Source of the DNA: Sulfurimonas sp. HSL3-1
GTDB taxonomy: Bacteria > Campylobacterota > Campylobacteria > Campylobacterales > Sulfurimonadaceae
DNA length: 64,000 nt
Direction: 5' to 3'
NCBI RefSeq assembly: GCF_039645995.1
Contig: NZ_CP147920.1
Coordinates: 1,922,001-1,986,000, forward strand
Each line of letters begins with the position of its first letter. Positions within the stretch are counted from its first letter, which is position 1. Shown here one piece after another: positions 1 through 64,000 of the stretch. The notes under the pieces are model-generated. The model ran no database searches. It saw only the letters and a program-made list of their open reading frames with translations, and had not been told where the DNA came from. The translations under genes were made by a program, and so were the position numbers.

Positions 1-1034
1 CCCCCGCCGAAGGAGGCCGGCAGATCCCCGGTATAGGACTTCTGGATCGTAATGCTCTCGACGACGGAGGTCGGGAAGATATCAAGCGGGACGACCCGCT
101 TCGTCGGTTCCGGCGACGGCACGTGCAGATCATTGAGCATCACCGTCGAGTAGCGGTCCCCGAGTCCGCGGACATAGACATATTTCCCGCCGACGATCGT
201 GATACCGCTGACGCGTTTCAGGGCCGCGGCGACACTGCTGTCACCGCTTTTGGAAAACTGTTCGGAGCCCAGGACGTTCCCGACGGCGTCGCTGTTGCGC
301 TCCTCGGTGATCGCGGCGGCGACCGAACCTTCGATATGCGGCGCCAGGACGACAAACTCTTCCAGCTCCATCGCCGCGGGACTCAGCTCGACCGTGCGGC
401 TGACCATCTCTTTGGGCAGCACCGTCACCTTGACGTTCTGGGAGGAGTAGCTCGTATGGATGATGGAGAGTGTCCGGTTCCCCTCCGGCAGGTCGATGAC
501 GACATGGCCCTGCGCATCGGAGACGGCATTGATTTTGATCCCCGGCACGAAAACGCGGGCGCCCGCTACCGGTTTCTCATCTTCGGAGGAGAGCAGCGTC
601 AGTGCCACGGTCCCGTTGACCTTGACCACGTCCTGCTTCGCATCGCGCTGCGTCACATTCCCTTCCGGCGCTTCGACATCCGCAAAGAGCAGCGTTTTGT
701 CCGATTTCAGCGACAGGATGATCTGGGTCTGTTTGTCCGCGGCGATGAGAAAATTCTTCTTGACGAACGCCTGCGGCGCGCCGTCCTCCGTTGCCAGAAG
801 CTGCAGCTGGTAGTTCCCCTCCGGGAGGATCGTTCCCAGATACCCCTGGGCATCCGTCGTGAACGTCATCGTTTCAGGCTTGGCCGCTTCCGCTTCTGCC
901 GCGGAAAGGTTCATGATCACGACCTCCTGCGTCGGCAGCGGTTTGCCGTCTTTCAGAACATAGAGCGCCAGTTCGCCGCCTGCGGCGAAGAGGCTCATTG
1001 TCAGCAGTGAAACCAGAAAAAGTATACGCGTCAT
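1..1034 (-). CDS. TonB-dependent outer-membrane receptor (N-terminal part; runs off the left edge)
   Basis: Reading the minus strand from the ATG at 1034 gives about 344 residues that continue past the window edge. A signal peptide (MTRILFLVSLLTMSLFAAG) is followed by two carboxypeptidase-regulatory-like beta-sandwich modules (roughly residues 22-110 and 130-215) and then a plug domain with the typical VYVRGLGDRYS and LNDLHVPSPEP segments. The family imports scarce ligands through an outer-membrane barrel, powered by TonB. Its ATG overlaps the stop of the TPR gene by 4 bp (ATGA), so it is the last readable gene of the DUF3450-ttpC-exbB-exbD-tonB-TPR operon. The substrate cannot be read from the sequence; the Pho-type array before the operon suggests a phosphorus compound (inference). 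Confidence 0.9.
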   Translation of the reverse strand, partial: MTRILFLVSLLTMSLFAAGGELALYVLKDGKPLPTQEVVIMNLSAAEAEAAKPETMTFTTDAQGYLGTILPEGNYQLQLLATEDGAPQAFVKKNFLIAADKQTQIILSLKSDKTLLFADVEAPEGNVTQRDAKQDVVKVNGTVALTLLSSEDEKPVAGARVFVPGIKINAVSDAQGHVVIDLPEGNRTLSIIHTSYSSQNVKVTVLPKEMVSRTVELSPAAMELEEFVVLAPHIEGSVAAAITEERNSDAVGNVLGSEQFSKSGDSSVAAALKRVSGITIVGGKYVYVRGLGDRYSTVMLNDLHVPSPEPTKRVVPLDIFPTSVVESITIQKSYTGDLPASFGG

Positions 1035-2182
1035 TGCTGGCACTCCCATATATTGTTTTTGCATTTTTCCATCTTCTTGCGCAGTTCGACGGCCTTGGCG
1101 AAGAGCTCAGGCTGAGAGAGGGTCTCGAGCAGCGCTTCCGTCTGCTCGAACTCTCCCTCCATGTAGTAGGCGTACGCCAATGCGTAGCGCATGCCCTCCT
1201 CTTCCATCAGGCCGCTGCGCGCCATCGCCTTGCGGGTGACGATGATACGCTCATAGTCCCCGTACTCCAGGAAGATCGCGATGCGCTGCTTGTACTTCTC
1301 TTTCGTGTCGAGCATCTGCGTGTTCTTGAGCAGCGCCATCACGTAGTCGCGGGCGCGGCGGTACATCTCGGCCGACTCGTTGGTGTACTTCCCGTCCTCG
1401 ATGGAGGCCTCGTTAAAGAGCTCCGCCGCGGCACCGATCATCTCTTTGTCGATGTAGAGGTGCGCCAGCATCACCGTCACTTTGGCGCTGCTCGGGTAGC
1501 GCAGGTTCGCCTCTTCACCCAGTTCGATCGCCTTCTCCGTCTGGCCGCTCTGGCGCAGGGCGTTGATGAAGTTGATCAGGATCGTCTCGTTCGCCTTCGC
1601 GTTTTTCAGGTAGACCTGCGCATCATCAAGCGCCGCCTGGAAAAGCCCCAGGGAGACGAGGTAGTAGAAACGCTGCTTGTAGGCGTCCCAATAGGATGGG
1701 AAACGACTGTTCACATCCCGCAGGACCGCCAGTGCCGCATCCTTGTCGCCTTCGCGCCAGAAACACTCCGCCTTGAGGCCGAAGAGTTTCGGGTTCTGCG
1801 CCATAAGGTCGGGGACCTTGTCCAGCGCCGCGATACACCCTTTGTACTCCTTGAGCTTGAAGCTGTTCTGGGCAATGTAGAGGTAGAGCGGCTTGGACGC
1901 GTTCGTATCCTCGTTCAGTTCGATCGACTTGTAAAAGTGGACGTTGGCCTCTTTGTAGAAGCTCTTTTTCGTCTCGACCAGCCCCTTGAGCATGTAATAG
2001 CGCGGCAGGTCGAGCTCTGTGTCGTTAAGATCGACCATGTTCAGCGCATCGTTTGCACGCTCGACATGACCGTCGCGCAGCATCATTGCACCCAGTTCGA
2101 CATAGTCGACATCATCGGTTTTCGCCGCCAGCTGGACGGAGAGAGCCCCGACCAATGCCGCTATAATCCAAAAACGTTTCAT
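1031..2182 (-). CDS. Periplasmic tetratricopeptide-repeat protein of the TonB operon
   Basis: This 383-residue protein has a signal peptide (MKRFWIIAALVGALSVQLAA) followed by helical repeats with TPR character throughout (for example around residues 65-130, 190-250 and 290-370). In Vibrio TonB2 clusters a TPR gene follows tonB2, and it does so here, 12 bp after tonB. A scaffold role between TonB and the receptor is inferred from that context. Its stop overlaps the receptor start, so the two are translationally coupled. It has no catalytic motif. Confidence 0.85.
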   Translation of the reverse strand: MKRFWIIAALVGALSVQLAAKTDDVDYVELGAMMLRDGHVERANDALNMVDLNDTELDLPRYYMLKGLVETKKSFYKEANVHFYKSIELNEDTNASKPLYLYIAQNSFKLKEYKGCIAALDKVPDLMAQNPKLFGLKAECFWREGDKDAALAVLRDVNSRFPSYWDAYKQRFYYLVSLGLFQAALDDAQVYLKNAKANETILINFINALRQSGQTEKAIELGEEANLRYPSSAKVTVMLAHLYIDKEMIGAAAELFNEASIEDGKYTNESAEMYRRARDYVMALLKNTQMLDTKEKYKQRIAIFLEYGDYERIIVTRKAMARSGLMEEEGMRYALAYAYYMEGEFEQTEALLETLSQPELFAKAVELRKKMEKCKNNIWECQQ

Positions 2183-2194
2183 CGGTTCTCCTCC

Positions 2195-2833
2195 TTAATT
2201 GAGGTCGAAGCGGATCTTCTGCTTCGCCCATACTTTGACCGGCTGCCCCTGGTACTGCGCCGGCTTGAATTCCCAGGTTTTGACGGCCGCGACCGCGACG
2301 TCGTCGAAGGTGTCGGCCGGATCGCTCTCAAGCACCCTGACCTTTTCGACACGCCCCTGCTTGTCGATCAGCAGGTTCATCAGGACATACCCCGTGACGC
2401 CCATTTTGCGCGCCTTCTTCGGATACTCGATCGGCGTGCGGCGGGAGGGCTGCGGCGCCTGGTCGACCGTATCGTCGGTCATGACCATATCGTTGCCGAC
2501 ATCACCCAGCAGCGCATCGTCGCTGAGCAGATCATCGGCCTGGAACGCTTCCAGGCCCGTATCGAGGCCCGAGAGCTGCGAACTGAGATTCGGCGTCGGC
2601 GCGCTGCGCTTCGGCTTCACCTTTTTCGGCTTCGGCTTCGGTTTGGGCTTGGGCTTCGGTTTGGGCTTGGCCACCTGCTGCATATCGAACTGCGCCGAAG
2701 CCATCTTCTTCTTCGGCGGCTCCGTCCACCCCTCGTTGTTCATCTCGATCACGACGATAAAGACGAAAAAGAGGCCGAAGACGCTCCACAGGAGGGCCAG
2801 CGCGTGTTTTTTCAGCGGGGAAGCGTTGCGCAC
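2195..2833 (-). CDS. tonB: Energy transducer TonB (TonB2 type)
   Basis: TonB transmits proton-motive force from ExbB/ExbD to outer-membrane receptors. The product has one N-terminal membrane helix (about residues 10-32), a Pro/Lys spacer made of repeated KP dipeptides (about residues 55-70), and a C-terminal TonB domain containing YPKKARKMGVTGYV and WEFKPAQYQGQPV. I choose the GTG at 2833, one base after the exbD stop with an AGG-rich ribosome site, over an ATG at 2869 that would overlap exbD by 35 bp and has no suitable spacing. It sits between exbD and the TPR gene. At 212 residues it is typical of TonB2-class proteins. Confidence 0.88.
   Translation of the reverse strand: MRNASPLKKHALALLWSVFGLFFVFIVVIEMNNEGWTEPPKKKMASAQFDMQQVAKPKPKPKPKPKPKPKKVKPKRSAPTPNLSSQLSGLDTGLEAFQADDLLSDDALLGDVGNDMVMTDDTVDQAPQPSRRTPIEYPKKARKMGVTGYVLMNLLIDKQGRVEKVRVLESDPADTFDDVAVAAVKTWEFKPAQYQGQPVKVWAKQKIRFDLN
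2622..2672 (-). repeat. Short tandem DNA repeat encoding the TonB Pro-Lys spacer
   Basis: A run of near-identical 6-12 bp units (variants of CCCAAGCCCAAA on the coding strand) encodes the KPKP spacer of TonB. Such a tract could change length by slippage, and in-frame units would shorten or lengthen the periplasmic arm. Confidence 0.6.
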
Positions 2834-2834
2834 C

Positions 2835-3239
2835 TTATCCGACCTCTTTGTTCGTGGCGACCGCGACATCCTTCGCGCCGGAGAGGCGACACTGGTCGAC
2901 GACTTCGATCAGTTTCTCCACCGCGATCGTGTCATCGGTCACGACCAGGACGGACTTCTCCGTCGAGGTGCGCAGCATGTCGCGCAGTTTGCTCTGCAGC
3001 GCCCAGACCTTGATGGGCTGGTTATCGATGTAAGCCTGGGCCTGGTTGTCGAGGTAGACCTTGATCACCTTGCTCGATGCCCGCGTCGCCGAAGAGGCTC
3101 CCGGACGTTCAAGGTCGAGCTTCATGTCTTTGACAAAGGTCGTACTGACCATGAAAAAGATCAGCAGAATAAATACCATGTCGATCAGCGGCGAAATGTC
3201 GACGGCCTGATCCAGCTCTTTTTTCTGTCTAAAACGCAT
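2835..3239 (-). CDS. exbD: ExbD/TolR family proton-channel subunit
   Basis: This 134-residue ExbD has a short cytoplasmic head, one membrane helix (about residues 17-35) that carries the conserved Asp within SPLIDMVFILL, and a periplasmic domain. It forms the proton pathway with ExbB. It starts directly after the exbB stop and abuts tonB, matching the exbB-exbD-tonB order of TonB2/TtpC systems. Confidence 0.93.
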   Translation of the reverse strand: MRFRQKKELDQAVDISPLIDMVFILLIFFMVSTTFVKDMKLDLERPGASSATRASSKVIKVYLDNQAQAYIDNQPIKVWALQSKLRDMLRTSTEKSVLVVTDDTIAVEKLIEVVDQCRLSGAKDVAVATNKEVG

Positions 3240-3854
3240 TTACTTTCCTTCTTCTTCCGAACAGACGATATCTTTGATCTGTTCCAGTTCGAGTTCCATG
3301 ATCTTCGAGCGGCGGTCGATCAGACGGCCGACGACCAGACCCGGTACGGCGACGACGAGCCCCAGCTGCGTCGTGAACAGCGCCTGGGAGATCCCCCCGG
3401 CGATCCCGCCGCCCTGGCTGTAGAGCGTCATGCTCCCGAGCGAATCGAAGGTCTCGATCATCCCGGCTACCGTTCCCAGCAGACCGATCAGCGGCGAGAC
3501 CATGACGATGGTATTGACGGTTTTGCGATACTTTTTGAGCTCCTGATAGTAGGAAAAGAACGCATCCTCGATCAGCTCGCGCCCGATCGTGCCGCGGTAC
3601 CCCTCGTTGACGATCTTCAGGGCATCGACGATCGCGCCGTCGATGAGCCCCCGGGGGATTTCACGCTTCCCGGAGTCGAACTTGCGGATCAAAACCCGCA
3701 CGCTCTTTTGCGACCCGCGCTTGATGGCGTGGAAGCGGTAGCCCAGCGCGTACCACAAAACGATGACCAGCACGAACAGCGGCCACATGACAAAGCCGCC
3801 GCTCTGCATGTAGACCAAAAACTGATCGAAAAGGTTATGGAGTGCCGGTTGCAT
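3240..3854 (-). CDS. exbB: ExbB/TolQ family proton-channel protein
   Basis: This 204-residue protein has three membrane segments (about residues 17-36, 112-133 and 155-178). The MotA/TolQ/ExbB core motif SPLIGLLGTVAGMIETFDSLG lies across the second helix and a GISQAL segment precedes the third. The start overlaps the ttpC stop by one base (TAATG). It is shorter than ExbB of the classical E. coli system and corresponds to ExbB2 of TtpC clusters. Two ExbB-like genes in one operon are normal for this system type. Confidence 0.93.
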   Translation of the reverse strand: MQPALHNLFDQFLVYMQSGGFVMWPLFVLVIVLWYALGYRFHAIKRGSQKSVRVLIRKFDSGKREIPRGLIDGAIVDALKIVNEGYRGTIGRELIEDAFFSYYQELKKYRKTVNTIVMVSPLIGLLGTVAGMIETFDSLGSMTLYSQGGGIAGGISQALFTTQLGLVVAVPGLVVGRLIDRRSKIMELELEQIKDIVCSEEEGK

Positions 3855-5167
3855 TATTTCTGCTTGTTATACTCGTTGATCAGGTGCAGCGCGGACTGCT
3901 CCATGCCGTCTTTGATGCGCTCCGCCCAGCCGTTGAGCATGTTGCCCAGCAGCAGCAGCGGGATCGCCACGATCAGACCCAGTTCCGTTGTGACCAGCGC
4001 GATCGAGATCCCGCCGGAGAGCAGTTTCGGATCGCCCGTACCGAATTCGGTGATGATGTCGAAGGTTGCAATCATACCGGTCACGGTGCCCAGCAGACCC
4101 AGCAGCGGCGCGACGGCGGCGACGACCATGATGGCCGAGCCGTAACGGTCGAGACGTTCGCTCTCGTGCATGATCGCCTCGGCAACGATGTCCTCGACAT
4201 GTTCACGGTCGCGGTCGAGGTTGCGCACCGTCGCCTTCATGACGCGGGCCGCCGCCCCTTTGCGGCTTTTCAGGAAGTTCAGGGTCGCTTCGACGCCCTT
4301 GGACTGCAGCTCGACCAGCGTCTCTTTCGCTACCGGCAGCGTTTTGGACGCGGCACCGCTGAGGAAGAAGCCGCGCAGGACGACAAGCAGGAGTGCGAAC
4401 AGACCCATCACGACGATAACCCAGCCGATGATACCGCCGGATTCAATGACGTCCATAACGCCCTTGTCCGCCTTGTCCTCAACCTCTTTGGAGACGTTTT
4501 CATAGACGAAGATCTCCAGTGATGCGGGCATCTGTCCTGCAGCCAGGGCCGTCGCCGTCGCCGCGGACGCCGGTGCGTCCCACAGTTTCAGCTTGTCGCC
4601 GCCCGCCGGGACCAGTACACCGGACGCGCCTTCGGCAACGCCGTAGGTCGCGATGTTACCGACCTTGACGAGTTTGCCTTTCTGCTCCGTACCGTCTTTG
4701 AGGTAGAAGCTCCCCTCGGTGACGTTGACAGACGAGAGGTTACGGCCGAGCTTCAGCGTCTCCGCAAAGAGCTGGTTCAGTGTCGCCGGGTAATCGTTCT
4801 TGTCGATGGCAAGCTTGATGCCGTACGGTGCGAGGGAGGATTGCCCCTGCAGGGCGACGGATTCAAGCAGCGCCGTATCGTCGCTGATGTTCTCCGCATT
4901 CTGCTGTGAGCGGAAAAGCTGTTCGCCGAGGCGGTCGGATGTCTGGGTCTTGACCAGAACGTCATTCTGCAGCGACGCGATCTCTTTTTTCGCAGAAGAG
5001 ACGCGTGCCGCATCCTCTTTTTTCACCTGGGAAAGACGCTGCTGCAGCATCTCTTTCTGGGCTTTCAGGAACGCAATCTCTTTGGCATAGGCGCGCTGCA
5101 GTTCTGTTTCTGTCGCGGCAGAGAGGGAGAGGACCGCCATCATCAGGATAAGGACAATACGTTTCAT
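3854..5167 (-). CDS. ttpC: TtpC-type ExbB-like protein with periplasmic coiled-coil arm
   Basis: This 437-residue protein has a signal peptide, a coiled-coil stretch (about residues 20-80), an extended periplasmic region, a membrane helix near residues 245-268, and a C-terminal MotA/TolQ/ExbB domain (about 330-425; APLLGLLGTVTGMIATFD and GGISIALVTTELGL). TtpC is the fourth component of Vibrio TonB2 complexes, required there beside ExbB2, ExbD2 and TonB2. It is flanked by DUF3450 and exbB with one-base overlaps on both sides, the same order as in Vibrio. Confidence 0.9.
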   Translation of the reverse strand: MKRIVLILMMAVLSLSAATETELQRAYAKEIAFLKAQKEMLQQRLSQVKKEDAARVSSAKKEIASLQNDVLVKTQTSDRLGEQLFRSQQNAENISDDTALLESVALQGQSSLAPYGIKLAIDKNDYPATLNQLFAETLKLGRNLSSVNVTEGSFYLKDGTEQKGKLVKVGNIATYGVAEGASGVLVPAGGDKLKLWDAPASAATATALAAGQMPASLEIFVYENVSKEVEDKADKGVMDVIESGGIIGWVIVVMGLFALLLVVLRGFFLSGAASKTLPVAKETLVELQSKGVEATLNFLKSRKGAAARVMKATVRNLDRDREHVEDIVAEAIMHESERLDRYGSAIMVVAAVAPLLGLLGTVTGMIATFDIITEFGTGDPKLLSGGISIALVTTELGLIVAIPLLLLGNMLNGWAERIKDGMEQSALHLINEYNKQK

Positions 5168-5931
5168 TATTTCACCTCCGTCGTCGCAATGGCATTCGGC
5201 AGGGTAAAGTAGCCGGTGCGGATCTGTTTGTGCATCGCGTCAAACAGCGCGATGATCTGCTCTTGTTCCGCCTTGTTCACGGACTCTTTGTAGTACCAGC
5301 CGTTGGCGTCTTTGGCCACGTAGCCGACACGATCGTCCGGCGTCATGAAGTACATCATGACGGTGCCCAGACGTGCGATCTCCGCCAGGCGGTCTTCGCC
5401 GTCGAGCTTGATCGTCTGTTTGAAAAGGCCGTTCTCCTTGGTCATGCGCACTTCGTCCGCGTAACTGTTCCAGACCTGCGCCAGCGCCTTCTGCGGCGTG
5501 ATCAGGCCTTCGTTCATCTGTGATTCGATACGCGCGACATCGTCAAGGCGCTCCGCCGTTTTAAAAGGAAGTTCGGAAGCGATCTGCGTTTTAAGTTCGG
5601 CGATGGCGGCAACGACGACGGGCTTGATCCCCTCGCTGTTCTTGCTCGCCGCGGCGATCTGCTGACGGACCTTGGCGATCTCCTGCTCGATCTGCTTGAT
5701 CTTCAGGTTCTCGCGTCCGATCGTCGCATCGAGTTCGTTCTTTTCGATGACGAGCGAACGCATTGTCGCTTTCGTGTCATCTTTTTCTTCCTGAATCTGC
5801 GTGTTCAGTTGTTCGACTTCGGCGCGCAGCTTCATCAGCGATGCCGCCATGTTTTCTTCGGTACTTGCTGCGAGTGTTGTCGCTGCGATCAGCGAACCGG
5901 CCAGCCAGAGTTTTATCGTATTCGGTACCAT
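5167..5931 (-). CDS. DUF3450 family periplasmic coiled-coil protein, first gene of the TonB operon
   Basis: This 254-residue protein has a signal peptide (MVPNTIKLWLAGSLIAATTLAAS), a long coiled coil (about residues 27-100) and a globular C-terminal region with the DRVGYVAKD and GWYYKES segments seen in DUF3450 proteins. DUF3450 genes regularly precede ttpC in TonB2-type clusters. The molecular role is not established; a partner of TtpC is inferred from the shared coiled coils and overlapping genes. The four-position Pho-type promoter at 5960-6013 lies just upstream. Confidence 0.85.
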   Translation of the reverse strand: MVPNTIKLWLAGSLIAATTLAASTEENMAASLMKLRAEVEQLNTQIQEEKDDTKATMRSLVIEKNELDATIGRENLKIKQIEQEIAKVRQQIAAASKNSEGIKPVVVAAIAELKTQIASELPFKTAERLDDVARIESQMNEGLITPQKALAQVWNSYADEVRMTKENGLFKQTIKLDGEDRLAEIARLGTVMMYFMTPDDRVGYVAKDANGWYYKESVNKAEQEQIIALFDAMHKQIRTGYFTLPNAIATTEVK

Positions 5932-5959
5932 ACATACCCCACATAAAAAAGATAGGCGA

Positions 5960-6013
5960 AGGGTACAGGTTTTGTGTTACGCTACCGTCACCGGAAGATT
6001 ACATAACGGAAAC
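5960..6013 (-). promoter_or_regulatory. Pho-type promoter of the DUF3450-ttpC-exbB-exbD-tonB operon: four 11-bp-phased boxes
   Basis: On the minus strand GTTTC (6013-6009), GTAAT (6002-5998), GTGAC (5991-5987) and GTAAC (5980-5976) follow at exact 11-bp steps, and a -10-like TACCCT begins 15 bp after the start of the last box (5965-5960). The pentamer-N6-pentamer layout equals the published Campylobacter jejuni PhosR box (GTTTC-N6-GTTTC). Binding by a PhoB-type regulator is inferred. Confidence 0.75.
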
Positions 6014-6038
6014 ATTTTTGAGTGTAGAAGGGGGGAGA

Positions 6039-6057
6039 GACCGGGGAAACCCCGGTC
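6039..6057. terminator. 8-bp perfect hairpin after the lipoprotein gene
   Basis: GACCGGGG and CCCCGGTC flank a 3-base loop just past the stop at 6074. On the transcribed (minus) side it is followed by a pyrimidine run broken by C residues, so intrinsic termination is possible but not clear-cut. It also separates the lipoprotein gene from the TonB operon promoter. Confidence 0.45.
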
Positions 6058-6073
6058 GGGGGGAGAGTAAAGG

Positions 6074-7261
6074 TTACTGTTCCAGCGGATCGTTGGTGCC
6101 GGCTTTACCTTTCCAGACGTTAGCTTCGGTCACACCGAGGCATGTTGTATTGTCATCGACATTGAGATAGGCTGCGTCAATCGCTGCAAGACCTGTCGTA
6201 CCGACGTTTGTGACAAAGTAGGCGTATGCCGTATTCGCCGTCGCATCCTTGGAGTTTGTGTCAGAGTACGTCGTTGTATCTGTCAGCGCCACGCTCGTAT
6301 CTTTGAAACAGACATCGCTGGAGATATGCTTTGCACCTGTCAGGTAAGCATCCTCGCCGCGGAAGAAGACCATTGCCGTATCAACTGTCTTGTCGCTGAC
6401 GAACTTGACGTTGTCCCATTTGAAGCCGGCATCGTACTTGTTGTAGAAACCGCCGCCTTTGATGTACGCCGTATAGTTGATGATATCCGGCTGCGTCGCA
6501 TTCGTATCATCCGTCGTGATCGTGTTGTTGTCGTTACCGAACTCCATACCCGCAGAGTCGTGATCGTTCGTGCTGTCGACGTTGACCTGCTTGACCAGGA
6601 CGTTCTGGATCGTACCGCGGTAACCGAGGTCCGTGTCGACAGAGTCGTCGTGAGCGTTGTAGACATAGAGACCGTCGATGTTTACGCGGCCGCCCCAGAT
6701 CTCCAGACCGTCATCCAGACCGCCGATGATCGCGATGTTTTTCAGGATCGTACCCGAACCGACACCGGCGAGGGAGAGACCGTTGAGCTCTTTGTCTTTC
6801 TCGACTTCGTAACCGCTGTGCTTGACAGCAACATACTCCAGGTGACCGGAAGACTGTGTATTGTCACAAGCTACCGTTACACCGCCGTCACAACCGAAGG
6901 CAACTGTTTCGTCCGCTTCGTAGTGTGCAACACCGTAGTGTGTGTAAGCGTTACCGGCGAGGACAAGACCGCCCCATTCACCCGCTGCGTTATCCTGGGA
7001 GTTGCCGTCGACATCCTTCTTGGAGGTAAAGACGATCGGCTCCGCCTGCGTACCGATAGCGATCATCTGCGCACCCGCCTCGACGACCATGAAAGAGTTC
7101 GGCGTGACGCCGGCCAGTGTCGTACCTGCCGGGATTGTCAGTACTGCCGGCGCTTTGACGTTAACCTTGCCGTCGATCGCGTATTTGACCGTTTTGTCAA
7201 GGGTCATGTCGCTTGTGATCTCGCTCGGGAGCGCCGTATAGATGACCGGCGGAGTCTCCAG
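6074..7261 (-). repeat. Second copy of the 1176-bp internal duplication
   Basis: Matching landmarks are offset by exactly 1176 bp from the first copy (for example CCAGATCTCCAG at 6695 and 7871), and identity is visible at the DNA level over hundreds of bases. Near-identity in synonymous positions points to a recent duplication or ongoing gene conversion. Confidence 0.8.
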
Positions 7262-8545
7262 CGGATCCAGAGAGCCTTCAGAACCTTTCCAGATTGTCGC
7301 TTCATCGGCACCCGTACAGACCGTATCCATTGTCGTCGTGTTCGCGTCAACATAGATCGTGCCGCTGCCCGCATAAAGCTTGTTCGTCACAAAGTATGCG
7401 TAGGCAGTGTCTGCCGTCGCGTCTTTGGAGTTCAGGTTTGTATACGTGCTGTTGTCATCCAGTGTCAGCGCCGTGTCTTTGAAACAGACCGGACCGTCGA
7501 TGTGTTTTGCACCTGTCGTGTAAGCGTCCTGGCCACGGAAGTGAACCTGCGCTTCGTCCGCCGTCTTGTCGCTGATGAACTTGACGTTGTTCCATTTGAA
7601 ACCGGCGTCGTACTTGTTGTAGAAACCGCCGCCTTTGATGTACGCCGTATAGTTGATGATGTTCGGCTGTGTCGCGTTGCTGTCGTCCGTTACGATCGTG
7701 TTGTTATCGTTACCGAACTCCATACCCGCAGAGTCGTGGTCGTTCGTGCTGTCGACATTGACCTGCTGAACGAGGACGTTCTGGATCGTACCGCGGTAAC
7801 CGAGGTCGGTGTCGACAGAGTCGTCGTTGGCGTTGTAGACATAGAGACCGTCGATATTGACCGTACCACCCCAGATCTCCAGACCGTCATCCAGACCGCC
7901 GATGATCGCAATGTTTTTCAGGATCGTACCCGAACCGACACCGGCGAGGGAGAGACCGTTGAGCTCTTTGTCCTTCTCGACTTCGTAACCCGTGTGGACG
8001 ACACGGACATACTCGAGGTGACCGGAAGACTGCGTATTGTTACAAGGAACCGTGACGTCGTCACAACCGAAAGCAACCGTTTCGTCCGCTTCGTAGTGTG
8101 CGACACCGTAATGCGTGTAAGCGTTACCGGCGAGGATAAGACCGCCCCATTCACCCGCAGCGTTCTGGCTGGAGAGTCCCTGAACATATTTCTGGGAAGT
8201 AAACGTAATCGGAGCCGCTTCCGTACCGACAGCATCCAGCTGGGAACCCGGCTCGACGACCATAAAGGAAGCCGGAGCACAACCCGCTACCGTTGTACCG
8301 GCAGGAATCGTCAGAACAGCGTTGTTCGTAACGTTAACCTTGCCTTCCAAACCGTAGACTTTTGTGCTGTCCAGGGTCATATCGGCATCGATGACAGCCG
8401 GAAGGACCACGTCGATGACAGAAGCGTCACAGACGGCAGTCGTACCGCCGCCGCCACCGCCGCCGCCACCACAGCCTGTAAAAGAAAGTACTGCAGCGGC
8501 TGCTGCGCTCAGGGCAATTGTCGAAGTTCTATAAAAATTCGCCAT
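6074..8545 (-). CDS. Tandemly duplicated beta-helix-like surface lipoprotein
   Basis: This 823-residue product has a signal peptide ending in a lipobox-like FTGC, followed by a run of nine glycines. The rest is two copies of one module of about 392 residues (residues 37-430 and 429-823). The copies share long identical segments such as KDKELNGLSLAGVGSGTILK and GLDDGLEIWGG, with hydrophobic/Asn-Gly periodicity that suggests a right-handed beta-helix. The module resembles hypothetical repeat lipoproteins I cannot name. Only seven or so Cys occur per protein, mostly paired within modules. A Pho-type array (8577-8630) and the adjacent TonB operon suggest a surface role in phosphorus capture (inference). 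The GGAG at 9 bp supports the start at 8545. Confidence 0.8.
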   Translation of the reverse strand: MANFYRTSTIALSAAAAAVLSFTGCGGGGGGGGGTTAVCDASVIDVVLPAVIDADMTLDSTKVYGLEGKVNVTNNAVLTIPAGTTVAGCAPASFMVVEPGSQLDAVGTEAAPITFTSQKYVQGLSSQNAAGEWGGLILAGNAYTHYGVAHYEADETVAFGCDDVTVPCNNTQSSGHLEYVRVVHTGYEVEKDKELNGLSLAGVGSGTILKNIAIIGGLDDGLEIWGGTVNIDGLYVYNANDDSVDTDLGYRGTIQNVLVQQVNVDSTNDHDSAGMEFGNDNNTIVTDDSNATQPNIINYTAYIKGGGFYNKYDAGFKWNNVKFISDKTADEAQVHFRGQDAYTTGAKHIDGPVCFKDTALTLDDNSTYTNLNSKDATADTAYAYFVTNKLYAGSGTIYVDANTTTMDTVCTGADEATIWKGSEGSLDPLETPPVIYTALPSEITSDMTLDKTVKYAIDGKVNVKAPAVLTIPAGTTLAGVTPNSFMVVEAGAQMIAIGTQAEPIVFTSKKDVDGNSQDNAAGEWGGLVLAGNAYTHYGVAHYEADETVAFGCDGGVTVACDNTQSSGHLEYVAVKHSGYEVEKDKELNGLSLAGVGSGTILKNIAIIGGLDDGLEIWGGRVNIDGLYVYNAHDDSVDTDLGYRGTIQNVLVKQVNVDSTNDHDSAGMEFGNDNNTITTDDTNATQPDIINYTAYIKGGGFYNKYDAGFKWDNVKFVSDKTVDTAMVFFRGEDAYLTGAKHISSDVCFKDTSVALTDTTTYSDTNSKDATANTAYAYFVTNVGTTGLAAIDAAYLNVDDNTTCLGVTEANVWKGKAGTNDPLEQ
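7262..8437 (-). repeat. First copy of the 1176-bp internal duplication
   Basis: This is the N-terminal module of the lipoprotein. Boundaries are approximate and were set from the protein alignment: VCDASVIDVVLP opens this copy where LETPPVIYTALP opens the other. Confidence 0.75.
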
Positions 8546-8576
8546 ACACTTACTCCAAAGTTGAAAAGTTGCCGCA

Positions 8577-8630
8577 AGTGTAGGACGCTTGTGTTACTAA
8601 CGTTGCACAGTAGTGAAACAGTAAGATTAC
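8577..8630 (-). promoter_or_regulatory. Pho-type promoter of the duplicated lipoprotein: boxes at four 11-bp phases
   Basis: On the minus strand GTAAT (8630-8626), GTTTC (8619-8615), a weak GTGCA (8608-8604) and GTAAC (8597-8593) sit at exact 11-bp steps. The -10-like TACACT (8582-8577) begins 15 bp after the start of the last box. The phasing equals that of the TonB operon promoter; the third box matches poorly. Confidence 0.7.
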
Positions 8631-8647
8631 AAAGAAATGATTTGGTC

Positions 8648-8690
8648 GTAATTTTTGAGTAACCAAAACGTAACATGCTTTCTATACTGT
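8648..8690 (+). promoter_or_regulatory. Pho-type promoter of the orphan PhoB-like regulator: three 11-bp-phased boxes
   Basis: GTAAT (8648), GTAAC (8659) and GTAAC (8670) are spaced 11 bp apart. A -10 element follows either as TATACT at 8683 (13 bp) or as TACTGT at 8685 (15 bp, the phase used by the other promoters). The site suggests autoregulation or control by the PhoB paralogue. Confidence 0.68.
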
Positions 8691-8724
8691 TCTGCCATAA
8701 AACACTATCTATAAGGTATCTGGT

Positions 8725-9399
8725 ATGAAAGCTACTATCGCCGTCGTCGAGGATGATACGGATCTTCTTGAGCTCCTGGAGTACAGGCTGGGCAAAGAGG
8801 GCTTCGACGTTGTCGGTTTCACCAATACGAAAAACGTGAAGCAGGTGCTGACCGAGGAACCGGTCGACCTGATCATCATGGACCGTAACCTTCCCGATGT
8901 CGAGGGGAGCGAATATATCGCGATGCTCCGCTACCAGGGGCTGAAAACCCCGGTCATCTTTCTCTCGGCCAAGGACAGCAATGCCCAGGTCCAGGAGGGA
9001 TTCCTGCGGGGCGGTGACGACTATATCACCAAGCCTTTTGAAATCGACGAGCTGATCCTGCGGATCAAAGCCGTGCTGCGGCGTACCCGCGGCGAAGAGG
9101 AGGAGCAGGTCGTCACCTACCGCGACATCGAGCTGCACCTGCATTCGCGCGAAGCCTTTATCAGCGGGTTATCCGTCGAACTGACCAAACTGGAGTTCAA
9201 CCTGCTGCGTACCTTCATCGAGAACCGCACCACCGTGCTGCGGCGCGACTACCTGCTCAAAAGCGTCTGGGGGAAAAGCGACAGCTACCAGGGGCGCACG
9301 GTCAACGTCGCCATCAACCGCCTCAAAGAGAAGATCGACCCGGACAAGAGCAAAGACTACATCAAAACCGTCCGCGGCATCGGCTACATGATCCGCTAA
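8725..9399 (+). CDS. Orphan PhoB/OmpR-family response regulator
   Basis: This 224-residue regulator has a receiver domain (acidic pocket E9-D10-D11, phospho-acceptor D53 in IIMDRNLP, conserved K103) and a C-terminal winged helix (about 125-224). It is strikingly similar to the PhoB-like regulator at 13664-14338, with an identical stretch over the recognition helix (TVNVAINRLKEKIDPDKSK). No kinase gene is adjacent. It is divergent from the duplicated lipoprotein and has three Pho-type boxes before it. A duplicated PhoB that reads the same operators is the likely explanation (inference). Confidence 0.9.
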   Translation: MKATIAVVEDDTDLLELLEYRLGKEGFDVVGFTNTKNVKQVLTEEPVDLIIMDRNLPDVEGSEYIAMLRYQGLKTPVIFLSAKDSNAQVQEGFLRGGDDYITKPFEIDELILRIKAVLRRTRGEEEEQVVTYRDIELHLHSREAFISGLSVELTKLEFNLLRTFIENRTTVLRRDYLLKSVWGKSDSYQGRTVNVAINRLKEKIDPDKSKDYIKTVRGIGYMIR

Positions 9400-9471
9400 T
9401 CGGTGCGCCCGCACCGGAAACAACGACAAAAAAATCAAAAAATATTTTTAGACAAGAAGTGAAACGAAAGG

Positions 9472-9591
9472 TAGCGCGGTTCAACTGCGCGCGCCCTGGA
9501 AGAAGTACCCGCGGGGTGTGAGCTCTCTACTGAGGATGCAGCGCAGCGGAATTTCGCAACGCCGTGAGGACAAACACAGCGTTAGCGTAGG
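9472..9591 (-). repeat. Dispersed intergenic repeat, copy A
   Basis: Read on the minus strand it contains CCTACGCTAACGC (9591-9579) and GGGTACTTCTTCC followed by GGGCGCGCGC (within 9510-9487), in the same order as copy B near 48.9 kb. It fills the gap between the orphan regulator and pstB. No gene is visible in it. Confidence 0.55.
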
Positions 9592-9631
9592 TAATTCGGG
9601 CTTAGCCCGTATACCGTCAAGAAAAAGGTGA

Positions 9632-10417
9632 TCAGCCGAACTTGCCGCTGATATACTCCTGGGTCAGTTTTTCCGCCGGGGTGACGAACATCTCGTCAGT
9701 CTTGTTCAGCTCGATCAGCTCCCCAAGATACATAAAGCCCGTATAGTCGCTGACGCGCGCGGCCTGCTGCATGTTGTGCGTCACGATGATGATCGTCACG
9801 CGGTCGCGCAGCTCCATCACCAGCTTTTCGATCCCCTGGGTGGAGATGGGGTCCAGGGCCGAGGTCGGTTCGTCAAAGAGCAGGACATCCGGCTCCACGG
9901 CGATGGCTCGGGCGATACAGAGACGCTGCTGCTGGCCGCCGGAGAGCCCGTTCGCGTCATGTTTGAGACGGTCTTTCACCTCGTCCCAGATCGCGGCGTC
10001 GCGCAGCGCTTTCTCGACACGGTCGGCAAGTTCCGTTTTGTTTTTCAGTCCCTGCAGGCGCATGCCGTAGGCGATGTTGTCGAAGATGCTCATCGGGAAC
10101 GCCGTCGGCTTCTGGAAGATCATTCCGATCTTGATGCGGAGGTTAATCAGGTCCTCCTTGCTCTCGACGATATTGCGCCCTTCGAACATAATCTTGCCGT
10201 CATACGCGTTCCCCGGGTAGAGGTCGTGCATCCGGTTAAAGGAGCGCAGCAGGGTCGTCTTCCCGCATCCGGAAGGTCCGATCAGCGCCGTGACCGAATT
10301 TTTCGCGATCGGCATAGAGATGTTTTTAAGGTTCGGTGACGTGGCACCGGCATAGGTGAAACTGAAATTGTTGACTTCGATCGCCTTCTCGGACGGAATG
10401 TCGATAACGGTCGCCAT
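9632..10417 (-). CDS. pstB: Phosphate ABC transporter ATP-binding protein PstB
   Basis: PstB hydrolyses ATP to drive high-affinity phosphate import through PstC/PstA. The 261-residue product has Walker [10 protein letters not shown] (about residues 42-50), signature LSGGQQQRL, Walker [13 protein letters not shown] and the switch His in IIVTHNM. Length and motifs are standard. It is the last gene of pstC-pstA-pstB, 3 bp after pstA. Confidence 0.97.
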
Positions 10418-10420
10418 AGG

Positions 10421-11263
10421 CTATCTCCCTTTTTTCTTGAGTAGGATCAGACGGCCCAGAATGTTGAGGCCGAGAATAAACATCGAGAGGATGAACGCCG
10501 CGGCCCATCCCATCCGCTGCCAGTCCTCGTAGGGACTGGTTGCGTAGTTGAACATTGTCACCGTCAACGACGCCATCGGTTCATTGAGGTCGTAGTTGAG
10601 GAAGTTGTCGTTGAACGAGGTGAAGAGCAGCGGCGCCGTCTCTCCCCCCACGCGGGCGATCCCCAGCAGGACGCCGGTCAGCACCCCCGCCTTCGCGCCG
10701 CGGTAGACGACCTGCATGATCACCTTGTATTTCGGGGCGCCCAACGCAAAGGCCGCTTCGCGCAGGGTCGAGGGGACAAGCTGGAGCATGTCGTCGGTAG
10801 TGCGCAGGATGATCGGGATCATAATGATCGCCAGCGCGATAACGCCGGCCCATCCGCTGAAGTGCCCCATCGGCAGGACGACAATGGCGTAGACAAAGGA
10901 GCCGATAACGATGCTCGGCGCACTCATCATAATGTCGGAGATATCGCGGATGATCTCGGCGAGCTTCGACTTCTGGCCGTACTCGCTGAGGTAGGTCCCG
11001 GCCAGGATCCCCAGAGGTACCCCGACGAAGGTCGCGACGCCGACAAGGATGAGCTGGCCGATCAGCGCCTGCCGCAGCCCGCTCTCCTCGTAGCCCGGAG
11101 GTGCCCCTTCGAAGATGAAGATGTTCCAGTTGATCGCTTCGATGCCGTTGGCGACGAGGACGTAGAGGATCCAGAAGAGAAATCCTATGCCCACGAGGGC
11201 CGAAAGGCTTGAAAGCCCCAGCACGATTTTATTGATAAGCAGCCGTTTTTGAATCGCGGTCAT
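10421..11263 (-). CDS. pstA: Phosphate ABC transporter permease PstA
   Basis: This 280-residue inner-membrane permease has six predicted helices and the EAA-type loop around LREAAFALGAPKYKVIMQVV (about residues 165-185). It pairs with PstC as the phosphate channel. Its start overlaps the pstC stop by 4 bp, so the two are coupled. Length and motif are typical of PstA. Confidence 0.96.
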   Translation of the reverse strand: MTAIQKRLLINKIVLGLSSLSALVGIGFLFWILYVLVANGIEAINWNIFIFEGAPPGYEESGLRQALIGQLILVGVATFVGVPLGILAGTYLSEYGQKSKLAEIIRDISDIMMSAPSIVIGSFVYAIVVLPMGHFSGWAGVIALAIIMIPIILRTTDDMLQLVPSTLREAAFALGAPKYKVIMQVVYRGAKAGVLTGVLLGIARVGGETAPLLFTSFNDNFLNYDLNEPMASLTVTMFNYATSPYEDWQRMGWAAAFILSMFILGLNILGRLILLKKKGR

Positions 11264-12138
11264 TTTACCTTCCTTGTACGGCGCAAAAAGTAGAACTTGG
11301 CCATCGCGATGATGACGAAGCTCATCACCATCAGGATCAGCGCCAATCCGAAGAGGCTTGAGAAGTAAAGATCCGTATCCGCTTCGGTAAATTCATTGGC
11401 CAGGGTGACAGGAATCGACGTCGCGGGCGCGGTGATGTCGAGGGAGATCTTGTGCACGTTCCCCATGACGAAGGTGACGGCCATCGTCTCGCCGACAGCG
11501 CGCCCGAGGGCCAGGATCAGCGATCCGATGATCCCCGCTTTCGCGTAGGGGATGACGACGTCCTTGATGACGTCCCACTTCGTCGCGCCGAGCGCGTAAG
11601 CGGACTCTTTGAGGATGTCCGGCGTCGTGTTCATCGCGTCGCGGGTCACCGCCGCCATGAACGGCAGGATCATGATCGCAAGAATGATCCCCGCCGTCAG
11701 CATCCCGATGCCAAGACCACCGAAAATATCGCGGATAATCGGTACGAAATAGAAAAGCCCCCACATCCCGTAGATGACCGAGGGGATCGCCGCCAGCAGC
11801 TCGATGGAGACACCGACGGGGGATTTCAGTTTGGCCGGAGCGATTTCGCTCAGGAAGATCGCCACCCCGATGGCGACCGGCACGGCAAAAAGCATCGCCA
11901 GGAAGGTCGAGATCACCGAACCGGCGATCGCGGCGAACCCGCCGAACTTCTCCAGGTTCGGTGCCCATTTGTCCTGCAGGACAAAATCGAAGCCGAAGGC
12001 GGCGAACGCTTCCATCGAGTGCTGGAAAAGCACCGTAAAGATCCAGGCGACGAGCAGCAGTATGGCCACGGCAATAATGCGGGTCGCGTTTGCAAACAGT
12101 TTGTCAATCAGAAGTGTCAAACTTTCTTCTCTCTTCAT
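11260..12138 (-). CDS. pstC: Phosphate ABC transporter permease PstC
   Basis: This 292-residue permease has six helices and the EAA loop LKESAYALGATKWDVIKDVV (about residues 180-200), followed by the family motif GRAVGETMAVTFVMGN. It opens the pstCAB transcription unit, which has its own Pho-type promoter at 12171-12202. This separates it from the phoU-phoB-phoR operon upstream and from pstS, so the Pst genes sit in three transcription units. Confidence 0.96.
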   Translation of the reverse strand: MKREESLTLLIDKLFANATRIIAVAILLLVAWIFTVLFQHSMEAFAAFGFDFVLQDKWAPNLEKFGGFAAIAGSVISTFLAMLFAVPVAIGVAIFLSEIAPAKLKSPVGVSIELLAAIPSVIYGMWGLFYFVPIIRDIFGGLGIGMLTAGIILAIMILPFMAAVTRDAMNTTPDILKESAYALGATKWDVIKDVVIPYAKAGIIGSLILALGRAVGETMAVTFVMGNVHKISLDITAPATSIPVTLANEFTEADTDLYFSSLFGLALILMVMSFVIIAMAKFYFLRRTRKVK

Positions 12139-12170
12139 CGGGTTTGTAGGCCCTTAATATAGTGGGCGCA

Positions 12171-12202
12171 ATGGTAAGTTACAAATGTTACAGAATAATT
12201 AC
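12171..12202 (-). promoter_or_regulatory. Pho-type promoter of pstCAB
   Basis: On the minus strand GTAAT (12202-12198), six bases, GTAAC (12191-12187), then TACCAT (12176-12171) starting 15 bp after the start of the second box. An additional GTAAC lies at 12182-12178 out of phase. Spacing is identical to the pstS and porin promoters. Confidence 0.75.
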
Positions 12203-12233
12203 GACAGGGGTAAAAAGGCCGGCTAAAAGGCCG

Positions 12234-13670
12234 TCACCCCTCCTCGGATTCCTCTGCCGAGAGTGCGGTATCCGACGGCTTCTGCAGCAGGGGAGTGATG
12301 CCGAAACCAAAAGAGGAACCCTCTCCCTCCACACTACTGATCTGAAGCTTCGTGCCGTGCAGTGCAAGGATATAGCTGACGATGGAGAGCCCGAGCCCCA
12401 TCGAATTGTCCCAGGTATTCTTTTCGACGCGGTAGAACTTGCTGCTAATACGCTCGATCTCCTTTGCGGCGATCCCGATCCCGCGGTCGTGTACCCAGAG
12501 CATCCCTTCATGGATCTCAAGATGTACGGCCGATTCGGAGTACTTCATGGCATTGTCAAGCAGATTGGTAACGACCAGGTCGATCATCGTACGGTCCGCT
12601 TCGACGAAGGTGGATGCACAGGAGACTTCCAGCGTGCGGTCTGTGTACTTTTTCGTAATGTTGTTCGCGCACTCCGTTGCCAGTTCGCAGAGGTCAAACC
12701 GGCTGTATGAAGGGGCAAGGTCGTTGTTCTCGAGTTTGACGGAGAGCGACAGGCGGTCAAGCATCGTCGAGATCTTCTGGGCGTTTGCCGTGATCTTCTG
12801 CAAGAAGCGCTGGCGGATCCTGCCGTCTATTTCCGGGTCGTCATAGAGGGTCTCCGCATACCCGACGATCGAGGCGATCGGGTTTTTGAATTCATGGCTG
12901 ATGGCGGAGAGGATATCGTTGCGCTGCTTGTTGATCAGGCGGAGGCGTGCCGTGTACTTGCGCTTCTGACGCTCGCGCTTGGCCAGTTTTTTGACAAGGT
13001 TTTTGAGCAGCAGCGATATCTGCAGGAACTCGGTGAAGTAGCGGGGTTTCACCACCGCCTTGTAGTTCTTGTCGCTGATCTCTTCGAGATAGGCGGAGAG
13101 CTGGGCGATGTCGTAGCGGATCTTGCGGCTCATCCGTATCGCGAGGTAGACCACGACGAGCAGCAGCAGTCCCAACACGGTTGCGAGCCGGAAGAGCAGC
13201 GTATAGAAGTCGTCCAGTACCTTCTGAAGACTGACCGCAAGGCGGAGCGTATAGGGGCTGCCCTGCCAGACGACGCGCTTCGCCACATAGAGAAAGTCGA
13301 TCCCGATCGTATGGGAGAAACGGACGGCCTGGCCGTACTCGCCCTTGGCCGCCGCCATCACCTCTTCGCGGTTGGCATGGTTTTCCATCTCCTCGCGGTT
13401 CGCATCGCTCTCCGCCGCCACGGTGCCGTCGGAGGCGATCACGGTAATACGCTTGCCGATCTGCGGCGCCGTCTCCGCAATATAGCGGTCCATATCCGTG
13501 ACGTACTGCAGGGTCGACTCGATCAGTCCGATCTCCTGCTTGAGACGTACCTCGTAATCGCTGATAACGGACTCTTTGAGGGTGAAGTAACCCACAAAGG
13601 AGGCGATAATTCCCATCAGCGTGAAGATGCCGAGAAACTGGAGGATAAAGGAGTGGTGGATCTTCAGCAA
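12234..13670 (-). CDS. phoR: PhoR-like membrane sensor histidine kinase
   Basis: This 478-residue kinase has a membrane helix at about 8-29, a periplasmic sensor region (about 30-155), a second helix (about 158-180), a dimerisation domain with the phospho-accepting H259 in AISHEFKNP, and an ATPase domain with N, G1 (VHDRGIGI) and G2 (GLGLSIV) boxes. It overlaps the upstream regulator by 7 bp and belongs to phoU-phoB-phoR. Its periplasmic domain is larger than that of E. coli PhoR, which has almost none, so signal sensing may differ, as reported for the Campylobacter PhosS type. Confidence 0.9.
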   Translation of the reverse strand: MLKIHHSFILQFLGIFTLMGIIASFVGYFTLKESVISDYEVRLKQEIGLIESTLQYVTDMDRYIAETAPQIGKRITVIASDGTVAAESDANREEMENHANREEVMAAAKGEYGQAVRFSHTIGIDFLYVAKRVVWQGSPYTLRLAVSLQKVLDDFYTLLFRLATVLGLLLLVVVYLAIRMSRKIRYDIAQLSAYLEEISDKNYKAVVKPRYFTEFLQISLLLKNLVKKLAKRERQKRKYTARLRLINKQRNDILSAISHEFKNPIASIVGYAETLYDDPEIDGRIRQRFLQKITANAQKISTMLDRLSLSVKLENNDLAPSYSRFDLCELATECANNITKKYTDRTLEVSCASTFVEADRTMIDLVVTNLLDNAMKYSESAVHLEIHEGMLWVHDRGIGIAAKEIERISSKFYRVEKNTWDNSMGLGLSIVSYILALHGTKLQISSVEGEGSSFGFGITPLLQKPSDTALSAEESEEG

Positions 13671-14338
13671 AGTGTGTACCCTACTCCGCGTACCGTTTTG
13701 ATGTACTCTTTGCTTTTGTCAGGGTCGATCTTCTCTTTGAGGCGGTTGATGGCGACATTGACGGTGCGGTCCTGGTACACCTCATCGCCTCCCCAGACAT
13801 GCTCGAGGAGGTAATCCCGGTCGAGCACGACGTTCTGGTTTGAGATGAGCGTATGCAGCAGATCGAATTCGAGTTTGGTCAGCGCGATGGGCGTCCCCTC
13901 TATGGTCACCTCCCGCGAAGCGAGGTTGAGCAGGATATCCCGATAGGCGACCACTCCCTCGGAGGGTGTGCCCTTGGTCCGGCGGAGGATCGCGTTGATG
14001 CGCAGCAAAAGCTCTTTCATATTAAAAGGCTTCGTCATGTAGTCGTCCCCGCCGCGCAGGAACCCCTCTTCGATCTCGCTCTCTTTGTTCTTGGCGCTGA
14101 GGTAGATGACGGGGATCTGGACCCCCTCCTTGCGCAGTGAAGCGATAAACTCGCTCCCCTCCGCCCCGGGAAGGTTCCGGTCCATGATCATCAGATCGAC
14201 GGACTCCTCGTCGAGGACGCGGCGGACGTTCTTCGTGTTCACGAAACCGATCGTCTCGAAGCCCTCTTTTTCCAGGTTGTACTCGATGAGTTCGAGCAGA
14301 TCCTCTTCATCTTCAACGATGACTATCGTCGTATGCAT
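13664..14338 (-). CDS. phoB: PhoB/PhosR-like response regulator
   Basis: This 224-residue receiver plus winged-helix regulator carries phospho-acceptor D53 (LMIMDRNLP) and recognition segment TVNVAINRLKEK. I use the ATG at 14338, with GGGAG 11 bases upstream, rather than a GTG at 14350; this also makes it the same length as its paralogue at 8725. It lies between phoU and the kinase, the usual arrangement for the phosphate two-component system, and is the best candidate to bind the phased GTAAY boxes described in this region. Confidence 0.92.
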   Translation of the reverse strand: MHTTIVIVEDEEDLLELIEYNLEKEGFETIGFVNTKNVRRVLDEESVDLMIMDRNLPGAEGSEFIASLRKEGVQIPVIYLSAKNKESEIEEGFLRGGDDYMTKPFNMKELLLRINAILRRTKGTPSEGVVAYRDILLNLASREVTIEGTPIALTKLEFDLLHTLISNQNVVLDRDYLLEHVWGGDEVYQDRTVNVAINRLKEKIDPDKSKEYIKTVRGVGYTLC

Positions 14339-14357
14339 TGCGTTTCCCACTCCCTTG

Positions 14358-15026
14358 TCAATAGCTCTGAAGTTTTCCGCCTTTTTGTTCGAACATCAGC
14401 AGGTTGGCGACGTTCACGGCACGATCACATACCCGTTCCAACTTGCGCAGCGTTCCGAGCATACGCACATATTCGGCGGAGAGCTCGTGTTCGGAAATGA
14501 TCATTGACATGATATCTTTTTCCAGGATCGCGAAGAGGTCATCGTTCTTGCTCTCTTCGACCATGACCTTGCGGTAGGTCTCTTCGACATCGCAGTTCGC
14601 GATATCCGACACGCAGGTGTGAATACAGGCCAGGGCGTTGACGACGCTCTTGTGCAGCTGGACGATCGCGTTGTCAAACGGCTCGAGATCGCAGTCGCTC
14701 TGCAGAAGCTCACGGATGCGGCGGGCATACTTTTTCGTTCCTTCCGCGATGCGCACCAGCTCGTTCGTCATCTTGAGGTAGGCGACCAGCCCCCGCAGCT
14801 CCTGGGCTTCCGGACCGAACAGCGCAAAGGTCTTGACGATCTCGTTATCGACGGTATTGCCGTCGTTTTCGATCATCTTCAATGTGTCTGTCGCCGCTTC
14901 GAAGCCTTCTGCACTCTTGGCCGTATACGCCTCAAGGGCCATACGGTTCGCCGTGACCTCTTTTTGAATGATCTCGGCAATCATCCCCTGAATCTCGCGC
15001 AACTTTGTTTCGTAGCGTGGAAGCAT
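14358..15026 (-). CDS. phoU: Phosphate transport regulator PhoU
   Basis: This 222-residue all-helical protein has two three-helix-bundle repeats (about residues 10-100 and 115-205). PhoU links the Pst transporter to the PhoR kinase and represses the regulon when phosphate is plentiful. It is the first gene of phoU-phoB-phoR and is transcribed divergently from pstS. Metal-binding E/D motifs of PhoU repeats are only partly conserved. Confidence 0.9.
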   Translation of the reverse strand: MLPRYETKLREIQGMIAEIIQKEVTANRMALEAYTAKSAEGFEAATDTLKMIENDGNTVDNEIVKTFALFGPEAQELRGLVAYLKMTNELVRIAEGTKKYARRIRELLQSDCDLEPFDNAIVQLHKSVVNALACIHTCVSDIANCDVEETYRKVMVEESKNDDLFAILEKDIMSMIISEHELSAEYVRMLGTLRKLERVCDRAVNVANLLMFEQKGGKLQSY

Positions 15027-15130
15027 GCTTATCCTTACTTTCTTTCAGATAGTGTATCACAACTCCGACCCGCGGCGGTATCACCGCTGCGGGGCAGCAG
15101 CTATGCAATATATTTATAAATGACGGCGCG

Positions 15131-15162
15131 ATTATACGAACGCTTGGTAACATAAAGGTTAC
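15131..15162 (-). promoter_or_regulatory. Pho-type promoter of phoU-phoB-phoR
   Basis: On the minus strand GTAAC (15162-15158), GTTAC (15151-15147) at an 11-bp step, then a perfect -10 TATAAT (15136-15131) starting 15 bp after the start of the second box. It lies back to back with the pstS promoter. Confidence 0.75.
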
Positions 15163-15189
15163 AATCCCCGCCGCCGTCCCCCCTGAAGC

Positions 15190-15221
15190 GTAATCATTTT
15201 GTAACCATACGATTTTACAAT
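15190..15221 (+). promoter_or_regulatory. Pho-type promoter of pstS
   Basis: GTAAT (15190-15194), GTAAC (15201-15205) at an 11-bp step, then TACAAT (15216-15221) at +15. The -10 box overlaps the in-frame upstream ATG at 15220, which rules that ATG out as the pstS start. Confidence 0.78.
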
Positions 15222-15249
15222 GCCGACATCACAACACGAAGGATCGTTT

Positions 15250-16254
15250 ATGCTCAAACGCATTGCAACTGCCCTCACGCTTGCATCGCTTGCACTGACC
15301 TCCGCCGCTGCCGCCGACAAGATCAGCGGCGCCGGCGCCTCATTCCCTGCCCCGCTCTATTATGACTGGGCTTTCAACTACGGCAAAGAGACCCACAGCC
15401 GCGTCAACTACCAGTCCATCGGTTCCGGCGGCGGGATCAAGCAGATTACGAACCGTATCGTCGACTTTGGTGCTTCCGACAAACCCCTCAAGACCAAGGA
15501 GCTGAACAAAGCGAAACTGCTCCAGTTCCCGGCCGTCATCGGCGCCATCGTCGTTGCCTACAACCTCCCGGGGATCGCCGACGAGCAGCTCAAACTCTCC
15601 AACAGCATTGTCGCCGACATCTTCGCCGGCAAGATCACGATGTGGAACGATCCTGCCATCGCAGCAGAGAATAAAGGGCTGGAACTCCCGAACCAGAAGA
15701 TCATCGTCGTCCACCGCTCTGACGGTTCGGGCACGACGTACAACTTCACCTACTACCTGACAAAGAGCTCTGAGAACTGGGCGAACAACTACGGTGCCGG
15801 CAAGGCGATCGACTGGGCTGTCGGTATGGGCGGTAAAGGAAACGAAGGTGTCTCCAACCTCCTGAAACAGACCCCGTACACGATCGGCTACATCGAAAGC
15901 GCCTACAAAGAGAAGAACCACCTCGCCGCGGCAACGCTGCAGACGGCGAACGGCAAGTGGGTTACGGCGCGTGAAGAGAACTTCAAGGCGGCGGCACAGT
16001 ACGCCAGCTGGACAAAAGAAGACAACTTCTACGCCCTGCTCGCTCTCCAGCCCGGCGACACTTCCTACCCGATTGTCGCGGCGACTTTCATTCTCCTGCC
16101 GAAAGAGAAACCGGCCATGGACAAGAAAGTGACCGCTTTCTTCGACTATGCCTTCAAAAAGGGTGACGAAAGTGCGAAAAAGCTCGGATACATCCCGCTG
16201 CCCGAAAGCACAAAGCAGATGATCCGCGACTACTGGACAGCCAACATCAAATAA
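15250..16254 (+). CDS. pstS: Periplasmic phosphate-binding protein PstS
   Basis: This high-affinity phosphate receptor for PstCAB is 334 residues including a signal peptide (MLKRIATALTLASLALTSAAAA). Ligand-loop motifs are visible: GAGASFPAPLY, SIGSGGGIKQI, FGASDKPL and HRSDGSGTTYNF. The start at 15250 has AAGGA about 8 bases upstream; an in-frame ATG at 15220 lies inside the promoter -10 and is rejected. It is transcribed alone, divergent from phoU. Confidence 0.97.
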   Translation: MLKRIATALTLASLALTSAAAADKISGAGASFPAPLYYDWAFNYGKETHSRVNYQSIGSGGGIKQITNRIVDFGASDKPLKTKELNKAKLLQFPAVIGAIVVAYNLPGIADEQLKLSNSIVADIFAGKITMWNDPAIAAENKGLELPNQKIIVVHRSDGSGTTYNFTYYLTKSSENWANNYGAGKAIDWAVGMGGKGNEGVSNLLKQTPYTIGYIESAYKEKNHLAAATLQTANGKWVTAREENFKAAAQYASWTKEDNFYALLALQPGDTSYPIVAATFILLPKEKPAMDKKVTAFFDYAFKKGDESAKKLGYIPLPESTKQMIRDYWTANIK

Positions 16255-16257
16255 CCA

Positions 16258-16281
16258 GGGGATTCCCCCCTCTCTTTTTTT
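16258..16281 (+). terminator. Probable terminator of pstS
   Basis: A short GGGG-ATT-CCCC stem right after the stop is followed by CCTCTCTTTTTTT. A stronger GGCGGC/GCCGCC hairpin follows at 16284-16300 but without a T run on this strand. Confidence 0.45.
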
Positions 16282-16473
16282 GCGGCGGCTTCGTGCCGCC
16301 GATTCTCCTTACAAAGCGCTCCCTGCGGGCCGCTTCACTCCTTTAAAAACACCACTTCAATCGTTTCTGCCCGAAAGCACCGTGTGCTATACTGAACCCG
16401 ATACGGTTCATTGCTGCACAACCGCATCCGGTTACACGACAGTCGCGCTTTGGTTACACTAGGACACAGCATT

Positions 16474-16505
16474 GTAATCTTTATGTAACCTACCTGCTTT
16501 ACAAT
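16474..16505 (+). promoter_or_regulatory. Pho-type promoter of the first porin
   Basis: GTAAT (16474-16478), GTAAC (16485-16489) at an 11-bp step and TACAAT (16500-16505) at +15. The layout is identical to pstS. The rest of 16282-16473 shows no gene. Confidence 0.76.
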
Positions 16506-16535
16506 TCCCGCAACTTATTTAAGAGGAACCGAAAA

Positions 16536-17738
16536 ATGAAACAGATCGTTTTCACGACGATTATCGCACTCCTGCTGGGCACCGCGGCTGCGAACGCAAC
16601 CCAATTCTATGTTGACGGCAAGGGCCAGGTCTTTACCGAACCGGCCGAGGACAGAACGGCACTGGAAACGGACACACCGGTTTTTGCCAAATCATCCAAG
16701 CTCGAGTTCAGCGGCCTGCACTATCTCGGCTACACCTATGAAGACAAAAAAGCCCTTCCCGAGGACAACCTCGAAGAGCTGCAAACGGGGAACTTCGAAT
16801 TCAGACGGAACTACATCCAGGTCAAAGCCTTCTTCTTCGACGATCCGAAAAGCTACCTCCGCGTTACCCTTGACACAACCTATGACGCGACCAACAGCTC
16901 GACCGGCGGTTATGCAAACATGTACGTCAAGTACGCCTACATCTACCTCAACAACATCCTGCCTTATACGGGTGTCGAATTCGGTATGGCGCACCGCCCC
17001 TGGATCGACTACGAAGAGCACAACGGCTGGTGGTATCGCTCTATCTCCAAAACCATGGTGGAATCGGCACAGGCAGCCGACCTGACCAACTCTGCGGATG
17101 CCGGGATCAACTTCAAGACAAAACTGCCCTATTTCACTTCTGAAATCGGTCTGTTCAACGGTGAAGGCTACCACGGGACACAGGGCAACAACGACAAGAT
17201 CGGTACGGGGAACTCCATTGAATGGCGCCTGACGGCTGCCGCGCTCGGAGACGGCGATGTCAAACGCAAGGCGACCAAGAACACCTATCTGGATCTTTCA
17301 TTCTTCGGCCAGTACAATATGCTCAACGACGGCAACGAAATGAACGGGACGGCGCAAACCTATGCGTTCTACGGCTTCCACACCGTCTACAATATGCCCT
17401 CACTCCTGCTCTCCGCGCAGTACGTTATCGCGGAGAACAACAATGACACGACCTATAAGAAGAGCGGTTCAGGCTTCTCTGTAAACGGAACGTACCGCTT
17501 CGGCGACGCCTACGAGTTCGAAGTGCTGGCCCGTTACGACAACTGGACGGCAAAGATGGACAACAATCCGGACCTGAACACCGAGAACTACATCTACGGT
17601 GCGGCATGGAGACAGAACAAAAACCTCAAATGGCTCCTGACCGGCGAGACCTATGTTGCCAACGACAAGAAAAACTATGCCGGCAGCTATACCCAGGACT
17701 TCACCGCTGCTATGCTGACGGCGGAAGTCAGCTGGTAA
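16536..17738 (+). CDS. Outer-membrane porin, Pho-regulated (first)
   Basis: This 400-residue protein has a signal peptide (MKQIVFTTIIALLLGTAAANA), a short periplasmic leader (about 22-50), then alternating aromatic/hydrophilic strands typical of a 16-strand barrel, ending in the C-terminal aromatic signal EVSW. It resembles Campylobacterota porins of the OprO/P or carbohydrate-porin kind but I cannot set the exact family. The Pho-type promoter and its place after pstS suggest phosphate or organophosphate passage (inference). AAGAGGA precedes the ATG. Confidence 0.8.
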   Translation: MKQIVFTTIIALLLGTAAANATQFYVDGKGQVFTEPAEDRTALETDTPVFAKSSKLEFSGLHYLGYTYEDKKALPEDNLEELQTGNFEFRRNYIQVKAFFFDDPKSYLRVTLDTTYDATNSSTGGYANMYVKYAYIYLNNILPYTGVEFGMAHRPWIDYEEHNGWWYRSISKTMVESAQAADLTNSADAGINFKTKLPYFTSEIGLFNGEGYHGTQGNNDKIGTGNSIEWRLTAAALGDGDVKRKATKNTYLDLSFFGQYNMLNDGNEMNGTAQTYAFYGFHTVYNMPSLLLSAQYVIAENNNDTTYKKSGSGFSVNGTYRFGDAYEFEVLARYDNWTAKMDNNPDLNTENYIYGAAWRQNKNLKWLLTGETYVANDKKNYAGSYTQDFTAAMLTAEVSW

Positions 17739-17929
17739 ATCCCGGCATCGGGCGGGCTCTGCACGCCCGATAACATCTCCCCTGAAGACAGAACGACTCC
17801 GGAACGCTTTTGAGCTCTACGAACGGCTCACGCAGCGGCCATCTCCCCTCTTTTCCTGAAGCTCTATCTCACACTCCATCGCCATCAAAACAGAAGACGC
17901 AACATTGACAACATTTTTATTACAGTTAC

Positions 17930-17961
17930 GTAACCCTTTTGTAATCTTTTGCCTCTACAAT
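17930..17961 (+). promoter_or_regulatory. Pho-type promoter of the second porin
   Basis: GTAAC (17930-17934), GTAAT (17941-17945) at an 11-bp step, then TACAAT (17956-17961) at +15. The -10 overlaps an upstream in-frame ATG at 17960, which cannot then be the translation start. Confidence 0.77.
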
Positions 17962-17992
17962 GCCGCCACCTATTTTGAGGAGTAACCCAATC

Positions 17993-19348
17993 ATGAAAAG
18001 CACATTGATTTCATCCTTGGCTGTTGTCACTTTGAGCACAGCTGCCCATGCGACAAGCACGACACTCTATACCGACCCGAGCACCGGCCAGGTCTTTACC
18101 CAAGAGGGCGAAAACCGCGTCAAAATGGGAGAGTTCATCCCTGCACAAAGCGCGAACGCCGACAATCATACGGCAGCGCTGCAGGGCCCGACCGTCGAGA
18201 ACGGCGATTCGCCGGAGTTCCTGCTGGGCAAAGAGACGGCGCCGAACATGAAGTTCACGGCGTCGGACAATCCGGACATGTGGCTTAAACTGGGTGTCCG
18301 TATCCAGGGAACCTTCGAGAACTACCAGCGCGACTACGAAGACGCGGCGAAGAGCGACAGCAATAACTGGGACGCCTACCTCCGCCGTACGCGTTTCGAA
18401 GCCGCCGCGGGCTTCGGCAAGCACGTCTCGTTCACGATGGACATCCGCAACGACAAGGCCAACTACCAAGACGACGGCGAGCAGAAGTTCAACGTCGGCG
18501 ACGCCTACCTCAAGATCAGCAAACCATTCGGGACGTCGCTGGTAAACTTCCGTCTCTACCGCGGCAAGATCGACGTGTCGCGTACCGAGACCGTCAAATC
18601 CGCCTACGTGCTGCACTACGACCGTCCGCACGTCGCCGACGAAGCGGCGCAGTACATCACCCACAACCGCCGGGGGACCAATGCGAAAATGTACGGTGAC
18701 TGGAAGAAAAAGATCTCTTACGAAGTCGCCTTCGGGGACGGTGTCTACTCCGGCAAGTTCAAAGACGCGAGCGGCAGCAGCTTCGACGGGGATGATTTCA
18801 ACCAGAAGAGCTTCTTCTACGGCGGGAAAATCGTCCTCTCGCCCTTTGACGGCTGGGAAGAGACCAAGCGTACGGAGACCTACTTCGGCAAAGGCAAACA
18901 CTTTGAAATCGGCGCCGCTTACTGGAACAGCCCCGGGATCGAGTATGCCGACGGCAATGTCTCACAGACCATCGACCACGAGCTGATCAACCTCGAAATG
19001 TCGGCGCACTACAAAGGCGCCTTTGTGCAGGCGGAGTGGTTCCGGTTCGACGGTGTCGTCAAGAACTGGAGCGAGGCCGAGACCGGCAAATCCAGCGGCT
19101 GGTACGTGACCGGAGAGTACGTCATCGAAGCCCTGAATTACCTCGCACCTTTTGTCCGCTACGAAAACTGGGACAAGTACGACGGGAAAGGGGACTGGAA
19201 ACTCGAATCGAAAATGGCAGGGGTCAACTGGTACCTCAGAGGCAACTCGACCAAAGTCGGTCTCGTCTTCCAGGAAGACACCTACGGAAAAGATCTCGGC
19301 GACTACACCGATACGCGCTTCAAGCTGACGACGCAGTGGTTCTTCTAA
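17993..19348 (+). CDS. Outer-membrane porin of the OprO/OprP (phosphate-selective porin) type
   Basis: This 451-residue protein has a signal peptide (MKSTLISSLAVVTLSTAAHA). Its opening (YTDPSTGQVFTQEGENR) mirrors that of the preceding porin, and the barrel contains WLKLGVRIQGTFENY, YLRRTRFEAAAGF and a C-terminal TTQWFF, all in keeping with the phosphate-selective porin O/P family. I use the ATG at 17993 with GAGGAG 10 bases upstream. Together with the first porin it would admit phosphate for PstS. The two share only the N-terminal leader and general barrel pattern, so they are not a recent duplicate pair. Confidence 0.82.
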   Translation: MKSTLISSLAVVTLSTAAHATSTTLYTDPSTGQVFTQEGENRVKMGEFIPAQSANADNHTAALQGPTVENGDSPEFLLGKETAPNMKFTASDNPDMWLKLGVRIQGTFENYQRDYEDAAKSDSNNWDAYLRRTRFEAAAGFGKHVSFTMDIRNDKANYQDDGEQKFNVGDAYLKISKPFGTSLVNFRLYRGKIDVSRTETVKSAYVLHYDRPHVADEAAQYITHNRRGTNAKMYGDWKKKISYEVAFGDGVYSGKFKDASGSSFDGDDFNQKSFFYGGKIVLSPFDGWEETKRTETYFGKGKHFEIGAAYWNSPGIEYADGNVSQTIDHELINLEMSAHYKGAFVQAEWFRFDGVVKNWSEAETGKSSGWYVTGEYVIEALNYLAPFVRYENWDKYDGKGDWKLESKMAGVNWYLRGNSTKVGLVFQEDTYGKDLGDYTDTRFKLTTQWFF

Positions 19349-19373
19349 GAACCGCCGCCCCCTCCTCTACACC

Positions 19374-20123
19374 TCAATCCTCGATGTAATACCCGATACC
19401 CGAAGCGTTCTGGATAATGTCCGTGGGCAGCTTGTTGCGCAGACGCCAGACCAGGGTACGCACGCTGTTCTCCGTCGCCCCCTTCTCCTCCCAGACGTAG
19501 TTGATCGCCTGGTCGAAACTCACCACCAGCCCCAGCTGGGCCACAAGCAGCCGCATGAAAGCGTTCTCTTTTTTGGTCAGCTTGATCTTCTTGCCCTGGT
19601 AAAAGGTCTCGCAGACGCTGATGTCGAGGTAGTAGTCTTCCCCGAAAGGGACAATAGGCTTGTCGGAGAGCTTTTTGTTATAGAGCAGCTTCTCGAGGTT
19701 GAGTTTGTCGTTCTTCAACCCCTCGAAGTTCTCTTCGCGCTCCTTTTCGACATGGAACTTGTACATTGCCATCTGGATCGTCGCATGCAGCGACTCCGGG
19801 TCGAAAGGTTTGACGATATAACCGTACGGCTCGGTCTGTTTCGCCTCGTCGATGATGTCGGCATCGGAGTGGGCGGTGAGGTAGATGAAAGGGAGGCAGT
19901 GCCTCTCACGGATATACTTTGCCAGTTCGATACCGTCGGCATCTTCCTGCAGGCTGATATCGACGAGGACGATATCGGGCTCATAGACCTTGATCTTATT
20001 GGGTGCCTGGATCGAAGAATCTACTGTGGCAGCGACTTCATATCCCTGGTTTTCCAAAGCGATCTGCAGGTTCATCGCTGTAACGGGATCGTCCTCGACG
20101 ATCATGACTTTGTAACTTTCCAT
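19374..20123 (-). CDS. Response regulator with winged-helix output
   Basis: This 249-residue protein has a receiver domain (acidic E10-D11-D12, phospho-acceptor D55 in IVLVDISLQ, K-P-F near residue 108), a coiled linker (about 120-150), and a Trans_Reg_C-type domain (about 160-248). The receiver's VDISLQEDADGIELA is of the sort common in regulators partnered with hybrid kinases. It lies 143 bp from the hybrid kinase and on the same strand, downstream of it. No Pho-type boxes precede it, so it is probably outside the phosphate regulon. Confidence 0.85.
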   Translation of the reverse strand: MESYKVMIVEDDPVTAMNLQIALENQGYEVAATVDSSIQAPNKIKVYEPDIVLVDISLQEDADGIELAKYIRERHCLPFIYLTAHSDADIIDEAKQTEPYGYIVKPFDPESLHATIQMAMYKFHVEKEREENFEGLKNDKLNLEKLLYNKKLSDKPIVPFGEDYYLDISVCETFYQGKKIKLTKKENAFMRLLVAQLGLVVSFDQAINYVWEEKGATENSVRTLVWRLRNKLPTDIIQNASGIGYYIED

Positions 20124-20266
20124 CCCAACCCTTAAACAATCTCGATAATGCCCCTCAAAAAGTGCATTAAAAATAATTATAGTGAAAAAGGACTTTATTA
20201 CAAAGTTATCATAGAAGTGTCACATAAAACAAAATTCACCAAATAATGAAAATGTTTCGAAACGAA

Positions 20267-22906
20267 TCAGCTTCCCTCCCCGATGAAGGCATTAAAGCAG
20301 CCGCGCATCGATCCGAGCATCCCCGTATAATCCAATGCCGTGTTGCCGGCGCGCGCCTCCCACTCCATTTTTTCGGCCAGCTTGGTCATGCTGTCGAAAC
20401 GGAAATTGCTGCTGGAACCCTTGATCGAATGGGCGAGCAGCGTCACCTGTTTGAGATCTTCCGCGTCAATGGCCGCCTTGAGCTCCTCAAAACTGCTCTG
20501 CATCTTTTCGCGGTAGACGCCCAGCAGCATCTGCAGCTGCGCTTCGGTGACCTGCAGGATCTCGCGCAGCTCCTCATGCTCGGGGAGTACCGTCTCCGGG
20601 GCCGTCTCCTCGGCAGCGGCATCTTCCGCGCGGGGGATGAAGCGCTCGAGCGAACTGATCAGCGTGGCCATCCGGATCGGCTTGCCGAGAAAATCGTCGT
20701 AGATGCGCCGCTGTTCGATCCCCCCGAGCACGTTTGCCGTCAGGGCGATGATGGGCAGATGCTGCCGCCCCTCCCGGTTTTCGATGTGCCGCATCGCCTG
20801 GACCGCATCCCGTCCGTTCATGACGGGCATCTGTTCATCCATCAGTACAAGGTCATAATGTTCCGTCCGCATCCGTTTGAGCGCTTCCGCCCCGTTGCCG
20901 ACGATCTCGTAACTGACACCGAGGTTACCCAGCAGCGTGCCGATCAGTTCCTGGTTCGCTTCGTTGTCCTCCGCGACGAGCAGGTGGGCGTTGAAACGCA
21001 CCCCGGCAGTATCCGCCCTCGGCTCCGGCTCCGTATCCCCCATTAGCGCCGTCTCGATCACCTCCTGGAGTTTTGAGCAGTACAGGGGCATGACGAGCGG
21101 CGTCACGCCGCTGATGTTCTCATAGGTGTCGTAGGGCGCATCCATCAGCGCCACCTTGGGCGACCCCTCCGCCAAGAGCGCCTTACGTTGCGCCTCCCCA
21201 ACACAGTGCTCCGAGAAAAAGAGCAGATCGTAACTGCCGTCAAGCACTTCCACCGATTTGATTTTCACGCCGAAGCTCTGCAGGTAGCGCACCAGGGAGG
21301 CCGCCATCGTATCAAACTTCTGTTCGGGGCAGTAGAGGGCGAGCCGGTGCTTGCGGATACACTCAAGGTCCGTCAGCAGCGGCCGGGTCTCATCCCCCAC
21401 GATGACGGGAAGGGTAAAGGTGAACGTGCTCCCGATCCCGGGGTGCGAATGCAGCGTGATCTCCCCGCCCATATGCCGCACAAGCTGGGCACTGATGGAG
21501 AGCCCGAGGCCCGTTCCCCCCGCTCCGGGAAGATCCTCGTTCCTGGCCTGGGAAAAGGGGTCGAAAATGTACTGCTGGTCCTTGGCCGCGATCCCGATGC
21601 CCGTATCGATGACGCTGATGCTGATCCGTCCCTCGGTGTAGAAGGCCTCGACGGTGATTTCGCCCCCCGGCGGGGTGAACTTGATGGCGTTGCTGAGCAG
21701 GTTCGAGATCACCTGCTGGATCCGCAGCGGGTCGGCGATCAGCTCGTAGGGGATGCGCGGATCGATAAAGCTTGTGAGGGTCAGATGCTGCTGGTTGACG
21801 CTGGGCACGAAGAGCTCCAGGGTGTGGCTGATGGTGCTGTGCAGGTTGAAAGGGGCCGGCTCGACGGTAAATTCGCCGCTGCGCAGTTTGGAGAAGTCGA
21901 GGATGTCGTTAATGATGCTCAGCAGGTTCTCGCCGCTGCTGTAGATGATGTCAAGGTAGCGGCGGTCCTTGACCGTCTGCGCCTCGTCCTTGAGCAGGGC
22001 GACAAAGCCCAGGATGGCGTTGAGCGGCGTTCGGATCTCGTGGGACATGTTGGAGAGAAAATACTCCTTCGCCTCTCCCGCCGCGATCGCCTCCTCCTTG
22101 GCCACAACAAGGTCGGTCACCTCGTAGCTGATCGCCATGTACTCCGTCACTGCACTGTGGGTATCGGTGATGGGGACGACCGTCGTATCGATATAGAAGG
22201 TGTGTTCATCCTTCGCCCTTCCCTTGATCGTCCCTTTGAACACCCCCTCTTCGCCGATGGCCGCCGCGAGGCGGTTGAAAAAGTTCCCCGGCATGTCGGG
22301 GTGGTAGAGCAACGTATGAGGACTGCCGACCAGCTCCTCCTGACTGTAGCCGCAGATACGGGTCAGTTTCGCATTGGCATAGGTAATCGTCCCCTGCGCG
22401 TCGGTCTTGGCGACGATGGCGCTCTCGTCGATGGCGCGCCGGTACTCTTCGAGCAGTTTGACGTTGCGCTCGATCTCCCGCTCTTTCTGGTAGATCGTCT
22501 CGGTATAGCGCTTGAGCACCCCGGAGAAGTTCAGGTCGAAGACGTAGCTGATCTCGTCGTAGACCTCCTGGGAGTTCACCCCGAGCTCGTAGGAGATGTC
22601 CACCATCGCCCGGCGGAAATGGCTGCAGAGCATAAAGAGTTCGTCGGAGGTCACCTCGTTGTCTTTGAGGTATTCGAGCAGTTCCGCCATGACCGGGCAG
22701 TCGCCGATCTGCATCTCGCCCCGGATGACCATCTCGAAATAGTCGTAGACCCCCGAGGCGTACTGGCGAATAAAAAAGTCGGTTTCGATCCCATGGCGCT
22801 TCAGCACCGATTCGGCTGTCTCGTAGGAGACCCAGCGCTGCAGAATCGTCGCCTTGGCCTCCTTGAAACGGTCAATGACACGTCGAAGCTGCGGAACGGA
22901 CGGCAT
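20267..22906 (-). CDS. Hybrid sensor histidine kinase with PAS, receiver and Hpt domains
   Basis: This 879-residue cytoplasmic-looking protein has an all-helical N-terminal domain of unknown type (about 1-145), a PAS domain (about 152-270), HisKA with H289 in FLSNMSHEIRTPLNA, HATPase (about 400-520), a degenerate receiver-like stretch, a full receiver with DLVLMDEQMPVMNG (near 690-700), and a C-terminal Hpt with LLAHSIKGSSSNF (near 830). No membrane helix is visible. It is a complete internal phosphorelay. The winged-helix regulator just downstream is the likely target (inference). The signal is unknown. Confidence 0.88.
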   Translation of the reverse strand: MPSVPQLRRVIDRFKEAKATILQRWVSYETAESVLKRHGIETDFFIRQYASGVYDYFEMVIRGEMQIGDCPVMAELLEYLKDNEVTSDELFMLCSHFRRAMVDISYELGVNSQEVYDEISYVFDLNFSGVLKRYTETIYQKEREIERNVKLLEEYRRAIDESAIVAKTDAQGTITYANAKLTRICGYSQEELVGSPHTLLYHPDMPGNFFNRLAAAIGEEGVFKGTIKGRAKDEHTFYIDTTVVPITDTHSAVTEYMAISYEVTDLVVAKEEAIAAGEAKEYFLSNMSHEIRTPLNAILGFVALLKDEAQTVKDRRYLDIIYSSGENLLSIINDILDFSKLRSGEFTVEPAPFNLHSTISHTLELFVPSVNQQHLTLTSFIDPRIPYELIADPLRIQQVISNLLSNAIKFTPPGGEITVEAFYTEGRISISVIDTGIGIAAKDQQYIFDPFSQARNEDLPGAGGTGLGLSISAQLVRHMGGEITLHSHPGIGSTFTFTLPVIVGDETRPLLTDLECIRKHRLALYCPEQKFDTMAASLVRYLQSFGVKIKSVEVLDGSYDLLFFSEHCVGEAQRKALLAEGSPKVALMDAPYDTYENISGVTPLVMPLYCSKLQEVIETALMGDTEPEPRADTAGVRFNAHLLVAEDNEANQELIGTLLGNLGVSYEIVGNGAEALKRMRTEHYDLVLMDEQMPVMNGRDAVQAMRHIENREGRQHLPIIALTANVLGGIEQRRIYDDFLGKPIRMATLISSLERFIPRAEDAAAEETAPETVLPEHEELREILQVTEAQLQMLLGVYREKMQSSFEELKAAIDAEDLKQVTLLAHSIKGSSSNFRFDSMTKLAEKMEWEARAGNTALDYTGMLGSMRGCFNAFIGEGS

Positions 22907-22971
22907 GCGCTCCTCCTGCGATGTTTAAATGAAAAAAATCGATTTTAGCATATGGAAGGAAACGGTCAAGC

Positions 22972-23796
22972 CTAGGGGAGCACCCAGGCAAATACGCCGA
23001 CGGCCAGCAGGGCGAGCTGCCCCAGCGCGATCCCCGCGGTACCGATGATATTTCCGGTTTGGCAGCTGGTGCACTGTTTGTATTTTTTCGCCTCGTATTC
23101 GGCATAGAAAAAGTAGGCGATGATCAGCACGAAGATCAGCCCGAGGGCGGCCATGTCCGCCACGGCGATCGTCTGTATCGTTGCCGCTTCAGCCATGAAC
23201 GGTGCGATGAAGCTGAGCAGGACGCCCAGCATCACGAGACGGTAGGCTTTCTTGATGTAATCGCGCACGAATACCGTCGGGCAGCTGCCGCTCGTCTGTC
23301 CGGGCATCCGACTCTCTTTGACAAGTCCCTGATCCAGATAGGCGTCGATCTGCTGCCGGACCGCCTTGGGGACGCGGTCGACGAAGGTACTGCCGAAGGC
23401 GTAGTCGAGCTGGTGCTGGAAGGTCCGTGCCAACGCCCCCTCCACGTCACGCGAATGCATCGCTCCCGTCTCATCCTCGTAGATGACCGTGAGGGAGGTG
23501 TAGCGCTCCACTTCCGCCGTAAAGTCGTAATAGGTCGAACGCTCCACCGCGGCCGCTTTCCCCTGCTCTTTGAGGAAACGGGCATTGATGTAGGGGGTGT
23601 ACTCGCCCTCCTCTTTGAGGACGATGACGTTGTACTGGATGCCGATCTGGATGGCGGAGAGGGCATCGAGGCCGTTGGCCTCCATCGTGTCGGTCATATC
23701 TGCGATAATGTCTTTGAGGGTCTCGTTGAAAAAACGGACATTACCGGAAATAAGACGTATGCGCGGGTCGGGGTATTTAAGCAGAGGTTGAATCAT
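22972..23796 (-). CDS. Membrane-anchored peptide-deformylase-like pseudoenzyme
   Basis: Residues 1-150 of this 274-residue protein follow the peptide deformylase fold. All three signature motifs are changed: GxGLAAxQ is LDALSAIQ (43-50), EGCLS is ERSTY (85-89, metal Cys to Ser), and HExDH is HQLDY (128-132, catalytic Glu to Gln and metal His to Tyr). After residue 180 there are three hydrophobic segments (about 186-203, 212-231, 250-272) and a CTSC pair (242-245), which are foreign to deformylases. Deformylation activity is therefore unlikely. What it does instead, possibly nascent-chain or membrane sensing, is open. Confidence 0.75.
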   Translation of the reverse strand: MIQPLLKYPDPRIRLISGNVRFFNETLKDIIADMTDTMEANGLDALSAIQIGIQYNVIVLKEEGEYTPYINARFLKEQGKAAAVERSTYYDFTAEVERYTSLTVIYEDETGAMHSRDVEGALARTFQHQLDYAFGSTFVDRVPKAVRQQIDAYLDQGLVKESRMPGQTSGSCPTVFVRDYIKKAYRLVMLGVLLSFIAPFMAEAATIQTIAVADMAALGLIFVLIIAYFFYAEYEAKKYKQCTSCQTGNIIGTAGIALGQLALLAVGVFAWVLP

Positions 23797-23853
23797 TGAT
23801 GGGTTCTTTAAAGTGGTTCAGTTGGTGACGTGACGGCCCGAGGGCCGCAGGTG

Positions 23854-24018
23854 TTATCCGTGGCTTTTACGGACGACGATGATCATCTTGATGTTGATGA
23901 TCACAAAGCGGATGAACTGCCAGATTTTGCACGTACGCATCATCCGGGCGAAACGGCCCGGGATCATTGAGGTGTTAAACTTGTCGTTCAGCGCGAAATT
24001 TACTTCTTCTTGTCTCAT
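23854..24018 (-). CDS. Small basic membrane-proximal protein (54 residues) downstream of the SQR-like gene
   Basis: An ATG at 24018 opens a 54-codon frame ending at 23854, preceded by a strong AAAGGAGGA at good spacing. The N-terminal half is polar (MRQEEVNFALNDKFN), the second half a hydrophobic, Lys/Arg-studded helix (IWQFIRFVIINIKMIIVV). It starts 18 bp after the stop of the SQR-like flavoprotein and should be co-transcribed. No family is recognised. A membrane tether or small subunit for the flavoprotein is a guess. Confidence 0.7.
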   Translation of the reverse strand: MRQEEVNFALNDKFNTSMIPGRFARMMRTCKIWQFIRFVIINIKMIIVVRKSHG

Positions 24019-24036
24019 ATCTATGTTCCTCCTTTC

Positions 24037-25506
24037 TTATTCCGGAATCAGCGTCCAGCCCGGCTTGAGCTTCGCTTTGTAGATAAAGAGGTAGTGCAGG
24101 ATATGCTTGATCCAGTGTCCTGCCAGACCGATCTCACCGAAGGTATAGTCCGTATCGCGGCCCGTACCCGGGTACTTGTCGAAGTCCGGAACGACCGGGT
24201 AGACGGTCATTGCCGCCGCCTGGCCATTGAGCCACCCTTTACCGGCAGACGCGACACAGGCCGCGCCCATTTCCGCCATGGAGGCTTCGTGCAGATGCGC
24301 GTTCTCGCCGCGCGTCATCAGGTCGACGACGGAGTGCGCGACGGCCTTGCCCATAATACCCGAAGGCATACCCGTCCGCGGCGGTGTCGGGTTGATCACC
24401 GTGCCGTTGGGCGATTTCATCGGTTTGGAGATGATATGCGGCGGCGCAAACGCAATACCGGCGGCGAACATGTTCTTGTACGTCGGGTTCTGGTAGGTAC
24501 GCGGCCAGTCGCTCGCTTTCCACTCTTCATACGGTTTCGGCGTGTAATCCGCGTCAACCTTCATGAAGCCGTTCGGTGCGAAGACCGTATCAGTGATCTC
24601 TTCGCCCGCTTTGTTGTAGGCTTTGAGACCGACACCCGCAAACGGCGGGATCAGCATCGCGAAGTCGAAATTCTCTTCGCCGGTGGAACCGTCAAGCAGT
24701 TCGTAGCCGACTTTGCCTTTTTCAACGTTGTTGACATGCGCACCGATCACATAATCGACGCCGCGTTCGGCAAAGAGAGACTCGGTAAAGATACGGGAGC
24801 TGACGACGTAGCCGCCGACTTTCATATGCAGACCGCCCATACCGAAGTCGCCGAGGAACGATTCATTGGAGATCCACTTGATCTCTACGTTGTCGCGGAT
24901 CCCCGCCTTGCGCGCTTCGTGTTCGATGTTGAAGATATATTCGAACGCCGCCCCCTGGCAGGTACACATACCGTGCCCGGTCCCGACGAGGATCTTCTGC
25001 TTTTCGCCCGCTTTCGCTTTTTCAAAGATCTTGTTCAGTTCTTCGCTCGCGTGTACGGCGTGATCGGCGGTACAGACGGAAACGGTGTTCTCACCGATCT
25101 CGCTGCCCTCGCCCAGACCCGGAGTCGCACCGAAGTTCAGTTTCGGCCCCGTGGCGTTTACCAGATAGTCAAAAGTGACATCCTCATTCTCGCCGGCTTT
25201 ATCCTGGCCGGTATACTCAATTGTCACAAAAGGCTTGTCCGAATTCGCATCCCCCTCGGGATTGATTGAGACCGCTTTCGCTTGTTTATAGGTGATACCT
25301 GCTTTCGCATACACCGGTGCCAGATCGAAAGTGACATCATCCTTTGTCATCTCACCGACACCTACCCAGATGTTCGACGGAATCCAGTTCCATTTGGAAT
25401 TCGGTGTCACAACGACGACTTCATGCTCTTTACCCAACCACTTTGCGGCGAATGTTGCCGCCGTATGGCCGGCAACACCGCCGCCGAGTACGACTAATCT
25501 TGCCAT
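24037..25506 (-). CDS. Sulfide:quinone oxidoreductase family flavoprotein
   Basis: SQR-type enzymes oxidise sulfide and pass electrons to quinone at the membrane. This 489-residue protein has an N-terminal FAD Rossmann motif GGGVAGHTAA (8-17), Cys at 145, 181, 183 and 417 as candidate redox cysteines, a second FAD segment near NMFAAGIAF (345-353), and an amphipathic C-terminus (KHILHYLFIYKAKLKPGW) suited to membrane contact. No signal peptide is present. SQR subtype is not assigned. It is divergent from the periplasmic protein/DUF3373/Tat-flavoprotein genes, which look functionally linked. Confidence 0.82.
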   Translation of the reverse strand: MARLVVLGGGVAGHTAATFAAKWLGKEHEVVVVTPNSKWNWIPSNIWVGVGEMTKDDVTFDLAPVYAKAGITYKQAKAVSINPEGDANSDKPFVTIEYTGQDKAGENEDVTFDYLVNATGPKLNFGATPGLGEGSEIGENTVSVCTADHAVHASEELNKIFEKAKAGEKQKILVGTGHGMCTCQGAAFEYIFNIEHEARKAGIRDNVEIKWISNESFLGDFGMGGLHMKVGGYVVSSRIFTESLFAERGVDYVIGAHVNNVEKGKVGYELLDGSTGEENFDFAMLIPPFAGVGLKAYNKAGEEITDTVFAPNGFMKVDADYTPKPYEEWKASDWPRTYQNPTYKNMFAAGIAFAPPHIISKPMKSPNGTVINPTPPRTGMPSGIMGKAVAHSVVDLMTRGENAHLHEASMAEMGAACVASAGKGWLNGQAAAMTVYPVVPDFDKYPGTGRDTDYTFGEIGLAGHWIKHILHYLFIYKAKLKPGWTLIPE

Positions 25507-25787
25507 GCTTACTCCTTCTCATCTCATCGTAAAAACTAACGAAGATTTTAGTGCAAAAAAATACATTCATGACAATTCTACGACCCAGGAGTCACAAAAT
25601 TATCACTTTGATAAGTTCTGCTTAACTTATTCTCTAACATGTTTCATAAATTTACATTTAATCTTTAAGGAAAATGACGAAGAAATGAATAAAATAATCA
25701 TTAATTATAATTATTCTAATTTTATCTTATTTTAATTTTGACGATAGTACTATTCATTTTCACCATTTTCATCGTCAAAGGAATAGA
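25507..25787. other. AT-rich divergent intergenic region
   Basis: This 281-bp stretch is far richer in A and T than its surroundings, especially 25660-25740. It separates the two halves of the sulfide locus and must hold both promoters. A perfect 9-bp inverted repeat TTTGACGAT (25737-25745) and ATCGTCAAA (25771-25779) lies just before the ribosome site at 25780. No gene was seen in it. Confidence 0.6.
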
Positions 25788-26123
25788 ATGACAACTTTCG
25801 GAAAACTCACAACCTCCGCACTGCTGGGCCTTGGCCTCCTTACTTCTGCACTGCACGCCGATGCAGGAAAAGGCCAACGCCTCTATCAGAAAAAGCTCAA
25901 AGAGACCTGCGGTATGACCGGTGCCGTCTTCGCGGCAAAGCATACGCAGATGGAGTGGGAAGAGGCCAAAGAGAACGGCAATCTTGCCGAAATGATGACC
26001 GAAGCCTGTCCCGAAGGCAAAAACTTTTTTGAAAGCGACAAGTTCGAAAGCAAATTCAAAGAGCACCTCTACGATTTCGTACACGACTTTGCAAGCGACA
26101 GCGGCAACATCCCCTCTTGCTGA
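25788..26123 (+). CDS. Small periplasmic protein resembling a cytochrome c without a heme motif
   Basis: This 111-residue protein has a signal peptide (about 1-25) and then GKGQRLYQKKLKETCGMTG, which aligns with the start of monohaem cytochromes c, but where CxxCH is expected only the second Cys (C41) remains and the His is absent. Three Cys occur in all (C41, C74 and the C-terminal C111). It opens the +-strand half of the sulfide locus, 77 bp before the DUF3373 protein. A periplasmic redox or sulfur-carrier role through its cysteines is possible (inference). Confidence 0.65.
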   Translation: MTTFGKLTTSALLGLGLLTSALHADAGKGQRLYQKKLKETCGMTGAVFAAKHTQMEWEEAKENGNLAEMMTEACPEGKNFFESDKFESKFKEHLYDFVHDFASDSGNIPSC

Positions 26124-26200
26124 TCGCCCGCCCCTTTCTCCGGAGGGCGTTATCCTCCGGACCCCTCGCCGATAACCCGTTTAACACCAAAAGGAAAACC

Positions 26201-27598
26201 ATGCGAAAAACCCTCCTTTCGACTGCGGCACTGACGCTGTTCTCCAGCGCGCTTCTTGCCGATGATGCATCGATGCAGGCAGAGATCGACGCCCTGATGC
26301 AAAAAGTGGAAAAACTCGAGAAGCAGCAAAAGCGCACCAACAAGAAACTGAGCCAGGTCAATGCGCAGAGCGCCAACGACAACGTCAAGTTCGGCATCGA
26401 CTTCAGAAATGCCGTCGACGTCATCGACTACCGCAACAATGAGAGCGACACCTATGCCACCAACCCCTCCTTGCTCTCCAGCCGCCTCTACCTCACCATG
26501 GGCGCGGCGCCGATGAAGGGATTGACCTTCCAGGGCAAACTCGCCGTCTATGCTACCTGGGGCAGCCATCTTTACGTGACCGACCCGGCACTGAAAGACT
26601 GGGCGGCCAGTTCGAAAGCCTCCGATACGGTCATGCGCGTCAAGGAAGCCTATTTTGTCTACTCCGACGAGCTCGGCGGACAGCCGATCAGCGTCTCGGT
26701 CGGCCGGCGCCCCTCCACCAACGGCTTCCTCGCCAACTACCGGGAGAACGAAACCGATCCCGGCTCCCCGCTCGCGCACATCACCAATATGGAAGTCAAC
26801 GGGGCCATGGTCCGTCTCGACTGGGGCCGCTTCATCGACGGGGCCTATACCAAATTCGTCTTCGGCCGCGCGCACAGCGGCGAGATGCAGGACATCTACG
26901 GCGACGTATCGGGCGCGCGCACGCCCTATGCCTTGAGCGGCGGTGACGTCAATACGACGCTCGAAGACACCAGCGTCGACTTCCTCGTCATACCGGGGAA
27001 TGCCTATGATGACGGGCAGTACCAGGTGATGTACCAGTGGGCGCACATCTTCAATACCAAAGGCCGCAAGCTCGACGGGAACATTCCCAAAGCGGCATCC
27101 GGGACGGCCGACCTCTTCTCCGTCGGTCTGAAGGTCACCGGCATCGGCGAAGAGATCAGCGACTTCCTGGATGAGACGACCCTCTTCGTTTCAGGCGCGT
27201 ATACGCACTACGACGCCAAGAGCGGTTACACGCTCATAGGCTCTTCCGACGGCGGCGTGCGCAGCGGCAGCTCCCTCTGGGCCGGGGTCATCATCCCGGA
27301 CATGCTCACCGAACGCGGCAGACTCGGGTTTGAATACAACCGGGGTTCAAAGTACTGGACGCCGATGACCTGGGCGGAAGATACGGCAATAGGCTCGAAA
27401 ATCGCCGTGCGCGGCAGTGCCTATGAGGCGTACTGGAACTTCGACCTCTTCGGCGTCAAATACCTGCCGTCGCAGATCCGCTACACCTATGTGCAGCATG
27501 ACTATACGCCCAATATCAACTGCGCCGGATGGGTAGCGCCCGTCGAAACGGACATTACGGCGACTGACCTGCGTTTTGCCGTCAGCTACCGATACTGA
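26201..27598 (+). CDS. DUF3373-type outer-membrane protein
   Basis: This 465-residue protein has a signal peptide (MRKTLLSTAALTLFSSALLA), a coiled coil (about 24-55; EIDALMQKVEKLEKQQKRTN) and a beta-barrel with the segments RLYLTMGA, GRRPSTNGFLANYREN and a C-terminal YRY. These features match the DUF3373 porin-like family that is common in Campylobacterota. I use the ATG at 26201, with AAAAGGAA upstream, because an earlier ATG at 26117 overlaps the preceding gene and would destroy the signal peptide. Position between the periplasmic protein and a Tat-exported SQR-like protein suggests handling of sulfide or sulfur at the surface (inference). Confidence 0.8.
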   Translation: MRKTLLSTAALTLFSSALLADDASMQAEIDALMQKVEKLEKQQKRTNKKLSQVNAQSANDNVKFGIDFRNAVDVIDYRNNESDTYATNPSLLSSRLYLTMGAAPMKGLTFQGKLAVYATWGSHLYVTDPALKDWAASSKASDTVMRVKEAYFVYSDELGGQPISVSVGRRPSTNGFLANYRENETDPGSPLAHITNMEVNGAMVRLDWGRFIDGAYTKFVFGRAHSGEMQDIYGDVSGARTPYALSGGDVNTTLEDTSVDFLVIPGNAYDDGQYQVMYQWAHIFNTKGRKLDGNIPKAASGTADLFSVGLKVTGIGEEISDFLDETTLFVSGAYTHYDAKSGYTLIGSSDGGVRSGSSLWAGVIIPDMLTERGRLGFEYNRGSKYWTPMTWAEDTAIGSKIAVRGSAYEAYWNFDLFGVKYLPSQIRYTYVQHDYTPNINCAGWVAPVETDITATDLRFAVSYRY

Positions 27599-27658
27599 CA
27601 AGCCCGTCTAAACGACACCCCTGCCGTTTTGGCGGCAGGACCATAAGGAGTGGAATAA

Positions 27659-29101
27659 ATGAATATGAAAAAACGGTTTAACAACCCGGAGCTGAAAACG
27701 CCTTCGGTCAACCTGTCGCGCCGCGAGGCGCTCAAACTGATGGGGATCTCCCCTATTGCCGCCGGGGTGCTCGCTTCCGCCGGAAGCAGCAGCGTCACCG
27801 AGGCCCGCGCCTCCGGCGCGAAGGGCAAAATCGTCATCGTCGGCGGGGGTGCGGGCGGCATCATGGCGATGGCGCGCCTGCACCGCGCCCTCTCCGATCC
27901 CGACATCACCCTGATCGCCCCGAACGAAAAACACCTCTACCAGCCGGGGCAGGTCTTCATGGCCGCGGGCGAATACACCTATGACGACATCGTCAAAGAG
28001 AACCGGGAGTTCATCCCCGACGACGTCAACTGGATCAAGGACGAGGTCAAAACCTTCGACCCGGACAATAACAGGGTCATCACCCGTGCCGGCGAGGAGG
28101 TCTTCTACGACTATCTCGTCGTCGCGACGGGCCTGCAGTACCATTATGAATGGATCGAGGGTCTCGGCGCCGACATGATCGGCCAGAACGGCATCTCCAG
28201 CGTCTACCTGAACGACCCGGAAAAGGGGACGGCAGACGGCGGCTCCCTCACCTGGGAGTGGTTCAACGCCCTCAAAGCCGCGGCCAAAACGGGCAATCCG
28301 AAGGTCATCTGCACCCAGCCGGGCACCCCGATCAAGTGCGGCGGCGCCCCGCAGAAGATCCTCTACCTCAGCGACGACTTCCTCAAGCGCGACGGTCTCA
28401 GCGCGGAGTTCACCTTTGCGACAAACGGCGGCAGCCTCTTCGGGGTGCCGGAAGTGAACAAGACACTGGTCGAAGAGGTGCAGCCGCGCTACGGCAACAT
28501 CACGAACAAATTCGGCCACAACCTCGTCGCCATCGATGCCGCCGGCAAAGTCGCGACCTTCGAACACAAGTACGAGGTCCAGGGCGAGTACGACGAGGAC
28601 CTCGAAGAGTACGACATGATCACCAAGGTCGACCGCGTGGAAATGCCCTATGATTTTATCCATATCGTCCCGCCGATGAGCGCGCCGGACGCCGTCGCCT
28701 CCTCGCCGCTGGGGTGGCAGAAAGGCTCCGCCAAAGGGTGGCTCGAAGTCGACCGCTACACCCTGCAGCACCTGCGCTACCCCAATGTCTTCGGCATCGG
28801 GGACGTCTGCGGCATCCCGCTGGGCAAAACAGGCGGGAGTGCGCGCCACCACGGGCCGATCATGGTCGCCAACCTCCTGGCGCAGATGGAAGGCAAGGAA
28901 CCCAAAGAGAAGTTTGACGGCTATACCGTCTGTCCCCTCAAAACGCAGTATGGTAAAATCATCCTGGCCGAGTTCGACTACGACGGCGCCGCGCCCTCCT
29001 TCCCGCTCGCCGTCGGCGAGCAGCGCTGGGCGTGGTGGGCCTTTGACCTGTACATGCTCAAACCGATGTACTGGTACCTGATGATGCGGGGGCTGATGTA
29101 G
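27659..29101 (+). CDS. Tat-exported sulfide:quinone oxidoreductase/flavocytochrome-type flavoprotein
   Basis: This 480-residue protein has a twin-arginine signal (SRREALKLMG at 20-29), the FAD motif VGGGAGGIMA (61-70), Cys at 218, 227, 384 and 425, and a hydrophobic/aromatic C-terminal tail (WAWWAFDLYMLKPMYWYLMM) that should dock into the membrane. Such enzymes oxidise sulfide in the periplasm. It differs from the cytosol-side homologue at 24037, which lacks a signal, so the locus may oxidise sulfide on both sides of the membrane or one copy has another substrate. AAGGAG precedes the start. Confidence 0.83.
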   Translation: MNMKKRFNNPELKTPSVNLSRREALKLMGISPIAAGVLASAGSSSVTEARASGAKGKIVIVGGGAGGIMAMARLHRALSDPDITLIAPNEKHLYQPGQVFMAAGEYTYDDIVKENREFIPDDVNWIKDEVKTFDPDNNRVITRAGEEVFYDYLVVATGLQYHYEWIEGLGADMIGQNGISSVYLNDPEKGTADGGSLTWEWFNALKAAAKTGNPKVICTQPGTPIKCGGAPQKILYLSDDFLKRDGLSAEFTFATNGGSLFGVPEVNKTLVEEVQPRYGNITNKFGHNLVAIDAAGKVATFEHKYEVQGEYDEDLEEYDMITKVDRVEMPYDFIHIVPPMSAPDAVASSPLGWQKGSAKGWLEVDRYTLQHLRYPNVFGIGDVCGIPLGKTGGSARHHGPIMVANLLAQMEGKEPKEKFDGYTVCPLKTQYGKIILAEFDYDGAAPSFPLAVGEQRWAWWAFDLYMLKPMYWYLMMRGLM

Positions 29102-29104
29102 CAG

Positions 29105-29344
29105 ATGCGTAAACCGATGCTAAGAGAGGGTGCGATCTTCGCGCTGCTGCTTATCGCATTGTCACTGCTTCTGCACCCGGACCTGCTCAGCGATCCGGGC
29201 ACGCGTCTTTCGCAGATGACCGGGAGGGGAAACTATCTCCACCCCCTAGTCTATACCCTGCTTGTCTATCTTGTCGTGCTCCTGCTGCGGGGGGTGATCC
29301 GCCTGTTCGCACGCTTCTTCCGCCGCAGCGGCAGCGCAGACTGA
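29105..29344 (+). CDS. Small two-helix membrane protein of the sulfide locus
   Basis: This 79-residue protein has a hydrophobic helix at about 10-27, a polar stretch and a second helix at about 44-62, ending in basic residues. It begins 3 bp after the Tat flavoprotein stop, so it is co-transcribed and probably coupled. No family is recognised; a membrane partner of the flavoprotein is plausible from position alone. Confidence 0.7.
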   Translation: MRKPMLREGAIFALLLIALSLLLHPDLLSDPGTRLSQMTGRGNYLHPLVYTLLVYLVVLLLRGVIRLFARFFRRSGSAD

Positions 29345-29350
29345 ACGCTT

Positions 29351-31963
29351 TTATCCCGCCAGAATCTTTCCGACGATCTCGTAAACGTTTTTCGAAATAC
29401 CCCGGTGCGCCTGCACCTTCTCCAGCGCATCGCGCATCTGGGCACGGCTGTGGGCGTTCAGACGGTTGTAGGTCTTGAAAGCACCGGAAAGCCCCGCCGC
29501 GATCATCGGGTTGATCGCATCCAGGGCGATGATCTGCTCGGCAACGAAGGCGTAGCCGCTGCCGTCATAGGCGTGGAAGTGGTACGGGTTGCGGGCGAAG
29601 CTGCCGATCAGGGAGCGCACGAGGTTCGGAACTTTGATGTTGAAGACCTCATCCTCCATCGCCGCGCGTACCCGTGAAAGCGTATCGGGCTGCGGGGAGG
29701 AGGCGATGACACTGAAGTACTTCGTCATCACCAGCATGTCGCCGCTGTAGCGCTCGTAGAAGTCGCGCATCGGCGCCTCCGCCGCCTCCGGTGCCCCGTG
29801 GTGCAGCAGCTGCAGCGCAGCCAGGCGGTCCGTCATCGTATGACTCTCTTCATACTGTGCCATTGCGCTGTCGATGCTCTCGGCGTCCTGCTGCGCCATT
29901 AGGTACCCGAGAAGCCGGTTTTTCAGCGCGCGCGCCCCGATGCTCTCCGCTTCAAGCCCCATATGTGCCGGACGGTGCAGGAGTGCGTAGAGATGGCGCA
30001 TCGTCGCTTCGCAGGCAACGGCGATCTCGCGGCGTAGGGCGTCGGAGGCTTCAAGGATGGCGTGGACGTCGACGGTCTGCTGCGTCTGCATCAGCATCGT
30101 CACCGTCGGCAGGGAGAGCAGCTGCGCCTTGAACTGCAGGTCAAGGGACTCATCTTCGAGGATATGCTTGAAGCTCTCAAGGAACTGCGGGCTGACCGCC
30201 TCCCCGCGCATCATCGCCTCCAGGGTCGAGCGTGCAAAGGACTGGGCCGCTTCGTAGCGGACGAACCCGTCGCTATCAAAGCGCATCAGGTTCATCACGT
30301 CCTCCTGGGGGTACTCCATGACAACCGGGGCGCCAAAGTGGCGGTTGAGCGACAGCGCAGGCTCGCTGGCCAGCCCGCCGAAGGTGAAGCTCTCCTCGTC
30401 GCGGGTAATGAGCAGGATCCCCCGCTCCAGCAGCGGCTGTGCCCCGGTATCGCCCTCGAGCTGCAGCGGGAGTTCCTCGCCCGCATGCCCGAGCAGCGCG
30501 AGACGCAGCGGCATGCAGTAGGGCTGCTGCTTCCGGCCGTCCACCGCGTCGGGAACGATCTGCTCGAGCTTCAGCGTCAGCCGGCCCGACGCCGGATCGT
30601 AGGAGTGCTCTGCGCAGAGCGAGGGGGTACGTTCCTGGGAGTACCACAGCGCGAACTGTGCGAGGTCGATCGGGCTGTGCTGCTGCATCGCCCAGAGAAA
30701 ATCCTCCGTGCGCACGGCCTGGCCGTCGAAGGTCTCGAAGTAGAGGTCCATGGCCGCGCGCCACGCCTTCTCCCCCAGGATCGTGTGAAGCATACGGATC
30801 ACTTCCGAGCCCTTCTCATACACCGTCGCCGTGTAGAAGTTGTTGATCTCGATGTACTGTTCGGGCTTGATGGGGTGCGCGGTCGGGCCCGCGTCCTCGG
30901 GGAACTGCCGCTCGCGCAGCATGTCGACGTCCCGGATGCGCTGGACAACCTCGGACTGCATGTCGGCGCTGAAGCTCTGGTCGCGGAAGACGGTGAGCCC
31001 CTCTTTGAGGGTCAGCTGGAACCAGTCGCGGCAGGTGATGCGGTTCCCGGTCCAGTTGTGGAAATACTCGTGCGCGATGACGCTCTCGATCCCCAGGAAG
31101 TCGGCATCCGTCGCCGTCTCCTCGTCGGCCAGGACGTAGTGGGAGTTGAAGATATTGAGCCCCTTGTTCTCCATTGCCCCCATGTTGAAGCTGTCCACGG
31201 CGACGATGTTGTAGACGGAGAGGTCGTAGCTGCGGCCGTAGGTCTCCTCGTCCCAGCGCATCGACGCCTTGAGCGAACGCATCGCGTGGTCGGCGCGCGG
31301 CTCGTTGCCCTTGTCGACATAGATGTGCAAGGCGACCTCGTTGCCCTCCGCCGTCGTAAAGTTGTCGCTGATACGGCCCAGGTCCCCGGCCACGAGGGCA
31401 AAGAGGTAGGAGGGCTTCGGAAAGGGGTCTTTCCAGAGGGCGTAGTGGCGCCCGTCGGGGAAACTCCCCTCCTCTTCCAGGTTCCCGTTGCTGAGCAGTA
31501 CCGGGCAGACGGACTGCTCCGCGATCACCTTGACGGTGAAGACGCTCATATTGTCGGGGCGGTCGATAAAGTAGGTGATGCGGCGGAAGCCGTGGGGTTC
31601 GCACTGGGTGCAGTAGATGCCCCCCGAACGGTAAAGCCCCTCCAGGGCCGTATTCTTGTCCGGATAGATCTTCGTGACCACCTGCACCGTCGCCTCGGCA
31701 CCCGGGTCGAAGAGCGTCAGCGTCTCTTCGTTCCGTTCGTAGGCGTCCGTGGGGATCTTCACGTCATCGACCTTGACGCAGAGCAGCTCCAGGTCATCGC
31801 CGTCGAGCAGCAGCGGGACCGGAACGTCACCGCGGCGCTTGATCGCCATGCGGTTGATCACCAGGGTATGCTCTTCGAAAATCTCGAACGTCAATTCCGT
31901 ACTCAGGATGTGGTATGCCGGGGCTTCATACTCTTTCAGATAAATCGTTTTGGGTTGGGACAT
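29351..31963 (-). CDS. pepN: Aminopeptidase N
   Basis: This M1-family zinc exopeptidase removes N-terminal residues from peptides. The 870-residue product has GAMEN at 262-266 and HEYFH at 298-302 with the downstream zinc Glu, and the typical C-terminal helical domain. I start at the ATG at 31963 (MSQPKTIYLKEY), since the earlier in-frame ATG at 31996 adds residues absent from the family. It is a single gene, convergent with the small membrane protein (6 bp apart). Confidence 0.95.
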   Translation of the reverse strand: MSQPKTIYLKEYEAPAYHILSTELTFEIFEEHTLVINRMAIKRRGDVPVPLLLDGDDLELLCVKVDDVKIPTDAYERNEETLTLFDPGAEATVQVVTKIYPDKNTALEGLYRSGGIYCTQCEPHGFRRITYFIDRPDNMSVFTVKVIAEQSVCPVLLSNGNLEEEGSFPDGRHYALWKDPFPKPSYLFALVAGDLGRISDNFTTAEGNEVALHIYVDKGNEPRADHAMRSLKASMRWDEETYGRSYDLSVYNIVAVDSFNMGAMENKGLNIFNSHYVLADEETATDADFLGIESVIAHEYFHNWTGNRITCRDWFQLTLKEGLTVFRDQSFSADMQSEVVQRIRDVDMLRERQFPEDAGPTAHPIKPEQYIEINNFYTATVYEKGSEVIRMLHTILGEKAWRAAMDLYFETFDGQAVRTEDFLWAMQQHSPIDLAQFALWYSQERTPSLCAEHSYDPASGRLTLKLEQIVPDAVDGRKQQPYCMPLRLALLGHAGEELPLQLEGDTGAQPLLERGILLITRDEESFTFGGLASEPALSLNRHFGAPVVMEYPQEDVMNLMRFDSDGFVRYEAAQSFARSTLEAMMRGEAVSPQFLESFKHILEDESLDLQFKAQLLSLPTVTMLMQTQQTVDVHAILEASDALRREIAVACEATMRHLYALLHRPAHMGLEAESIGARALKNRLLGYLMAQQDAESIDSAMAQYEESHTMTDRLAALQLLHHGAPEAAEAPMRDFYERYSGDMLVMTKYFSVIASSPQPDTLSRVRAAMEDEVFNIKVPNLVRSLIGSFARNPYHFHAYDGSGYAFVAEQIIALDAINPMIAAGLSGAFKTYNRLNAHSRAQMRDALEKVQAHRGISKNVYEIVGKILAG

Positions 31964-32101
31964 GCTTTTTCCGTTTCTCGTAAATAGGCTGTGCAATCTT
32001 AACGTAGGCAGACCTGAACCCTATTTAAGAACATTACGTTCCATTTTGGGGTAAGATTGAGGAGACCAACAGAAACAAATAGCGAAGGGGAGTTCTTGAG
32101 A

Positions 32102-33310
32102 ATGAAAACGACACACACTTTTGCACGGCAGCCTATTTTGGATACCGAAAAGAACATCTACGGCTATGAGTTTTATTACCGCAACAATGTCGGCGAAAGC
32201 GGCTTCGAGAACGCCCGGGCCGCGACCGCCTCCCTGCTCGTGGCGCTGCTCAACCAGATCGGGTTGCAAAAAGCCTCCGAGAACCGCCCGCTCTTTATCA
32301 ACATCGATTCGTCGGTCCTGCTGACGGACCTCCTGCTGGCGGTCCCGCCGAAGCTGTTTGTTTTCGCCCTCCCCGCCGACGCGCAGCTGGGAACCCGGGA
32401 GGCGGAGGTCCTCAGAAAACTGCATCACAGCGGCTACCGCTTCGCCCTTGAGAACATTGATACGCAGCAGGGGCTCACCGGCGTTTACGACGTCCTGCTT
32501 CCCTTTATCGATTTCATCAAGATCGACGCCAGTGCCACCGACAACGATCTGCTGCCGAAGATCGTCGATCGCTTCAAAGGCAAACAGCTGGTTGCCGAAC
32601 GCGTCGAGATCGACGACGTCTTCGATGCCTACCGAGAAAGTGGCTTCCGCTACTTCCAGGGATTTGCCTGCGGTGCGCCCGTCCTGATGGAGTACAACCG
32701 TGTCGACCCCAAGCACATGGGAGTCGTCAAGATCTACAACATGCTGCTTGACGGCACCCCCATGGACCAGATCGCCAAGGAGATGCGCAATCACAACGAG
32801 CTCTCCATGCAGCTGCTGCAGTACCTGCACTCCCACTCCCTCAACAACCCCTTTCCCAACCGCTCCATCGAGGAGATCATTGTCAAAATGGGCACCGAGC
32901 AGCTCAAACACTGGCTCTCGCTGATCATCTTCGCCAAAAGCGGCCAGACAATCCAGGAGGGCAAAAGCCCCCTCTCAAAACTGATGGAGCAGCGCATCGA
33001 CGTCATGCACTGTACCATCAGCTGCATGCAGAGCGAGGATGAACAGCTCTTTGACAGCGCACGCCTCATGGCCCTGATCTCCCTGATGGAACCGGTCCTC
33101 GGCCTCCCCCTCAAAGCGGCGCTCTCCGGACTGCCGGTCGACAACCATATCGAAGATGCCCTGCTGCTGCATTCGGGCCGCCTCGGGAAGATCTTCGGCC
33201 TGGCCCTGGCCCTGGAAAAAGATGACGCCGCCTCGGTACGCCTGCTGATGGACGAGCTGGGGCTGGAGCCGGAGATTCTCCCGACACTGAAAAACATGAT
33301 CAAAATGTAA
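32102..33310 (+). CDS. EAL-HDOD two-domain signalling protein (degenerate EAL)
   Basis: This 402-residue protein has an EAL-like fold in residues 1-200 that opens with FARQPILDTEKNIYGYEFYYRN. The EAL motif is replaced (YEFYYR) and only the FIKIDAS part is recognisable, so c-di-GMP hydrolysis is unlikely. Residues 205-395 form an HDOD domain. This matches the YuxH/CdgJ-type proteins that act as regulators. I use the ATG at 32102, with GGGGAG upstream. The thpR start follows directly on its stop. Confidence 0.85.
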   Translation: MKTTHTFARQPILDTEKNIYGYEFYYRNNVGESGFENARAATASLLVALLNQIGLQKASENRPLFINIDSSVLLTDLLLAVPPKLFVFALPADAQLGTREAEVLRKLHHSGYRFALENIDTQQGLTGVYDVLLPFIDFIKIDASATDNDLLPKIVDRFKGKQLVAERVEIDDVFDAYRESGFRYFQGFACGAPVLMEYNRVDPKHMGVVKIYNMLLDGTPMDQIAKEMRNHNELSMQLLQYLHSHSLNNPFPNRSIEEIIVKMGTEQLKHWLSLIIFAKSGQTIQEGKSPLSKLMEQRIDVMHCTISCMQSEDEQLFDSARLMALISLMEPVLGLPLKAALSGLPVDNHIEDALLLHSGRLGKIFGLALALEKDDAASVRLLMDELGLEPEILPTLKNMIKM

Positions 33311-33802
33311 ATGCGCCTCTTTCTCGCCCAGGCGGCGACGCTTTACGACTACCCCGGTATCCAGGCAGCCTTCACCCCCTGTATGCAGGGCCGGTGGCGC
33401 CCGGAATCCTCCCTGCACGCGACACTGCTCTTCCTGGGGGATCGCTTCCCTCCCGAAAGGGTCATCGACCTTGTCCGCCGCTGCGATCTCCCCATGGCCG
33501 ATGCCTATATCAAAGGGATTGAACGCTTTTCCCACAACCGCATCCTTTATGCCGCGAGCGAGCACCCGACACTGGTGGAGGGGCACCGGATGCTCAGCAG
33601 CGCTTTTGAAATGCAGCCCCACGGGCACTACATCCCCCACGTCACCCTGATGCGCTACAAAAAGATCGAGACGGCATGTTTCGAAAAGGAGAAGACGACT
33701 GCCGAGGCGGTCATTGCGGGGAAAATAGAAGGGGGGTTAAAACTGATGCGCAGCACGTTGACGCCCGCCGGCGCCGTCTACGACACTCTTTACGCGTTCT
33801 GA
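33311..33802 (+). CDS. thpR: RNA 2',3'-cyclic phosphodiesterase (2H family)
   Basis: This 163-residue 2H phosphoesterase has both HxTx motifs, HATLLFLG (about 36-43) and HVTLMRY (about 115-121). Members open 2',3'-cyclic phosphates on RNA ends. Its ATG follows the stop of the EAL-HDOD gene without a gap (TAAATG), so expression is coupled. Its 3' end overlaps the convergent pepP gene by 13 bp. Confidence 0.88.
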   Translation: MRLFLAQAATLYDYPGIQAAFTPCMQGRWRPESSLHATLLFLGDRFPPERVIDLVRRCDLPMADAYIKGIERFSHNRILYAASEHPTLVEGHRMLSSAFEMQPHGHYIPHVTLMRYKKIETACFEKEKTTAEAVIAGKIEGGLKLMRSTLTPAGAVYDTLYAF

Positions 33803-35100
33803 GCGCAGCGCGCCTCGATCGCCTCGACCGATTTGGCCACCGCAACACTGAGGTTTTCGCAGCCGCTCTCCGTCACGAGGATATCGTCCTCGATCCGGAT
33901 GCCGATGCCGCGGTACCGCTCCGGAAGCGACTCGTCACCCTCCGGCAGGTAGAGCCCCGGCTCGATGGTGAGCACCATCCCGGGGGCCAGGGGCAATTCG
34001 TTGCCCTCCGCGTCGTGGTAGGGTGCCTGGTCGTGCACGTCTATGCCCATCCAGTGGCCGATGCCGTGGGGGAAGTACTTTTTGTGCGCTTTCGCCTCGA
34101 TCAGCGCGTCCACCTCCCCCTGCAATATTCCCAGCGCAACCATCTTCTCGCAAAGCATCCATTCGGCGTTTTTCTGCAGTTCGCTCTTCAAAAGCCCCGG
34201 CCCGATCTGGGCGATGACGGCGACCTGCACCGCCAGGACCGCCTCGTAAACCTCCCGCTGGGCCTCGCTGAAACGGCCGTCGACGGGGAAGGTCCGGGTG
34301 ATGTCCGTAGCGTAGTGGCGGTATTCGCACCCCGCGTCGATGAGGACGAGGTCTCCCGCATTAAGCGGCGCATCGTTTTTGATGTAGTGGAGGGTATTGG
34401 CATGGTCCCCGCCGGCGATGATGGTCGTGTAGGCGTCGCTGTAGGCGCCGTTCTTTGTGAACATGTACTCATACTCCGCCTGGAGCGCATACTCCATCAT
34501 CCCGGGGGTACAGACCGCCATGGCGTGGTGATGCGCCGCCGCCGTAATCTCCAGTCCCGCACGGATCGTGGCGATCTCCTCTTCGCTCTTGCGCAGCCGC
34601 ATCTGCCGCACCATCTGCGTGACGTCGATCATCTGTGACACCGGCCGCTTCGTCTCCCGCTTGTGGCGCAGCGTGTCCGCCGCATTCCGGGCGCTCTCGA
34701 AGCGCTCGTCCGCCCCGAAAATATCGCCGTAGAGCCGCGGCAGGTTCTGCAGCAGTTCGGGCAGCTTCTCCTCGAACTGCTCGACGGAATAGACCTCGTC
34801 GAAGTCAAAACGCTCCTTCGCTGCGTCGACGCCCGTGCGCTTGCCCGTCCAGAGCTCCATCTCCTCGACTTTCGGCTGGACAAACAGTATGCTCTTGTTT
34901 GTGTCGCCGCCCTTGACAAGCACGAGCGCGGCATTGTCCTCCTCAAAACCCGTCAGGTAGAAAAAATCGCTGTTTTGCCGATAGGGGTATTCCGTGTCGT
35001 TGGAGCGGGTCTTCAGGGTCGCGGTACCGAGCACGGCAGCGCCCTCTTCCATCTGTGCCAAGAGCCGGTCACGCCTCTGTTTATAGGTCAATTCGTTCAT
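33790..35100 (-). CDS. pepP: Xaa-Pro aminopeptidase (M24B)
   Basis: This 436-residue metallo-exopeptidase has an N-terminal AMP_N domain (about 1-130) and a pita-bread catalytic domain with metal ligands in LIDAGCEYRHYATDITRTFP, HGIGHWMGIDVHD, LTIEPGLY and GIRIEDD. It removes N-terminal residues next to proline. I use the ATG at 35100. A -10 box TACAAT ends only six bases before it, suggesting a leaderless transcript. It is divergent from serS. Confidence 0.94.
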   Translation of the reverse strand: MNELTYKQRRDRLLAQMEEGAAVLGTATLKTRSNDTEYPYRQNSDFFYLTGFEEDNAALVLVKGGDTNKSILFVQPKVEEMELWTGKRTGVDAAKERFDFDEVYSVEQFEEKLPELLQNLPRLYGDIFGADERFESARNAADTLRHKRETKRPVSQMIDVTQMVRQMRLRKSEEEIATIRAGLEITAAAHHHAMAVCTPGMMEYALQAEYEYMFTKNGAYSDAYTTIIAGGDHANTLHYIKNDAPLNAGDLVLIDAGCEYRHYATDITRTFPVDGRFSEAQREVYEAVLAVQVAVIAQIGPGLLKSELQKNAEWMLCEKMVALGILQGEVDALIEAKAHKKYFPHGIGHWMGIDVHDQAPYHDAEGNELPLAPGMVLTIEPGLYLPEGDESLPERYRGIGIRIEDDILVTESGCENLSVAVAKSVEAIEARCAQNA

Positions 35101-35106
35101 GCCGTA

Positions 35107-35136
35107 ATTGTAGCCCGTTTCGCTATAATTGCACAA
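35107..35136 (-). promoter_or_regulatory. Promoter of pepP, probably leaderless
   Basis: On the minus strand TTGTGC (35136-35131), 18 bases, TACAAT (35112-35107), then six bases to the ATG at 35100. Initiation would fall on or next to the start codon. A TATAAT for serS lies within the spacer on the other strand (35124-35129). Confidence 0.55.
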
Positions 35137-35203
35137 CTTTTACGGCGCAAAAAGCGGGCAGTCGCCCGCGGCCGCCCGGACAATACACTAACCAGGGACC
35201 CAG

Positions 35204-36448
35204 ATGATCGACCTCAAACTGCTTCAAAAAGATTTCGAAAACGTCAGTGCCGCGCTGATGCGCAAAAAGGTCAGCCCCGACCTGATCGACGAACTCCGCA
35301 CACGCAACGAAGCCCTCAAAAAAGCCAAAGTGGCTTTCGAAGAGGTGCAGGCGGCCCAGAACGAGATGAGCCGCCTTTTCGGGCAGTATAAAAAAGAGGG
35401 CAAGGATATCGCCGAGCTCAAGGCGAAGGTCGACGCGAACAAGCTCCGCATCGGCGAACTGCAGGAGGCGCAGCGCGAGGCCGAAGCTGCCCTCGACAGC
35501 CTCGCGATGGGGATCCCGAACATGCCCGATGCCGACGTCCCGGACGGCGAAGACGAAAACGACAACGTCGAGATCGCCAAAATCCTCGAACCGCGCCACT
35601 TCGCTTTCACCCCGAAAGAGCACTGGGAGCTGGGGGAAGCCAACGGCTGGATCGACTTCGAACGCGGCGTCAAGATCGCCCACAGCCGTTTTGCCGTCAT
35701 GAACGACATGGGTGCGCGCCTCGAACGCGCCCTCATCAACTTCATGCTCGACTTCAACCGCGAACGCGGCTTTACGGAGATGAGCGTGCCCGAACTCGTC
35801 AACAGCCGCGCACTCGAAGGTACCGGCCAGCTGCCGAAGTTCGAAGAGGACCTTTATAAGACCGAAGAGGAGGATCTCTACCTCGTCCCGACGGCCGAGG
35901 TGCCGCTGACGAACCTCTACCAGGACGAGATCATCCCCGAAGAGGCCCTGCCGATCAAGATGACGGGACACACCGCCTGTTTCCGCAAGGAGGCGGGCTC
36001 CGCCGGGCGCGACACCCGCGGCATCATCCGTCAGCACCAGTTCAGAAAGGTCGAACTCGTCAGCATCACCAAGGCCGATGATAGCGACCGCGTCTTCGAC
36101 GAGATGGTGGCCTGCGCCTCCGACCTCCTCAAGGCCCTCGAACTCCCCCACCGCCTCGTCACGCTCTGTACCGGCGACCTCGGCTTCGGTGCGGCAAAGA
36201 CGATCGACCTCGAAGTGTGGCTGCCGGGGCAGAACACCTACCGCGAGATCAGTTCCGTTTCCAACACCCGCGACTTCCAGGCCCGCCGGGCAAAGATTCG
36301 CTACAAAGAGGGCAAGAAGAACGTCCTCGCCCATACCCTCAACGGTTCCTCCCTCGCCGTCGGCCGCACGATGGTCGCCATCATGGAAAATTTCCAAAAT
36401 GAAGACGGCTCCATCGAGATCCCGCAGGTCCTGCACAAATACCTCTAA
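35204..36448 (+). CDS. serS: Seryl-tRNA synthetase
   Basis: This 414-residue class II synthetase charges tRNA-Ser. It has an N-terminal coiled-coil tRNA-binding arm (about 25-105), motif 2 ([20 protein letters not shown] and the following [11 protein letters not shown]) and motif 3 ([19 protein letters not shown]). Length and motifs are standard. It stands alone with its own promoter, divergent from pepP. Confidence 0.98.
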
Positions 36449-36468
36449 ACCGGCGCACCCTGCGCCCC

Positions 36469-37758
36469 CTAAGCCAACGCTTCCTTTTCGCGGTAGAACA
36501 TCCAGCTCTGGATCACGCCCCGGAAGAGGAAGAAGAGCATAAAATTCATCCAGAGCGCATCGGTAAAATCGATCTCCTTCGTCAAGTAAAAAAGCCCGAG
36601 GAAAAGTGCCGTGGAGTAGAGGATGGCATTGCGCAGCGCCCTTGCTGCCGTCATCCCGATAAAGACCCCGTCCCAGATAAAGGCGGCGAAGCTCAGCAGC
36701 GGTATGGCAACGACGTAGGGCATGAAGGGGAGCGTCGCGTCGATAATGGGTTGCTGATCCGTGTAAAGGTGCAAAATAGCCCCGCCGAAAAGGCCGTAAA
36801 AAAGCATATAGAGCAGGCTGAAGCCGACGCCCCAGGCGAAGAGGTAGCGGATGACGCGGTGAAAATCCCCCCACTCCTTTGCTCCGTAATAACGGCCGAC
36901 GAGGGACTCCGCCGCGTTGGCGAAACCGTCGAGACTGTAGGAGAACCAGACGACGAACTGCAATAGAAGGATCATCACCGTCAGGGTCTGCTCGCTCTCT
37001 TTGGCCGCCTGGGCGTAGAAAAACGCAAAGACGAAGGTCAGCGCCGTCGTGCGGATGAAGATATCCTTGTTGACATGCAGGAAACGCCCCAGCTCGCTGC
37101 GCTGCAGCATCGCTGCAATACCGTAAGGGTGCAACCGCGCTTTGTACCTGAGCAAGAACCCCATGGCGAGAAGCAGCCCGGCGTACTGGGCGATGAGCGT
37201 GCCGTACGCCGCCCCCTCTATTCCCCAGCCCAACTCCATAACGAAGTAGTAGCTGAGCACGATATTGACGAGGTTGATGCAGAGGGTGACCGCGAGCGGG
37301 ATCACGGCATTCTGCATCCCGAAGTACCACCCCGTCAGCGCATAGAGCATCAAGACCGCCGGTGCCGTCCAGATGCGCAGCTCGAAGTAGCGCATCGCCT
37401 CCTCGCTGTACCCCGCACCGACGTTCATCAGCTTAAACGCGGTGGCGGCCAGCGGCCCCCGAAAGAGCAGCAGCAATCCCGCAAACAGCAGCGTCACAAG
37501 CAAGGCGCGGTAAAGCGTCAGGGAGATACCCCGCGTATCGTGCGCTCCGAAGGCTTGCGCGGTCATGCCCGTCGTTCCCATGCGCAGGAAATTGAGCGAA
37601 CCGTAGAGGAAAACGAAGATCATGCTCACCAGCCCCAGCGCCGCGAGTTCGGCGCTTCCCTGGTGCCCCATCAGCATCGTATCGACCGCCGAGACCAGCG
37701 GCACGGAGATATTGCTGATGATGTTCGGGATCGCGAGGGAGAGTATCTTTTTGTTCAT
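36469..37758 (-). CDS. MATE-family multidrug/toxic-compound exporter
   Basis: This 429-residue protein has twelve predicted membrane helices and the MATE features: AIPNIISNISVPLVSAVDTMLMGH at the start and a matching half from about residue 220. It probably exports cationic compounds with Na+ or H+ influx. The substrate cannot be predicted. It lies convergent to serS and upstream of pssA on the same strand, apparently unrelated in function. Confidence 0.88.
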   Translation of the reverse strand: MNKKILSLAIPNIISNISVPLVSAVDTMLMGHQGSAELAALGLVSMIFVFLYGSLNFLRMGTTGMTAQAFGAHDTRGISLTLYRALLVTLLFAGLLLLFRGPLAATAFKLMNVGAGYSEEAMRYFELRIWTAPAVLMLYALTGWYFGMQNAVIPLAVTLCINLVNIVLSYYFVMELGWGIEGAAYGTLIAQYAGLLLAMGFLLRYKARLHPYGIAAMLQRSELGRFLHVNKDIFIRTTALTFVFAFFYAQAAKESEQTLTVMILLLQFVVWFSYSLDGFANAAESLVGRYYGAKEWGDFHRVIRYLFAWGVGFSLLYMLFYGLFGGAILHLYTDQQPIIDATLPFMPYVVAIPLLSFAAFIWDGVFIGMTAARALRNAILYSTALFLGLFYLTKEIDFTDALWMNFMLFFLFRGVIQSWMFYREKEALA

Positions 37759-37818
37759 GGGCTCGGCAGTGTCGGTGGTATGACGGCGCTATTGCAATAT
37801 GGGTGCCAGGACACCCGG

Positions 37819-38565
37819 CTACTTTTTATGCCGGTGCCGGTATTTGCGCAGCAGGGTATAGCGCTGGTAGAAGAACCAGGTGGCGCGCAGCGGTCCGTAA
37901 AGAATGTAGATCGTAAACATCAGGGCGACGCCCTCGATGGGGTAGAGGAAGATCAGCGAAGCCGCCACCAGCAGCGCCACCAGAACCCGCTTGACGTGCA
38001 TCGCGTGCATATCGATCTTTTTGAAACTGGGGTAACGGATGTTGCTGACCATCAGCAGCGCCGTGACAAGCGCTCCGGCCAGGATGATCCAGCCGTAGGC
38101 GGCATGCCCCCCGTATTTCGTGAACAGCAGCACAAGCACGGCCGAAAAAGTGGCTGCGGTCGGGATAGGCACCCCGATGAAGACCGAGGGTTCCGTCTGG
38201 GCGGTCATCACGTTGAAACGGGCAAGACGTATCGCGCCGAAAATGACGAAGAGCGCGCTGACAAGTACCCCGAAACGCCCGTACTCGTGCCCGGCATAAA
38301 GGTAGATGAGCATCGCCGGTGCGGCACCGAAGGCGATGATGTCGGCCAGGGAGTCGAACTCGGCGCCGAAGCGGCTGCAGGTGTTGGTCAGGCGGGCGAC
38401 GCGGCCGTCGAGTCCGTCAAAGATGAGCGAAAGGAGTATCATCCACGCGGCAAACCCGAACCGTCCCTGCGTGGCGGCGATCATGCTGTAGACGCCGGCG
38501 AAGATGCTTGCGGCGGTGAAGAGGTTCGGAAGCAGAAAAGCGAGTGAGCGCGACGGTGCGGCCAT
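37819..38565 (-). CDS. pssA: CDP-diacylglycerol-serine O-phosphatidyltransferase
   Basis: This membrane enzyme makes phosphatidylserine from CDP-diacylglycerol and serine, the precursor of phosphatidylethanolamine. The 248-residue product has the CDP-alcohol phosphotransferase motif DGLDGRVARLTN followed by GAEFDSLAD, and about seven helices. It starts 3 bp after the psd-like gene and belongs to one phospholipid operon with it and ftsH. Confidence 0.94.
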   Translation of the reverse strand: MAAPSRSLAFLLPNLFTAASIFAGVYSMIAATQGRFGFAAWMILLSLIFDGLDGRVARLTNTCSRFGAEFDSLADIIAFGAAPAMLIYLYAGHEYGRFGVLVSALFVIFGAIRLARFNVMTAQTEPSVFIGVPIPTAATFSAVLVLLFTKYGGHAAYGWIILAGALVTALLMVSNIRYPSFKKIDMHAMHVKRVLVALLVAASLIFLYPIEGVALMFTIYILYGPLRATWFFYQRYTLLRKYRHRHKK

Positions 38566-38568
38566 GAA

Positions 38569-39201
38569 TTACCTCATATACCCCAGCAGGGTCTGGGTGG
38601 CGTAGACCCGCTCACCCGGATTAACGGCGACCCGCGTCGAGGCCGGCAATGTAAGGCGTGTCACCCCATGGGTCAGTACGCCGTAGCGTTCGCCCCGCAT
38701 GCGGCGCTTCCCGGGAAGATTGGTGTCGATCAGGAGCGCAAAGGGGGTGAGCATCAGGATATGCGTCAGGGTGACGCTCCGCCCCTCTTCGTCCTCAAAC
38801 ACGATCGCCCCCCGTTCATTGAGCGTTTCAAAAAGGGGAGAGCGGCGTGCCAGCCGGCTCCCCCGGGTTACCGTCTCGAAAGAGGGCACCCCTTCTACAA
38901 AAGGGACGGTCAGCAGCGCCGCATCGAACCACCCTGTTTCGATCTCGACCGAAACGCTGCCGTCGGGAAGGGTATCGATTGCCGTCACTCTTCCGTCGCA
39001 GGGCGCGGTCACGCTCCCTTTTTCAAAATAGGCCGCCGTCCGGGCAGGTTTGCGGTATTTCCACAGCAGATACCCCGCGGCGGCAATAAAGAACCACGAC
39101 ATGAGCTCCCAATCGAAAAGCGCGCAGAGGAGGGCCGCAGCCGCGGCGATGCCTATTGGCTTCCATCCCTCTTTGACGATCAGGTCTCTCAGGGCGTTCA
39201 T
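38569..39201 (-). CDS. Phosphatidylserine decarboxylase-related protein lacking the self-cleavage serine
   Basis: This 210-residue protein has two N-terminal helices (about 15-30 and 33-47) and a Psd-like domain (VTAPCDGRVTAID, GERYGVLTHGVTRLTLP). In active Psd a Gly-Ser at this last place is cut to form the pyruvoyl cofactor; here Gly179 is followed by Val. Unless the alignment is off, it cannot form the cofactor. It overlaps ftsH by 4 bp and precedes pssA. Similar psd-related genes occur in this phylum; a true Psd is expected elsewhere in the genome. Confidence 0.75.
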   Translation of the reverse strand: MNALRDLIVKEGWKPIGIAAAAALLCALFDWELMSWFFIAAAGYLLWKYRKPARTAAYFEKGSVTAPCDGRVTAIDTLPDGSVSVEIETGWFDAALLTVPFVEGVPSFETVTRGSRLARRSPLFETLNERGAIVFEDEEGRSVTLTHILMLTPFALLIDTNLPGKRRMRGERYGVLTHGVTRLTLPASTRVAVNPGERVYATQTLLGYMR

Positions 39202-41183
39202 GACCGTTCCGTGCCGTCCTCAGGCATCGCAGAGGCCTGCGACATATCTTCGGAGACTTCACGGTCGGCTTTTGCCGCCGCCGTTTCGTCCAGCAGAGTT
39301 TCCATGCCGTTGGCCGTTTCGAACGCCTGGATAATCTCGCGCACCTCGGCCCCGGTAATGTTCTCGCGTTTATACAGCAGGGAGACCATATCCTCGATCG
39401 CACCGCGGTAGGTCTCCAGGCGCGCTTTGACGTCCGTATAATGCTCTTCGAGCGTCTGCTTGATAAAGGCGTCCATATCCTGCGCCATCTTCTCGCTGTA
39501 TTCCCGGGCCTGGCTCATCCCGCCGCCGAGGAAGGTGCTGCGCTGGCGCTCGAGGACCATCAGGCCCGCGACATCGCTCATGCCGTACATCTGTACCATG
39601 GCCTTGATGATGTCGGTGGCACGTTCGAGGTCGTTGCTCGCCCCCGTCGAGATCTCGCCGATAAAGACCTCTTCGGCCGCGCGGCCGCCCAGCAGGACGT
39701 CGACCTCGGCGAACAGTTCGTGCTTCTGCGCCAGGTACTTGTTTTCCTCGGGCGTATTGAGGGTATACCCCAGCGCCGCAAGACCGCGCGGCACGATGGA
39801 GACCTTGGAGACCTTCTTCGCACCCTTTGTCGTCTCCGCCAGCAGAGCGTGGCCGCTCTCATGGTAAGCGACAATCCGCTTCTCTTTCTCGTCGATGCGG
39901 CGGCTCTTCTTCGCCAGACCGGCGATGGCGCGCTCGACCGATTCGCGGATATCGCGCTGGTGGACGCTTTTCTGGCTCTTGCGGCCCGCGAGCAGCGCCG
40001 CCTCGTTGATGATGTTGGCAAGGTCCGCCCCCGCCAGACCGGCGGTCAGGCGCGCGATCTCTTCAAGGTCGACGTCCTCGTCGATCTTGATCCCTTTGAC
40101 ATGGACCTTCAGGATCGCGATACGCCCCTCGTAATCAGGCTTGTCGACAAGCACCTGGCGGTCGAAACGGCCCGGGCGCAGGAGCGCGGGGTCGAGGACC
40201 TCCGGGCGGTTTGTCGCGGCAAGGATGATAATCGGCGTGTCGGTGCTGAAACCGTCCATCTCGGCGAGCAGCTGGTTCAGCGTCTGCTCGCGCTCGTCGT
40301 TGCCGCCCATCATGCCGCCGGCGGCACGGCTCTTACCGATGGCGTCGATCTCGTCGATGAAGATGATGGAGGGGGCGTCTTTCTTCGCCTGTTCGAAGAG
40401 GTCGCGGACCCGCGCGGCACCGACCCCGACGAACATCTCGATAAAGCTCGAGCCCGAAACGGAGAAGAACGGCACGTCCGCTTCGCCCGCAACGGCCTTA
40501 GCCAGAAGGGTCTTACCTGTCCCCGGGCTTCCGACCAGCAGAACCCCTTTGGGGATCTTGGCACCCAGTTCGACGTAGCGTTCCGGGTAGCGAAGGAAGT
40601 CGACGATCTCATGGACCTCCTCTTTGGCCTCTTCCGCCCCGGCGACGTCTTCAAACTTCGTCTTGGGCTTTTCGGAGTTTACAAGCTTCTTGGCGTTGCC
40701 CATGCCGAGAATGCCGCCGCCCATGTTTTTTTGCATGCGGCCCGCCATGAACATCCAGATGGCGATGATGATCAAAAACGGCAGCAGCCATCCGAACATC
40801 TCCGTAAACCAGTTGGACTCGGAGAAGCCGCTGTAGTCGATCTTCTCTTTATCCAGCAGCGGTACGAGGGTATCGTCGTTGGCGACTTTGCGTGCCGTAT
40901 AGGTGATCTTCTGACCGTTCTGCTCACCCAGGGCGCGGATGTAGGACTGGCCTATCGCCACCTTGGAGATGCTCTTGCTCTTGATGAGATCCTTCAGTTC
41001 GGAGTAGCTGACCTCCTGCGTCTTGCTGACGCTCTGTCCCATGACGCCGTTGCCGCCCTGCTCCCCGATAAGGGCTTTGAAGATCAGAATGACGACGACC
41101 GAAAAGATCGCGAAGGTGATCAGCGGGTTCTGGTTAAAAAAGTTCTTGTTATTGTTATCTTGGTTGTTATCTTGTTGCGCCAT
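39198..41183 (-). CDS. ftsH: ATP-dependent zinc metalloprotease FtsH
   Basis: This 661-residue membrane AAA protease has helices at about 17-36 and 133-152, Walker A GSPGTGKT, Walker [12 protein letters not shown], the second region of homology ([21 protein letters not shown]) and the zinc site HESGH (near 435). It degrades misfolded membrane and some soluble proteins. It follows prmA by 7 bp. The block hisH-hisA-prmA-ftsH-psd-like-pssA is one probable operon. Confidence 0.97.
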
Positions 41184-41190
41184 AAAATAA

Positions 41191-42021
41191 TTATCCTTTT
41201 GGTGTCACGACAAGGGTGACCCATTCCTCTTTTGCGATTCGCTCCGCGACATCCATATCCGCGTAAGCCTCCACAATTTTAGCTTCATATTTATCCAATA
41301 TGCCTGAAAGAATCAGCCTGCCGCCCGGCCGCAACAGCTTTTTCAGCTCGTCGGCGATGAAGACAAGGACGTCCGCGACGATATTGGCGATGACGACATC
41401 GTAGGTTGCCGTCGCCTGGGCCGCCGACCCTTCCCAGATGTGGCGGAGGTCTACGTCGTTGAGTTCGCAGTTCTCCAGGGTGTTGCCGACCGAGACCGGG
41501 TCCGTGTCGCAGGCGTCGACGTTCGCGCCGAGCTTGCAGGCGGCGATGGAGAGAATGCCGCTGCCGCAGCCGACATCGATGACGTCGTCCCCGGGTTCGA
41601 CGAAGCGTCCGACCGCTTCGAGGCACGATGCCGTCGTGGGGTGGTGCCCCGTCCCGAAGGCCAGTGCCGGGTCGAGGACGATGTTCACAAGTTCGGGATG
41701 CGGATCACTCCAGGTCGGGTGGACGTAAAAAGGCGCCACCTCGACGGGGGTAACGCTCTCCTGGTAGGCACGCACCCAGTCCTCGGTCCGTTTCTTTTCC
41801 AGGGTCATCTCGACGTCGATGCTGCTTCCCAGCGCTTTCTGCAGCGCTTCGGCAAACTGTTCCAGCCCCCACTGCAGGGTGGAGAGGTCATCTTCGCTCC
41901 GGACGATAAAGCCCGTGTCGGTCTCTTCAAAGCCGACCGGGAGGGTGTCGGCCAGGAAATCGGCAAAGAGCTCGCGGTGTGACGAAGGGTTGACGGTCAG
42001 CTCATAGTAGATCTCATCCAT
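41191..42021 (-). CDS. prmA: Ribosomal protein L11 methyltransferase
   Basis: This 276-residue SAM-dependent enzyme trimethylates ribosomal protein L11. It has the SAM motif [20 protein letters not shown] (about 145-165), a preceding FGTGHHPTT and the post-motif [10 protein letters not shown]. It overlaps hisA by 8 bp. Confidence 0.93.
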
Positions 42022-42730
42022 TCCCGTACACCTTCATCACCTCTTCGAGGTCAATCGTCCCTTCATAAAAGGCTTTGCCGATAATCACGCCGGCGACCTC
42101 ATCGGTCACCGCCAGGGCTGCGAGGTCGCTGTCGTCGCGGACCCCGCCGCTGGCGATCGTCGGGATGCCGGAAGCGCGGGCGATATCGAGGGTGAAATCG
42201 ACGTTGACGCCGCCGAGGGTGCCGTCACGGCCGACATCGGTACAGATGATCGCCTCGACACCCGCATCGGCGAAAGCCTTTGCCAGGTCCGTCGCTTTCA
42301 TCTCGCTCACTTCGCCCCATCCCTCGACGGCGACATAGCCGTCAATGGCGTCGATTCCGACGACAACGGGGTATTTGGCCGCCATCGCTTTGACGAATTC
42401 GGGGTCTTTCACGGCAATGGAACCGAGGATGACACGGTCGATGCCCAGGTCGAGGTAGCGTTTGATCGTCGCCTCGTCGCGGATCCCGCCGCCCAGCTCC
42501 AGTTTGACGCTGCAGTTCTGGCGAATCTTCTCGATCTGCTCGAGGTTTTTCGGCTCTCCGGCGAAGGCACCGTTGAGGTCGACGAGGTGGACCCATTCAG
42601 CCCCCAGTTCCTCGAAACGCTTGACAAGCTCCCAGGGCTGGGAGGAGTACACCTTCGCACTCTCCATAAGCCCCTTGGTCAGGCGGACCGCCTCACCGTC
42701 TTTCAGGTCAATTGCCGGTAATATCGTCAT
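42014..42730 (-). CDS. hisA: ProFAR isomerase HisA (histidine biosynthesis)
   Basis: HisA isomerises ProFAR to PRFAR. The 238-residue TIM barrel has the catalytic Asp in [10 protein letters not shown] at the N-terminus and the second Asp in [14 protein letters not shown] start at the ATG at 42730 (MTILPAIDL), which matches family N-termini. The hisH gene ends at 42742, 11 bp upstream. The partner hisF is not in the window. Confidence 0.95.
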
Positions 42731-42741
42731 ACGTTGCTTCC

Positions 42742-43353
42742 TCACAGGTTGATAAAGTTTTTCAGGATCTGCAGCCCGTTCTTGTGGCTCTTCTCCGGGT
42801 GGGGCTGGATGCCCATCACGTTGTCGTGGGCGACGGCGCTCGTAAAACGGTAGCCGTACTCCGTTTCCCCGATGATGTCCGCATCCTCACCGGCCACGGC
42901 ATGGAAGGAGTGGACAAAGTAGAGGTAGTGCGCCTCGTCAAGCCCCGCAAAGAGGGGGTGTTCCCGGGTGAACATGCGGTTCCATCCCATGTGCGGCACC
43001 TTCAGCGGATGGTCGAACTTCGCCGTATCGAAGGCGATCACCTTCCCTTTGATCAGCCCCAGCCCCGGGTTCGGTCCGAACTCCTCGCTGCTTTCAAACA
43101 GCAACTGCATACCCAGGCAGATGCCCAGCATCGGTTTGCCGCTGCACGCATACGCCCGCAGCGCCTCGTCCATGCCCCGTTCGCGCAGGTGCTCCATCGC
43201 GTCTCCGTAAGCCCCGACGCCGGGGAGGATCAGCCGGTCGTACCCGGCGAGTTTGTCCGGGTCGCTCTCGACGGCAACGTCCTCCCCCAGCAGCGCAAAA
43301 GCATTTTTCACGCTGGCCAGGTTGCCCATGTTGTAGTCACAGATACCTATCAT
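42742..43353 (-). CDS. hisH: Imidazole glycerol phosphate synthase glutaminase subunit HisH
   Basis: HisH supplies ammonia from glutamine to HisF. This 203-residue class I amidotransferase has the nucleophile Cys in [10 protein letters not shown] and the His/Glu pair in IQPHPEKS. It overlaps the membrane gene upstream by 4 bp. Confidence 0.95.
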
Positions 43354-44261
43354 TCTTCAATCGCTCGTTTCGTAAATTTGATATAGAGTGCCAGTGCCAC
43401 CAGCAGGAGGGAGACCCCGCCGATGATGTAGATGGCGTTGACCAGCATGGCCGGCTCGGTCATCGCGAACTTGAAGACAAGCATCAGGGCCTCGATGGAG
43501 AGGGCGATGATGATGGAGCCGAGGAAACGTACCATCGTTTTATGCGGGTCGGTTGCCCCGCTGTCCTGCCTGTGGCGCCCCAGAACCTCCTCTTCGAAGA
43601 GGGTCTTGACAAGGTCGAAGATGGCCAGGGCCAGGGTCAGGAGGATCGTCGACTCGAAAACCTCCTTGATCTCGATTTTACGCACGTCCAACCCGAAGTG
43701 CAGGAAGGTCGTCACCCCCTTGATAAAGAGCAGCAGCGCCACCATGGACAGCATAAAGGTAAAGGCAGCGTAACCATAACGGAAAAGACGCCCGTAGAAG
43801 GAGTGCAGCGCCATCGGGTGTGCGATCTGCAGCACCGCGTCCAGGGGCATATCCAGGCAGGCGACGTAGAGCAGCGCCCCGTTTTCGTCGAAGATCGGCT
43901 GCGAGGCCGTAATCGTAAGGTCCTGGGTGATCAGCGACGGGTACGGATCGGTGATGGTACAGCGCTTCTCCCGTGCCGCGCGGTAGTAGTAAGCGCGGTC
44001 CGAGCGGATACGCCCGAAATCCTCGTCCGTCTGTTTCCCTCCCGGCAGAAAGGTCGGGGTGACCTGAACGCCCTTCTGGTCCAGCAGGTAGATTCCCTCT
44101 GCATCCCGCAGATCGCCCATGATCTTCTGCATGCGTACCATGATCGCTTCGGGGGTGATCGACGGCAGGCGGTTGGGCAGGTTCTTGGAAAAGAGGTAGC
44201 AAAAATAGGCCCGCGCTTTCGTGCGGATCTCGGAAAAGTTCTGTATGTCGCGTGCGACCAT
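43350..44261 (-). CDS. Membrane protein with an N-terminal PDC/Cache-like sensor domain
   Basis: This 303-residue protein has an N-terminal domain with Cache-like sequence (FGRIRSDRAYYYRAA ... ITASQPIFDENGALLYVACLDMPL, about 55-145), followed by four membrane helices (about 162-188, 207-228, 246-270, 276-298). Unlike ordinary Cache sensors it has no helix before the sensor and no kinase or chemotaxis output. The start at 44261 is supported by GAGGA and an upstream TATAAT. It heads the hisH-hisA-prmA-ftsH unit, with an overlap to hisH. Function is unknown. Confidence 0.75.
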   Translation of the reverse strand: MVARDIQNFSEIRTKARAYFCYLFSKNLPNRLPSITPEAIMVRMQKIMGDLRDAEGIYLLDQKGVQVTPTFLPGGKQTDEDFGRIRSDRAYYYRAAREKRCTITDPYPSLITQDLTITASQPIFDENGALLYVACLDMPLDAVLQIAHPMALHSFYGRLFRYGYAAFTFMLSMVALLLFIKGVTTFLHFGLDVRKIEIKEVFESTILLTLALAIFDLVKTLFEEEVLGRHRQDSGATDPHKTMVRFLGSIIIALSIEALMLVFKFAMTEPAMLVNAIYIIGGVSLLLVALALYIKFTKRAIEE

Positions 44262-44364
44262 GGCATTCCCGTCCTCAAATAGTAGTACGTGATTATACCT
44301 CACCCCTGATGGCAAAGCGCTAAAGGACGAAGGGGAGCACCCAAAAGGCTCAAGGGTTTGACGC

Positions 44365-44370
44365 TATAAT
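44365..44370 (+). promoter_or_regulatory. -10 box of waaC six bases from the start codon
   Basis: A perfect TATAAT ends six bases before the waaC ATG (44377) and no ribosome site lies between, which fits a leaderless transcript. A clear -35 is not visible. Confidence 0.5.
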
Positions 44371-44376
44371 AGCGCC

Positions 44377-45363
44377 ATGAATCACCCCCGTATCGCCATC
44401 GTCCGTCTCAGCGCCCTGGGCGACATCATCAACAGCGCCGTCGTCTTGCAGTTTATCCGCAAACACCGTCCCGAAGCCCGCATAGACTGGATCACCGAGG
44501 CGCAGTTCGCCCCCATGCTGCAGGGGCACCCGGAGCTCGCTACCGTCCACGGCATCCCCCTCAAACAGCTCAAACGCGAGAAGCGCTTCGGGCTGCTGCG
44601 CGACACAATCGCTCAGCTACGCGCGCTGGGCCCCTACGACGTCATTATCGATATGCAGGGGCTGCTCAAATCGGCCCTCGTCGCCCGTCTGCTCGGCCCG
44701 AATGTCCACGGCTTCGATGCCGCTTCGGCCCGGGAGGGCGCCGCGGCGCTCTTCTACCGCACCAAAAGCCGCATCCCCTACGAGGCCAATATCATCCGCC
44801 GCAACTGCGACATCGTTGCGGAAGCCCTCGGTTTCACCGTCAGCGATGAAGAACTGCTCGCCAAGGCCCCGGCCCTGCCGGTCGGACCCCGCCCTGATTT
44901 CCTGGACGATGTCCCCTATATTGCCGTCGTCGTCGGAGCCTCCTGGCCCTCCAAGTGCTACCCGCCGGCGCAGCTGGCCGCCGTCTGTGACGCCCTGCCG
45001 TTTCCCTGCATCCTCGTCTGGGGTTCCGAGGGTGAGCACATGGACGCCGAGGCGATCGCCGCCGAGACTGCCAACGCCCGCGTGGCACCGAAAATCGGCC
45101 TGCCCGCACTGCGCGACCTCATCGGCCATGCGGCACTGACGATCGGCGGCGATACGGGCCCCACCCACCTTGCCTGGGCGCTGAACCGCCCCTCCATCGT
45201 CCTCTACGGCCCGACGACCCCGCGGATGATGTTCGAAACCCCGCACAACGTCGCGGTCGAATCGGACTCGGTGGTCGATATCCTCCGTATCGACAAAACC
45301 GACATGAGCATCGCGACGATCCCCCCCGCCTCGGTTATCCAGAAAGCGAAAGAGTTGCTATGA
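44377..45363 (+). CDS. waaC: Lipopolysaccharide heptosyltransferase I
   Basis: WaaC adds the first heptose to the Kdo of the LPS inner core. This 328-residue GT9 enzyme has the N-terminal IVRLSALGDIINS, and the nucleotide-sugar segment LTIGGDTGPTHLAWAL (about 250-265). It overlaps waaM by 4 bp. With kdsB further on it indicates a Kdo-heptose core. Confidence 0.93.
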   Translation: MNHPRIAIVRLSALGDIINSAVVLQFIRKHRPEARIDWITEAQFAPMLQGHPELATVHGIPLKQLKREKRFGLLRDTIAQLRALGPYDVIIDMQGLLKSALVARLLGPNVHGFDAASAREGAAALFYRTKSRIPYEANIIRRNCDIVAEALGFTVSDEELLAKAPALPVGPRPDFLDDVPYIAVVVGASWPSKCYPPAQLAAVCDALPFPCILVWGSEGEHMDAEAIAAETANARVAPKIGLPALRDLIGHAALTIGGDTGPTHLAWALNRPSIVLYGPTTPRMMFETPHNVAVESDSVVDILRIDKTDMSIATIPPASVIQKAKELL

Positions 45364-46247
45364 TCCTCTACTATTTTTTCCGCGCCGTCGAGTTTTGCCT
45401 GATGCTCCTGCCCTACGCCCTGCGCAAAGCCTTCTTTACCGGCCTCGCCTCCCTCGCCTACGCGGTCGACCGCCAGCACCGCGCCGTCATCCGCCGCAAC
45501 CTCGAGATCGCCTTCGGGGAAAACGTCGGAGAAGCCGAGGAGAAGACGATCGCGCGCTACTGTTACCGTAACCTGCTGCTGAACTTCCTGCAGGTCCTCG
45601 AAAACCAGCGCATGACCCCGCAGCGGCAGGCGGAACTGGTCACCTTTGCCAACCGCGACATCGTCAACCGCGCCCGGGAGGCGGGACGCCCCGTTATCTT
45701 CGTCTCCGGGCATTTCGGCAACTGGGAGCTCGGAGCGACGGCCATCGCCTCGCAGATCATGCCCACCGTCAGCATCCACAAGCAGCTCAACAACCCCTAC
45801 TTCGACCGCTACCTGCTCGCATCGCGTTCGCGCCTGCAGATGCATATGGCGGAGAAACACGGCGCCGTCAAACACCTGACCCGGGCGCTGAAAAAAGGCG
45901 AAGCCGTCTCGCTGATGATCGACCAGAACATCCGGCCGCGGGAGAGCATCTTCGTCGATTTCTTCGGGACGCAGGTGACCCAGACCTCCGCGCCCGCCTT
46001 CCTGGCGCGCAAATACAACGCGGCGGTCATCCCCGTCTTTATCCATACCGAGAATGAGCAGCACTATACGGTCCGTTTCGAAGAGGAGGTTCCCGTGCCG
46101 CATACGGAGAACGCCGAAGAGGATATCCGCATCGCGACACAGCGCCAGTCCGATGTGATGGAACGGATCATCCGGGAGGAGCCGAAGTTCTGGTTCTGGT
46201 GCCACCGCCGCTGGAAAGGCGGGAGCAAGGGGATCTACGAGGCGTAG
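45360..46247 (+). CDS. waaM: Lipid A biosynthesis acyltransferase (HtrB/WaaM type)
   Basis: This enzyme adds a secondary acyl chain to the Kdo-lipid A precursor at the inner membrane. The 295-residue protein has an N-terminal anchor helix, the catalytic HFGNWE motif (H at about residue 118) and the later LMIDQNIRPRESIFVDFFG. It is coupled to waaC by an ATGA overlap. Confidence 0.93.
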   Translation: MILYYFFRAVEFCLMLLPYALRKAFFTGLASLAYAVDRQHRAVIRRNLEIAFGENVGEAEEKTIARYCYRNLLLNFLQVLENQRMTPQRQAELVTFANRDIVNRAREAGRPVIFVSGHFGNWELGATAIASQIMPTVSIHKQLNNPYFDRYLLASRSRLQMHMAEKHGAVKHLTRALKKGEAVSLMIDQNIRPRESIFVDFFGTQVTQTSAPAFLARKYNAAVIPVFIHTENEQHYTVRFEEEVPVPHTENAEEDIRIATQRQSDVMERIIREEPKFWFWCHRRWKGGSKGIYEA

Positions 46248-46250
46248 TCC

Positions 46251-47078
46251 TTAACGGGCACTCCGCTTTTTTCCGACGGCGTAAAAGAGCGGCCAGAGCA
46301 GCACTGCCGCCACCATCATCAGAGAACTCAGCAGCTGCCCCATCGTCATCCAGCCGCAGCAGATAAAGCCCAGCTGCGGGTCCGGGGCGCGCCAGAACTC
46401 CGCCGCGAAACGCATCGCCCCGTAGGCGAAGCCGTAGAGCAGGATCAGCTCCCCGCGGAAGCGGCGGTGCTTGCGGTAGAGCCAGATGATGGCGAAAACG
46501 ACGACGCCCTCCAGTACCGCTTCATAGAGCTGCGACGGGTGGCGCAGCGCCCCGTGGACGTAGATCCCCCAGGGCACATCGGTCACACGGCCGATAAGCT
46601 CCTGGTTGAGGAAGTTGCCGATCCGCCCGAAGACGTACCCCATGGGGACGGCGACGGCGACAATGTCCATCAGCAGGCCGAAATGGATGTGGTGGCGCTT
46701 GCTGAAGAGGGCCGAAGCGATGAAGAAGCCGATGACCGCCCCGTGATAGCTCATCCCTCTGATACCGACGAACTCGCCGTTTTTAAACGGGTTGAAGATC
46801 TGCCACGGGTGCATCAGATAGTAGGCCGTATCGGGATCGTAGAAAAGGATGTATCCCAGCCGCGCCCCGAGGATGACACCGATCTCGACCCAGATGAAGT
46901 AGGCGTCCAGCGTCAGCGTGTCGACGGGGACCCTGTCGCGGCGCACGTACCATTTCGCCCCGTAGAGTGCGGCGAGCAGCGCCAGGACGTACATCAATCC
47001 GTACCAGTGTACCGGCAGGCCGAAAAGCGAAAAGGCGACGGGATTGAAATGTTCGTAAATGTGGTTCCAGTACTCCAT
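46251..47078 (-). CDS. lgt: Prolipoprotein diacylglyceryl transferase
   Basis: Lgt attaches diacylglycerol to the lipobox Cys of prolipoproteins. The 275-residue protein has seven helices, the family signature [14 protein letters not shown] and [12 protein letters not shown]. It is convergent with waaM, three bases apart. Substrates in this window include the lipoproteins at 6074-8545 and 60934-62229. Confidence 0.96.
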
Positions 47079-47122
47079 GGCGGCTCTTTCAGTGAATTGG
47101 ACGCAAGTATAACCAACTATAT

Positions 47123-47701
47123 TTACAGATAGTAACTCAGCGAGGTCTTCCCGAACTTCTTGCGTTTTTGCAGGCTATAAGACCCGATCGCGTCGGGCAG
47201 CTCGAGCCCGCTCATATGCTCGATGGTGATGAGGCGTACCGCTTCGCGGGGCAGCTTCGCGATCAACGAGAGCATATTGTCGTAGATATCCTCATGCCCC
47301 TCCCGGATGGAGAAGGGGGGATCGATAAAGAAATAGGCGGGCTCGCCGAGCTGCTTGAGACGTGCCAGCGTCTGGGCGATCGTCTCGAAGGTGTCGCCGG
47401 CGATCACCTCGCAGGCCGCGGGGTCGGTCTGGGCGATATTGCCCCGCAGCACCTTCAGCGCGTCGCGGTCGCGCTCCATGAAAATGATGCGTTTCGCCCC
47501 CCGGCTGAGCGCCTCGAGGCCGATGGAACCGCTGCCGGAAAAGAGCTCGACGAGGACGCTGTCCATAATCTCGAACTGCAGGGTATTGAAATAGGACTCC
47601 AGCACGATCCCCTTGGAGCTGCGCGTCGTCGTTTTGGAGGGCAGCTTCAACAGTTTCCCCTTGTATTTTCCTGCCACGATCTTCTTTGTCAGCGGTTTCA
47701 T
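47123..47701 (-). CDS. rsmD: 16S rRNA (guanine-N2)-methyltransferase RsmD
   Basis: RsmD methylates G966 of 16S rRNA. The 192-residue product starts at the ATG at 47701 ([16 protein letters not shown]), contains the SAM motif [19 protein letters not shown] (about 55-73) and the catalytic DPPF (about 125-128). A longer reading upstream would lie inside the exonuclease gene in another frame and is not used. It overlaps the exonuclease by 4 bp. Confidence 0.92.
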
Positions 47702-48420
47702 CCTCGCACCTCGTTCATGTAATATTCTATGCTGTAGCGCAGATCCTCGTCCAGGTCCGGGAGGCTGCGGAGCATCCACTCCAGGTAACCCGGGTCGCGG
47801 CGGGCGACATCTTCGATGAATTTGCCGCCGTACTTCCCGAAAGTGAGCTTGTGCACCAGCGCCTGCTCCGTCGTCAGCGCCATCAGCCGCTCGTTGTCGG
47901 CCATGGCTGCCAGGTAGCGGTGCAGCAGCAGGGTATGCAGGGCGTCGCTGAGCGCATGGTGGGCGCTCAGGGGAATCCCCAGTTCGTCGGCGAGAGCCTG
48001 CTCCTCGCGGTAGAGCCGCAGCTCGTAGCGCAGGTACTGCAGGGAGAAGTGCTCGATATCGCCGCCGAGCAGGTGCTTGACGCACTTGAGCGTATCGATC
48101 ATCCCTCCCTGCCAGGTGATCCCCTCTTTGGCAAGCATGTCCAGGTCAAACGCCAGGTTGTGGCCGACGAGGACCGTTTCGGGGGTATTGAGTACTTCAA
48201 GCCGCTTTGCCGCGCCGGTCGCGTCGAACTCCGGAGCCTCCGCAAGCATCTCGTTGGTCAGATGATGCACCGCCATCGCCGCCGGCGGCACCTTTTTCGG
48301 GGGCTGGACCAAGTCGTACAGCGTCTCGTACCTGCCCTCTTCTTCGAGGATCATCCCCACGGAACAGATGCGGTCTTTTTTTTCGAGACCGGTCGTCTCC
48401 ACGTCAAGGTAACAGAGCAT
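47698..48420 (-). CDS. DnaQ-like 3'-5' exonuclease
   Basis: This 240-residue DEDDh exonuclease has ExoI DVETTGL (6-12), ExoII HNLAFDLDML (about 95-105) and ExoIII HHALSDALHT (about 153-162). Its C-terminal region with LTFGKYGGKFIEDVARRDPGYLEWML resembles the domain often appended to ExoX-like nucleases. It could serve as a proofreading or DNA-repair exonuclease. It overlaps the 144-residue gene upstream by one base. Confidence 0.88.
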   Translation of the reverse strand: MLCYLDVETTGLEKKDRICSVGMILEEEGRYETLYDLVQPPKKVPPAAMAVHHLTNEMLAEAPEFDATGAAKRLEVLNTPETVLVGHNLAFDLDMLAKEGITWQGGMIDTLKCVKHLLGGDIEHFSLQYLRYELRLYREEQALADELGIPLSAHHALSDALHTLLLHRYLAAMADNERLMALTTEQALVHKLTFGKYGGKFIEDVARRDPGYLEWMLRSLPDLDEDLRYSIEYYMNEVRG

Positions 48421-48854
48421 CAGAACCGTTGCAGGAGCGTATGGTAGTGTTCAAGGGTCCGGAAACTCTTCTCAAAGCGCCAGCGCAGCACGAAGGCGAC
48501 AACGGCATCGCGCTGGGAAGATTCGAGCTTTTCGGCGCGCCCGAAATAGGCCAGCGAACTGTTCTTGTTCCTGACTTTCGCCTCGCGGTCGTAGGTGATG
48601 GCGATGATCTGGACATATTTGCCCTCATGTGGCGTCCCCAGCGTATCGTCGGCAAGGGAGATCCCGGCGAGGTTCATCGCTTTGAATTCGAAAAGATCCG
48701 CGAATTCGGGCACCTTTTCATCGACGCCGAGAGCGTGGTAGAGGGATTCGAGCGCAGCCATGTTCTCCTTGCGTGCGACTTCGTAGCTTGAAATCTTTGC
48801 CGTAAGGTTTTTCAGACGATCCAGTGCCGTTGACACGTCTGCGCTCCTTTCCAT
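48420..48854 (-). CDS. Conserved-looking hypothetical protein, 144 residues
   Basis: I do not recognise a family. It is soluble, with helices at both ends (about 5-42 and 110-142) and a central beta-rich part (KYVQIIAITYDREAKVR). Tight coupling to the exonuclease and rsmD indicates a real gene of the same operon. Confidence 0.7.
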   Translation of the reverse strand: MERSADVSTALDRLKNLTAKISSYEVARKENMAALESLYHALGVDEKVPEFADLFEFKAMNLAGISLADDTLGTPHEGKYVQIIAITYDREAKVRNKNSSLAYFGRAEKLESSQRDAVVAFVLRWRFEKSFRTLEHYHTLLQRF

Positions 48855-48884
48855 TGATACGCTCCGGGAGCAAAAGCCCCCGTA

Positions 48885-48968
48885 CCTACGCTAACGCTTT
48901 GTTCCGCCCCGGCGGAGTGCCCGTACCCCAAGGGTACTTCCTCCGGGCGCGCGCCTTTGGCGCTATTA
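48885..48968 (+). repeat. Dispersed intergenic repeat, copy B
   Basis: It has CCTACGCTAACGC (48885-48897), then GGGTACTTCCTCC followed by GGGCGCGCGC (48932-48954) and TTTGGCGCTA. The same blocks appear in the same order in copy A (minus strand, 9.5 kb), and the right half is recognisable in copy C (56.6 kb). It lies between two divergent transcription units. Confidence 0.55.
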
Positions 48969-49099
48969 GAACGTCACCTTCGCGAGCTATAACATTAAGA
49001 TGCTCGACACACAAGCCATCTTCTGCATTATCATAGCAGTTTAACCAACCGTGCTTTATAATCAGCAAAAACTTTGGCGCATCGCGCCTGTGAGGTGAT

Positions 49100-50362
49100 A
49101 TGGATTATTTCAAGATCAACGGACCGAAAACCCTAAACGGCAGCGTCGCCGTCTCCGGCGCCAAGAATGCCGCCCTGCCGCTGATCGCCATGACGATCCT
49201 TTCCGAAAAGCCGGTGACCGTCACGAACCTGCCCCACGTCGTCGACATCAAAACCCTGCTCAAACTGCTGACCAACCTCGGCGCGGCCTTTGAACTCGAC
49301 GGTAACCGTGTCACCATTGATACCCGGCCGGTCAGCCATACAATGGCCACCTACGACATTGTTAAAACCATGCGCGCGTCCATTCTCGTCCTTGGCCCGC
49401 TGCTCGCGCGCTTCGGCCACTGCGAAGTCTCCCTGCCCGGGGGCTGCGCCATCGGGCAGCGGCCGATCGACCTGCACCTCAAAGCCCTTGAGCATATGGG
49501 CGCGGAGATCACCATCCATGCCGGCTACGTCCGCGCCGAAGCCCCCGACGGCCTCAAGGGTGCGCACATTCTCTTCGACAAGATCACCGTCACCGGCACA
49601 GCCAATATCGTCATGGCCGCCGCCCTCGCCAAAGGGAAAAGTACCATCACGAACGCCGCGCGCGAACCCGAAGTCGTCCAGCTCTGCGAGATCCTCCGTG
49701 ATGCCGGGGTCGCCATCGAAGGGATCGGCAGTTCCGAGCTTGTCATTGAAGGCACCGCGGGCAAACTCGTCGACATCGCCTCTTTCGCCGTCATCCCCGA
49801 CCGCATCGAAGCAGGCACCTACCTCTGCGCCGCGGCCATTTCACGCTCACCGCTGACGCTGACAAATGTCCGGCCCGACCACCTCGAAGCAGTTCTGGGC
49901 AAACTCGAAGAGATGGGCGTGGGGATCGAAACGACGGAGGACACGATCACCGTCCACCCTGTCCAGTCCCTCAAACCGGTCGACATCACGACCATGGAGT
50001 ACCCCGCCTTCCCGACGGACATGCAGGCGCAGTTCCTCGCGCTCTGTACCCAGGCCGAAGGGACATCGACCGTCGAAGAGCGCCTCTTCGAAAACCGCTT
50101 TATGCACGTCAGCGAACTGCAGCGCCTCGGGGCCGACATCACCCTCAAGGGCAATACCGCCACCGTCAAAGGCCCCTCGGCGCTCTTCGGCGCGGATGTC
50201 ATGGCCACGGACCTGCGCGCCTCCAGTGCCCTCGTACTCGCGGCGCTGGTGGCAGAGGGGGAGACGAACATCCACCGCATCTACCACCTCGACCGCGGCT
50301 ATGAGGCGCTTGAAGAGAAATTCAGCCTGATCGGTGCGGACATCGCCCGCCTGAAAGAGTAG
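49100..50362 (+). CDS. murA: UDP-N-acetylglucosamine 1-carboxyvinyltransferase MurA
   Basis: MurA performs the first committed step of peptidoglycan synthesis. The 420-residue EPSP-synthase-fold protein has [12 protein letters not shown] with the UDP-sugar-binding Lys (about 20-31) and the loop [20 protein letters not shown] with the fosfomycin-target Cys (about 117). GAGGTG precedes the ATG and TATAAT lies at about 49056. Confidence 0.97.
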
Positions 50363-50383
50363 TAGGGAAAAGAAAAGGGGAGA

Positions 50384-50761
50384 TCACTTCTCTTCGAAGA
50401 TGATCATTTCGTAGATACTTTTTTTCGTCACCAGCGCCTTCTCGGGCGGTACGCTGGTGCTCTGCTTCGCCTGGGCCAGCTGGTAGCGCAGCTCGGCAAT
50501 CTCCTGTTCCATCGTATCGATCTGTTCCTTGAGGCGCAATGCCACATCGACACCGGCAAGGTTGACGCCCATTTCGCGGGTCAGGCGGAGGATCAGCTTG
50601 ATGCGGTCGATATCGCGCTGGGAGTAGAGACGAATCCGGCCGTCCGAGCGCGAAGGGGTAATAAGGTTCTCACGCTCATACTGCCGCAGGGTCTGCGGAT
50701 GGATGTCGAGGATCTTCGACACGATGCTGATCAGGTAGACCGGTTCGTCATACGTATGCAT
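50384..50761 (-). CDS. hspR: MerR-family heat-shock repressor HspR
   Basis: This 125-residue regulator has a winged-helix DNA-binding domain (about 5-75; IVSKILDIHPQTLRQYERENLITPSRSDGRIRLY) and a coiled coil (about 85-110). HspR represses chaperone genes at HAIR operators. It follows cbpA by 3 bp, and a HAIR site is present before cbpA, so the pair is autoregulated. Confidence 0.92.
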   Translation of the reverse strand: MHTYDEPVYLISIVSKILDIHPQTLRQYERENLITPSRSDGRIRLYSQRDIDRIKLILRLTREMGVNLAGVDVALRLKEQIDTMEQEIAELRYQLAQAKQSTSVPPEKALVTKKSIYEMIIFEEK

Positions 50762-50764
50762 GGC

Positions 50765-51661
50765 TTACTCCTTAGGTAGTTGCGCTTTCATCGCCTCGGT
50801 CAACTCTGGATCAAGGTCGTCCACGTTCGGCAGGATGATGTTCGCGACGAGGTAGAGGTCTCCGCGTACGTTGCTTTTGCGGTTCATCACCCCCATCTCT
50901 TTCACACGGAAACGCTGGCCGTTCTTCGTGTTCTGCGGCACTTTGAGGGTAATCTCCTTCTCCAGCGTCTTGACGCTCACCTTGTCGCCGAAAAGCGCCG
51001 CGTAGAGCGGGACGTCAAAGGTTTTGATCAGCGTGTCGCCGTCGCGCTCGTATTCCGGGTTGGTGGCAATGTTGATCTTGAGGTAGAGATCGCCTGCGCT
51101 GCCGCCCTGTTTGCGCCCTTTGCCGCGGACGCGGAGCTTCTCGCCCGATTTGACCCCCGCGGGGATCTTGATATCGAAGCTCTCCCCCTCCACGTTTACC
51201 TGGTGCTTGCCGCCGAGGATAGCCGTCTGGAACGGCACGGTGATGGAGGTCTCCAGGTCGAGGTTGACCGGCTGCTGGTAACCGCCGCCCCCGAAACCGC
51301 CAAAGCCTCCGAAACCGCCTGCACCCCCGGCTCCGCCTCCGAAACCGCCGAAGCCTCCCCCGCCGCCGAACATCTGGCGCAGGATCTCGTCGAGGTCGAC
51401 GTTGCCGCCCTGGGCGCGCGCAAAGTCCTGGAAGTTCTGGCCGCCGAACATCTGGTCGCCGAAACGGTCGTACTGCGCTTTTTTCTCTTTATCGCTCAGC
51501 ACTTCGTACGCGGCATTGATCTCTTTGAACTTCTCTTCCGCTTCGGGGGACTTGTTCACATCGGGATGGTACTGGCGCGCCATCTTCCGGTAGGCTTTTT
51601 TGATTTCCGATTCGTTCGCGTTTTCATTGACGCCAAGGGTTTCATAAAGGCTTTTGCTCAT
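50765..51661 (-). CDS. cbpA: DnaJ-class co-chaperone CbpA
   Basis: This 298-residue protein has a J domain with HPD (about 5-68; [10 protein letters not shown]), a Gly/Phe-rich linker (about 90-135) and the two C-terminal peptide-binding domains without the zinc finger, as in CbpA rather than DnaJ. It assists DnaK. It opens cbpA-hspR under the HAIR-controlled promoter. Confidence 0.92.
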
Positions 51662-51699
51662 GCAGTGTTACCTAGTTATATATTTTATTTTTAGCAGTG

Positions 51700-51734
51700 A
51701 TTATAGCATATAAGTTGAGTCGATGTCAATCAAG
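51700..51734 (-). promoter_or_regulatory. Sigma70-type promoter of cbpA-hspR with HAIR operator
   Basis: On the minus strand TTGACA (51729-51724), 18 bases, TATAAT (51705-51700). The inverted repeat GTTGAGT-N7-AATCAAG (51714-51734, plus strand) covers the -35 and fits the HAIR consensus CTTGAGT-N7-ACTCAAG at most positions. HspR bound here would block polymerase. Confidence 0.8.
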
Positions 51735-51792
51735 GTTTGTTTTGCAGCGCTTTAGGGAACTTTTAAGTTTGCGGTAGTATAATTTCGGCCCT

Positions 51793-51869
51793 CGGGGTGT
51801 GGCGCAGACTGGTAGCGTGCTTCGTTCGGGACGAAGAGGCCGCAGGTTCGAATCCTGTCACCCCGACCA
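51793..51869 (+). tRNA. tRNA-Pro (anticodon CGG)
   Basis: A full cloverleaf of 77 nt: acceptor CGGGGTG pairs with CACCCCG, anticodon stem CTTCG/CGAAG encloses the loop TTCGGGA (anticodon CGG), the T arm has GGTTCGAATCC, and CCA is encoded. Confidence 0.95.
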
Positions 51870-52222
51870 TCGAGAGACTTCTTTCCTACAACATTTCCAG
51901 AAAAAATCCATCAAAACAACATCGAAAAATCAAGCGTTTTTACGTGCTAAATACAGCGTATAACACGCCACCCTCTTGTCAAGTCATAGACGTTCATTAG
52001 CGTGTCAGCCGGATCACCTCGGCATGGCATGTCCCGCAAGCGGCAGCCTTTCGCACTTTCTTCTTTCGGGTTCGGTTTCTTCTTTGTGCGAGCAAAGAAG
52101 AAAGGGAACAAAAATTACCATGTAGATACATAACCATTGTATGCAGGCGGTCATTGTGTCCTGGATGATGTATATGAGGGATTAGGTTTACAAGAACATA
52201 TGCGGCCGAAGCCGCAGAAGGT
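51870..52222. other. Non-coding stretch between tRNA-Pro and purH
   Basis: About 350 bp without a supportable gene. It contains a strong hairpin at 52076-52103 and an additional related CTTTCTTCTTT at 52057-52067. No integrase, direct tRNA-end repeat or phage gene is seen here, so an integrated element is not supported. Confidence 0.55.
52076..52103. repeat. 11-bp perfect hairpin
   Basis: TTTCTTCTTTG (52076-52086) and CAAAGAAGAAA (52093-52103) flank a six-base loop. It lies beyond the purH stop with the loop and stem equally readable on both strands; no long T tract follows on the minus strand. Confidence 0.6.
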
Positions 52223-53758
52223 TTAGTGGAGGAAGTGGCGGACGCCGGTGAAGTAGAGTGCCATACCGTATTCGTCTGCCGCGGCGATCACTTCGTCGTC
52301 GCGGATGGAGCCGCCCGGTTCGATGACCGTCTTGACGCCTGCGGCCGCCGCAGCGTCGATGGAGTCGCGGAACGGGAAGAAGGCTTCGCTTGCCAGCGCG
52401 GCACCGGTGACGTCCAGCCCCATCGCCTCGGCTTTTTTCAGCGCACACTGCGACGCGTCGACGCGCGACGTCATCCCCATGCCGACCGCGACCATCGCCG
52501 CGTCCTTGACGTAGACGACACAGTTCGATTTTGTCAGCGACGCGACTTTCCACGCGATCTCCGCGTCTTTCATCGCCGCCGCATCCGCGCTCAGCTTGCT
52601 TTTCTGCTCGGCGTTGCTGATCTCATCCGCTGCCACCTTGTCGGCATCCTGGAAGACGAAACCGCCGTCGATGTGTTTGAAGTCAACGGCATCGTTGGCG
52701 AGGACAATCTTGTCGCTGCCGTATTCGAAAAGCTTGATGCGCTTCTTCGCCGCGAACACCTCCTGCGCTTCCGCCGTGATACGGCCGGCAATGATCACTT
52801 CGAGGAAGATCTCGTTCATCATCTCCGCCAGCGCCTTGTCGACGACACCGTTGACAGCGACAACGCCGCCGAAGGCGGACACGGGGTCGCATTTGAGCGC
52901 TTCGGTATAGGCGTCGAGCAGGCTGTCGCGGATGGCGAAGCCGCACGGGTTGCCGTGCTTAACAATACAGACGGCATTTTCGTCGCCGAAGGCCGCGGCG
53001 ATCTTGACCGCGCCGCTGATGTCTGTCAGGTTGTTGAAGCTCGCCTCGCCTTTGAGGGTCGTAAAGTTCTTGCTGAAGTGCTCCTCGAACTCGTACAGCG
53101 CCCCCTTCTGGTGCGGGTTCTCGCCGTAGCGGGTATTCATCACCTTTTTGCCGACGACGAACTGTTTCGCCCCCATACCGTCGTTGAAACGCTTGTTCAT
53201 ATAATTGGCGATCATGCTGTCGTAGGCGGCAGTGTGCTCGTAGGCCTTGATCATCAGGCTGCGGCGGAACTCGACGCTGTTCTCGTCGTTCTCGATCGCG
53301 TTCAGGACCAGCGAATAGTCGGAGGGATCGGTGACGATCATGACACTGTCAAAGTTTTTCGCGGCGGAGCGGACCATCGCCGGTCCCCCGATATCGATGT
53401 TCTCGATGATCTCCTCGAAATCGTCCGTGCGCTCAATGGTCGCCTTGAAAGGATAGAGGTTGACGCAGACGAGGTCGATCGGCTCGACGCCCAGTTCCGC
53501 GGCCTGGTCCAGGTGCGACTGCTTGTCGCGGCGATGCAGGATGCCGCCGTGGATGTAGGGGTTGAGGGTTTTGACGCGCCCCTCGAAACACTCCGGGAAT
53601 TTGGTGACCTCATCGATCTCGATGGCCGCGATACCGGCCTCTTTCAGCATCTTGAACGTCCCGCCCGTTGAGATGATCTCATAGCCGTTTTTCACCAGGG
53701 ACGCCGCGAATTCGACGATATTGCTTTTATCGCTGACGCTCAGCAGTGCTCTTTTCAT
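52223..53758 (-). CDS. purH: Bifunctional AICAR transformylase/IMP cyclohydrolase PurH
   Basis: PurH carries out the last two steps of IMP synthesis. The 511-residue product has the N-terminal cyclohydrolase domain ([35 protein letters not shown]) and the transformylase domain (KHGNPCGFA with the catalytic Lys-His, and RVDASQCAL). I use the ATG at 53758 ([11 protein letters not shown]), preceded by GGAAT, as it matches family N-termini. Confidence 0.96.
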
Positions 53759-53847
53759 TCCGTTTCGCCTTTTTTCGGGCTTGAAGCCCATGTATTTCAT
53801 TGACGGAATTTTAACAAAGGAGCGGTTAGGATTGGATCAAATTCTGA

Positions 53848-54837
53848 TCACGCCCCGTGTTTTTGGCGTATATCCAGGAACTGCCAGAGGTTGTCGACAA
53901 AGAGCTCTACCAGTTTCGGATCGAAATGTTTACCGCTCTCTTCGGTAAGATAGGCCAACGCCTTGTTCACCTGCCACTCCTCTTTATAGCTGCGTTTGCT
54001 CAGCAGCACGTCAAACACGTCCGCCAAGGCAACGATACGCCCGAAGATATGAATCTCTTCCCCCTTCAGTCCTTTCGGGTAGCCGCTCCCGTCGAACTTT
54101 TCGTGGTGCTGGGCGGCGATGATCGCCGCGGCCCTCAGTACGGGCCGATCGGTGCGGCTGAGGATGTGGGCCCCCCACTGCGTATGGTGCTGTACCGCCT
54201 CGCGCTCTTTGGCTTCCAGCGGCAGAGGTTTGTTCAGAATCCGTTCAGGAACGATAACGTTGCCGATATCATGCATCGCCGAAGCCCTCTTCAGCATCTC
54301 GACGGCTTCCGGACGGAGTCCGTAGAGCTCGCCGAGCAGCGCACTGTATCCCGCGACTCTTTTGAGATGCCCCTTGTCCTGCGAACGGAGTTCCCCGACA
54401 TACGCCAGGGTGTAGATCAGATCCTCCTCCGTCTCATCAGCATGCCGTTCACGGTGTTTTCGCAACTCCAGGTGCGTCCGGACCCGCGCATAAAGTTCCG
54501 AACTGTTGAAGGGTTTGACAATGCAGTCCGCACCGCCGGCTTCAAAACTGCGTTTAATCTCCTGCGCCCCCGGGATCATCCCGGTAAAAATGACGGGGAT
54601 CTCCTGGGTCTTGGCTTCCGATTTCAGCCGCTTGCAGATCCCGTAGCCGTCGATGTTCTTCGCCGTTGCGTCAAGCAGGATCAGGTCGATATTCAGCGCG
54701 CCCGCTATCGCCATTGCCGCGTCTTCGTTCTCTGCCCCCAAAACGCTGCACCCCTCTTTTGCGAACAGTTCCCGGACGGTGACGATATGCTTCGGTGATT
54801 CGTCAACAACCAGGATTTTTGCCGGAAAAATTTTCAT
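53848..54837 (-). CDS. Response regulator with HD-GYP phosphodiesterase domain
   Basis: This 329-residue protein has a receiver domain (about 5-120; D-D pocket partly replaced as VVDES, phospho-acceptor in LILLDAT) and an HD-GYP domain with HDIGN and HHEKFDGSGYPKGL, the signature of c-di-GMP hydrolases. The receiver lacks the usual second acidic residue and has LLDATAKNIDG in place of LLDxxMPxMDG, so phosphorylation may be altered. I start at the ATG at 54837. No kinase is adjacent. Confidence 0.88.
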   Translation of the reverse strand: MKIFPAKILVVDESPKHIVTVRELFAKEGCSVLGAENEDAAMAIAGALNIDLILLDATAKNIDGYGICKRLKSEAKTQEIPVIFTGMIPGAQEIKRSFEAGGADCIVKPFNSSELYARVRTHLELRKHRERHADETEEDLIYTLAYVGELRSQDKGHLKRVAGYSALLGELYGLRPEAVEMLKRASAMHDIGNVIVPERILNKPLPLEAKEREAVQHHTQWGAHILSRTDRPVLRAAAIIAAQHHEKFDGSGYPKGLKGEEIHIFGRIVALADVFDVLLSKRSYKEEWQVNKALAYLTEESGKHFDPKLVELFVDNLWQFLDIRQKHGA

Positions 54838-54958
54838 ATTTACTCTTTTTAAAAACAATAAACAATATGATAGCACCGATATATTAATTTTTTATAAACT
54901 TTATTGTTATATAGCATTCTTATCACATTTGATCCGCCGGAGCAGATCGGCAGTGCGC

Positions 54959-54964
54959 TATAAT
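54959..54964 (+). promoter_or_regulatory. -10 box five bases from the start of the metal-locus gene
   Basis: TATAAT ends five bases before the ATG at 54970, with no room for a ribosome site, so a leaderless transcript is likely. An AT-rich stretch (54840-54930) lies upstream; I could not read a clear Zur or Fur operator in it. Confidence 0.5.
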
Positions 54965-54969
54965 GCCGC

Positions 54970-55233
54970 ATGCGAACCAGACGCCTGCTGCTCTTACTGC
55001 TGTTCCTCGTCGCCCTCAGCGGCGAAGCACTGCACACCCTCAGTGCGCACCATGACGGGAGTCACTGTCCCGTCTGTACCGTCGTCGCCCACGCAGCAGC
55101 ACCCGATATCGTCAAACCGTTCGAGCCGTTTATCCTCTTCCATGACACTGAAGAGCCTTGCCTGGCCGCCAAAGTCCACAGCAGCTTTGCCTTCCACTTC
55201 GTTCCGGCCCGGGCCCCTCCCCGCTTCGTTTAA
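54970..55233 (+). CDS. Small exported His/Cys protein of the putative metal-uptake locus
   Basis: This 87-residue protein has an N-terminal signal or anchor (about 4-22), then HTLSAHHDGSHCPVC, a possible metal-binding cluster of four His and two Cys (about 22-36), a further Cys and a C-terminal PARAPPRF. Related short proteins with a conserved proline-rich end occur beside metal transporters (DUF2946-like; tentative). It precedes the outer-membrane protein by 80 bp. Confidence 0.62.
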   Translation: MRTRRLLLLLLFLVALSGEALHTLSAHHDGSHCPVCTVVAHAAAPDIVKPFEPFILFHDTEEPCLAAKVHSSFAFHFVPARAPPRFV

Positions 55234-55313
55234 TCCCTACAAAAAAACCATAGCACTATGCAGCACCCATCACAAATCCAACCCGGGTGCACTGATTAAA
55301 CGGAGTCTATTTA

Positions 55314-56600
55314 ATGCAAAAAACTTTTATCTCCCTGCCCCTTTTCTACGCACTGCTCTTCGCGGATGCCGCTACGATCCTTCCGGTCGAAAAGCGTACC
55401 TTCGAACAGTCCAAGTTTATTCCGGATATCTCTCTGATTCTTGACGCTTCCTACGTTACCCGCAATAAGACAGATGACGAGATCGCCCACTACGAGATCC
55501 CCGGTGTCGCCCACGGCATCATGGGGGCCCACGCCCACGACGGGAACTCCCACGCCACCTACAACGCCTACAACGGCTTTAACCTCAACTACGGCGAACT
55601 GGTGCTCTCCAGCTCCGTCGACCCCTACTTCACCCTTGACGGCACCTTCCACTTCAGCGAAAACGGCGTCGAGATCGAAGAGGCCTATTTCACCTCGACC
55701 GCCCTCCCCTACGGCCTGCGTCTGCGCGGAGGGAAACTGCTCTCCAACTTCGGCCGCCTCAACTCCCAGCACCACCACTACTGGGATTTCGGGGACATGC
55801 CGCTCATCTATCAGGCCTTCCTCGGGGATCACGGTATCAATGAAAAGGGGGTCCAGCTGCAGTGGGTCGCTCCGACAGAGACCTACCTGATGTTCGGGGG
55901 CGAGGTACTCCAGGGCGAGAACGAGATGATGTTCGGCACCGCCAGCATCGCCGACCCGACCGCGACCGACCCCGATGCCGCGCCGCTGGCCGAATCGGCT
56001 GACGCGCCCGCCCTCTTTGTCGCCTATGCGAAAACCGCCGTTGATATCGGCGAGACAACCGTTATGCCCGGTATCTCCTACGCACGCGGCACCTCGCGGC
56101 TTGACCACTTCGAGGATGAAACGCCCCACGCTTTTTCCGGCATGAGTTCGCTCTACGGTGCCGACCTGACCGTCAAACACTACTTCGACTCCTACAGCTT
56201 CCTGACCTGGCAGAGCGAATGGATGATGCGCGACATGAAGGGCACCCAGTATGCGCAGCCCGATGCCAACACGACGACCTCCGCCTCCCTGCGCAAAGAG
56301 CAGGCCGGCTACTATACCCAGCTCGTCTACGCCTACAACATGAACTGGCGCGCCGGCGTCCGCTACGACAATATCTATCAAAACGACGTCACGAAAAACG
56401 ACGTGCTCCAGGATATGGAAGACGGATTTGAGCGCATCAGCGCCATGGTGGAGTACCACCCCAGCGAGTTCAGCCGTTTCCGTCTTCAGTATAATCACAA
56501 TACGGCCCTCTATAACGAGGATGGCCAACGCCAGAGCGTCGATACGATTATGCTGCAGGCCAACATTGCCATCGGGGCGCACGCGGCACACGATTTTTAA
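55314..56600 (+). CDS. His-rich outer-membrane protein of the putative metal-uptake locus
   Basis: This 428-residue protein has a signal peptide (about 1-19) and a barrel-like sequence of alternating aromatic strands, ending in AAHDF. His clusters occur in predicted loops: HGIMGAHAHDGNSHA (about 64-78) and SQHHHYWDFGD (about 150-160). It resembles zinc-regulated outer-membrane proteins found beside ZnuA homologues. It lacks a TonB box or plug, so it is a porin-like rather than a TonB-dependent receptor. Zinc transport is inferred from context. Confidence 0.75.
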   Translation: MQKTFISLPLFYALLFADAATILPVEKRTFEQSKFIPDISLILDASYVTRNKTDDEIAHYEIPGVAHGIMGAHAHDGNSHATYNAYNGFNLNYGELVLSSSVDPYFTLDGTFHFSENGVEIEEAYFTSTALPYGLRLRGGKLLSNFGRLNSQHHHYWDFGDMPLIYQAFLGDHGINEKGVQLQWVAPTETYLMFGGEVLQGENEMMFGTASIADPTATDPDAAPLAESADAPALFVAYAKTAVDIGETTVMPGISYARGTSRLDHFEDETPHAFSGMSSLYGADLTVKHYFDSYSFLTWQSEWMMRDMKGTQYAQPDANTTTSASLRKEQAGYYTQLVYAYNMNWRAGVRYDNIYQNDVTKNDVLQDMEDGFERISAMVEYHPSEFSRFRLQYNHNTALYNEDGQRQSVDTIMLQANIAIGAHAAHDF

Positions 56601-56611
56601 GACATCCGTCT

Positions 56612-56680
56612 GTACTCGCCAGGGCAAGCTCCGAAGGTAGCTCCTACGGGCACGCGCTCTTGGCGCTTAGTATGGGATGA
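56612..56680 (+). repeat. Dispersed intergenic repeat, copy C (partial)
   Basis: AAGGTAGCTCCTACGGG followed by CACGCGCTCTTGGCGCTTA corresponds to the right half of copy B. It separates the outer-membrane protein from the binding-protein gene. Confidence 0.45.
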
Positions 56681-56703
56681 CATCCGATCTATAAAGGTTT
56701 GAC

Positions 56704-57585
56704 ATGAAAAAACTGCTTTTTATCCTTCTGCTGCCTGCCGCGCTCCTTGCCCACCTCAACATCGCCGTCACCTACCCCTACATCGGCGCGCTGACGCGGG
56801 CAGTTGGCGGTGACCACGTCACGACCGTCGTACTGGCCAAGGGCAACTGGGATCCCCACTTTGTCGTTCCCCGCCCCTCACTCATCGCCAAGATGCGCCG
56901 GGCCGACGCGCTGATCATGAACGGCGGCCAGCTGGAAATAGGCTGGCTCCCTCCACTGATCCGCCGCGGCAACAACCCCAAGGTCAATCCGGGCGCACCG
57001 ACCTTTTTGAACCTGGCGCAGGGCATCGAGCTAATCAACAAACCGAGCGAGGTCGACCGGGCAAACGGGGATATCCACCCTGCCGGCAATCCCCATTTCC
57101 ACCTCGATCCACACAACATCCCGCTCTTGGCGAAGCAGATCGCGCTGTTTCTGGCATCGATCGATGCGGAGCATAAAAGCATTTATGAAAAGAACCTGGA
57201 AAGTTTTAATGCGGAATGGGAAAAAAATCTCGCGCGCTGGACGCGGGTTATGGCCCCGAAACAGGGAATGAAAGTCGTGCAGTTCCACGACAACCTCGCC
57301 TATTTCAACAAGGCCTACGGCCTCATCAACATCGCCACGATCGAGCCGCTGCCGGGGATCCCGCCCTCCCCGCGTCACACCCTCGACGTGATCGGGAAGA
57401 TCCGAGCCGAGCATCCCTGCTGTATTCTGCACGACGTCTACCACTCCACCAAGACCGCGGAATACATCCGGGACAAGACCGGGATCAGGGTCATCCTGAT
57501 GCCCCATGACATCGGGGCGTTGGAGTCCATCGACTCCCTCACAGCCCTGTTTGACTACCTGACAAAGGCCCTCACCGATGATTGA
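56704..57585 (+). CDS. ZnuA-like metal ABC transporter substrate-binding protein
   Basis: This 293-residue periplasmic protein of the cluster A-I metal-binding type has a signal peptide (about 1-16). Candidate ligands are His in DPHFVVPRP, His in GNPHFHLDPHN, His in VQFHDNLAYF and the C-terminal MPHDIG. The His-rich loop of ZnuA is short here. It overlaps the permease gene by 8 bp, so they work together. Zinc or manganese is the likely substrate. Confidence 0.88.
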   Translation: MKKLLFILLLPAALLAHLNIAVTYPYIGALTRAVGGDHVTTVVLAKGNWDPHFVVPRPSLIAKMRRADALIMNGGQLEIGWLPPLIRRGNNPKVNPGAPTFLNLAQGIELINKPSEVDRANGDIHPAGNPHFHLDPHNIPLLAKQIALFLASIDAEHKSIYEKNLESFNAEWEKNLARWTRVMAPKQGMKVVQFHDNLAYFNKAYGLINIATIEPLPGIPPSPRHTLDVIGKIRAEHPCCILHDVYHSTKTAEYIRDKTGIRVILMPHDIGALESIDSLTALFDYLTKALTDD

Positions 57586-58321
57586 TATTTTCCTGCCGCC
57601 GCTGCTGCTCGTCTTCGTGCTCGTCATGATCCACGCCTGGTTCGGCAAAGGGGTGCTCGAGCGGGGCATCATTTTCACCGACCTCGCCATCGCCCAGTTC
57701 GCGGCGCTGGGCAGTGCCGTCAGCCTGGGCTATTTCCACGGCGACTATCTCTACCTTTTCACCCTCGGGAGCGCCCTCTTCAGTGCCGTGCTCATCGCGT
57801 TTGCATCCCACAGGAACCTGCACCTGGAGGCCTTTATCGGGATTCTTTACGTCCTGGGAGCCAGCGGCGTCATGATGGTCCTGGCCAACTCCGCCGAGGG
57901 GATGGAGCACTTCAAGGCGCTACTGGCCACCGACATTCTCTTCACCCCCCTCGAACACGTGCTCTACAGCAGCATCGTCTATGCCCTGCTGGGGCTGTTG
58001 ATCTGGCAGCTCTACCCGCGTCTAACAGGGTTCATGCAGGAGCTGCTCTTCTTTGTCATGCTCGCCGTCACCGTCACCTCATCCGTTCAGCTTGCCGGCG
58101 TGCTCGTCGTCTTTACCCTGCTGATCGCACCGGTCTTCATGGCGTCCATGCAGAAGCGTTTCCCGCCGCTGGGCTTCGCCTTCGTTTTCGGCTGGGCTTT
58201 CAGCGCCGCGGCGATCGCCGCATCCTACACATTCGACCTGCCGACGGGGTACACCATCGTCTTTCTCGGTGCCCTCAGCGTCCTGCTCGGCACCCTGATG
58301 CTCAGCCGTAAGAAAGCGTGA
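57578..58321 (+). CDS. ZnuB/MntB-like metal ABC transporter permease
   Basis: This 247-residue protein of the ABC-3 permease family has about eight helices, with FTDLAIAQFAALGSAVSLGY near residues 30-50 and the loop LLATDILFTPLEHV. It overlaps the binding-protein gene by 8 bp. No ATP-binding subunit gene is found in the window: the next gene is on the opposite strand, ending directly at this stop. Confidence 0.88.
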   Translation: MIDIFLPPLLLVFVLVMIHAWFGKGVLERGIIFTDLAIAQFAALGSAVSLGYFHGDYLYLFTLGSALFSAVLIAFASHRNLHLEAFIGILYVLGASGVMMVLANSAEGMEHFKALLATDILFTPLEHVLYSSIVYALLGLLIWQLYPRLTGFMQELLFFVMLAVTVTSSVQLAGVLVVFTLLIAPVFMASMQKRFPPLGFAFVFGWAFSAAAIAASYTFDLPTGYTIVFLGALSVLLGTLMLSRKKA

Positions 58322-58507
58322 CTACTCGTCGAGGTTGTTCTCGTCCCAACAGGCGTCGACCTGCCGGTCGATGGCGAGGTCGGCGCTGGTCTGCTCATTG
58401 ACGTCGCCGACGATGTCCCACGTGCTGATTGCCATAAAGGCAAAGGCCGCCACCAGCACCGCCGTCACAAAATAGATGTTCATATACTCTTTCTTGAAAA
58501 GCTTCAC
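58322..58507 (-). CDS. Small single-helix membrane protein, 61 residues
   Basis: I choose the GTG at 58507, which has AAAGGAG six bases upstream; an ATG at 58537 lacks such a site. One membrane helix spans about residues 12-30 (VTAVLVAAFAFMAISTW), followed by an acidic tail with one Cys. No family is recognised. Its stop abuts the permease stop of the convergent gene. Confidence 0.6.
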   Translation of the reverse strand: MKLFKKEYMNIYFVTAVLVAAFAFMAISTWDIVGDVNEQTSADLAIDRQVDACWDENNLDE

Positions 58508-58643
58508 GGGACTCCTTTCCACTCCAATTGTCCCCATTTTATAGCATAAGGGTTAATAATATGAAAAGCCGTGACAGAAGGCGTCTTCTTTTAGGCTTAT
58601 CTAAGGCGGGTATAATGTCGCCATCACATGCAAAGGATAATTT

Positions 58644-59087
58644 ATGGAGCTCAAAGATCAGATCAGAAACGATATTAAAGAAGCGATGAAAGCCAAGGAG
58701 GTCCAGCGCCGTGACGCGCTGAGACTGCTGAGCAGTGCCATGAAACAGATCGAGGTGGACGAACGCAAAGAGCTCAGCGACGACGATGTCATCGCCATCA
58801 TTCAAAAACAGATCAAGCAGCGCAACGACGCCGCGGCCCAGTACAAGGATGCCGGACGCGACGAGCTGTACGACAAAGAGATGGCCGAGATCGCCGTATT
58901 CGAGACCTACCTTCCGGCACAGCTCGACGACGCCGAGCTCGAAAGCGCCGTCAAGGCGATCATCGAAAAAACCGGTGCGAGCACGATGAAAGATATGGGC
59001 AAGGTCATGGGAATGGCCAGCAAAGAGCTCGCGGGCCAGGCCGACGGCAAACGCATCAGCGGCTGCGTCAAAACACTCCTTTCATAA
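58644..59087 (+). CDS. GatB/YqeY domain protein
   Basis: This 147-residue YqeY-type protein matches the family closely (LKDQIRNDIKEAMKAKEVQRRDALRLL, IQKQIKQRNDAAAQYKDAGR, MGKVMGMASKEL). It resembles the tRNA-interacting tail of GatB; function is not settled. A TATAAT lies at 58610-58615 and AAAGGA before the start. Confidence 0.9.
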   Translation: MELKDQIRNDIKEAMKAKEVQRRDALRLLSSAMKQIEVDERKELSDDDVIAIIQKQIKQRNDAAAQYKDAGRDELYDKEMAEIAVFETYLPAQLDDAELESAVKAIIEKTGASTMKDMGKVMGMASKELAGQADGKRISGCVKTLLS

Positions 59088-59093
59088 ACTTTC

Positions 59094-59121
59094 CCGTTCC
59101 GTCACTTCCCGGACGGAACGG
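59094..59121. terminator. 10-bp hairpin after the YqeY gene
   Basis: CCGTTCCGTC (59094-59103) pairs perfectly with GACGGAACGG (59112-59121) around an eight-base loop, 7 bp past the stop. The following sequence is pyrimidine-rich but has few T, so it is a moderate terminator candidate. Confidence 0.5.
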
Positions 59122-59202
59122 TCCCAGCCCTCTCTTCACGACACCCTTTTGCCGTCCAGAGTTCCGAGCACGGTCCGATAGTATATTCACCAAGGAAAAG
59201 TC

Positions 59203-60045
59203 ATGACAACGAAAATCACATTGGAGCTGAGACGCTACCTGCAGATCCTGGTCGGCGGTATCGTACTGGCGGCGGGGGTCACCCTCTTCCTCGTCCCCAA
59301 CCATATCACCTCCGGAGGCACCCCCGGGATGGCCATCCTTGTCACCTATTTTACGGGGATCTCCATCGGGACGATCATGCTCTCCATCAACATCCCGATG
59401 GTGCTCATGAGCATGAAGTTCATCGGCCGGGGATACGCGTTTCGGACCGTCTTTGCCATCGTCGTCATCGCCATGTCGGCAGATATGTTTTTGGAAATGC
59501 TGAAGCTCCCCGCCCTGACGCAGGAACCGCTTCTGGGCGCCGTCTTCGGCGGGATGCTCATCGGCCTGGGCGTAGGGCTGATCGTCAAAGCCAGCGCATC
59601 GCCCGGCGGCCCCTCCATCATCGCCGGCATGATCGCCCACAGGAGCCACTGGAAGGAGGGGGATCTCATCATCGCGCTCGATGCCCTGATCGTCTTCTCG
59701 GCCGGATTCGTCTTCCCGAAACTCGACAGTATGCTCTGGAGCCTGGTCGGCGTCTACATCAGCGCCAGGGGCATCAACCTGATCCTCTCAGGCCGCCCCT
59801 CCAAAAAAGTGCTGCACATCTCTTCGGAGAACGCCGAAACCCTCAAAGCCCACCTCCTGCACAAACTGGGGCATGAAGGCGGCGTCATCCTCGAAGGAAC
59901 GACACTCCACACGGGAGACGAACGGCGGCTGCTGATGCTGATCGTGGATAACAATAAAGTCCAGAGCGTCCGGCAGATCGTCCAGGCGTATGACCCTACG
60001 GGTGTCGTCGTGGTGATGGAAGCATCGGAGTTGATGGGCGGGTGA
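59203..60045 (+). CDS. YitT family membrane protein
   Basis: This 280-residue protein has five hydrophobic segments in residues 10-185 and a C-terminal DUF2179 domain (about 200-278; TTLHTGDERRLLMLIVDNNKV). YitT proteins are inner-membrane proteins of unknown transport role. AAGGAAAAG precedes the ATG. The C-terminal half of the 60046-60136 gap holds only a small CATGCC/GGCATG hairpin. Confidence 0.9.
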   Translation: MTTKITLELRRYLQILVGGIVLAAGVTLFLVPNHITSGGTPGMAILVTYFTGISIGTIMLSINIPMVLMSMKFIGRGYAFRTVFAIVVIAMSADMFLEMLKLPALTQEPLLGAVFGGMLIGLGVGLIVKASASPGGPSIIAGMIAHRSHWKEGDLIIALDALIVFSAGFVFPKLDSMLWSLVGVYISARGINLILSGRPSKKVLHISSENAETLKAHLLHKLGHEGGVILEGTTLHTGDERRLLMLIVDNNKVQSVRQIVQAYDPTGVVVVMEASELMGG

Positions 60046-60136
60046 CTTTAACGGCGACCATGCCCGTAAGCGGCATGATGCATTGAGACGTTAGCAGGAT
60101 CTTTTCTTTCCGGCTCTCACCGGCACAAAAGCGGAA

Positions 60137-60937
60137 TCAGTTCGGGCAGCCCTCGCCCGTTTTCAGGCAGTGCAGCGCGCTTTCGACGTCGTCCTGGCGC
60201 ATCAGCGACTCCCCGACAAGGAAGGCGTCGACGCCCGCTTTGCCCAGATCCTCCAGCTGACCGTGCTCGTAGATGCCGCTCTCGGCCACGATGATCTTGT
60301 TGTTCGGGATGAGCGGGATAAGCTTGTAGCTCAGCTCCATATCCATCTCGAAGGTCTCGAGGTTGCGATGGTTGATGCCAATGATGTCCGCACCCGCGAA
60401 GATCGCCTTGGTCAGGTCCGCCTTGTCGTGGATCTCGACCAGCGCCTCCATCCCCAGGTGGCGGGTGTAGTCAAGCAGCTCTTTCAGCTCTTTGCGCGAG
60501 AGCGCCTTGGCGATCAGCAGGACGAAATCAGCGCCGTAGACGAGGGCTTCGACCAGCTGGTACTTGCTGACGATGAAGTCCTTGCGCAGGAGCGGAATGG
60601 CCGCATACCGGCGGATCTCCGCGAGGTAGTCCAGGCTCCCCTGAAAATAGTGAGGCTCGGTCAGTACGGAGATGGCGTTCGCACCCCCGCGCTCATAGGC
60701 CTGCGCGATGGCCACCGGGTCGAAGTCTTCGCGAATCACACCCTTTGAAGGGCTCGCTTTTTTCACTTCGGAGATGATGCGGTAGGGCTCCTCTTCCGTC
60801 GCTTGCAGATGCGGGATGACCGGCCGCGGTGCACGGGCATTGAAGGCGAGGGAGCGCCCCAGCCAATCCATGCTGTACTCCTTTTCACGGCGGGCGAGGT
60901 CCTCTTTGGTCTTCGCGATAATCTCATCCAGAATCAT
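60137..60937 (-). CDS. trpC: Indole-3-glycerol phosphate synthase
   Basis: TrpC closes the indole ring in tryptophan synthesis. The 266-residue TIM barrel contains [15 protein letters not shown], the catalytic Lys in [22 protein letters not shown] and [11 protein letters not shown]. Other trp genes are absent here. It is coupled to the TPR lipoprotein gene (4-bp overlap). Confidence 0.95.
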
Positions 60938-62229
60938 TGCTTTCCTTGTGTTGTTTTACGTAAGCGTTTCATACATTCCTCAATGGCTTTGACATGTTTG
61001 TCCAGCTCGGGGTCACGCTCTCCCCCCATCGCTTTGAGCGCTTCTTTCATCGTTGCGTCGGCCTTGCGGCACTGGCCGAGCTTGTAGTAGCCCCAGGCGA
61101 GCGAATCGAGGTAGAAAGGCGAACCAGGCTCCTGCCGCAGAGCCGCTTCGACATACTTGATCCCCTCCGCGGGATCGACGTCGTTATCGATGAGCAGGTA
61201 TCCCAGATAGTTGAGCATCAGGGAGTCTTTTTCGCTCTTGACCGCCGTCTTCAATTTCTCCACGATCTCCGCGACCAGCTTCGGATCCGTTTTGTCCTCG
61301 GCCGCTTCAAAAGCGAAAATGGCGCTTTGTCCCAGGTAGGTCGCATCACCGCTCTGCTCGTAAAGCTTCTGCGCCAGTTCGGAGGCGGCGGTGTACTCCT
61401 TGGCGTTGATATAGAGCTTCAGCAGCATGGCATCATCCGAATGGTGCTGTTCCAGGAACTGTTTGAGGTGGAGCATGTCGTTTTGATAGCTGTAGATGCG
61501 GGCGATCGCATCGGCGACGTCCTGGGTGGGGTAGTTGCCGTAAAGCCGCAGATAGGTCCCCAGCATCCCCTCGACGTTGTTCTGCTCACTGTAAAGTCCC
61601 GCCAGTCGTTTACAGATGCGCTGGGAACAGCCGTGGAGGCGGATATGGGTCTCAAGCTGGGCGATAGCGTCTTTCTGGCGGTCAAGGTTGACGTAGAGGA
61701 TGACCGCCATACGGTCGAGGACCGCCTCGTCGTAATCGAGGTCGTAGGCACTCTCCAGGTAGCGCAGTGCCGTGTTGTACTGCTTTTGGCGTGCGTAGAT
61801 CTCCGATACCCCGATGTAATCCTGCTTTGCCTTCGTCTTCTCCAGCAGCGCCAGCGCCGCCTGTTCGGCCGTTTTGACCTCTCCCTTGCCGAGCAGCCCC
61901 CGGATCCGGTAACGCTCTATCTGGGCATTGAACCCCTCTTGCTCCTGGAACGCCTGGGCATTTTCAAGCACGTCGTCGTACTGTTTTGCATGCAGCAGGT
62001 TTTCAAAAAAGTGGTCGCGGTAGGGAAGCCGCGGCGCCTTTTCGTAGAGCACCGCATAGAGCTGCGCCGCCGTCGCGTACTGCCCGTGCGCCTCCGCGTC
62101 AAGGGCGAACAGGGCGTAGGCATCCTCTTCCTCGAACGCCTTCGTCTGCGGCGACAGTGTCGGTTCTTTCAGGCTGCAGCCTGCGAAAGAGAGCAGCAAA
62201 AAGGCCGTGCAGGCAATACGTTTAAACAT
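60934..62229 (-). CDS. TPR-rich lipoprotein
   Basis: This 431-residue protein starts at the ATG at 62229 and has a signal peptide with lipobox LLSFAGC (C18), followed by about ten helical repeats of TPR type (for example around 40-75, 105-140, 270-340, 365-410). It is likely outer-membrane anchored, facing the periplasm. Function is unknown; TPR lipoproteins often scaffold envelope complexes. A longer upstream reading would lie inside the YkgJ-type gene. Confidence 0.82.
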
Positions 62230-62593
62230 CGACGATCCCCGGGCACTCCCGCTTGAGCTCATCAACGCGGGTCTTATAATACTCCCAGAAGGGAAAAGTG
62301 CGGCACTGGGAAGGGCGGGCCGTGTAGACGCGGCAGCCGTTCGTCTCCCGGTCGAAAAAGATGCAGTCATGCGACATCCCGACGATCCGCTCTTTGATCG
62401 AGAACTTGTAGCCGCGCTTTTCAAGGTAGGTGAGGCGGAACTCCGTCTCCGCCATTTCCAGGGCCGCGGCCAGCGCCAGGATCTCCTCGGGGGAGACGAA
62501 GATATTGCCGCTTTCACCGGTGCAACAGCGTCCGCCGCAGCCGGTGCAGGCGGAGGGGTCGAACGCATAAGGATAGCCGTCTTCTTTTATCAT
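62222..62593 (-). CDS. YkgJ-type cysteine-cluster protein
   Basis: This 123-residue protein has CTGCGGRCC, a second cysteine group (HDCIFF, NGCRVY, SQCRTFPFW) and an EC near the end, matching the zinc/iron-chelating YkgJ cluster. I start at the ATG at 62593, which overlaps the methyltransferase stop (ATGA). It overlaps the lipoprotein start by 8 bp. Confidence 0.85.
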   Translation of the reverse strand: MIKEDGYPYAFDPSACTGCGGRCCTGESGNIFVSPEEILALAAALEMAETEFRLTYLEKRGYKFSIKERIVGMSHDCIFFDRETNGCRVYTARPSQCRTFPFWEYYKTRVDELKRECPGIVDV

Positions 62594-63285
62594 GGGGTGC
62601 ATTTTATACTGTGCGTCCTTGCATCGCGGTAGACCTGCAGGCTCTTGGCGGAAAACTCATCTTCGTCAAAGGCGAAAATCGGCGGCCGGACGCGCATGAG
62701 CGAACGGGAGTTTTTCCGGGCGTGCAGCATCACCAGGGTCGCATTGCGATCCGGTTTCGAATGAACGAATTGTACATCAACCACTCTTAATTTGGCGCGT
62801 TCGCAGGCGGCGCAGAGGTGGGCGAACTGCTGGGGGTCGTAGCAAAGCAGCAGATGTCCCTGGGGGCGCAGAAGTTTTGCCGCGTGGGAGATGAACGCGT
62901 CGATGGGCAGGTGCAGGTTGTAGCGCGCCGTGTGCACCATCTCATTCTCCGAACGCGAGGCCCCCTCGTGATAGAAGGGAGGATTGGAAACGATGTAGTC
63001 AAACCCTTCCGGGTCTTTGAAGGCGAGAAAGTCCGTGTGATGGACCCGGTAATCAATCCCGTTCACCTCCGCATTCTTCGAAGCGTACTGCACGAAAACG
63101 TCCTGTTTCTCCACCGCCTCGAGCCGCACTTTCGGATTGTCGCGGGCCACCAGAAGCCCGACGACACCGCAGCCGGCACCCACGTCGAGCATACGGCCCC
63201 GCGGCGCGAAAGAGGAGATGAAATCGTACAGGAAGATCGAGTCGCTGTTGTAACAGTACCCCTCCTGCGGCTGGTAAAGCAGCAT
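62590..63285 (-). CDS. tRNA1(Val) A37 N6-methyltransferase (TrmN6-like)
   Basis: This 231-residue SAM methyltransferase has motif I MLDVGAGCGVVGLLVA (about 35-50) and the N6-adenine motif NPPFYHEG (about 102-109). It fits the TrmN6/YfiC family that modifies A37 of tRNA1(Val). It heads trmN6-ykgJ-TPR-trpC and is divergent from kdsB. Confidence 0.88.
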   Translation of the reverse strand: MLLYQPQEGYCYNSDSIFLYDFISSFAPRGRMLDVGAGCGVVGLLVARDNPKVRLEAVEKQDVFVQYASKNAEVNGIDYRVHHTDFLAFKDPEGFDYIVSNPPFYHEGASRSENEMVHTARYNLHLPIDAFISHAAKLLRPQGHLLLCYDPQQFAHLCAACERAKLRVVDVQFVHSKPDRNATLVMLHARKNSRSLMRVRPPIFAFDEDEFSAKSLQVYRDARTHSIKCTP

Positions 63286-63358
63286 TTAGTCCCCCCGTCG
63301 ATATAATTTCCGTCATTATACAGTGCCGTGGCGTCCTCGCCCAAAAGAAAGGATACAC

Positions 63359-64000
63359 ATGATCATCATCCCCGCCCGTCTGGCCTCCACCCGCTTCCCG
63401 CAAAAAGTCCTGGCGGATATCGGCGGACTGCCGATGGTCGTCCGCACGGCACGGCAGGTGGCCCACCTCGACGACGTCGTCGTCGCGGCCGATGACGAAA
63501 GCATTATCGACGTCTGCAAAGCCCACGGCGTCAAAGCGATGCTCACGTCGACGACGCACAAAAGCGGCACCGACCGCATCAACGAATGCGCCCAGCTGCT
63601 TGATATCCCCGACGATGAACTCGTCATCAACATCCAGGCCGACGAGCCCTTTATCGAGCCGGAGGTCCTGACCCTGCTGATCGACCGCCTGAATGCCCTC
63701 AAGGCGGAGGGTCGTCCCTTTGTCATGGGCAGCTGCTACAACGCCGTCAACGCCGAAGCCGCCGACGACCCGAACCTCGTCAAGGTCGTCGTGAACGCGA
63801 AGCATGACGCCATCTACTTCTCCCGTTCAATGATCCCCTACAACCGGGGCGGCGGGGCCACCTACTTCGGCCATATCGGCATCTACGGCTTCACAAAGAG
63901 GAGCCTCCATGCCTTCTGCGCCCTCGACGACGCGCCGATCGAGGACATCGAAAAGCTCGAACAGCTCCGCGCCGTCCACCACGGGCTGCCCATCAGCATG
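63359..64000 (+). CDS. kdsB: 3-deoxy-manno-octulosonate cytidylyltransferase (5' part)
   Basis: KdsB activates Kdo as CMP-Kdo for LPS synthesis. The window holds 214 codons from the ATG at 63359 (AAAGGA upstream) to the right edge. IIIPARLASTRFPQKVLADIGGLPM, VINIQADEPFIEP and GIYGFTKRSL are family-typical, so the catalytic half is intact. TATAAT at 63302-63307 lies upstream. Confidence 0.95.
   Translation, partial: MIIIPARLASTRFPQKVLADIGGLPMVVRTARQVAHLDDVVVAADDESIIDVCKAHGVKAMLTSTTHKSGTDRINECAQLLDIPDDELVINIQADEPFIEPEVLTLLIDRLNALKAEGRPFVMGSCYNAVNAEAADDPNLVKVVVNAKHDAIYFSRSMIPYNRGGGATYFGHIGIYGFTKRSLHAFCALDDAPIEDIEKLEQLRAVHHGLPISM

Follow-up and report, generated by a model that had tools for sequence, protein, structure and literature searches.

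The question raised by this locus is what a complete TonB2-type set of energising genes serves when it lies next to the genes for phosphate uptake in Sulfurimonas sp. HSL3-1. The window, that is, the whole stretch of DNA analyzed, comprises 64,000 nucleotides of contig NZ_CP147920.1, and its relevant features are listed in Table 1.

Table 1. Features of the TonB operon, the partner lipoprotein gene and the neighbouring phosphate genes (positions in the window)
Feature	Coordinates	Strand	Basis
TonB-dependent receptor (TBDR), N-terminal part	1..1064	-	CarboxypepD_reg-like and Plug domains
TPR protein (TtpD-like)	1031..2182	-	TPR families; ttpD2 position in Vibrio
TonB	2195..2869	-	PF03544 3.3e-22
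ExbD	2835..3239	-	PF02472 7.1e-28
ExbB	3240..3854	-	PF01618 2.3e-22
TtpC-like MotA/TolQ/ExbB-family protein, long N-terminal extension	3854..5167	-	PF01618 3.7e-29, residues 305-423
DUF3450 protein (TtpB-like), operon gene 1	5167..5931	-	PF11932 3e-31; ttpB2 position in Vibrio (PMC6957404)
TonB-operon promoter, four Pho-type boxes GTTTC/GTAAT/GTGAC/GTAAC, 11-bp steps	5960..6013	-	Sequence; conserved in 44 homologous loci
Partner lipoprotein, 823 aa, upstream of operon	6074..8545	-	Signal peptide, LSFTGC lipobox, poly-Gly
Lipoprotein-gene promoter GTAAT/GTTTC/GTGCA/GTAAC, 11-bp steps, -10 TACACT at +15	8577..8630	-	Sequence
RR2 Pho-type boxes GTAAT/GTAAC/GTAAC, 11-bp steps, then TA...T	8648..8690	+	Sequence
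RR2, orphan PhoB-like response regulator	8725..9399	+	TIGR02154 PhoB best match, below cut-off
pstB, pstA, pstC, PhoR-like kinase, PhoB-like regulator RR1, phoU	9632..15026	-	NCBIfam
pstS and promoter GTAAT-N6-GTAAC-N10-TACAAT (15190-15221)	15190..16254	+	Sequence/family match

The minus-strand operon DUF3450–TtpC–ExbB–ExbD–TonB–TPR–TBDR runs from 5931 beyond the left edge of the window, and all its genes abut or overlap. Families were assigned with Pfam and NCBIfam; the NCBIfam equivalog matches for TtpC, ExbB and ExbD were below cut-off, and these names were therefore taken from Pfam and gene order. The earlier note had recognized a TtpC/TonB2 cluster in the Vibrio order with its own receptor, and our results agree: DUF3450 stands first, as ttpB2 does, TPR last, as ttpD2 does (PMC6957404; Pfam), and the receptor is the last gene of the operon. 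It is a separate gene and not, as had been stated, fused to the cluster. TtpC with separate ExbB, ExbD and TonB, and the terminal positions of DUF3450 (TtpB) and TPR (TtpD), both indicate an energising set of the TonB2/TtpC type. Its TonB is one of five TonB_C genes in the genome. The extent first given to the feature omitted the co-regulated lipoprotein gene and the last two thirds of the receptor. The full receptor ORF encodes 1040 aa and extends 2058 bp beyond the window's left edge. It has a PF07715 Plug domain and a partial TIGR01782 match, and it aligns from the plug to the C-terminus with PF00593-barrel TBDRs of Alteromonadales (E 1e-100); Plug domain and predicted beta-barrel identify it as a TonB-dependent receptor. 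A PDB sequence search with the receptor and the lipoprotein as queries gave no useful match.

The four boxes of the operon promoter (minus strand) are GTTTC at 6013-6009, GTAAT at 6002-5998, GTGAC at 5991-5987 and GTAAC at 5980-5976, and the -10 TACCCT (5965-5960) follows at 15 bp, counted from where the last box begins, as in pstS. The array and its spacing are thus exactly as first described. Because of its GTGAC box, the operon escapes a strict dimer definition, and a loose four-box count with controls was used instead. With boxes defined from the window's own promoters, homologous loci within this order of Campylobacterota were scored: of 44, 43 had at least two phased boxes, 32 had at least three and 23 had four. 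At least two boxes plus a -10 at +15 occurred in 43/44 homologous operon promoters versus 0.23% of Markov shuffles, and at 1/255 internal-gene starts of the operon. The best 19-mer matches to a Fur box at the operon promoters scored 11.26 versus 11.28 in shuffled controls; Fur/iron control of the operon was rejected on this basis.

A genome-wide search with the strict motif retrieved pstS, pstC (12171-12202), two porins, the PhoB-like regulator RR2, a phytase-like esterase and OlsF. Allowing a single mismatch gave 31 sites versus 4 for the reversed pattern. This gene set is a credible Pho regulon, as judged from its sequence motifs. GTAAY-N6-GTAAY, with TA...T at the 15-bp distance seen in the operon, occurs at the promoters of pstS, the two porins and RR2. 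The operon shares with the pst genes 11-bp direct repeats replacing the -35 and a fixed distance to the -10, which suggests that it belongs to this regulon. RR2 is 65% identical to the pst-linked regulator RR1 and often adjoins the module in relatives, near which pst, porin and regulator genes recur in varying order. The Pho control that had been proposed for the operon is thus backed, at the level of prediction, by conservation across loci, regulon context and the lack of a Fur signal.

The earlier note mentioned neither the lipoprotein gene, which has a Pho promoter of its own, nor the receptor–lipoprotein exchange described below. The lipoprotein gene is single copy in the genome. Its product has two predicted parallel beta-helix domains, 76% identical to each other, and a Pfam search gave no match. 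In the structure model, residues 1-220 mostly had pLDDT values of 70-94; the best PDB matches were pectate lyases and tailspikes, at a weak E of 5e-3 and with a model good over those residues only. Homologues in Alteromonas, Pseudoalteromonas and Indioceanicola matched at 31-38%. When promoters were scored from lipobox-anchored starts, 18 of 20 scorable loci combined two or more phased boxes with a -10 at +15. The lipoprotein signal, the modelled pectate-lyase/polygalacturonase-type beta-helix and the linked TBDR liken this protein, by description, to the ElpS/FI family. Membership in a SusCD/PusCD-type pair was rejected, given the beta-helix model and the absence of a Pfam match to the SusD fold (PF07980/PF14322); the receptor and lipoprotein may nevertheless work like such a pair.

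Receptor and lipoprotein co-vary independently of the machinery genes between them: their distances correlate at 0.86, and a partial Mantel test given TtpC yielded r=0.83 (p 2e-4). Sister genomes have other versions of both in their place, 33–42% identical, while the six intervening genes are ~90% identical. DNA homology between these genomes is interrupted only at 8659-6022 and 146 to -2062, which correspond to the lipoprotein and to the receptor plug/barrel. An AU test rejected a single clade for the receptors of the genus (p 1.3e-89); the TtpC tree recovers the genus as one clade with support 100. The receptor barrel and the lipoprotein have been co-replaced as a matched pair, with the energising genes left in place, and this swapping points to the active uptake of some phosphorus compound.

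Of the 44 family genomes that encode the lipoprotein or TtpC, 37 have both. Among 347 genomes sampled across the phylum, the TtpC gene was confined to two families of the order. Alteromonas plasmid pBGP9 carries this module too, again with Pho boxes; there it adjoins phoB-phoR-pstS and an unclassified 2OG-Fe(II) oxygenase gene.

What is established is the gene content, the conservation of the co-regulation signals and the joint replacement of the pair. Of the readings weighed, the most likely is that a phosphorus compound is captured by the matched lipoprotein and imported with energy from TonB. We consider it probable, with some reserve, that operon and lipoprotein form one such phosphate-starvation module. 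Related lipoprotein–TBDT pairs in Flavobacterium (PMC8115612) and ElpS in Caulobacter (PMC2996285) are induced when phosphate runs short, which was counted in favor of this reading. At low phosphate, a PhoB/PhosR-type regulator (RR1 or RR2) would bind the 11-bp arrays and activate both promoters, which we infer because of the conserved sequence and the regulon context. The surface-anchored beta-helix lipoprotein would capture a phosphorus compound too large or too scarce for the porins and pass it to its cognate receptor. ExbB/ExbD, with TtpC, DUF3450 and TPR as accessories, would energise TonB and the receptor plug would open; once in the periplasm, the compound could be attacked by hydrolases that release phosphate for PstSCAB.

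Several observations were counted against import. The receptor model, built from four sequences, had pLDDT 39 and was discarded, and among the genes of the module neither a phosphatase nor a phosphodiesterase was recognized. The window's -10 TACCCT and two boxes of its operon promoter are weak compared with those of relatives. With 11 Plug genes in the genome, the TonB2 cluster may also serve receptors unrelated to this one. In Caulobacter, the receptor CC0171 is constitutive and ElpS seemingly stimulates phosphatase, not uptake (PMC2996285).

The matched pair is equally compatible with the receptor being an outlet, through or onto which a TonB2-type machine drives the lipoprotein, or a soluble form of it, across the outer membrane to act outside, for example with secreted phosphatases. 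The N-terminal domain of the receptor is of the carboxypeptidase-regulatory type, which we take to be Oar-like, and such an outlet would resemble Oar of Myxococcus, through which PopC is secreted in a TonB-dependent manner. In Caulobacter, ElpS needs no T2SS to become surface-located and increases phosphatase activity (PMC2996285), and Flavobacterium FI is the most abundant low-phosphate exoprotein (PMC8115612). However, most TBDRs are importers, binding-protein partners (SusCD, TbpAB) would produce the same matched-pair pattern, and a GspD above the NCBIfam cut-off suggests that a T2SS could export the lipoprotein; the Caulobacter and Indioceanicola pairs adjoin T2SS genes. We regard an outlet as rather unlikely. 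It is distinctly unlikely that the machine powers lipoprotein traffic and not import alone, the matched receptor being the outer-membrane passage for its own lipoprotein and hence exchanged with it; if true, this would mean TonB-driven, phosphate-switched surface display in Campylobacterota and Alteromonadales.

Co-limitation by a metal is plausible together with Pho control, and it was counted in favor of a non-phosphorus cargo, such as the metal that secreted phosphatases need as cofactor, or metal complexes liberated during phosphate scavenging. Vibrio TonB2 clusters serve iron under Fur (PMC6957404), and the oxygenase beside the Alteromonas module fits such a cargo. Nevertheless, Fur matches were not above control, the lipoprotein fold resembles (weakly) polysaccharide-acting beta-helices and not metallophore binders, and Flavobacterium low-phosphate loci of this kind were reported to be tightly repressed at Fe limitation (PMC8115612), which makes this cargo improbable. 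It is highly improbable that the array serves a different OmpR-family regulator that uses 11-bp repeats and lies near pst by coincidence: TTAAC-N6-GTAAC, a similar motif, precedes two further receptor genes of the genome and two PhoB-like regulators are present, but the operon boxes share the GTAAY type and +15 spacing with pstS, pstC, the porins and olsF, and the boxed Alteromonas module adjoins phoB-phoR.

TonB2/TtpC systems have been discussed almost wholly in terms of iron. If a version with promoters of the phosphate type is present throughout the order and recurs next to phoBR in marine Alteromonas, active outer-membrane phosphorus uptake would be a wider strategy in ocean and sediment. 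The swappable pair makes ElpS/FI, an old orphan of unsettled role, a testable partner of one receptor, and strains differing mainly in receptor and lipoprotein are natural experiments toward the substrate. Searches of an open-access library, which omits most subscription papers, gave no published account of this Pho-linked TonB2 module. The novelty is lower than first claimed: Pho-controlled TBDRs and an exbBD-tonB4 operon are known in Caulobacter, Flavobacterium and P. aeruginosa PUMA3.

Phosphate regulation in Campylobacterota with 11-bp repeats, of the GTTTC type, is also seen with PhosS/PhosR of Campylobacter jejuni, although the published account of that regulon (pst, phoX) includes no operon for a TonB system. 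The PUMA3 operon of Pseudomonas aeruginosa is linked to two-partner secretion. Its genes, phdA-pdtB-exbB2D2-tonB4, provide a dedicated ExbB/ExbD/TonB set that is phosphate-controlled by PhoB and the sigma factor VreI (PMC4971064); unlike the window's operon, it needs an ECF sigma factor and lacks TtpC, DUF3450, TPR and a receptor–ElpS-type pair.

Flavobacterium PUSIII has a low-phosphate-induced FI lipoprotein with a polygalacturonase-like fold, related to ElpS and encoded beside a TBDT (PMC8115612). The beta-helix-type lipoprotein paired with a TBDR is common to both, FI being compared by description, but PUSIII belongs to Bacteroidetes and TtpC/ExbBD/TonB genes are not reported in its cluster; other Flavobacterium PUS clusters carry phosphodiesterases (PMC8115612). 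In Caulobacter, ElpS (CC0170) is a surface-exposed phosphate-starvation lipoprotein encoded beside the TBDR CC0171 (PMC2996285). The low-phosphate-type lipoprotein linked to a TBDR is similar, again by description, and the Indioceanicola LP-TBDR-gsp pair, arranged as ElpS/CC0171, is homologous to the window's pair. In contrast to the window, the Caulobacter genes adjoin T2SS genes, no dedicated TonB operon is reported for them and CC0171 is constitutive (PMC2996285).

The closest machine is Vibrio TonB2 (TtpB2-TtpC2-ExbB2-ExbD2-TonB2-TtpD2), which is Fur/iron controlled and serves siderophores (PMC6957404). In both, the six genes are arranged alike, from DUF3450 at the start to TPR at the end, and TtpC is present in addition to separate ExbB, ExbD and TonB. 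The window's operon differs in its lack of a Fur signal, its predicted Pho-type control, its dedicated receptor as last gene and its linked lipoprotein. Judged by gene order and promoter sequence, it is the same type of machine as Vibrio TonB2, and not the iron system.

The operon lies at the left end of the window, which spans positions 1,922,001–1,986,000 of a single-contig Campylobacterota genome of 2.5 Mb whose nearest named relatives are MAGs labelled Sulfurimonas, Sulfurimonadaceae, and Hydrogenimonas. Its gene order is that of Vibrio TonB2, as the earlier note had claimed, with the DUF3450 and TPR genes in the places of ttpB2 and ttpD2; the Vibrio operon, however, is under iron/Fur regulation (PMC6957404). 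The TonB-dependent receptor (TBDR, 1040 aa) proved not to be fused to the cluster, as had been proposed, but is a separate gene, the last of the operon, and extends beyond the window's edge.

Features of the phosphate-linked TonB module, the predicted Pho regulon, and related loci (L-numbers, fetched loci; G000, the window's own genome)
Feature	Position	Description
TonB operon		DUF3450 – TtpC – ExbB – ExbD – TonB – TPR – TBDR; minus strand; genes touch or overlap
Lipoprotein gene	6074–8545	823 aa; upstream of operon; signal peptide ending LSFTGC, then poly-Gly
Lipoprotein promoter	8630–8577	GTAAT/GTTTC/GTGCA/GTAAC at 11-bp steps; TACACT at +15
PhoB-like response regulators	8725–9399 (RR2); 13664–14350	65% identical to each other
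Tandem porin-like genes	16536–17738; 17960–19348	Pho promoters
Phytase-like esterase	L102:1563–3032	PF13449, 1.4e-46; exact motif upstream
OlsF ornithine lipid synthase	L109:1604–3031	NCBIfam, over cut-off; exact motif upstream
236-aa protein	L108:741–1448 (G000:C1:2061317-)	signal-peptide-like start; exact motif upstream
TTAAC-type motif sites	L110, L119, L124 (G000:C1:35525+, 822567+, 1589135-); L126 (1906287-)	
Alteromonas macleodii plasmid pBGP9	L099, 7582–32286	phoB – phoR – PstS-family protein – 2OG oxygenase – lipoprotein – TBDR – DUF3450 – TtpC – ExbB – ExbD – TonB – TPR

On the minus strand the operon promoter reads GTTTCcgttatGTAATcttccgGTGACggtagcGTAACacaaaacctgTACCCT. The claimed box array, with the +15 spacing of pstS, was found in this sequence; GTAAY-N6-GTAAY with TA...T 15 bp past a box start precedes pstS, both porin genes, and RR2, an orphan PhoB-like regulator. 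We scored the region upstream of DUF3450 in 40 stretches around relatives' TtpC genes and in named loci (44 loci, window included), counting boxes only where TA...T was present at +15. All four phased boxes occurred in 23 of these 44 loci, at least three in 32, and at least two in 43, the loci being related by descent and not 44 independent tests. Markov shuffles gave two boxes in 0.23% of cases and never more, and among 255 internal operon gene starts only one, a TBDR start, scored. The array persisted in relatives with as little as 45% protein identity; the bases of the spacers varied. At the operon promoters, Fur boxes scored the same as shuffles.

A whole-genome search for GTAAY-N6-GTAAY-N10-TANNNT returned eight exact sites. 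Five were in the window's pst neighbourhood (RR2, pstC, pstS, and both porins; binomial p about 1e-10 for this clustering), and the others preceded the phytase-like esterase, OlsF, and the 236-aa protein, which has no Pfam or NCBIfam match. Allowing one mismatch gave 31 sites; the reversed pattern gave 4. A phosphate-starvation regulon is expected to include Pst plus OlsF. The esterase and OlsF are predicted to be further members, suggesting membrane lipid replacement when phosphate is limiting. Neither porin-like gene matches any Pfam model; the second weakly matches porin ExtI. RR2 has no adjacent kinase gene and accompanies the TonB module in many relatives. Judged from the conserved array, the motif sites, and the lack of a Fur signal, the phosphate control put forward in the earlier note is strongly supported as a prediction. 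A different motif with 11-bp steps, TTAAC-N6-GTAAC (or TTAAT-N6-GTAAT), lies upstream of two other TBDR genes, a second tonB gene, and an ORF carrying cytochrome-like heme motifs, and possibly marks another OmpR-family regulon.

The lipoprotein encoded upstream of the operon is single-copy in the genome and is built from two domains that share 76% identity; the number of these domains varies among relatives, which have one, two, three, or more. Its model, reliable only over most of residues 1–220, is a parallel beta-helix; pectate lyases and tailspikes are the top PDB matches, with weak E values (5e-3). Of the 20 loci (window included) where the start of the gene could be placed, 18 had two or more phased boxes ahead of it, spaced as in the window's promoter. 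In a 151-genome family sample, 37 genomes had both lipoprotein and TtpC, 5 TtpC only, 2 the lipoprotein only, and 107 neither (Fisher 2e-27).

In the 24 loci where the genes are complete, lipoprotein distances correlated with those of the receptor at 0.86 (partial Mantel given TtpC, 0.83, p 2e-4), whereas either correlated with DUF3450, TtpC, ExbD, and TonB at only 0.36–0.48; these four reached 0.78–0.84 among themselves. Within the window's genus TtpC is 92–99% identical, while the receptor and the lipoprotein each occur as two types, which share 42% and 33% identity, respectively. In quick trees (LG+G4), TtpC recovered the genus as a single clade (support 100); the receptor tree divided the genus, and forcing it into a single clade was rejected. 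Compared as DNA, the region matches the sister genome G010 at 87–92% throughout, apart from two gaps. One (8659–6022) covers the lipoprotein gene and its promoter; the other (146 to −2062, negative positions lying left of the window) covers the receptor from the plug through the last codon, homology resuming at the gene end (−2058). The receptor's N-terminal part, ahead of the plug, is better conserved, with 50-residue blocks reaching as much as 92%, and the replaced lipoprotein promoter still has phased boxes. A receptor barrel and its lipoprotein were thus exchanged jointly, although six conserved genes separate them. Most simply, this means that the two proteins must fit each other, and their pairing is strongly supported.

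In the most likely mechanism, low phosphate would activate a PhoB-like regulator, and lipoprotein and operon would be expressed. The surface lipoprotein would then bind a phosphorus-containing compound and deliver it to the matching receptor, import would be powered by the TonB2-type machine, and released phosphate would be taken up by Pst. We infer both substrate and direction. For the induction of a lipoprotein–TBDT pair at low phosphate, independent experimental support comes from an ElpS-related pair in Flavobacterium (PMC8115612), and Caulobacter ElpS is induced by phosphate starvation and surface exposed independently of T2SS (PMC2996285). Receptor and lipoprotein may instead serve export or display, since Caulobacter ElpS raised phosphatase activity and the receptor there is constitutive (PMC2996285).

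Tblastn matches to the lipoprotein were found in plasmids of Alteromonadales, Alphaproteobacteria, and Bacteroidota. The pBGP9 plasmid carries the entire phosphate module, phoB, phoR, and the PstS-family protein among its genes, with GTAACaaaaatGTCACcgatctccttTACTCT ahead of the lipoprotein and GTAATaaaactGTCACagaaaactccTATCCT ahead of DUF3450. Pseudoalteromonas has the module in a different order, with a four-box array preceding the lipoprotein. Window proteins matched those of Alteromonas, Pseudoalteromonas, and Indioceanicola with E values of 1e-70 to 1e-100 for the receptors and 1e-31 to 1e-35 for the lipoproteins. In the phylum sample the TtpC gene turned up in genomes of two families only; the operon and box-like arrays are present in the second family too (L132–L135), where three of four loci have the lipoprotein.

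The lipoprotein – TBDR – T2SS order of Indioceanicola is the elpS – cc0171 – gsp arrangement of Caulobacter (PMC2996285). Pho-controlled receptors are already known, as is a Pho-controlled exbBD–tonB4 operon in P. aeruginosa (PMC4971064), so neither is new alone. As far as the open-access literature shows, what is new is the dedication of a complete TtpC/DUF3450/TPR-type system to the Pho regulon, the recurrence of such a system in two phyla, and the swapping of receptor and lipoprotein as a matched pair.

Follow-up and report, generated by a model that had tools for sequence, protein, structure and literature searches.

What becomes of a peptide deformylase that has lost most of its active site and gained a membrane tail, in a cell that keeps an intact deformylase elsewhere? 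We address this question for a gene of Sulfurimonas sp. HSL3-1 that lies within a 64,000-nucleotide stretch of the chromosome, referred to here as the window, whose coordinates are used throughout. A sequence-only reading of the gene had described a membrane-fused deformylase homologue with every catalytic motif destroyed, and had proposed that this preserved but inactive protein has a new role, such as binding formyl-Met or hydrophobic N-termini. We call the protein PDFX. The features of its deformylase part are as follows.

22972..23796, (-) strand: PDFX, a membrane-fused, putatively non-catalytic peptide deformylase (PDF) paralogue of 274 aa (the name is a label of this analysis)
23362..23790, (-) strand: PDF domain, residues 3-145 (Pfam PF01327)
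23647..23670, (-) strand: LDALSAIQ in place of the former GxGLAAxQ, residues 43-50 (by alignment)
23536..23538, (-) strand: Ser87 at the position of the metal-binding Cys (by alignment)
23401..23415, (-) strand: HQLDY in place of the former HExDH, residues 128-132 (by alignment; the wider family mostly has RKxDY)

The open reading frame begins with ATG and encodes 274 aa with no internal stop, so that the frame is indeed kept, as the sequence-only reading held. Residues 3-145 score 91.3 bits against PF01327 (cut-off 22.8), which places them within the Pfam domain. Six NCBIfam deformylase models also matched the protein, each below its cut-off (best score 65.7, against 190). Among solved structures, the family profile matches the Helicobacter pylori deformylase 2ew5 best (E 4.8e-30). 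AlphaFold2, given three sequences as input in each run, returned a pLDDT of 41 for the full protein and 40 for the PDF domain alone, too low for a usable model.

We compared the motifs of the window protein with those of E. coli Def and of the intact def gene of the HSL3-1 genome. The E. coli reference row supplies the residue numbers used below for family columns, which are the usual literature numbers plus one. In this alignment GIGLAAxQ of intact Def has become LDALSAIQ, EGCLS has become ERSTY and QHEMDH has become QHQLDY, which confirms the letters reported earlier (metal Cys to Ser, HExDH to HQLDY, GxGLAAxQ to LDALSAIQ). The stronger statement that every catalytic motif is destroyed goes slightly too far: metal Cys, catalytic Glu and second metal His are all lost, but the first metal His (the His of HQLDY) is retained, as are three letters of GxGLAAxQ (L, A and Q). 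The separate intact def that had been expected is present in the same 2.5-Mb, single-contig genome (G000:C1:203858-204316, E 7.7e-49) and carries GIGLAAIQ, EGCLS and QHEMDH. These comparisons support a window protein that would be non-catalytic as a deformylase.

Matches to PDFX occur in 224 of the 228 genomes searched from the same GTDB family; many are full-length, tail included, and the weaker ones resemble ordinary deformylases. With a profile search, the full-length membership extends to several further families of Campylobacterales. Orthologues with equivalent losses and the same tail, as the sequence-only reading would predict, are represented in our alignment by 119 relatives: 79 non-identical proteins from the own family (identical proteins and a fragment, L005, were left out) and 40 others, most of them from other families of the order. 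Members were picked by a full-length match that includes the tail, not by their active-site letters, and counts out of 118 omit a second fragment, L159. No member has Cys in the metal Cys column (C91), which holds Thr in 64, Ser in 45, Asp in 7 and Asn in 3, and neither the catalytic Glu (E134) nor the second metal His (H137) is found in any of the 119. The first metal His is retained in 15/119 and the first Gly of GxGLAAxQ in none (one member has a gap there), while Arg or Lys occupies both the former His and the former Glu position of that motif in 72/119. Around these losses Glu89, Gln132 and Asp136 are kept in all 119 members, and Gln51 in 94.

A clearly homologous fold (PF01327) and the one metal His of the window copy might be taken to indicate that PDFX is a divergent yet active deformylase, or some other hydrolase that works with different residues. 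We consider this very improbable, since the metal Cys, the Glu and the second His are jointly gone from all 118 near-full-length members, an intact def is found elsewhere in the genome, and the PDF part offers no conserved substitute ligand: no replacement Cys or His column is shared by a majority of members, the best candidate being His114 (52/118). The question of alternative ligands is thereby also answered in favour of the earlier reading.

Decay is a still less credible account. One copy does look like a pseudogene: in Sulfurovum mangrovi (NZ_CP087125.1; L199 7001-7816) stops and a frame change split PDFX into two coding sequences, both annotated 'peptide deformylase'. For the family as a whole, however, decay is refuted by the dN/dS values among five congeners (whole protein, 0.05-0.15; PDF domain, 0.04-0.11), by long open frames in all 119 aligned copies, and by conservation over several families of the operon described below. 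The low dN/dS and the recurrence of the same losses in 119 members are the opposite of random decay, again as the earlier reading had supposed. With catalytic residues lost across orthologues under purifying selection, PDFX qualifies on sequence grounds as a conserved pseudoenzyme.

A phage or plasmid origin was considered and rejected on the results of database searches. Of 115 plasmid records found with PDFX, only the S. mangrovi record covers at least 80% of the query; it bears a plasmid label, yet has rpsI and rplM aboard. Among the 16 phage records found, coverage of the query stays below 80% in every case. In a FastTree phylogeny of 137 PDF domains (L044 and L159 left out), all 117 of 117 PDFX sequences form one clade with support of 0.92, and all 18 canonical deformylases included keep every motif. 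The PDFX clade is nested within the Campylobacterota deformylases in this tree, which is rooted on E. coli Def alone as a single outgroup sequence. By its sequence PDFX thus looks like a single ancient def duplicate that has been repurposed.

The clues to that second use begin with the C-terminal part of the protein, which extends beyond the PDF domain.

23281..23283, (-) strand: Cys172 of a conserved Cys-Pro that immediately precedes the first membrane helix (116/118 members)
23191..23235, (-) strand: hydrophobic segment 1, residues ~188-202 (by family-mean hydropathy)
23116..23154, (-) strand: hydrophobic segment 2, residues ~215-227 (by family-mean hydropathy)
23062..23073, (-) strand: CTSC motif (Cys242, Cys245) in a positively charged, predicted cytosolic loop (both Cys in 118/118)
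22975..23040, (-) strand: hydrophobic segment 3, residues ~253-274 (by family-mean hydropathy)

The three hydrophobic segments and the CxxC recognized earlier are borne out, and Cys172 joins them as a third conserved cysteine. The tail signature of the family is Cys172-Pro followed by Cys-[Thr/Ser]-Ser-Cys-Gln, with all three cysteines present in 116/118 members. Positive charge peaks before segment 1 and between segments 2 and 3, a distribution from which the N-terminus and the CxxC loop are predicted to be cytosolic. No Pfam family matched the tail above its cut-off; the FeoB-associated Cys-rich family was rejected as an assignment because its match (E 0.082) lies under the cut-off. The only near-full-length members without Cys172 are L157 (G027) and L163 (G456), which have Ala and Tyr there; both lie outside the operon described below, and they pair in the tree (support 0.91). 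PDFX is thus inactive by sequence, preserved by selection and fused to a membrane tail, and hence should have a new role. To this extent the losses in 119 members and the low dN/dS support the original proposal.

The genes next to PDFX point to what that role may be. PDFX is the last of three genes on one strand.

24037..25506, (-) strand: sulfide:quinone oxidoreductase (SQR), 489 aa, first gene of the operon (best PDB match 3hyv)
23854..24018, (-) strand: conserved 54-aa small protein with an AAGGAGG ribosome-binding site and no Pfam or NCBIfam family

The SQR gene is followed after 18 nt by the 54-aa open reading frame and, after a further 57 nt, by PDFX, and a simple scan found no terminators on the operon strand between the three. 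This order is kept over several families: the small protein is encoded directly upstream of PDFX in 77 of 103 PDFX loci, and SQR is present as well in 75. Searches of the small protein against Pfam and NCBIfam matched no family, yet its sequence is strikingly conserved, with the pattern RTCxIWQFIRFxxINxKMxxVVxKSH. The best solved relative of the SQR is that of Aquifex aeolicus (3hyv, E 5.1e-41), and four SQR cysteines are conserved in at least 72 of the 77 aligned homologues. According to a review (PMC4584964), the Aquifex enzyme is type I, types I and IV fall in a single clade, and type I SQR is absent from Sulfurimonas. Because of this shared clade and the absence of type I, the operon SQR is probably type IV.

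Two further genes lie close by on the opposite strand. The first, at 27659-29101 (+), near the first SQR, encodes a second SQR-like protein with the twin-arginine motif SRREALKLMG; type II SQRs have a Tat motif according to the same review (PMC4584964), and this protein is likely, judged by its sequence, to be one of them. The second, at 25788-26123 (+), is divergent from the SQR operon and encodes a small, predicted secreted protein with several cysteines.

Linkage of PDFX to SQR extends from gene order to genome content. We searched 397 genomes of the phylum separately for SQR (at a threshold of E up to 1e-100), for the small protein and for the PDFX tail. SQR and the small protein were each found in 111 genomes, and the two sets are identical; at the level of genes, 114 of 115 small open reading frames have an SQR gene no more than 400 bp away, and the remaining one is not next to an SQR. 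The PDFX tail was found in 80 genomes by raw count and in 79 after exclusion of G312, which has a weak, partial tail match (E 4.6e-4). All 79 fall inside the set of 111 with SQR and the small protein, and none among the 286 genomes without SQR. Within the own GTDB family, 44 genomes have SQR and PDFX, 3 have SQR only, 4 have neither and none has PDFX only (Fisher p 1.4e-4, which treats genomes as independent although they are not). In the converse direction, 32 of the 111 genomes have SQR and the small protein without PDFX. PDFX is therefore not essential to SQR, and the dependence appears to run from PDFX to the module, not the reverse.

The tie of PDFX to SQR is one of genomic association. 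Given that association, we judge it somewhat more probable than not that PDFX is a def paralogue of single origin, devoid of deformylase chemistry, that now serves the SQR module as an accessory subunit or helps in its assembly. Under such a scheme, a duplicate of an ancestral Campylobacterota peptide deformylase would have given up deformylase chemistry, acquired a tail of three membrane helices that carries three conserved cysteines, and joined SQR and the small protein as accessory subunit or assembly factor. Its PDF domain would sit on the cytosolic face and serve for docking or for binding a ligand, the partner being SQR, the small protein or both. Counting against an accessory role are the 32 of 111 SQR genomes that lack PDFX, the 26 of 103 PDFX loci that lack the SQR and small-protein neighbours, and the faster divergence of PDFX: over the same 17 loci, identity to the window copies is 33-44% for PDFX and 72-86% for SQR, a disparity that seems unlike a tightly packed subunit.

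The loci outside the operon are informative in their own right. Among the 26 loci without the small protein upstream, an AhpD/carboxymuconolactone-decarboxylase-like protein is encoded near PDFX in 8 and a DsrE-like protein in 7 (the copy inspected has an apparent signal peptide), and 12 of the 26 group in the tree with weak support (0.39). PDFX paralogues are thus associated with thiol and sulfur proteins independently of SQR. In five loci (L046, L049, L053, L071 and L092) the AhpD-like, DsrE-like and PDFX genes stand in a row, in two of them (L046 and L053) together with a divergent MerR-type regulator; such a row may be an operon with which some relatives meet redox or sulfur stress. The nearness of DsrE-like and AhpD-like thiol proteins fits a reading of the tail in which its three cysteines (Cys-Pro and Cys-x-x-Cys) cluster on the cytosolic side and there take up or sense sulfane sulfur, or sense the redox state at the membrane, although we offer this as a guess that may well prove wrong.

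A regulatory interpretation draws on two genes found downstream of PDFX in the window.

20267..22906, (-) strand: hybrid histidine kinase (PAS, HisKA, HATPase, receiver, Hpt), downstream of PDFX
19374..20123, (-) strand: response regulator of the neighbouring two-component pair

PDFX could be a membrane sensor of redox state or sulfide, whose cysteine cluster and dead pocket signal to the adjacent kinase and response regulator, with paralogues in a MerR-controlled stress operon. Of the 103 loci, 42 encode a homologue of the kinase close to PDFX and 43 a homologue of the response regulator, and a MerR-type regulator is near in 14, of which 12 are among the 26 without the SQR operon. There is also precedent for a regulatory deformylase in Bacillus subtilis, where DefA has a non-housekeeping role tied to oxidative stress, under which it inhibits the kinase PtkA (PMC11194573). 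DefA differs in being a minor peptide deformylase of assayed activity, and neither a membrane tail nor a link to sulfide is mentioned in the accessible part of the article. We regard the sensor as unlikely, because about 60 of the 103 loci, most of them from other families, have no kinase pair near PDFX, and many of these still show the link to SQR.

The binding of formyl-Met or hydrophobic N-termini by the dead pocket, suggested at the outset, might serve, for example, to recruit or insert a nascent, signal-less SQR or small protein at the membrane. Its appeal is that residues of the old site are retained (E89, Q132 and D136 without exception, Gln51 in most members) and that the window SQR (24037-25506) lacks the Tat motif that type II SQRs possess (PMC4584964). 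Yet the helix of the former metal site has become cationic in the 72 members with Arg or Lys at both the former His and the former Glu position, no member retains the first Gly of GxG, and PDFX paralogues also occur away from SQR. We found no support for this part of the earlier proposal and think it distinctly unlikely; the genomic evidence points instead to sulfide oxidation (75/103 loci, and SQR genomes only).

If PDFX does serve the SQR module, a more specific and speculative version, which we consider unlikely, is that the PDF fold now forms the membrane subunit of a Campylobacterota module in which three proteins oxidize sulfide: the former metal site, now often Arg-Lys plus Tyr, would bind a different ligand (polysulfide or another anion, for instance), Cys172 and the CxxC would pass sulfane sulfur from SQR to the cytosol, and the 54-aa protein would be an unrecognized strict partner of this SQR.

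PDFX resembles several known systems in part. It is homologous to Campylobacterota Def (2ew5) over the whole domain, and its three motif regions are alike in length and spacing, but the catalytic Cys, Glu and second His are replaced in all members, and it adds the three-helix tail with three conserved cysteines and the SQR operon. Pseudopeptidases of metallopeptidase families (PMC11266112) likewise combine substituted HExxH-type motifs with a conserved protein and a non-catalytic role, although deformylases are not mentioned (0 occurrences) in the accessible part of that article. As for SQR types I and IV, it is the operon partner that matches the Aquifex enzyme (3hyv), PDFX itself not being an SQR, and a small or deformylase-like partner is not named in the accessible part of PMC4584964. 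We found no description of a deformylase-like protein of this kind from Sulfurimonas or these bacteria in the open-licence literature. The S. mangrovi record shows the same gene order under the names 'FAD-dependent oxidoreductase', 'hypothetical protein' and 'peptide deformylase'; PDFX is thus already in the databases, under a misleading name that the present analysis corrects.

PDFX is a PDF-fold pseudoenzyme in a new setting. Its catalytic loss, strong conservation and SQR and small-protein neighbours together suggest that an old enzyme fold has been re-used in sulfur energy metabolism, which offers a concrete, testable second role for the fold of a textbook translation enzyme. Two undescribed proteins, PDFX and the 54-aa protein, are attached to an SQR of sulfur-oxidising Campylobacterota, a group of enzymes for which it is unresolved, according to the review PMC4584964, whether the different types give the same intermediates and products. 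The strict pairing of SQR with the 54-aa protein, which share one set of 111 genomes out of 397, may turn out to be the more valuable outcome of this work, and the small protein deserves a study of its own, including in the 32 genomes where it accompanies SQR without PDFX.
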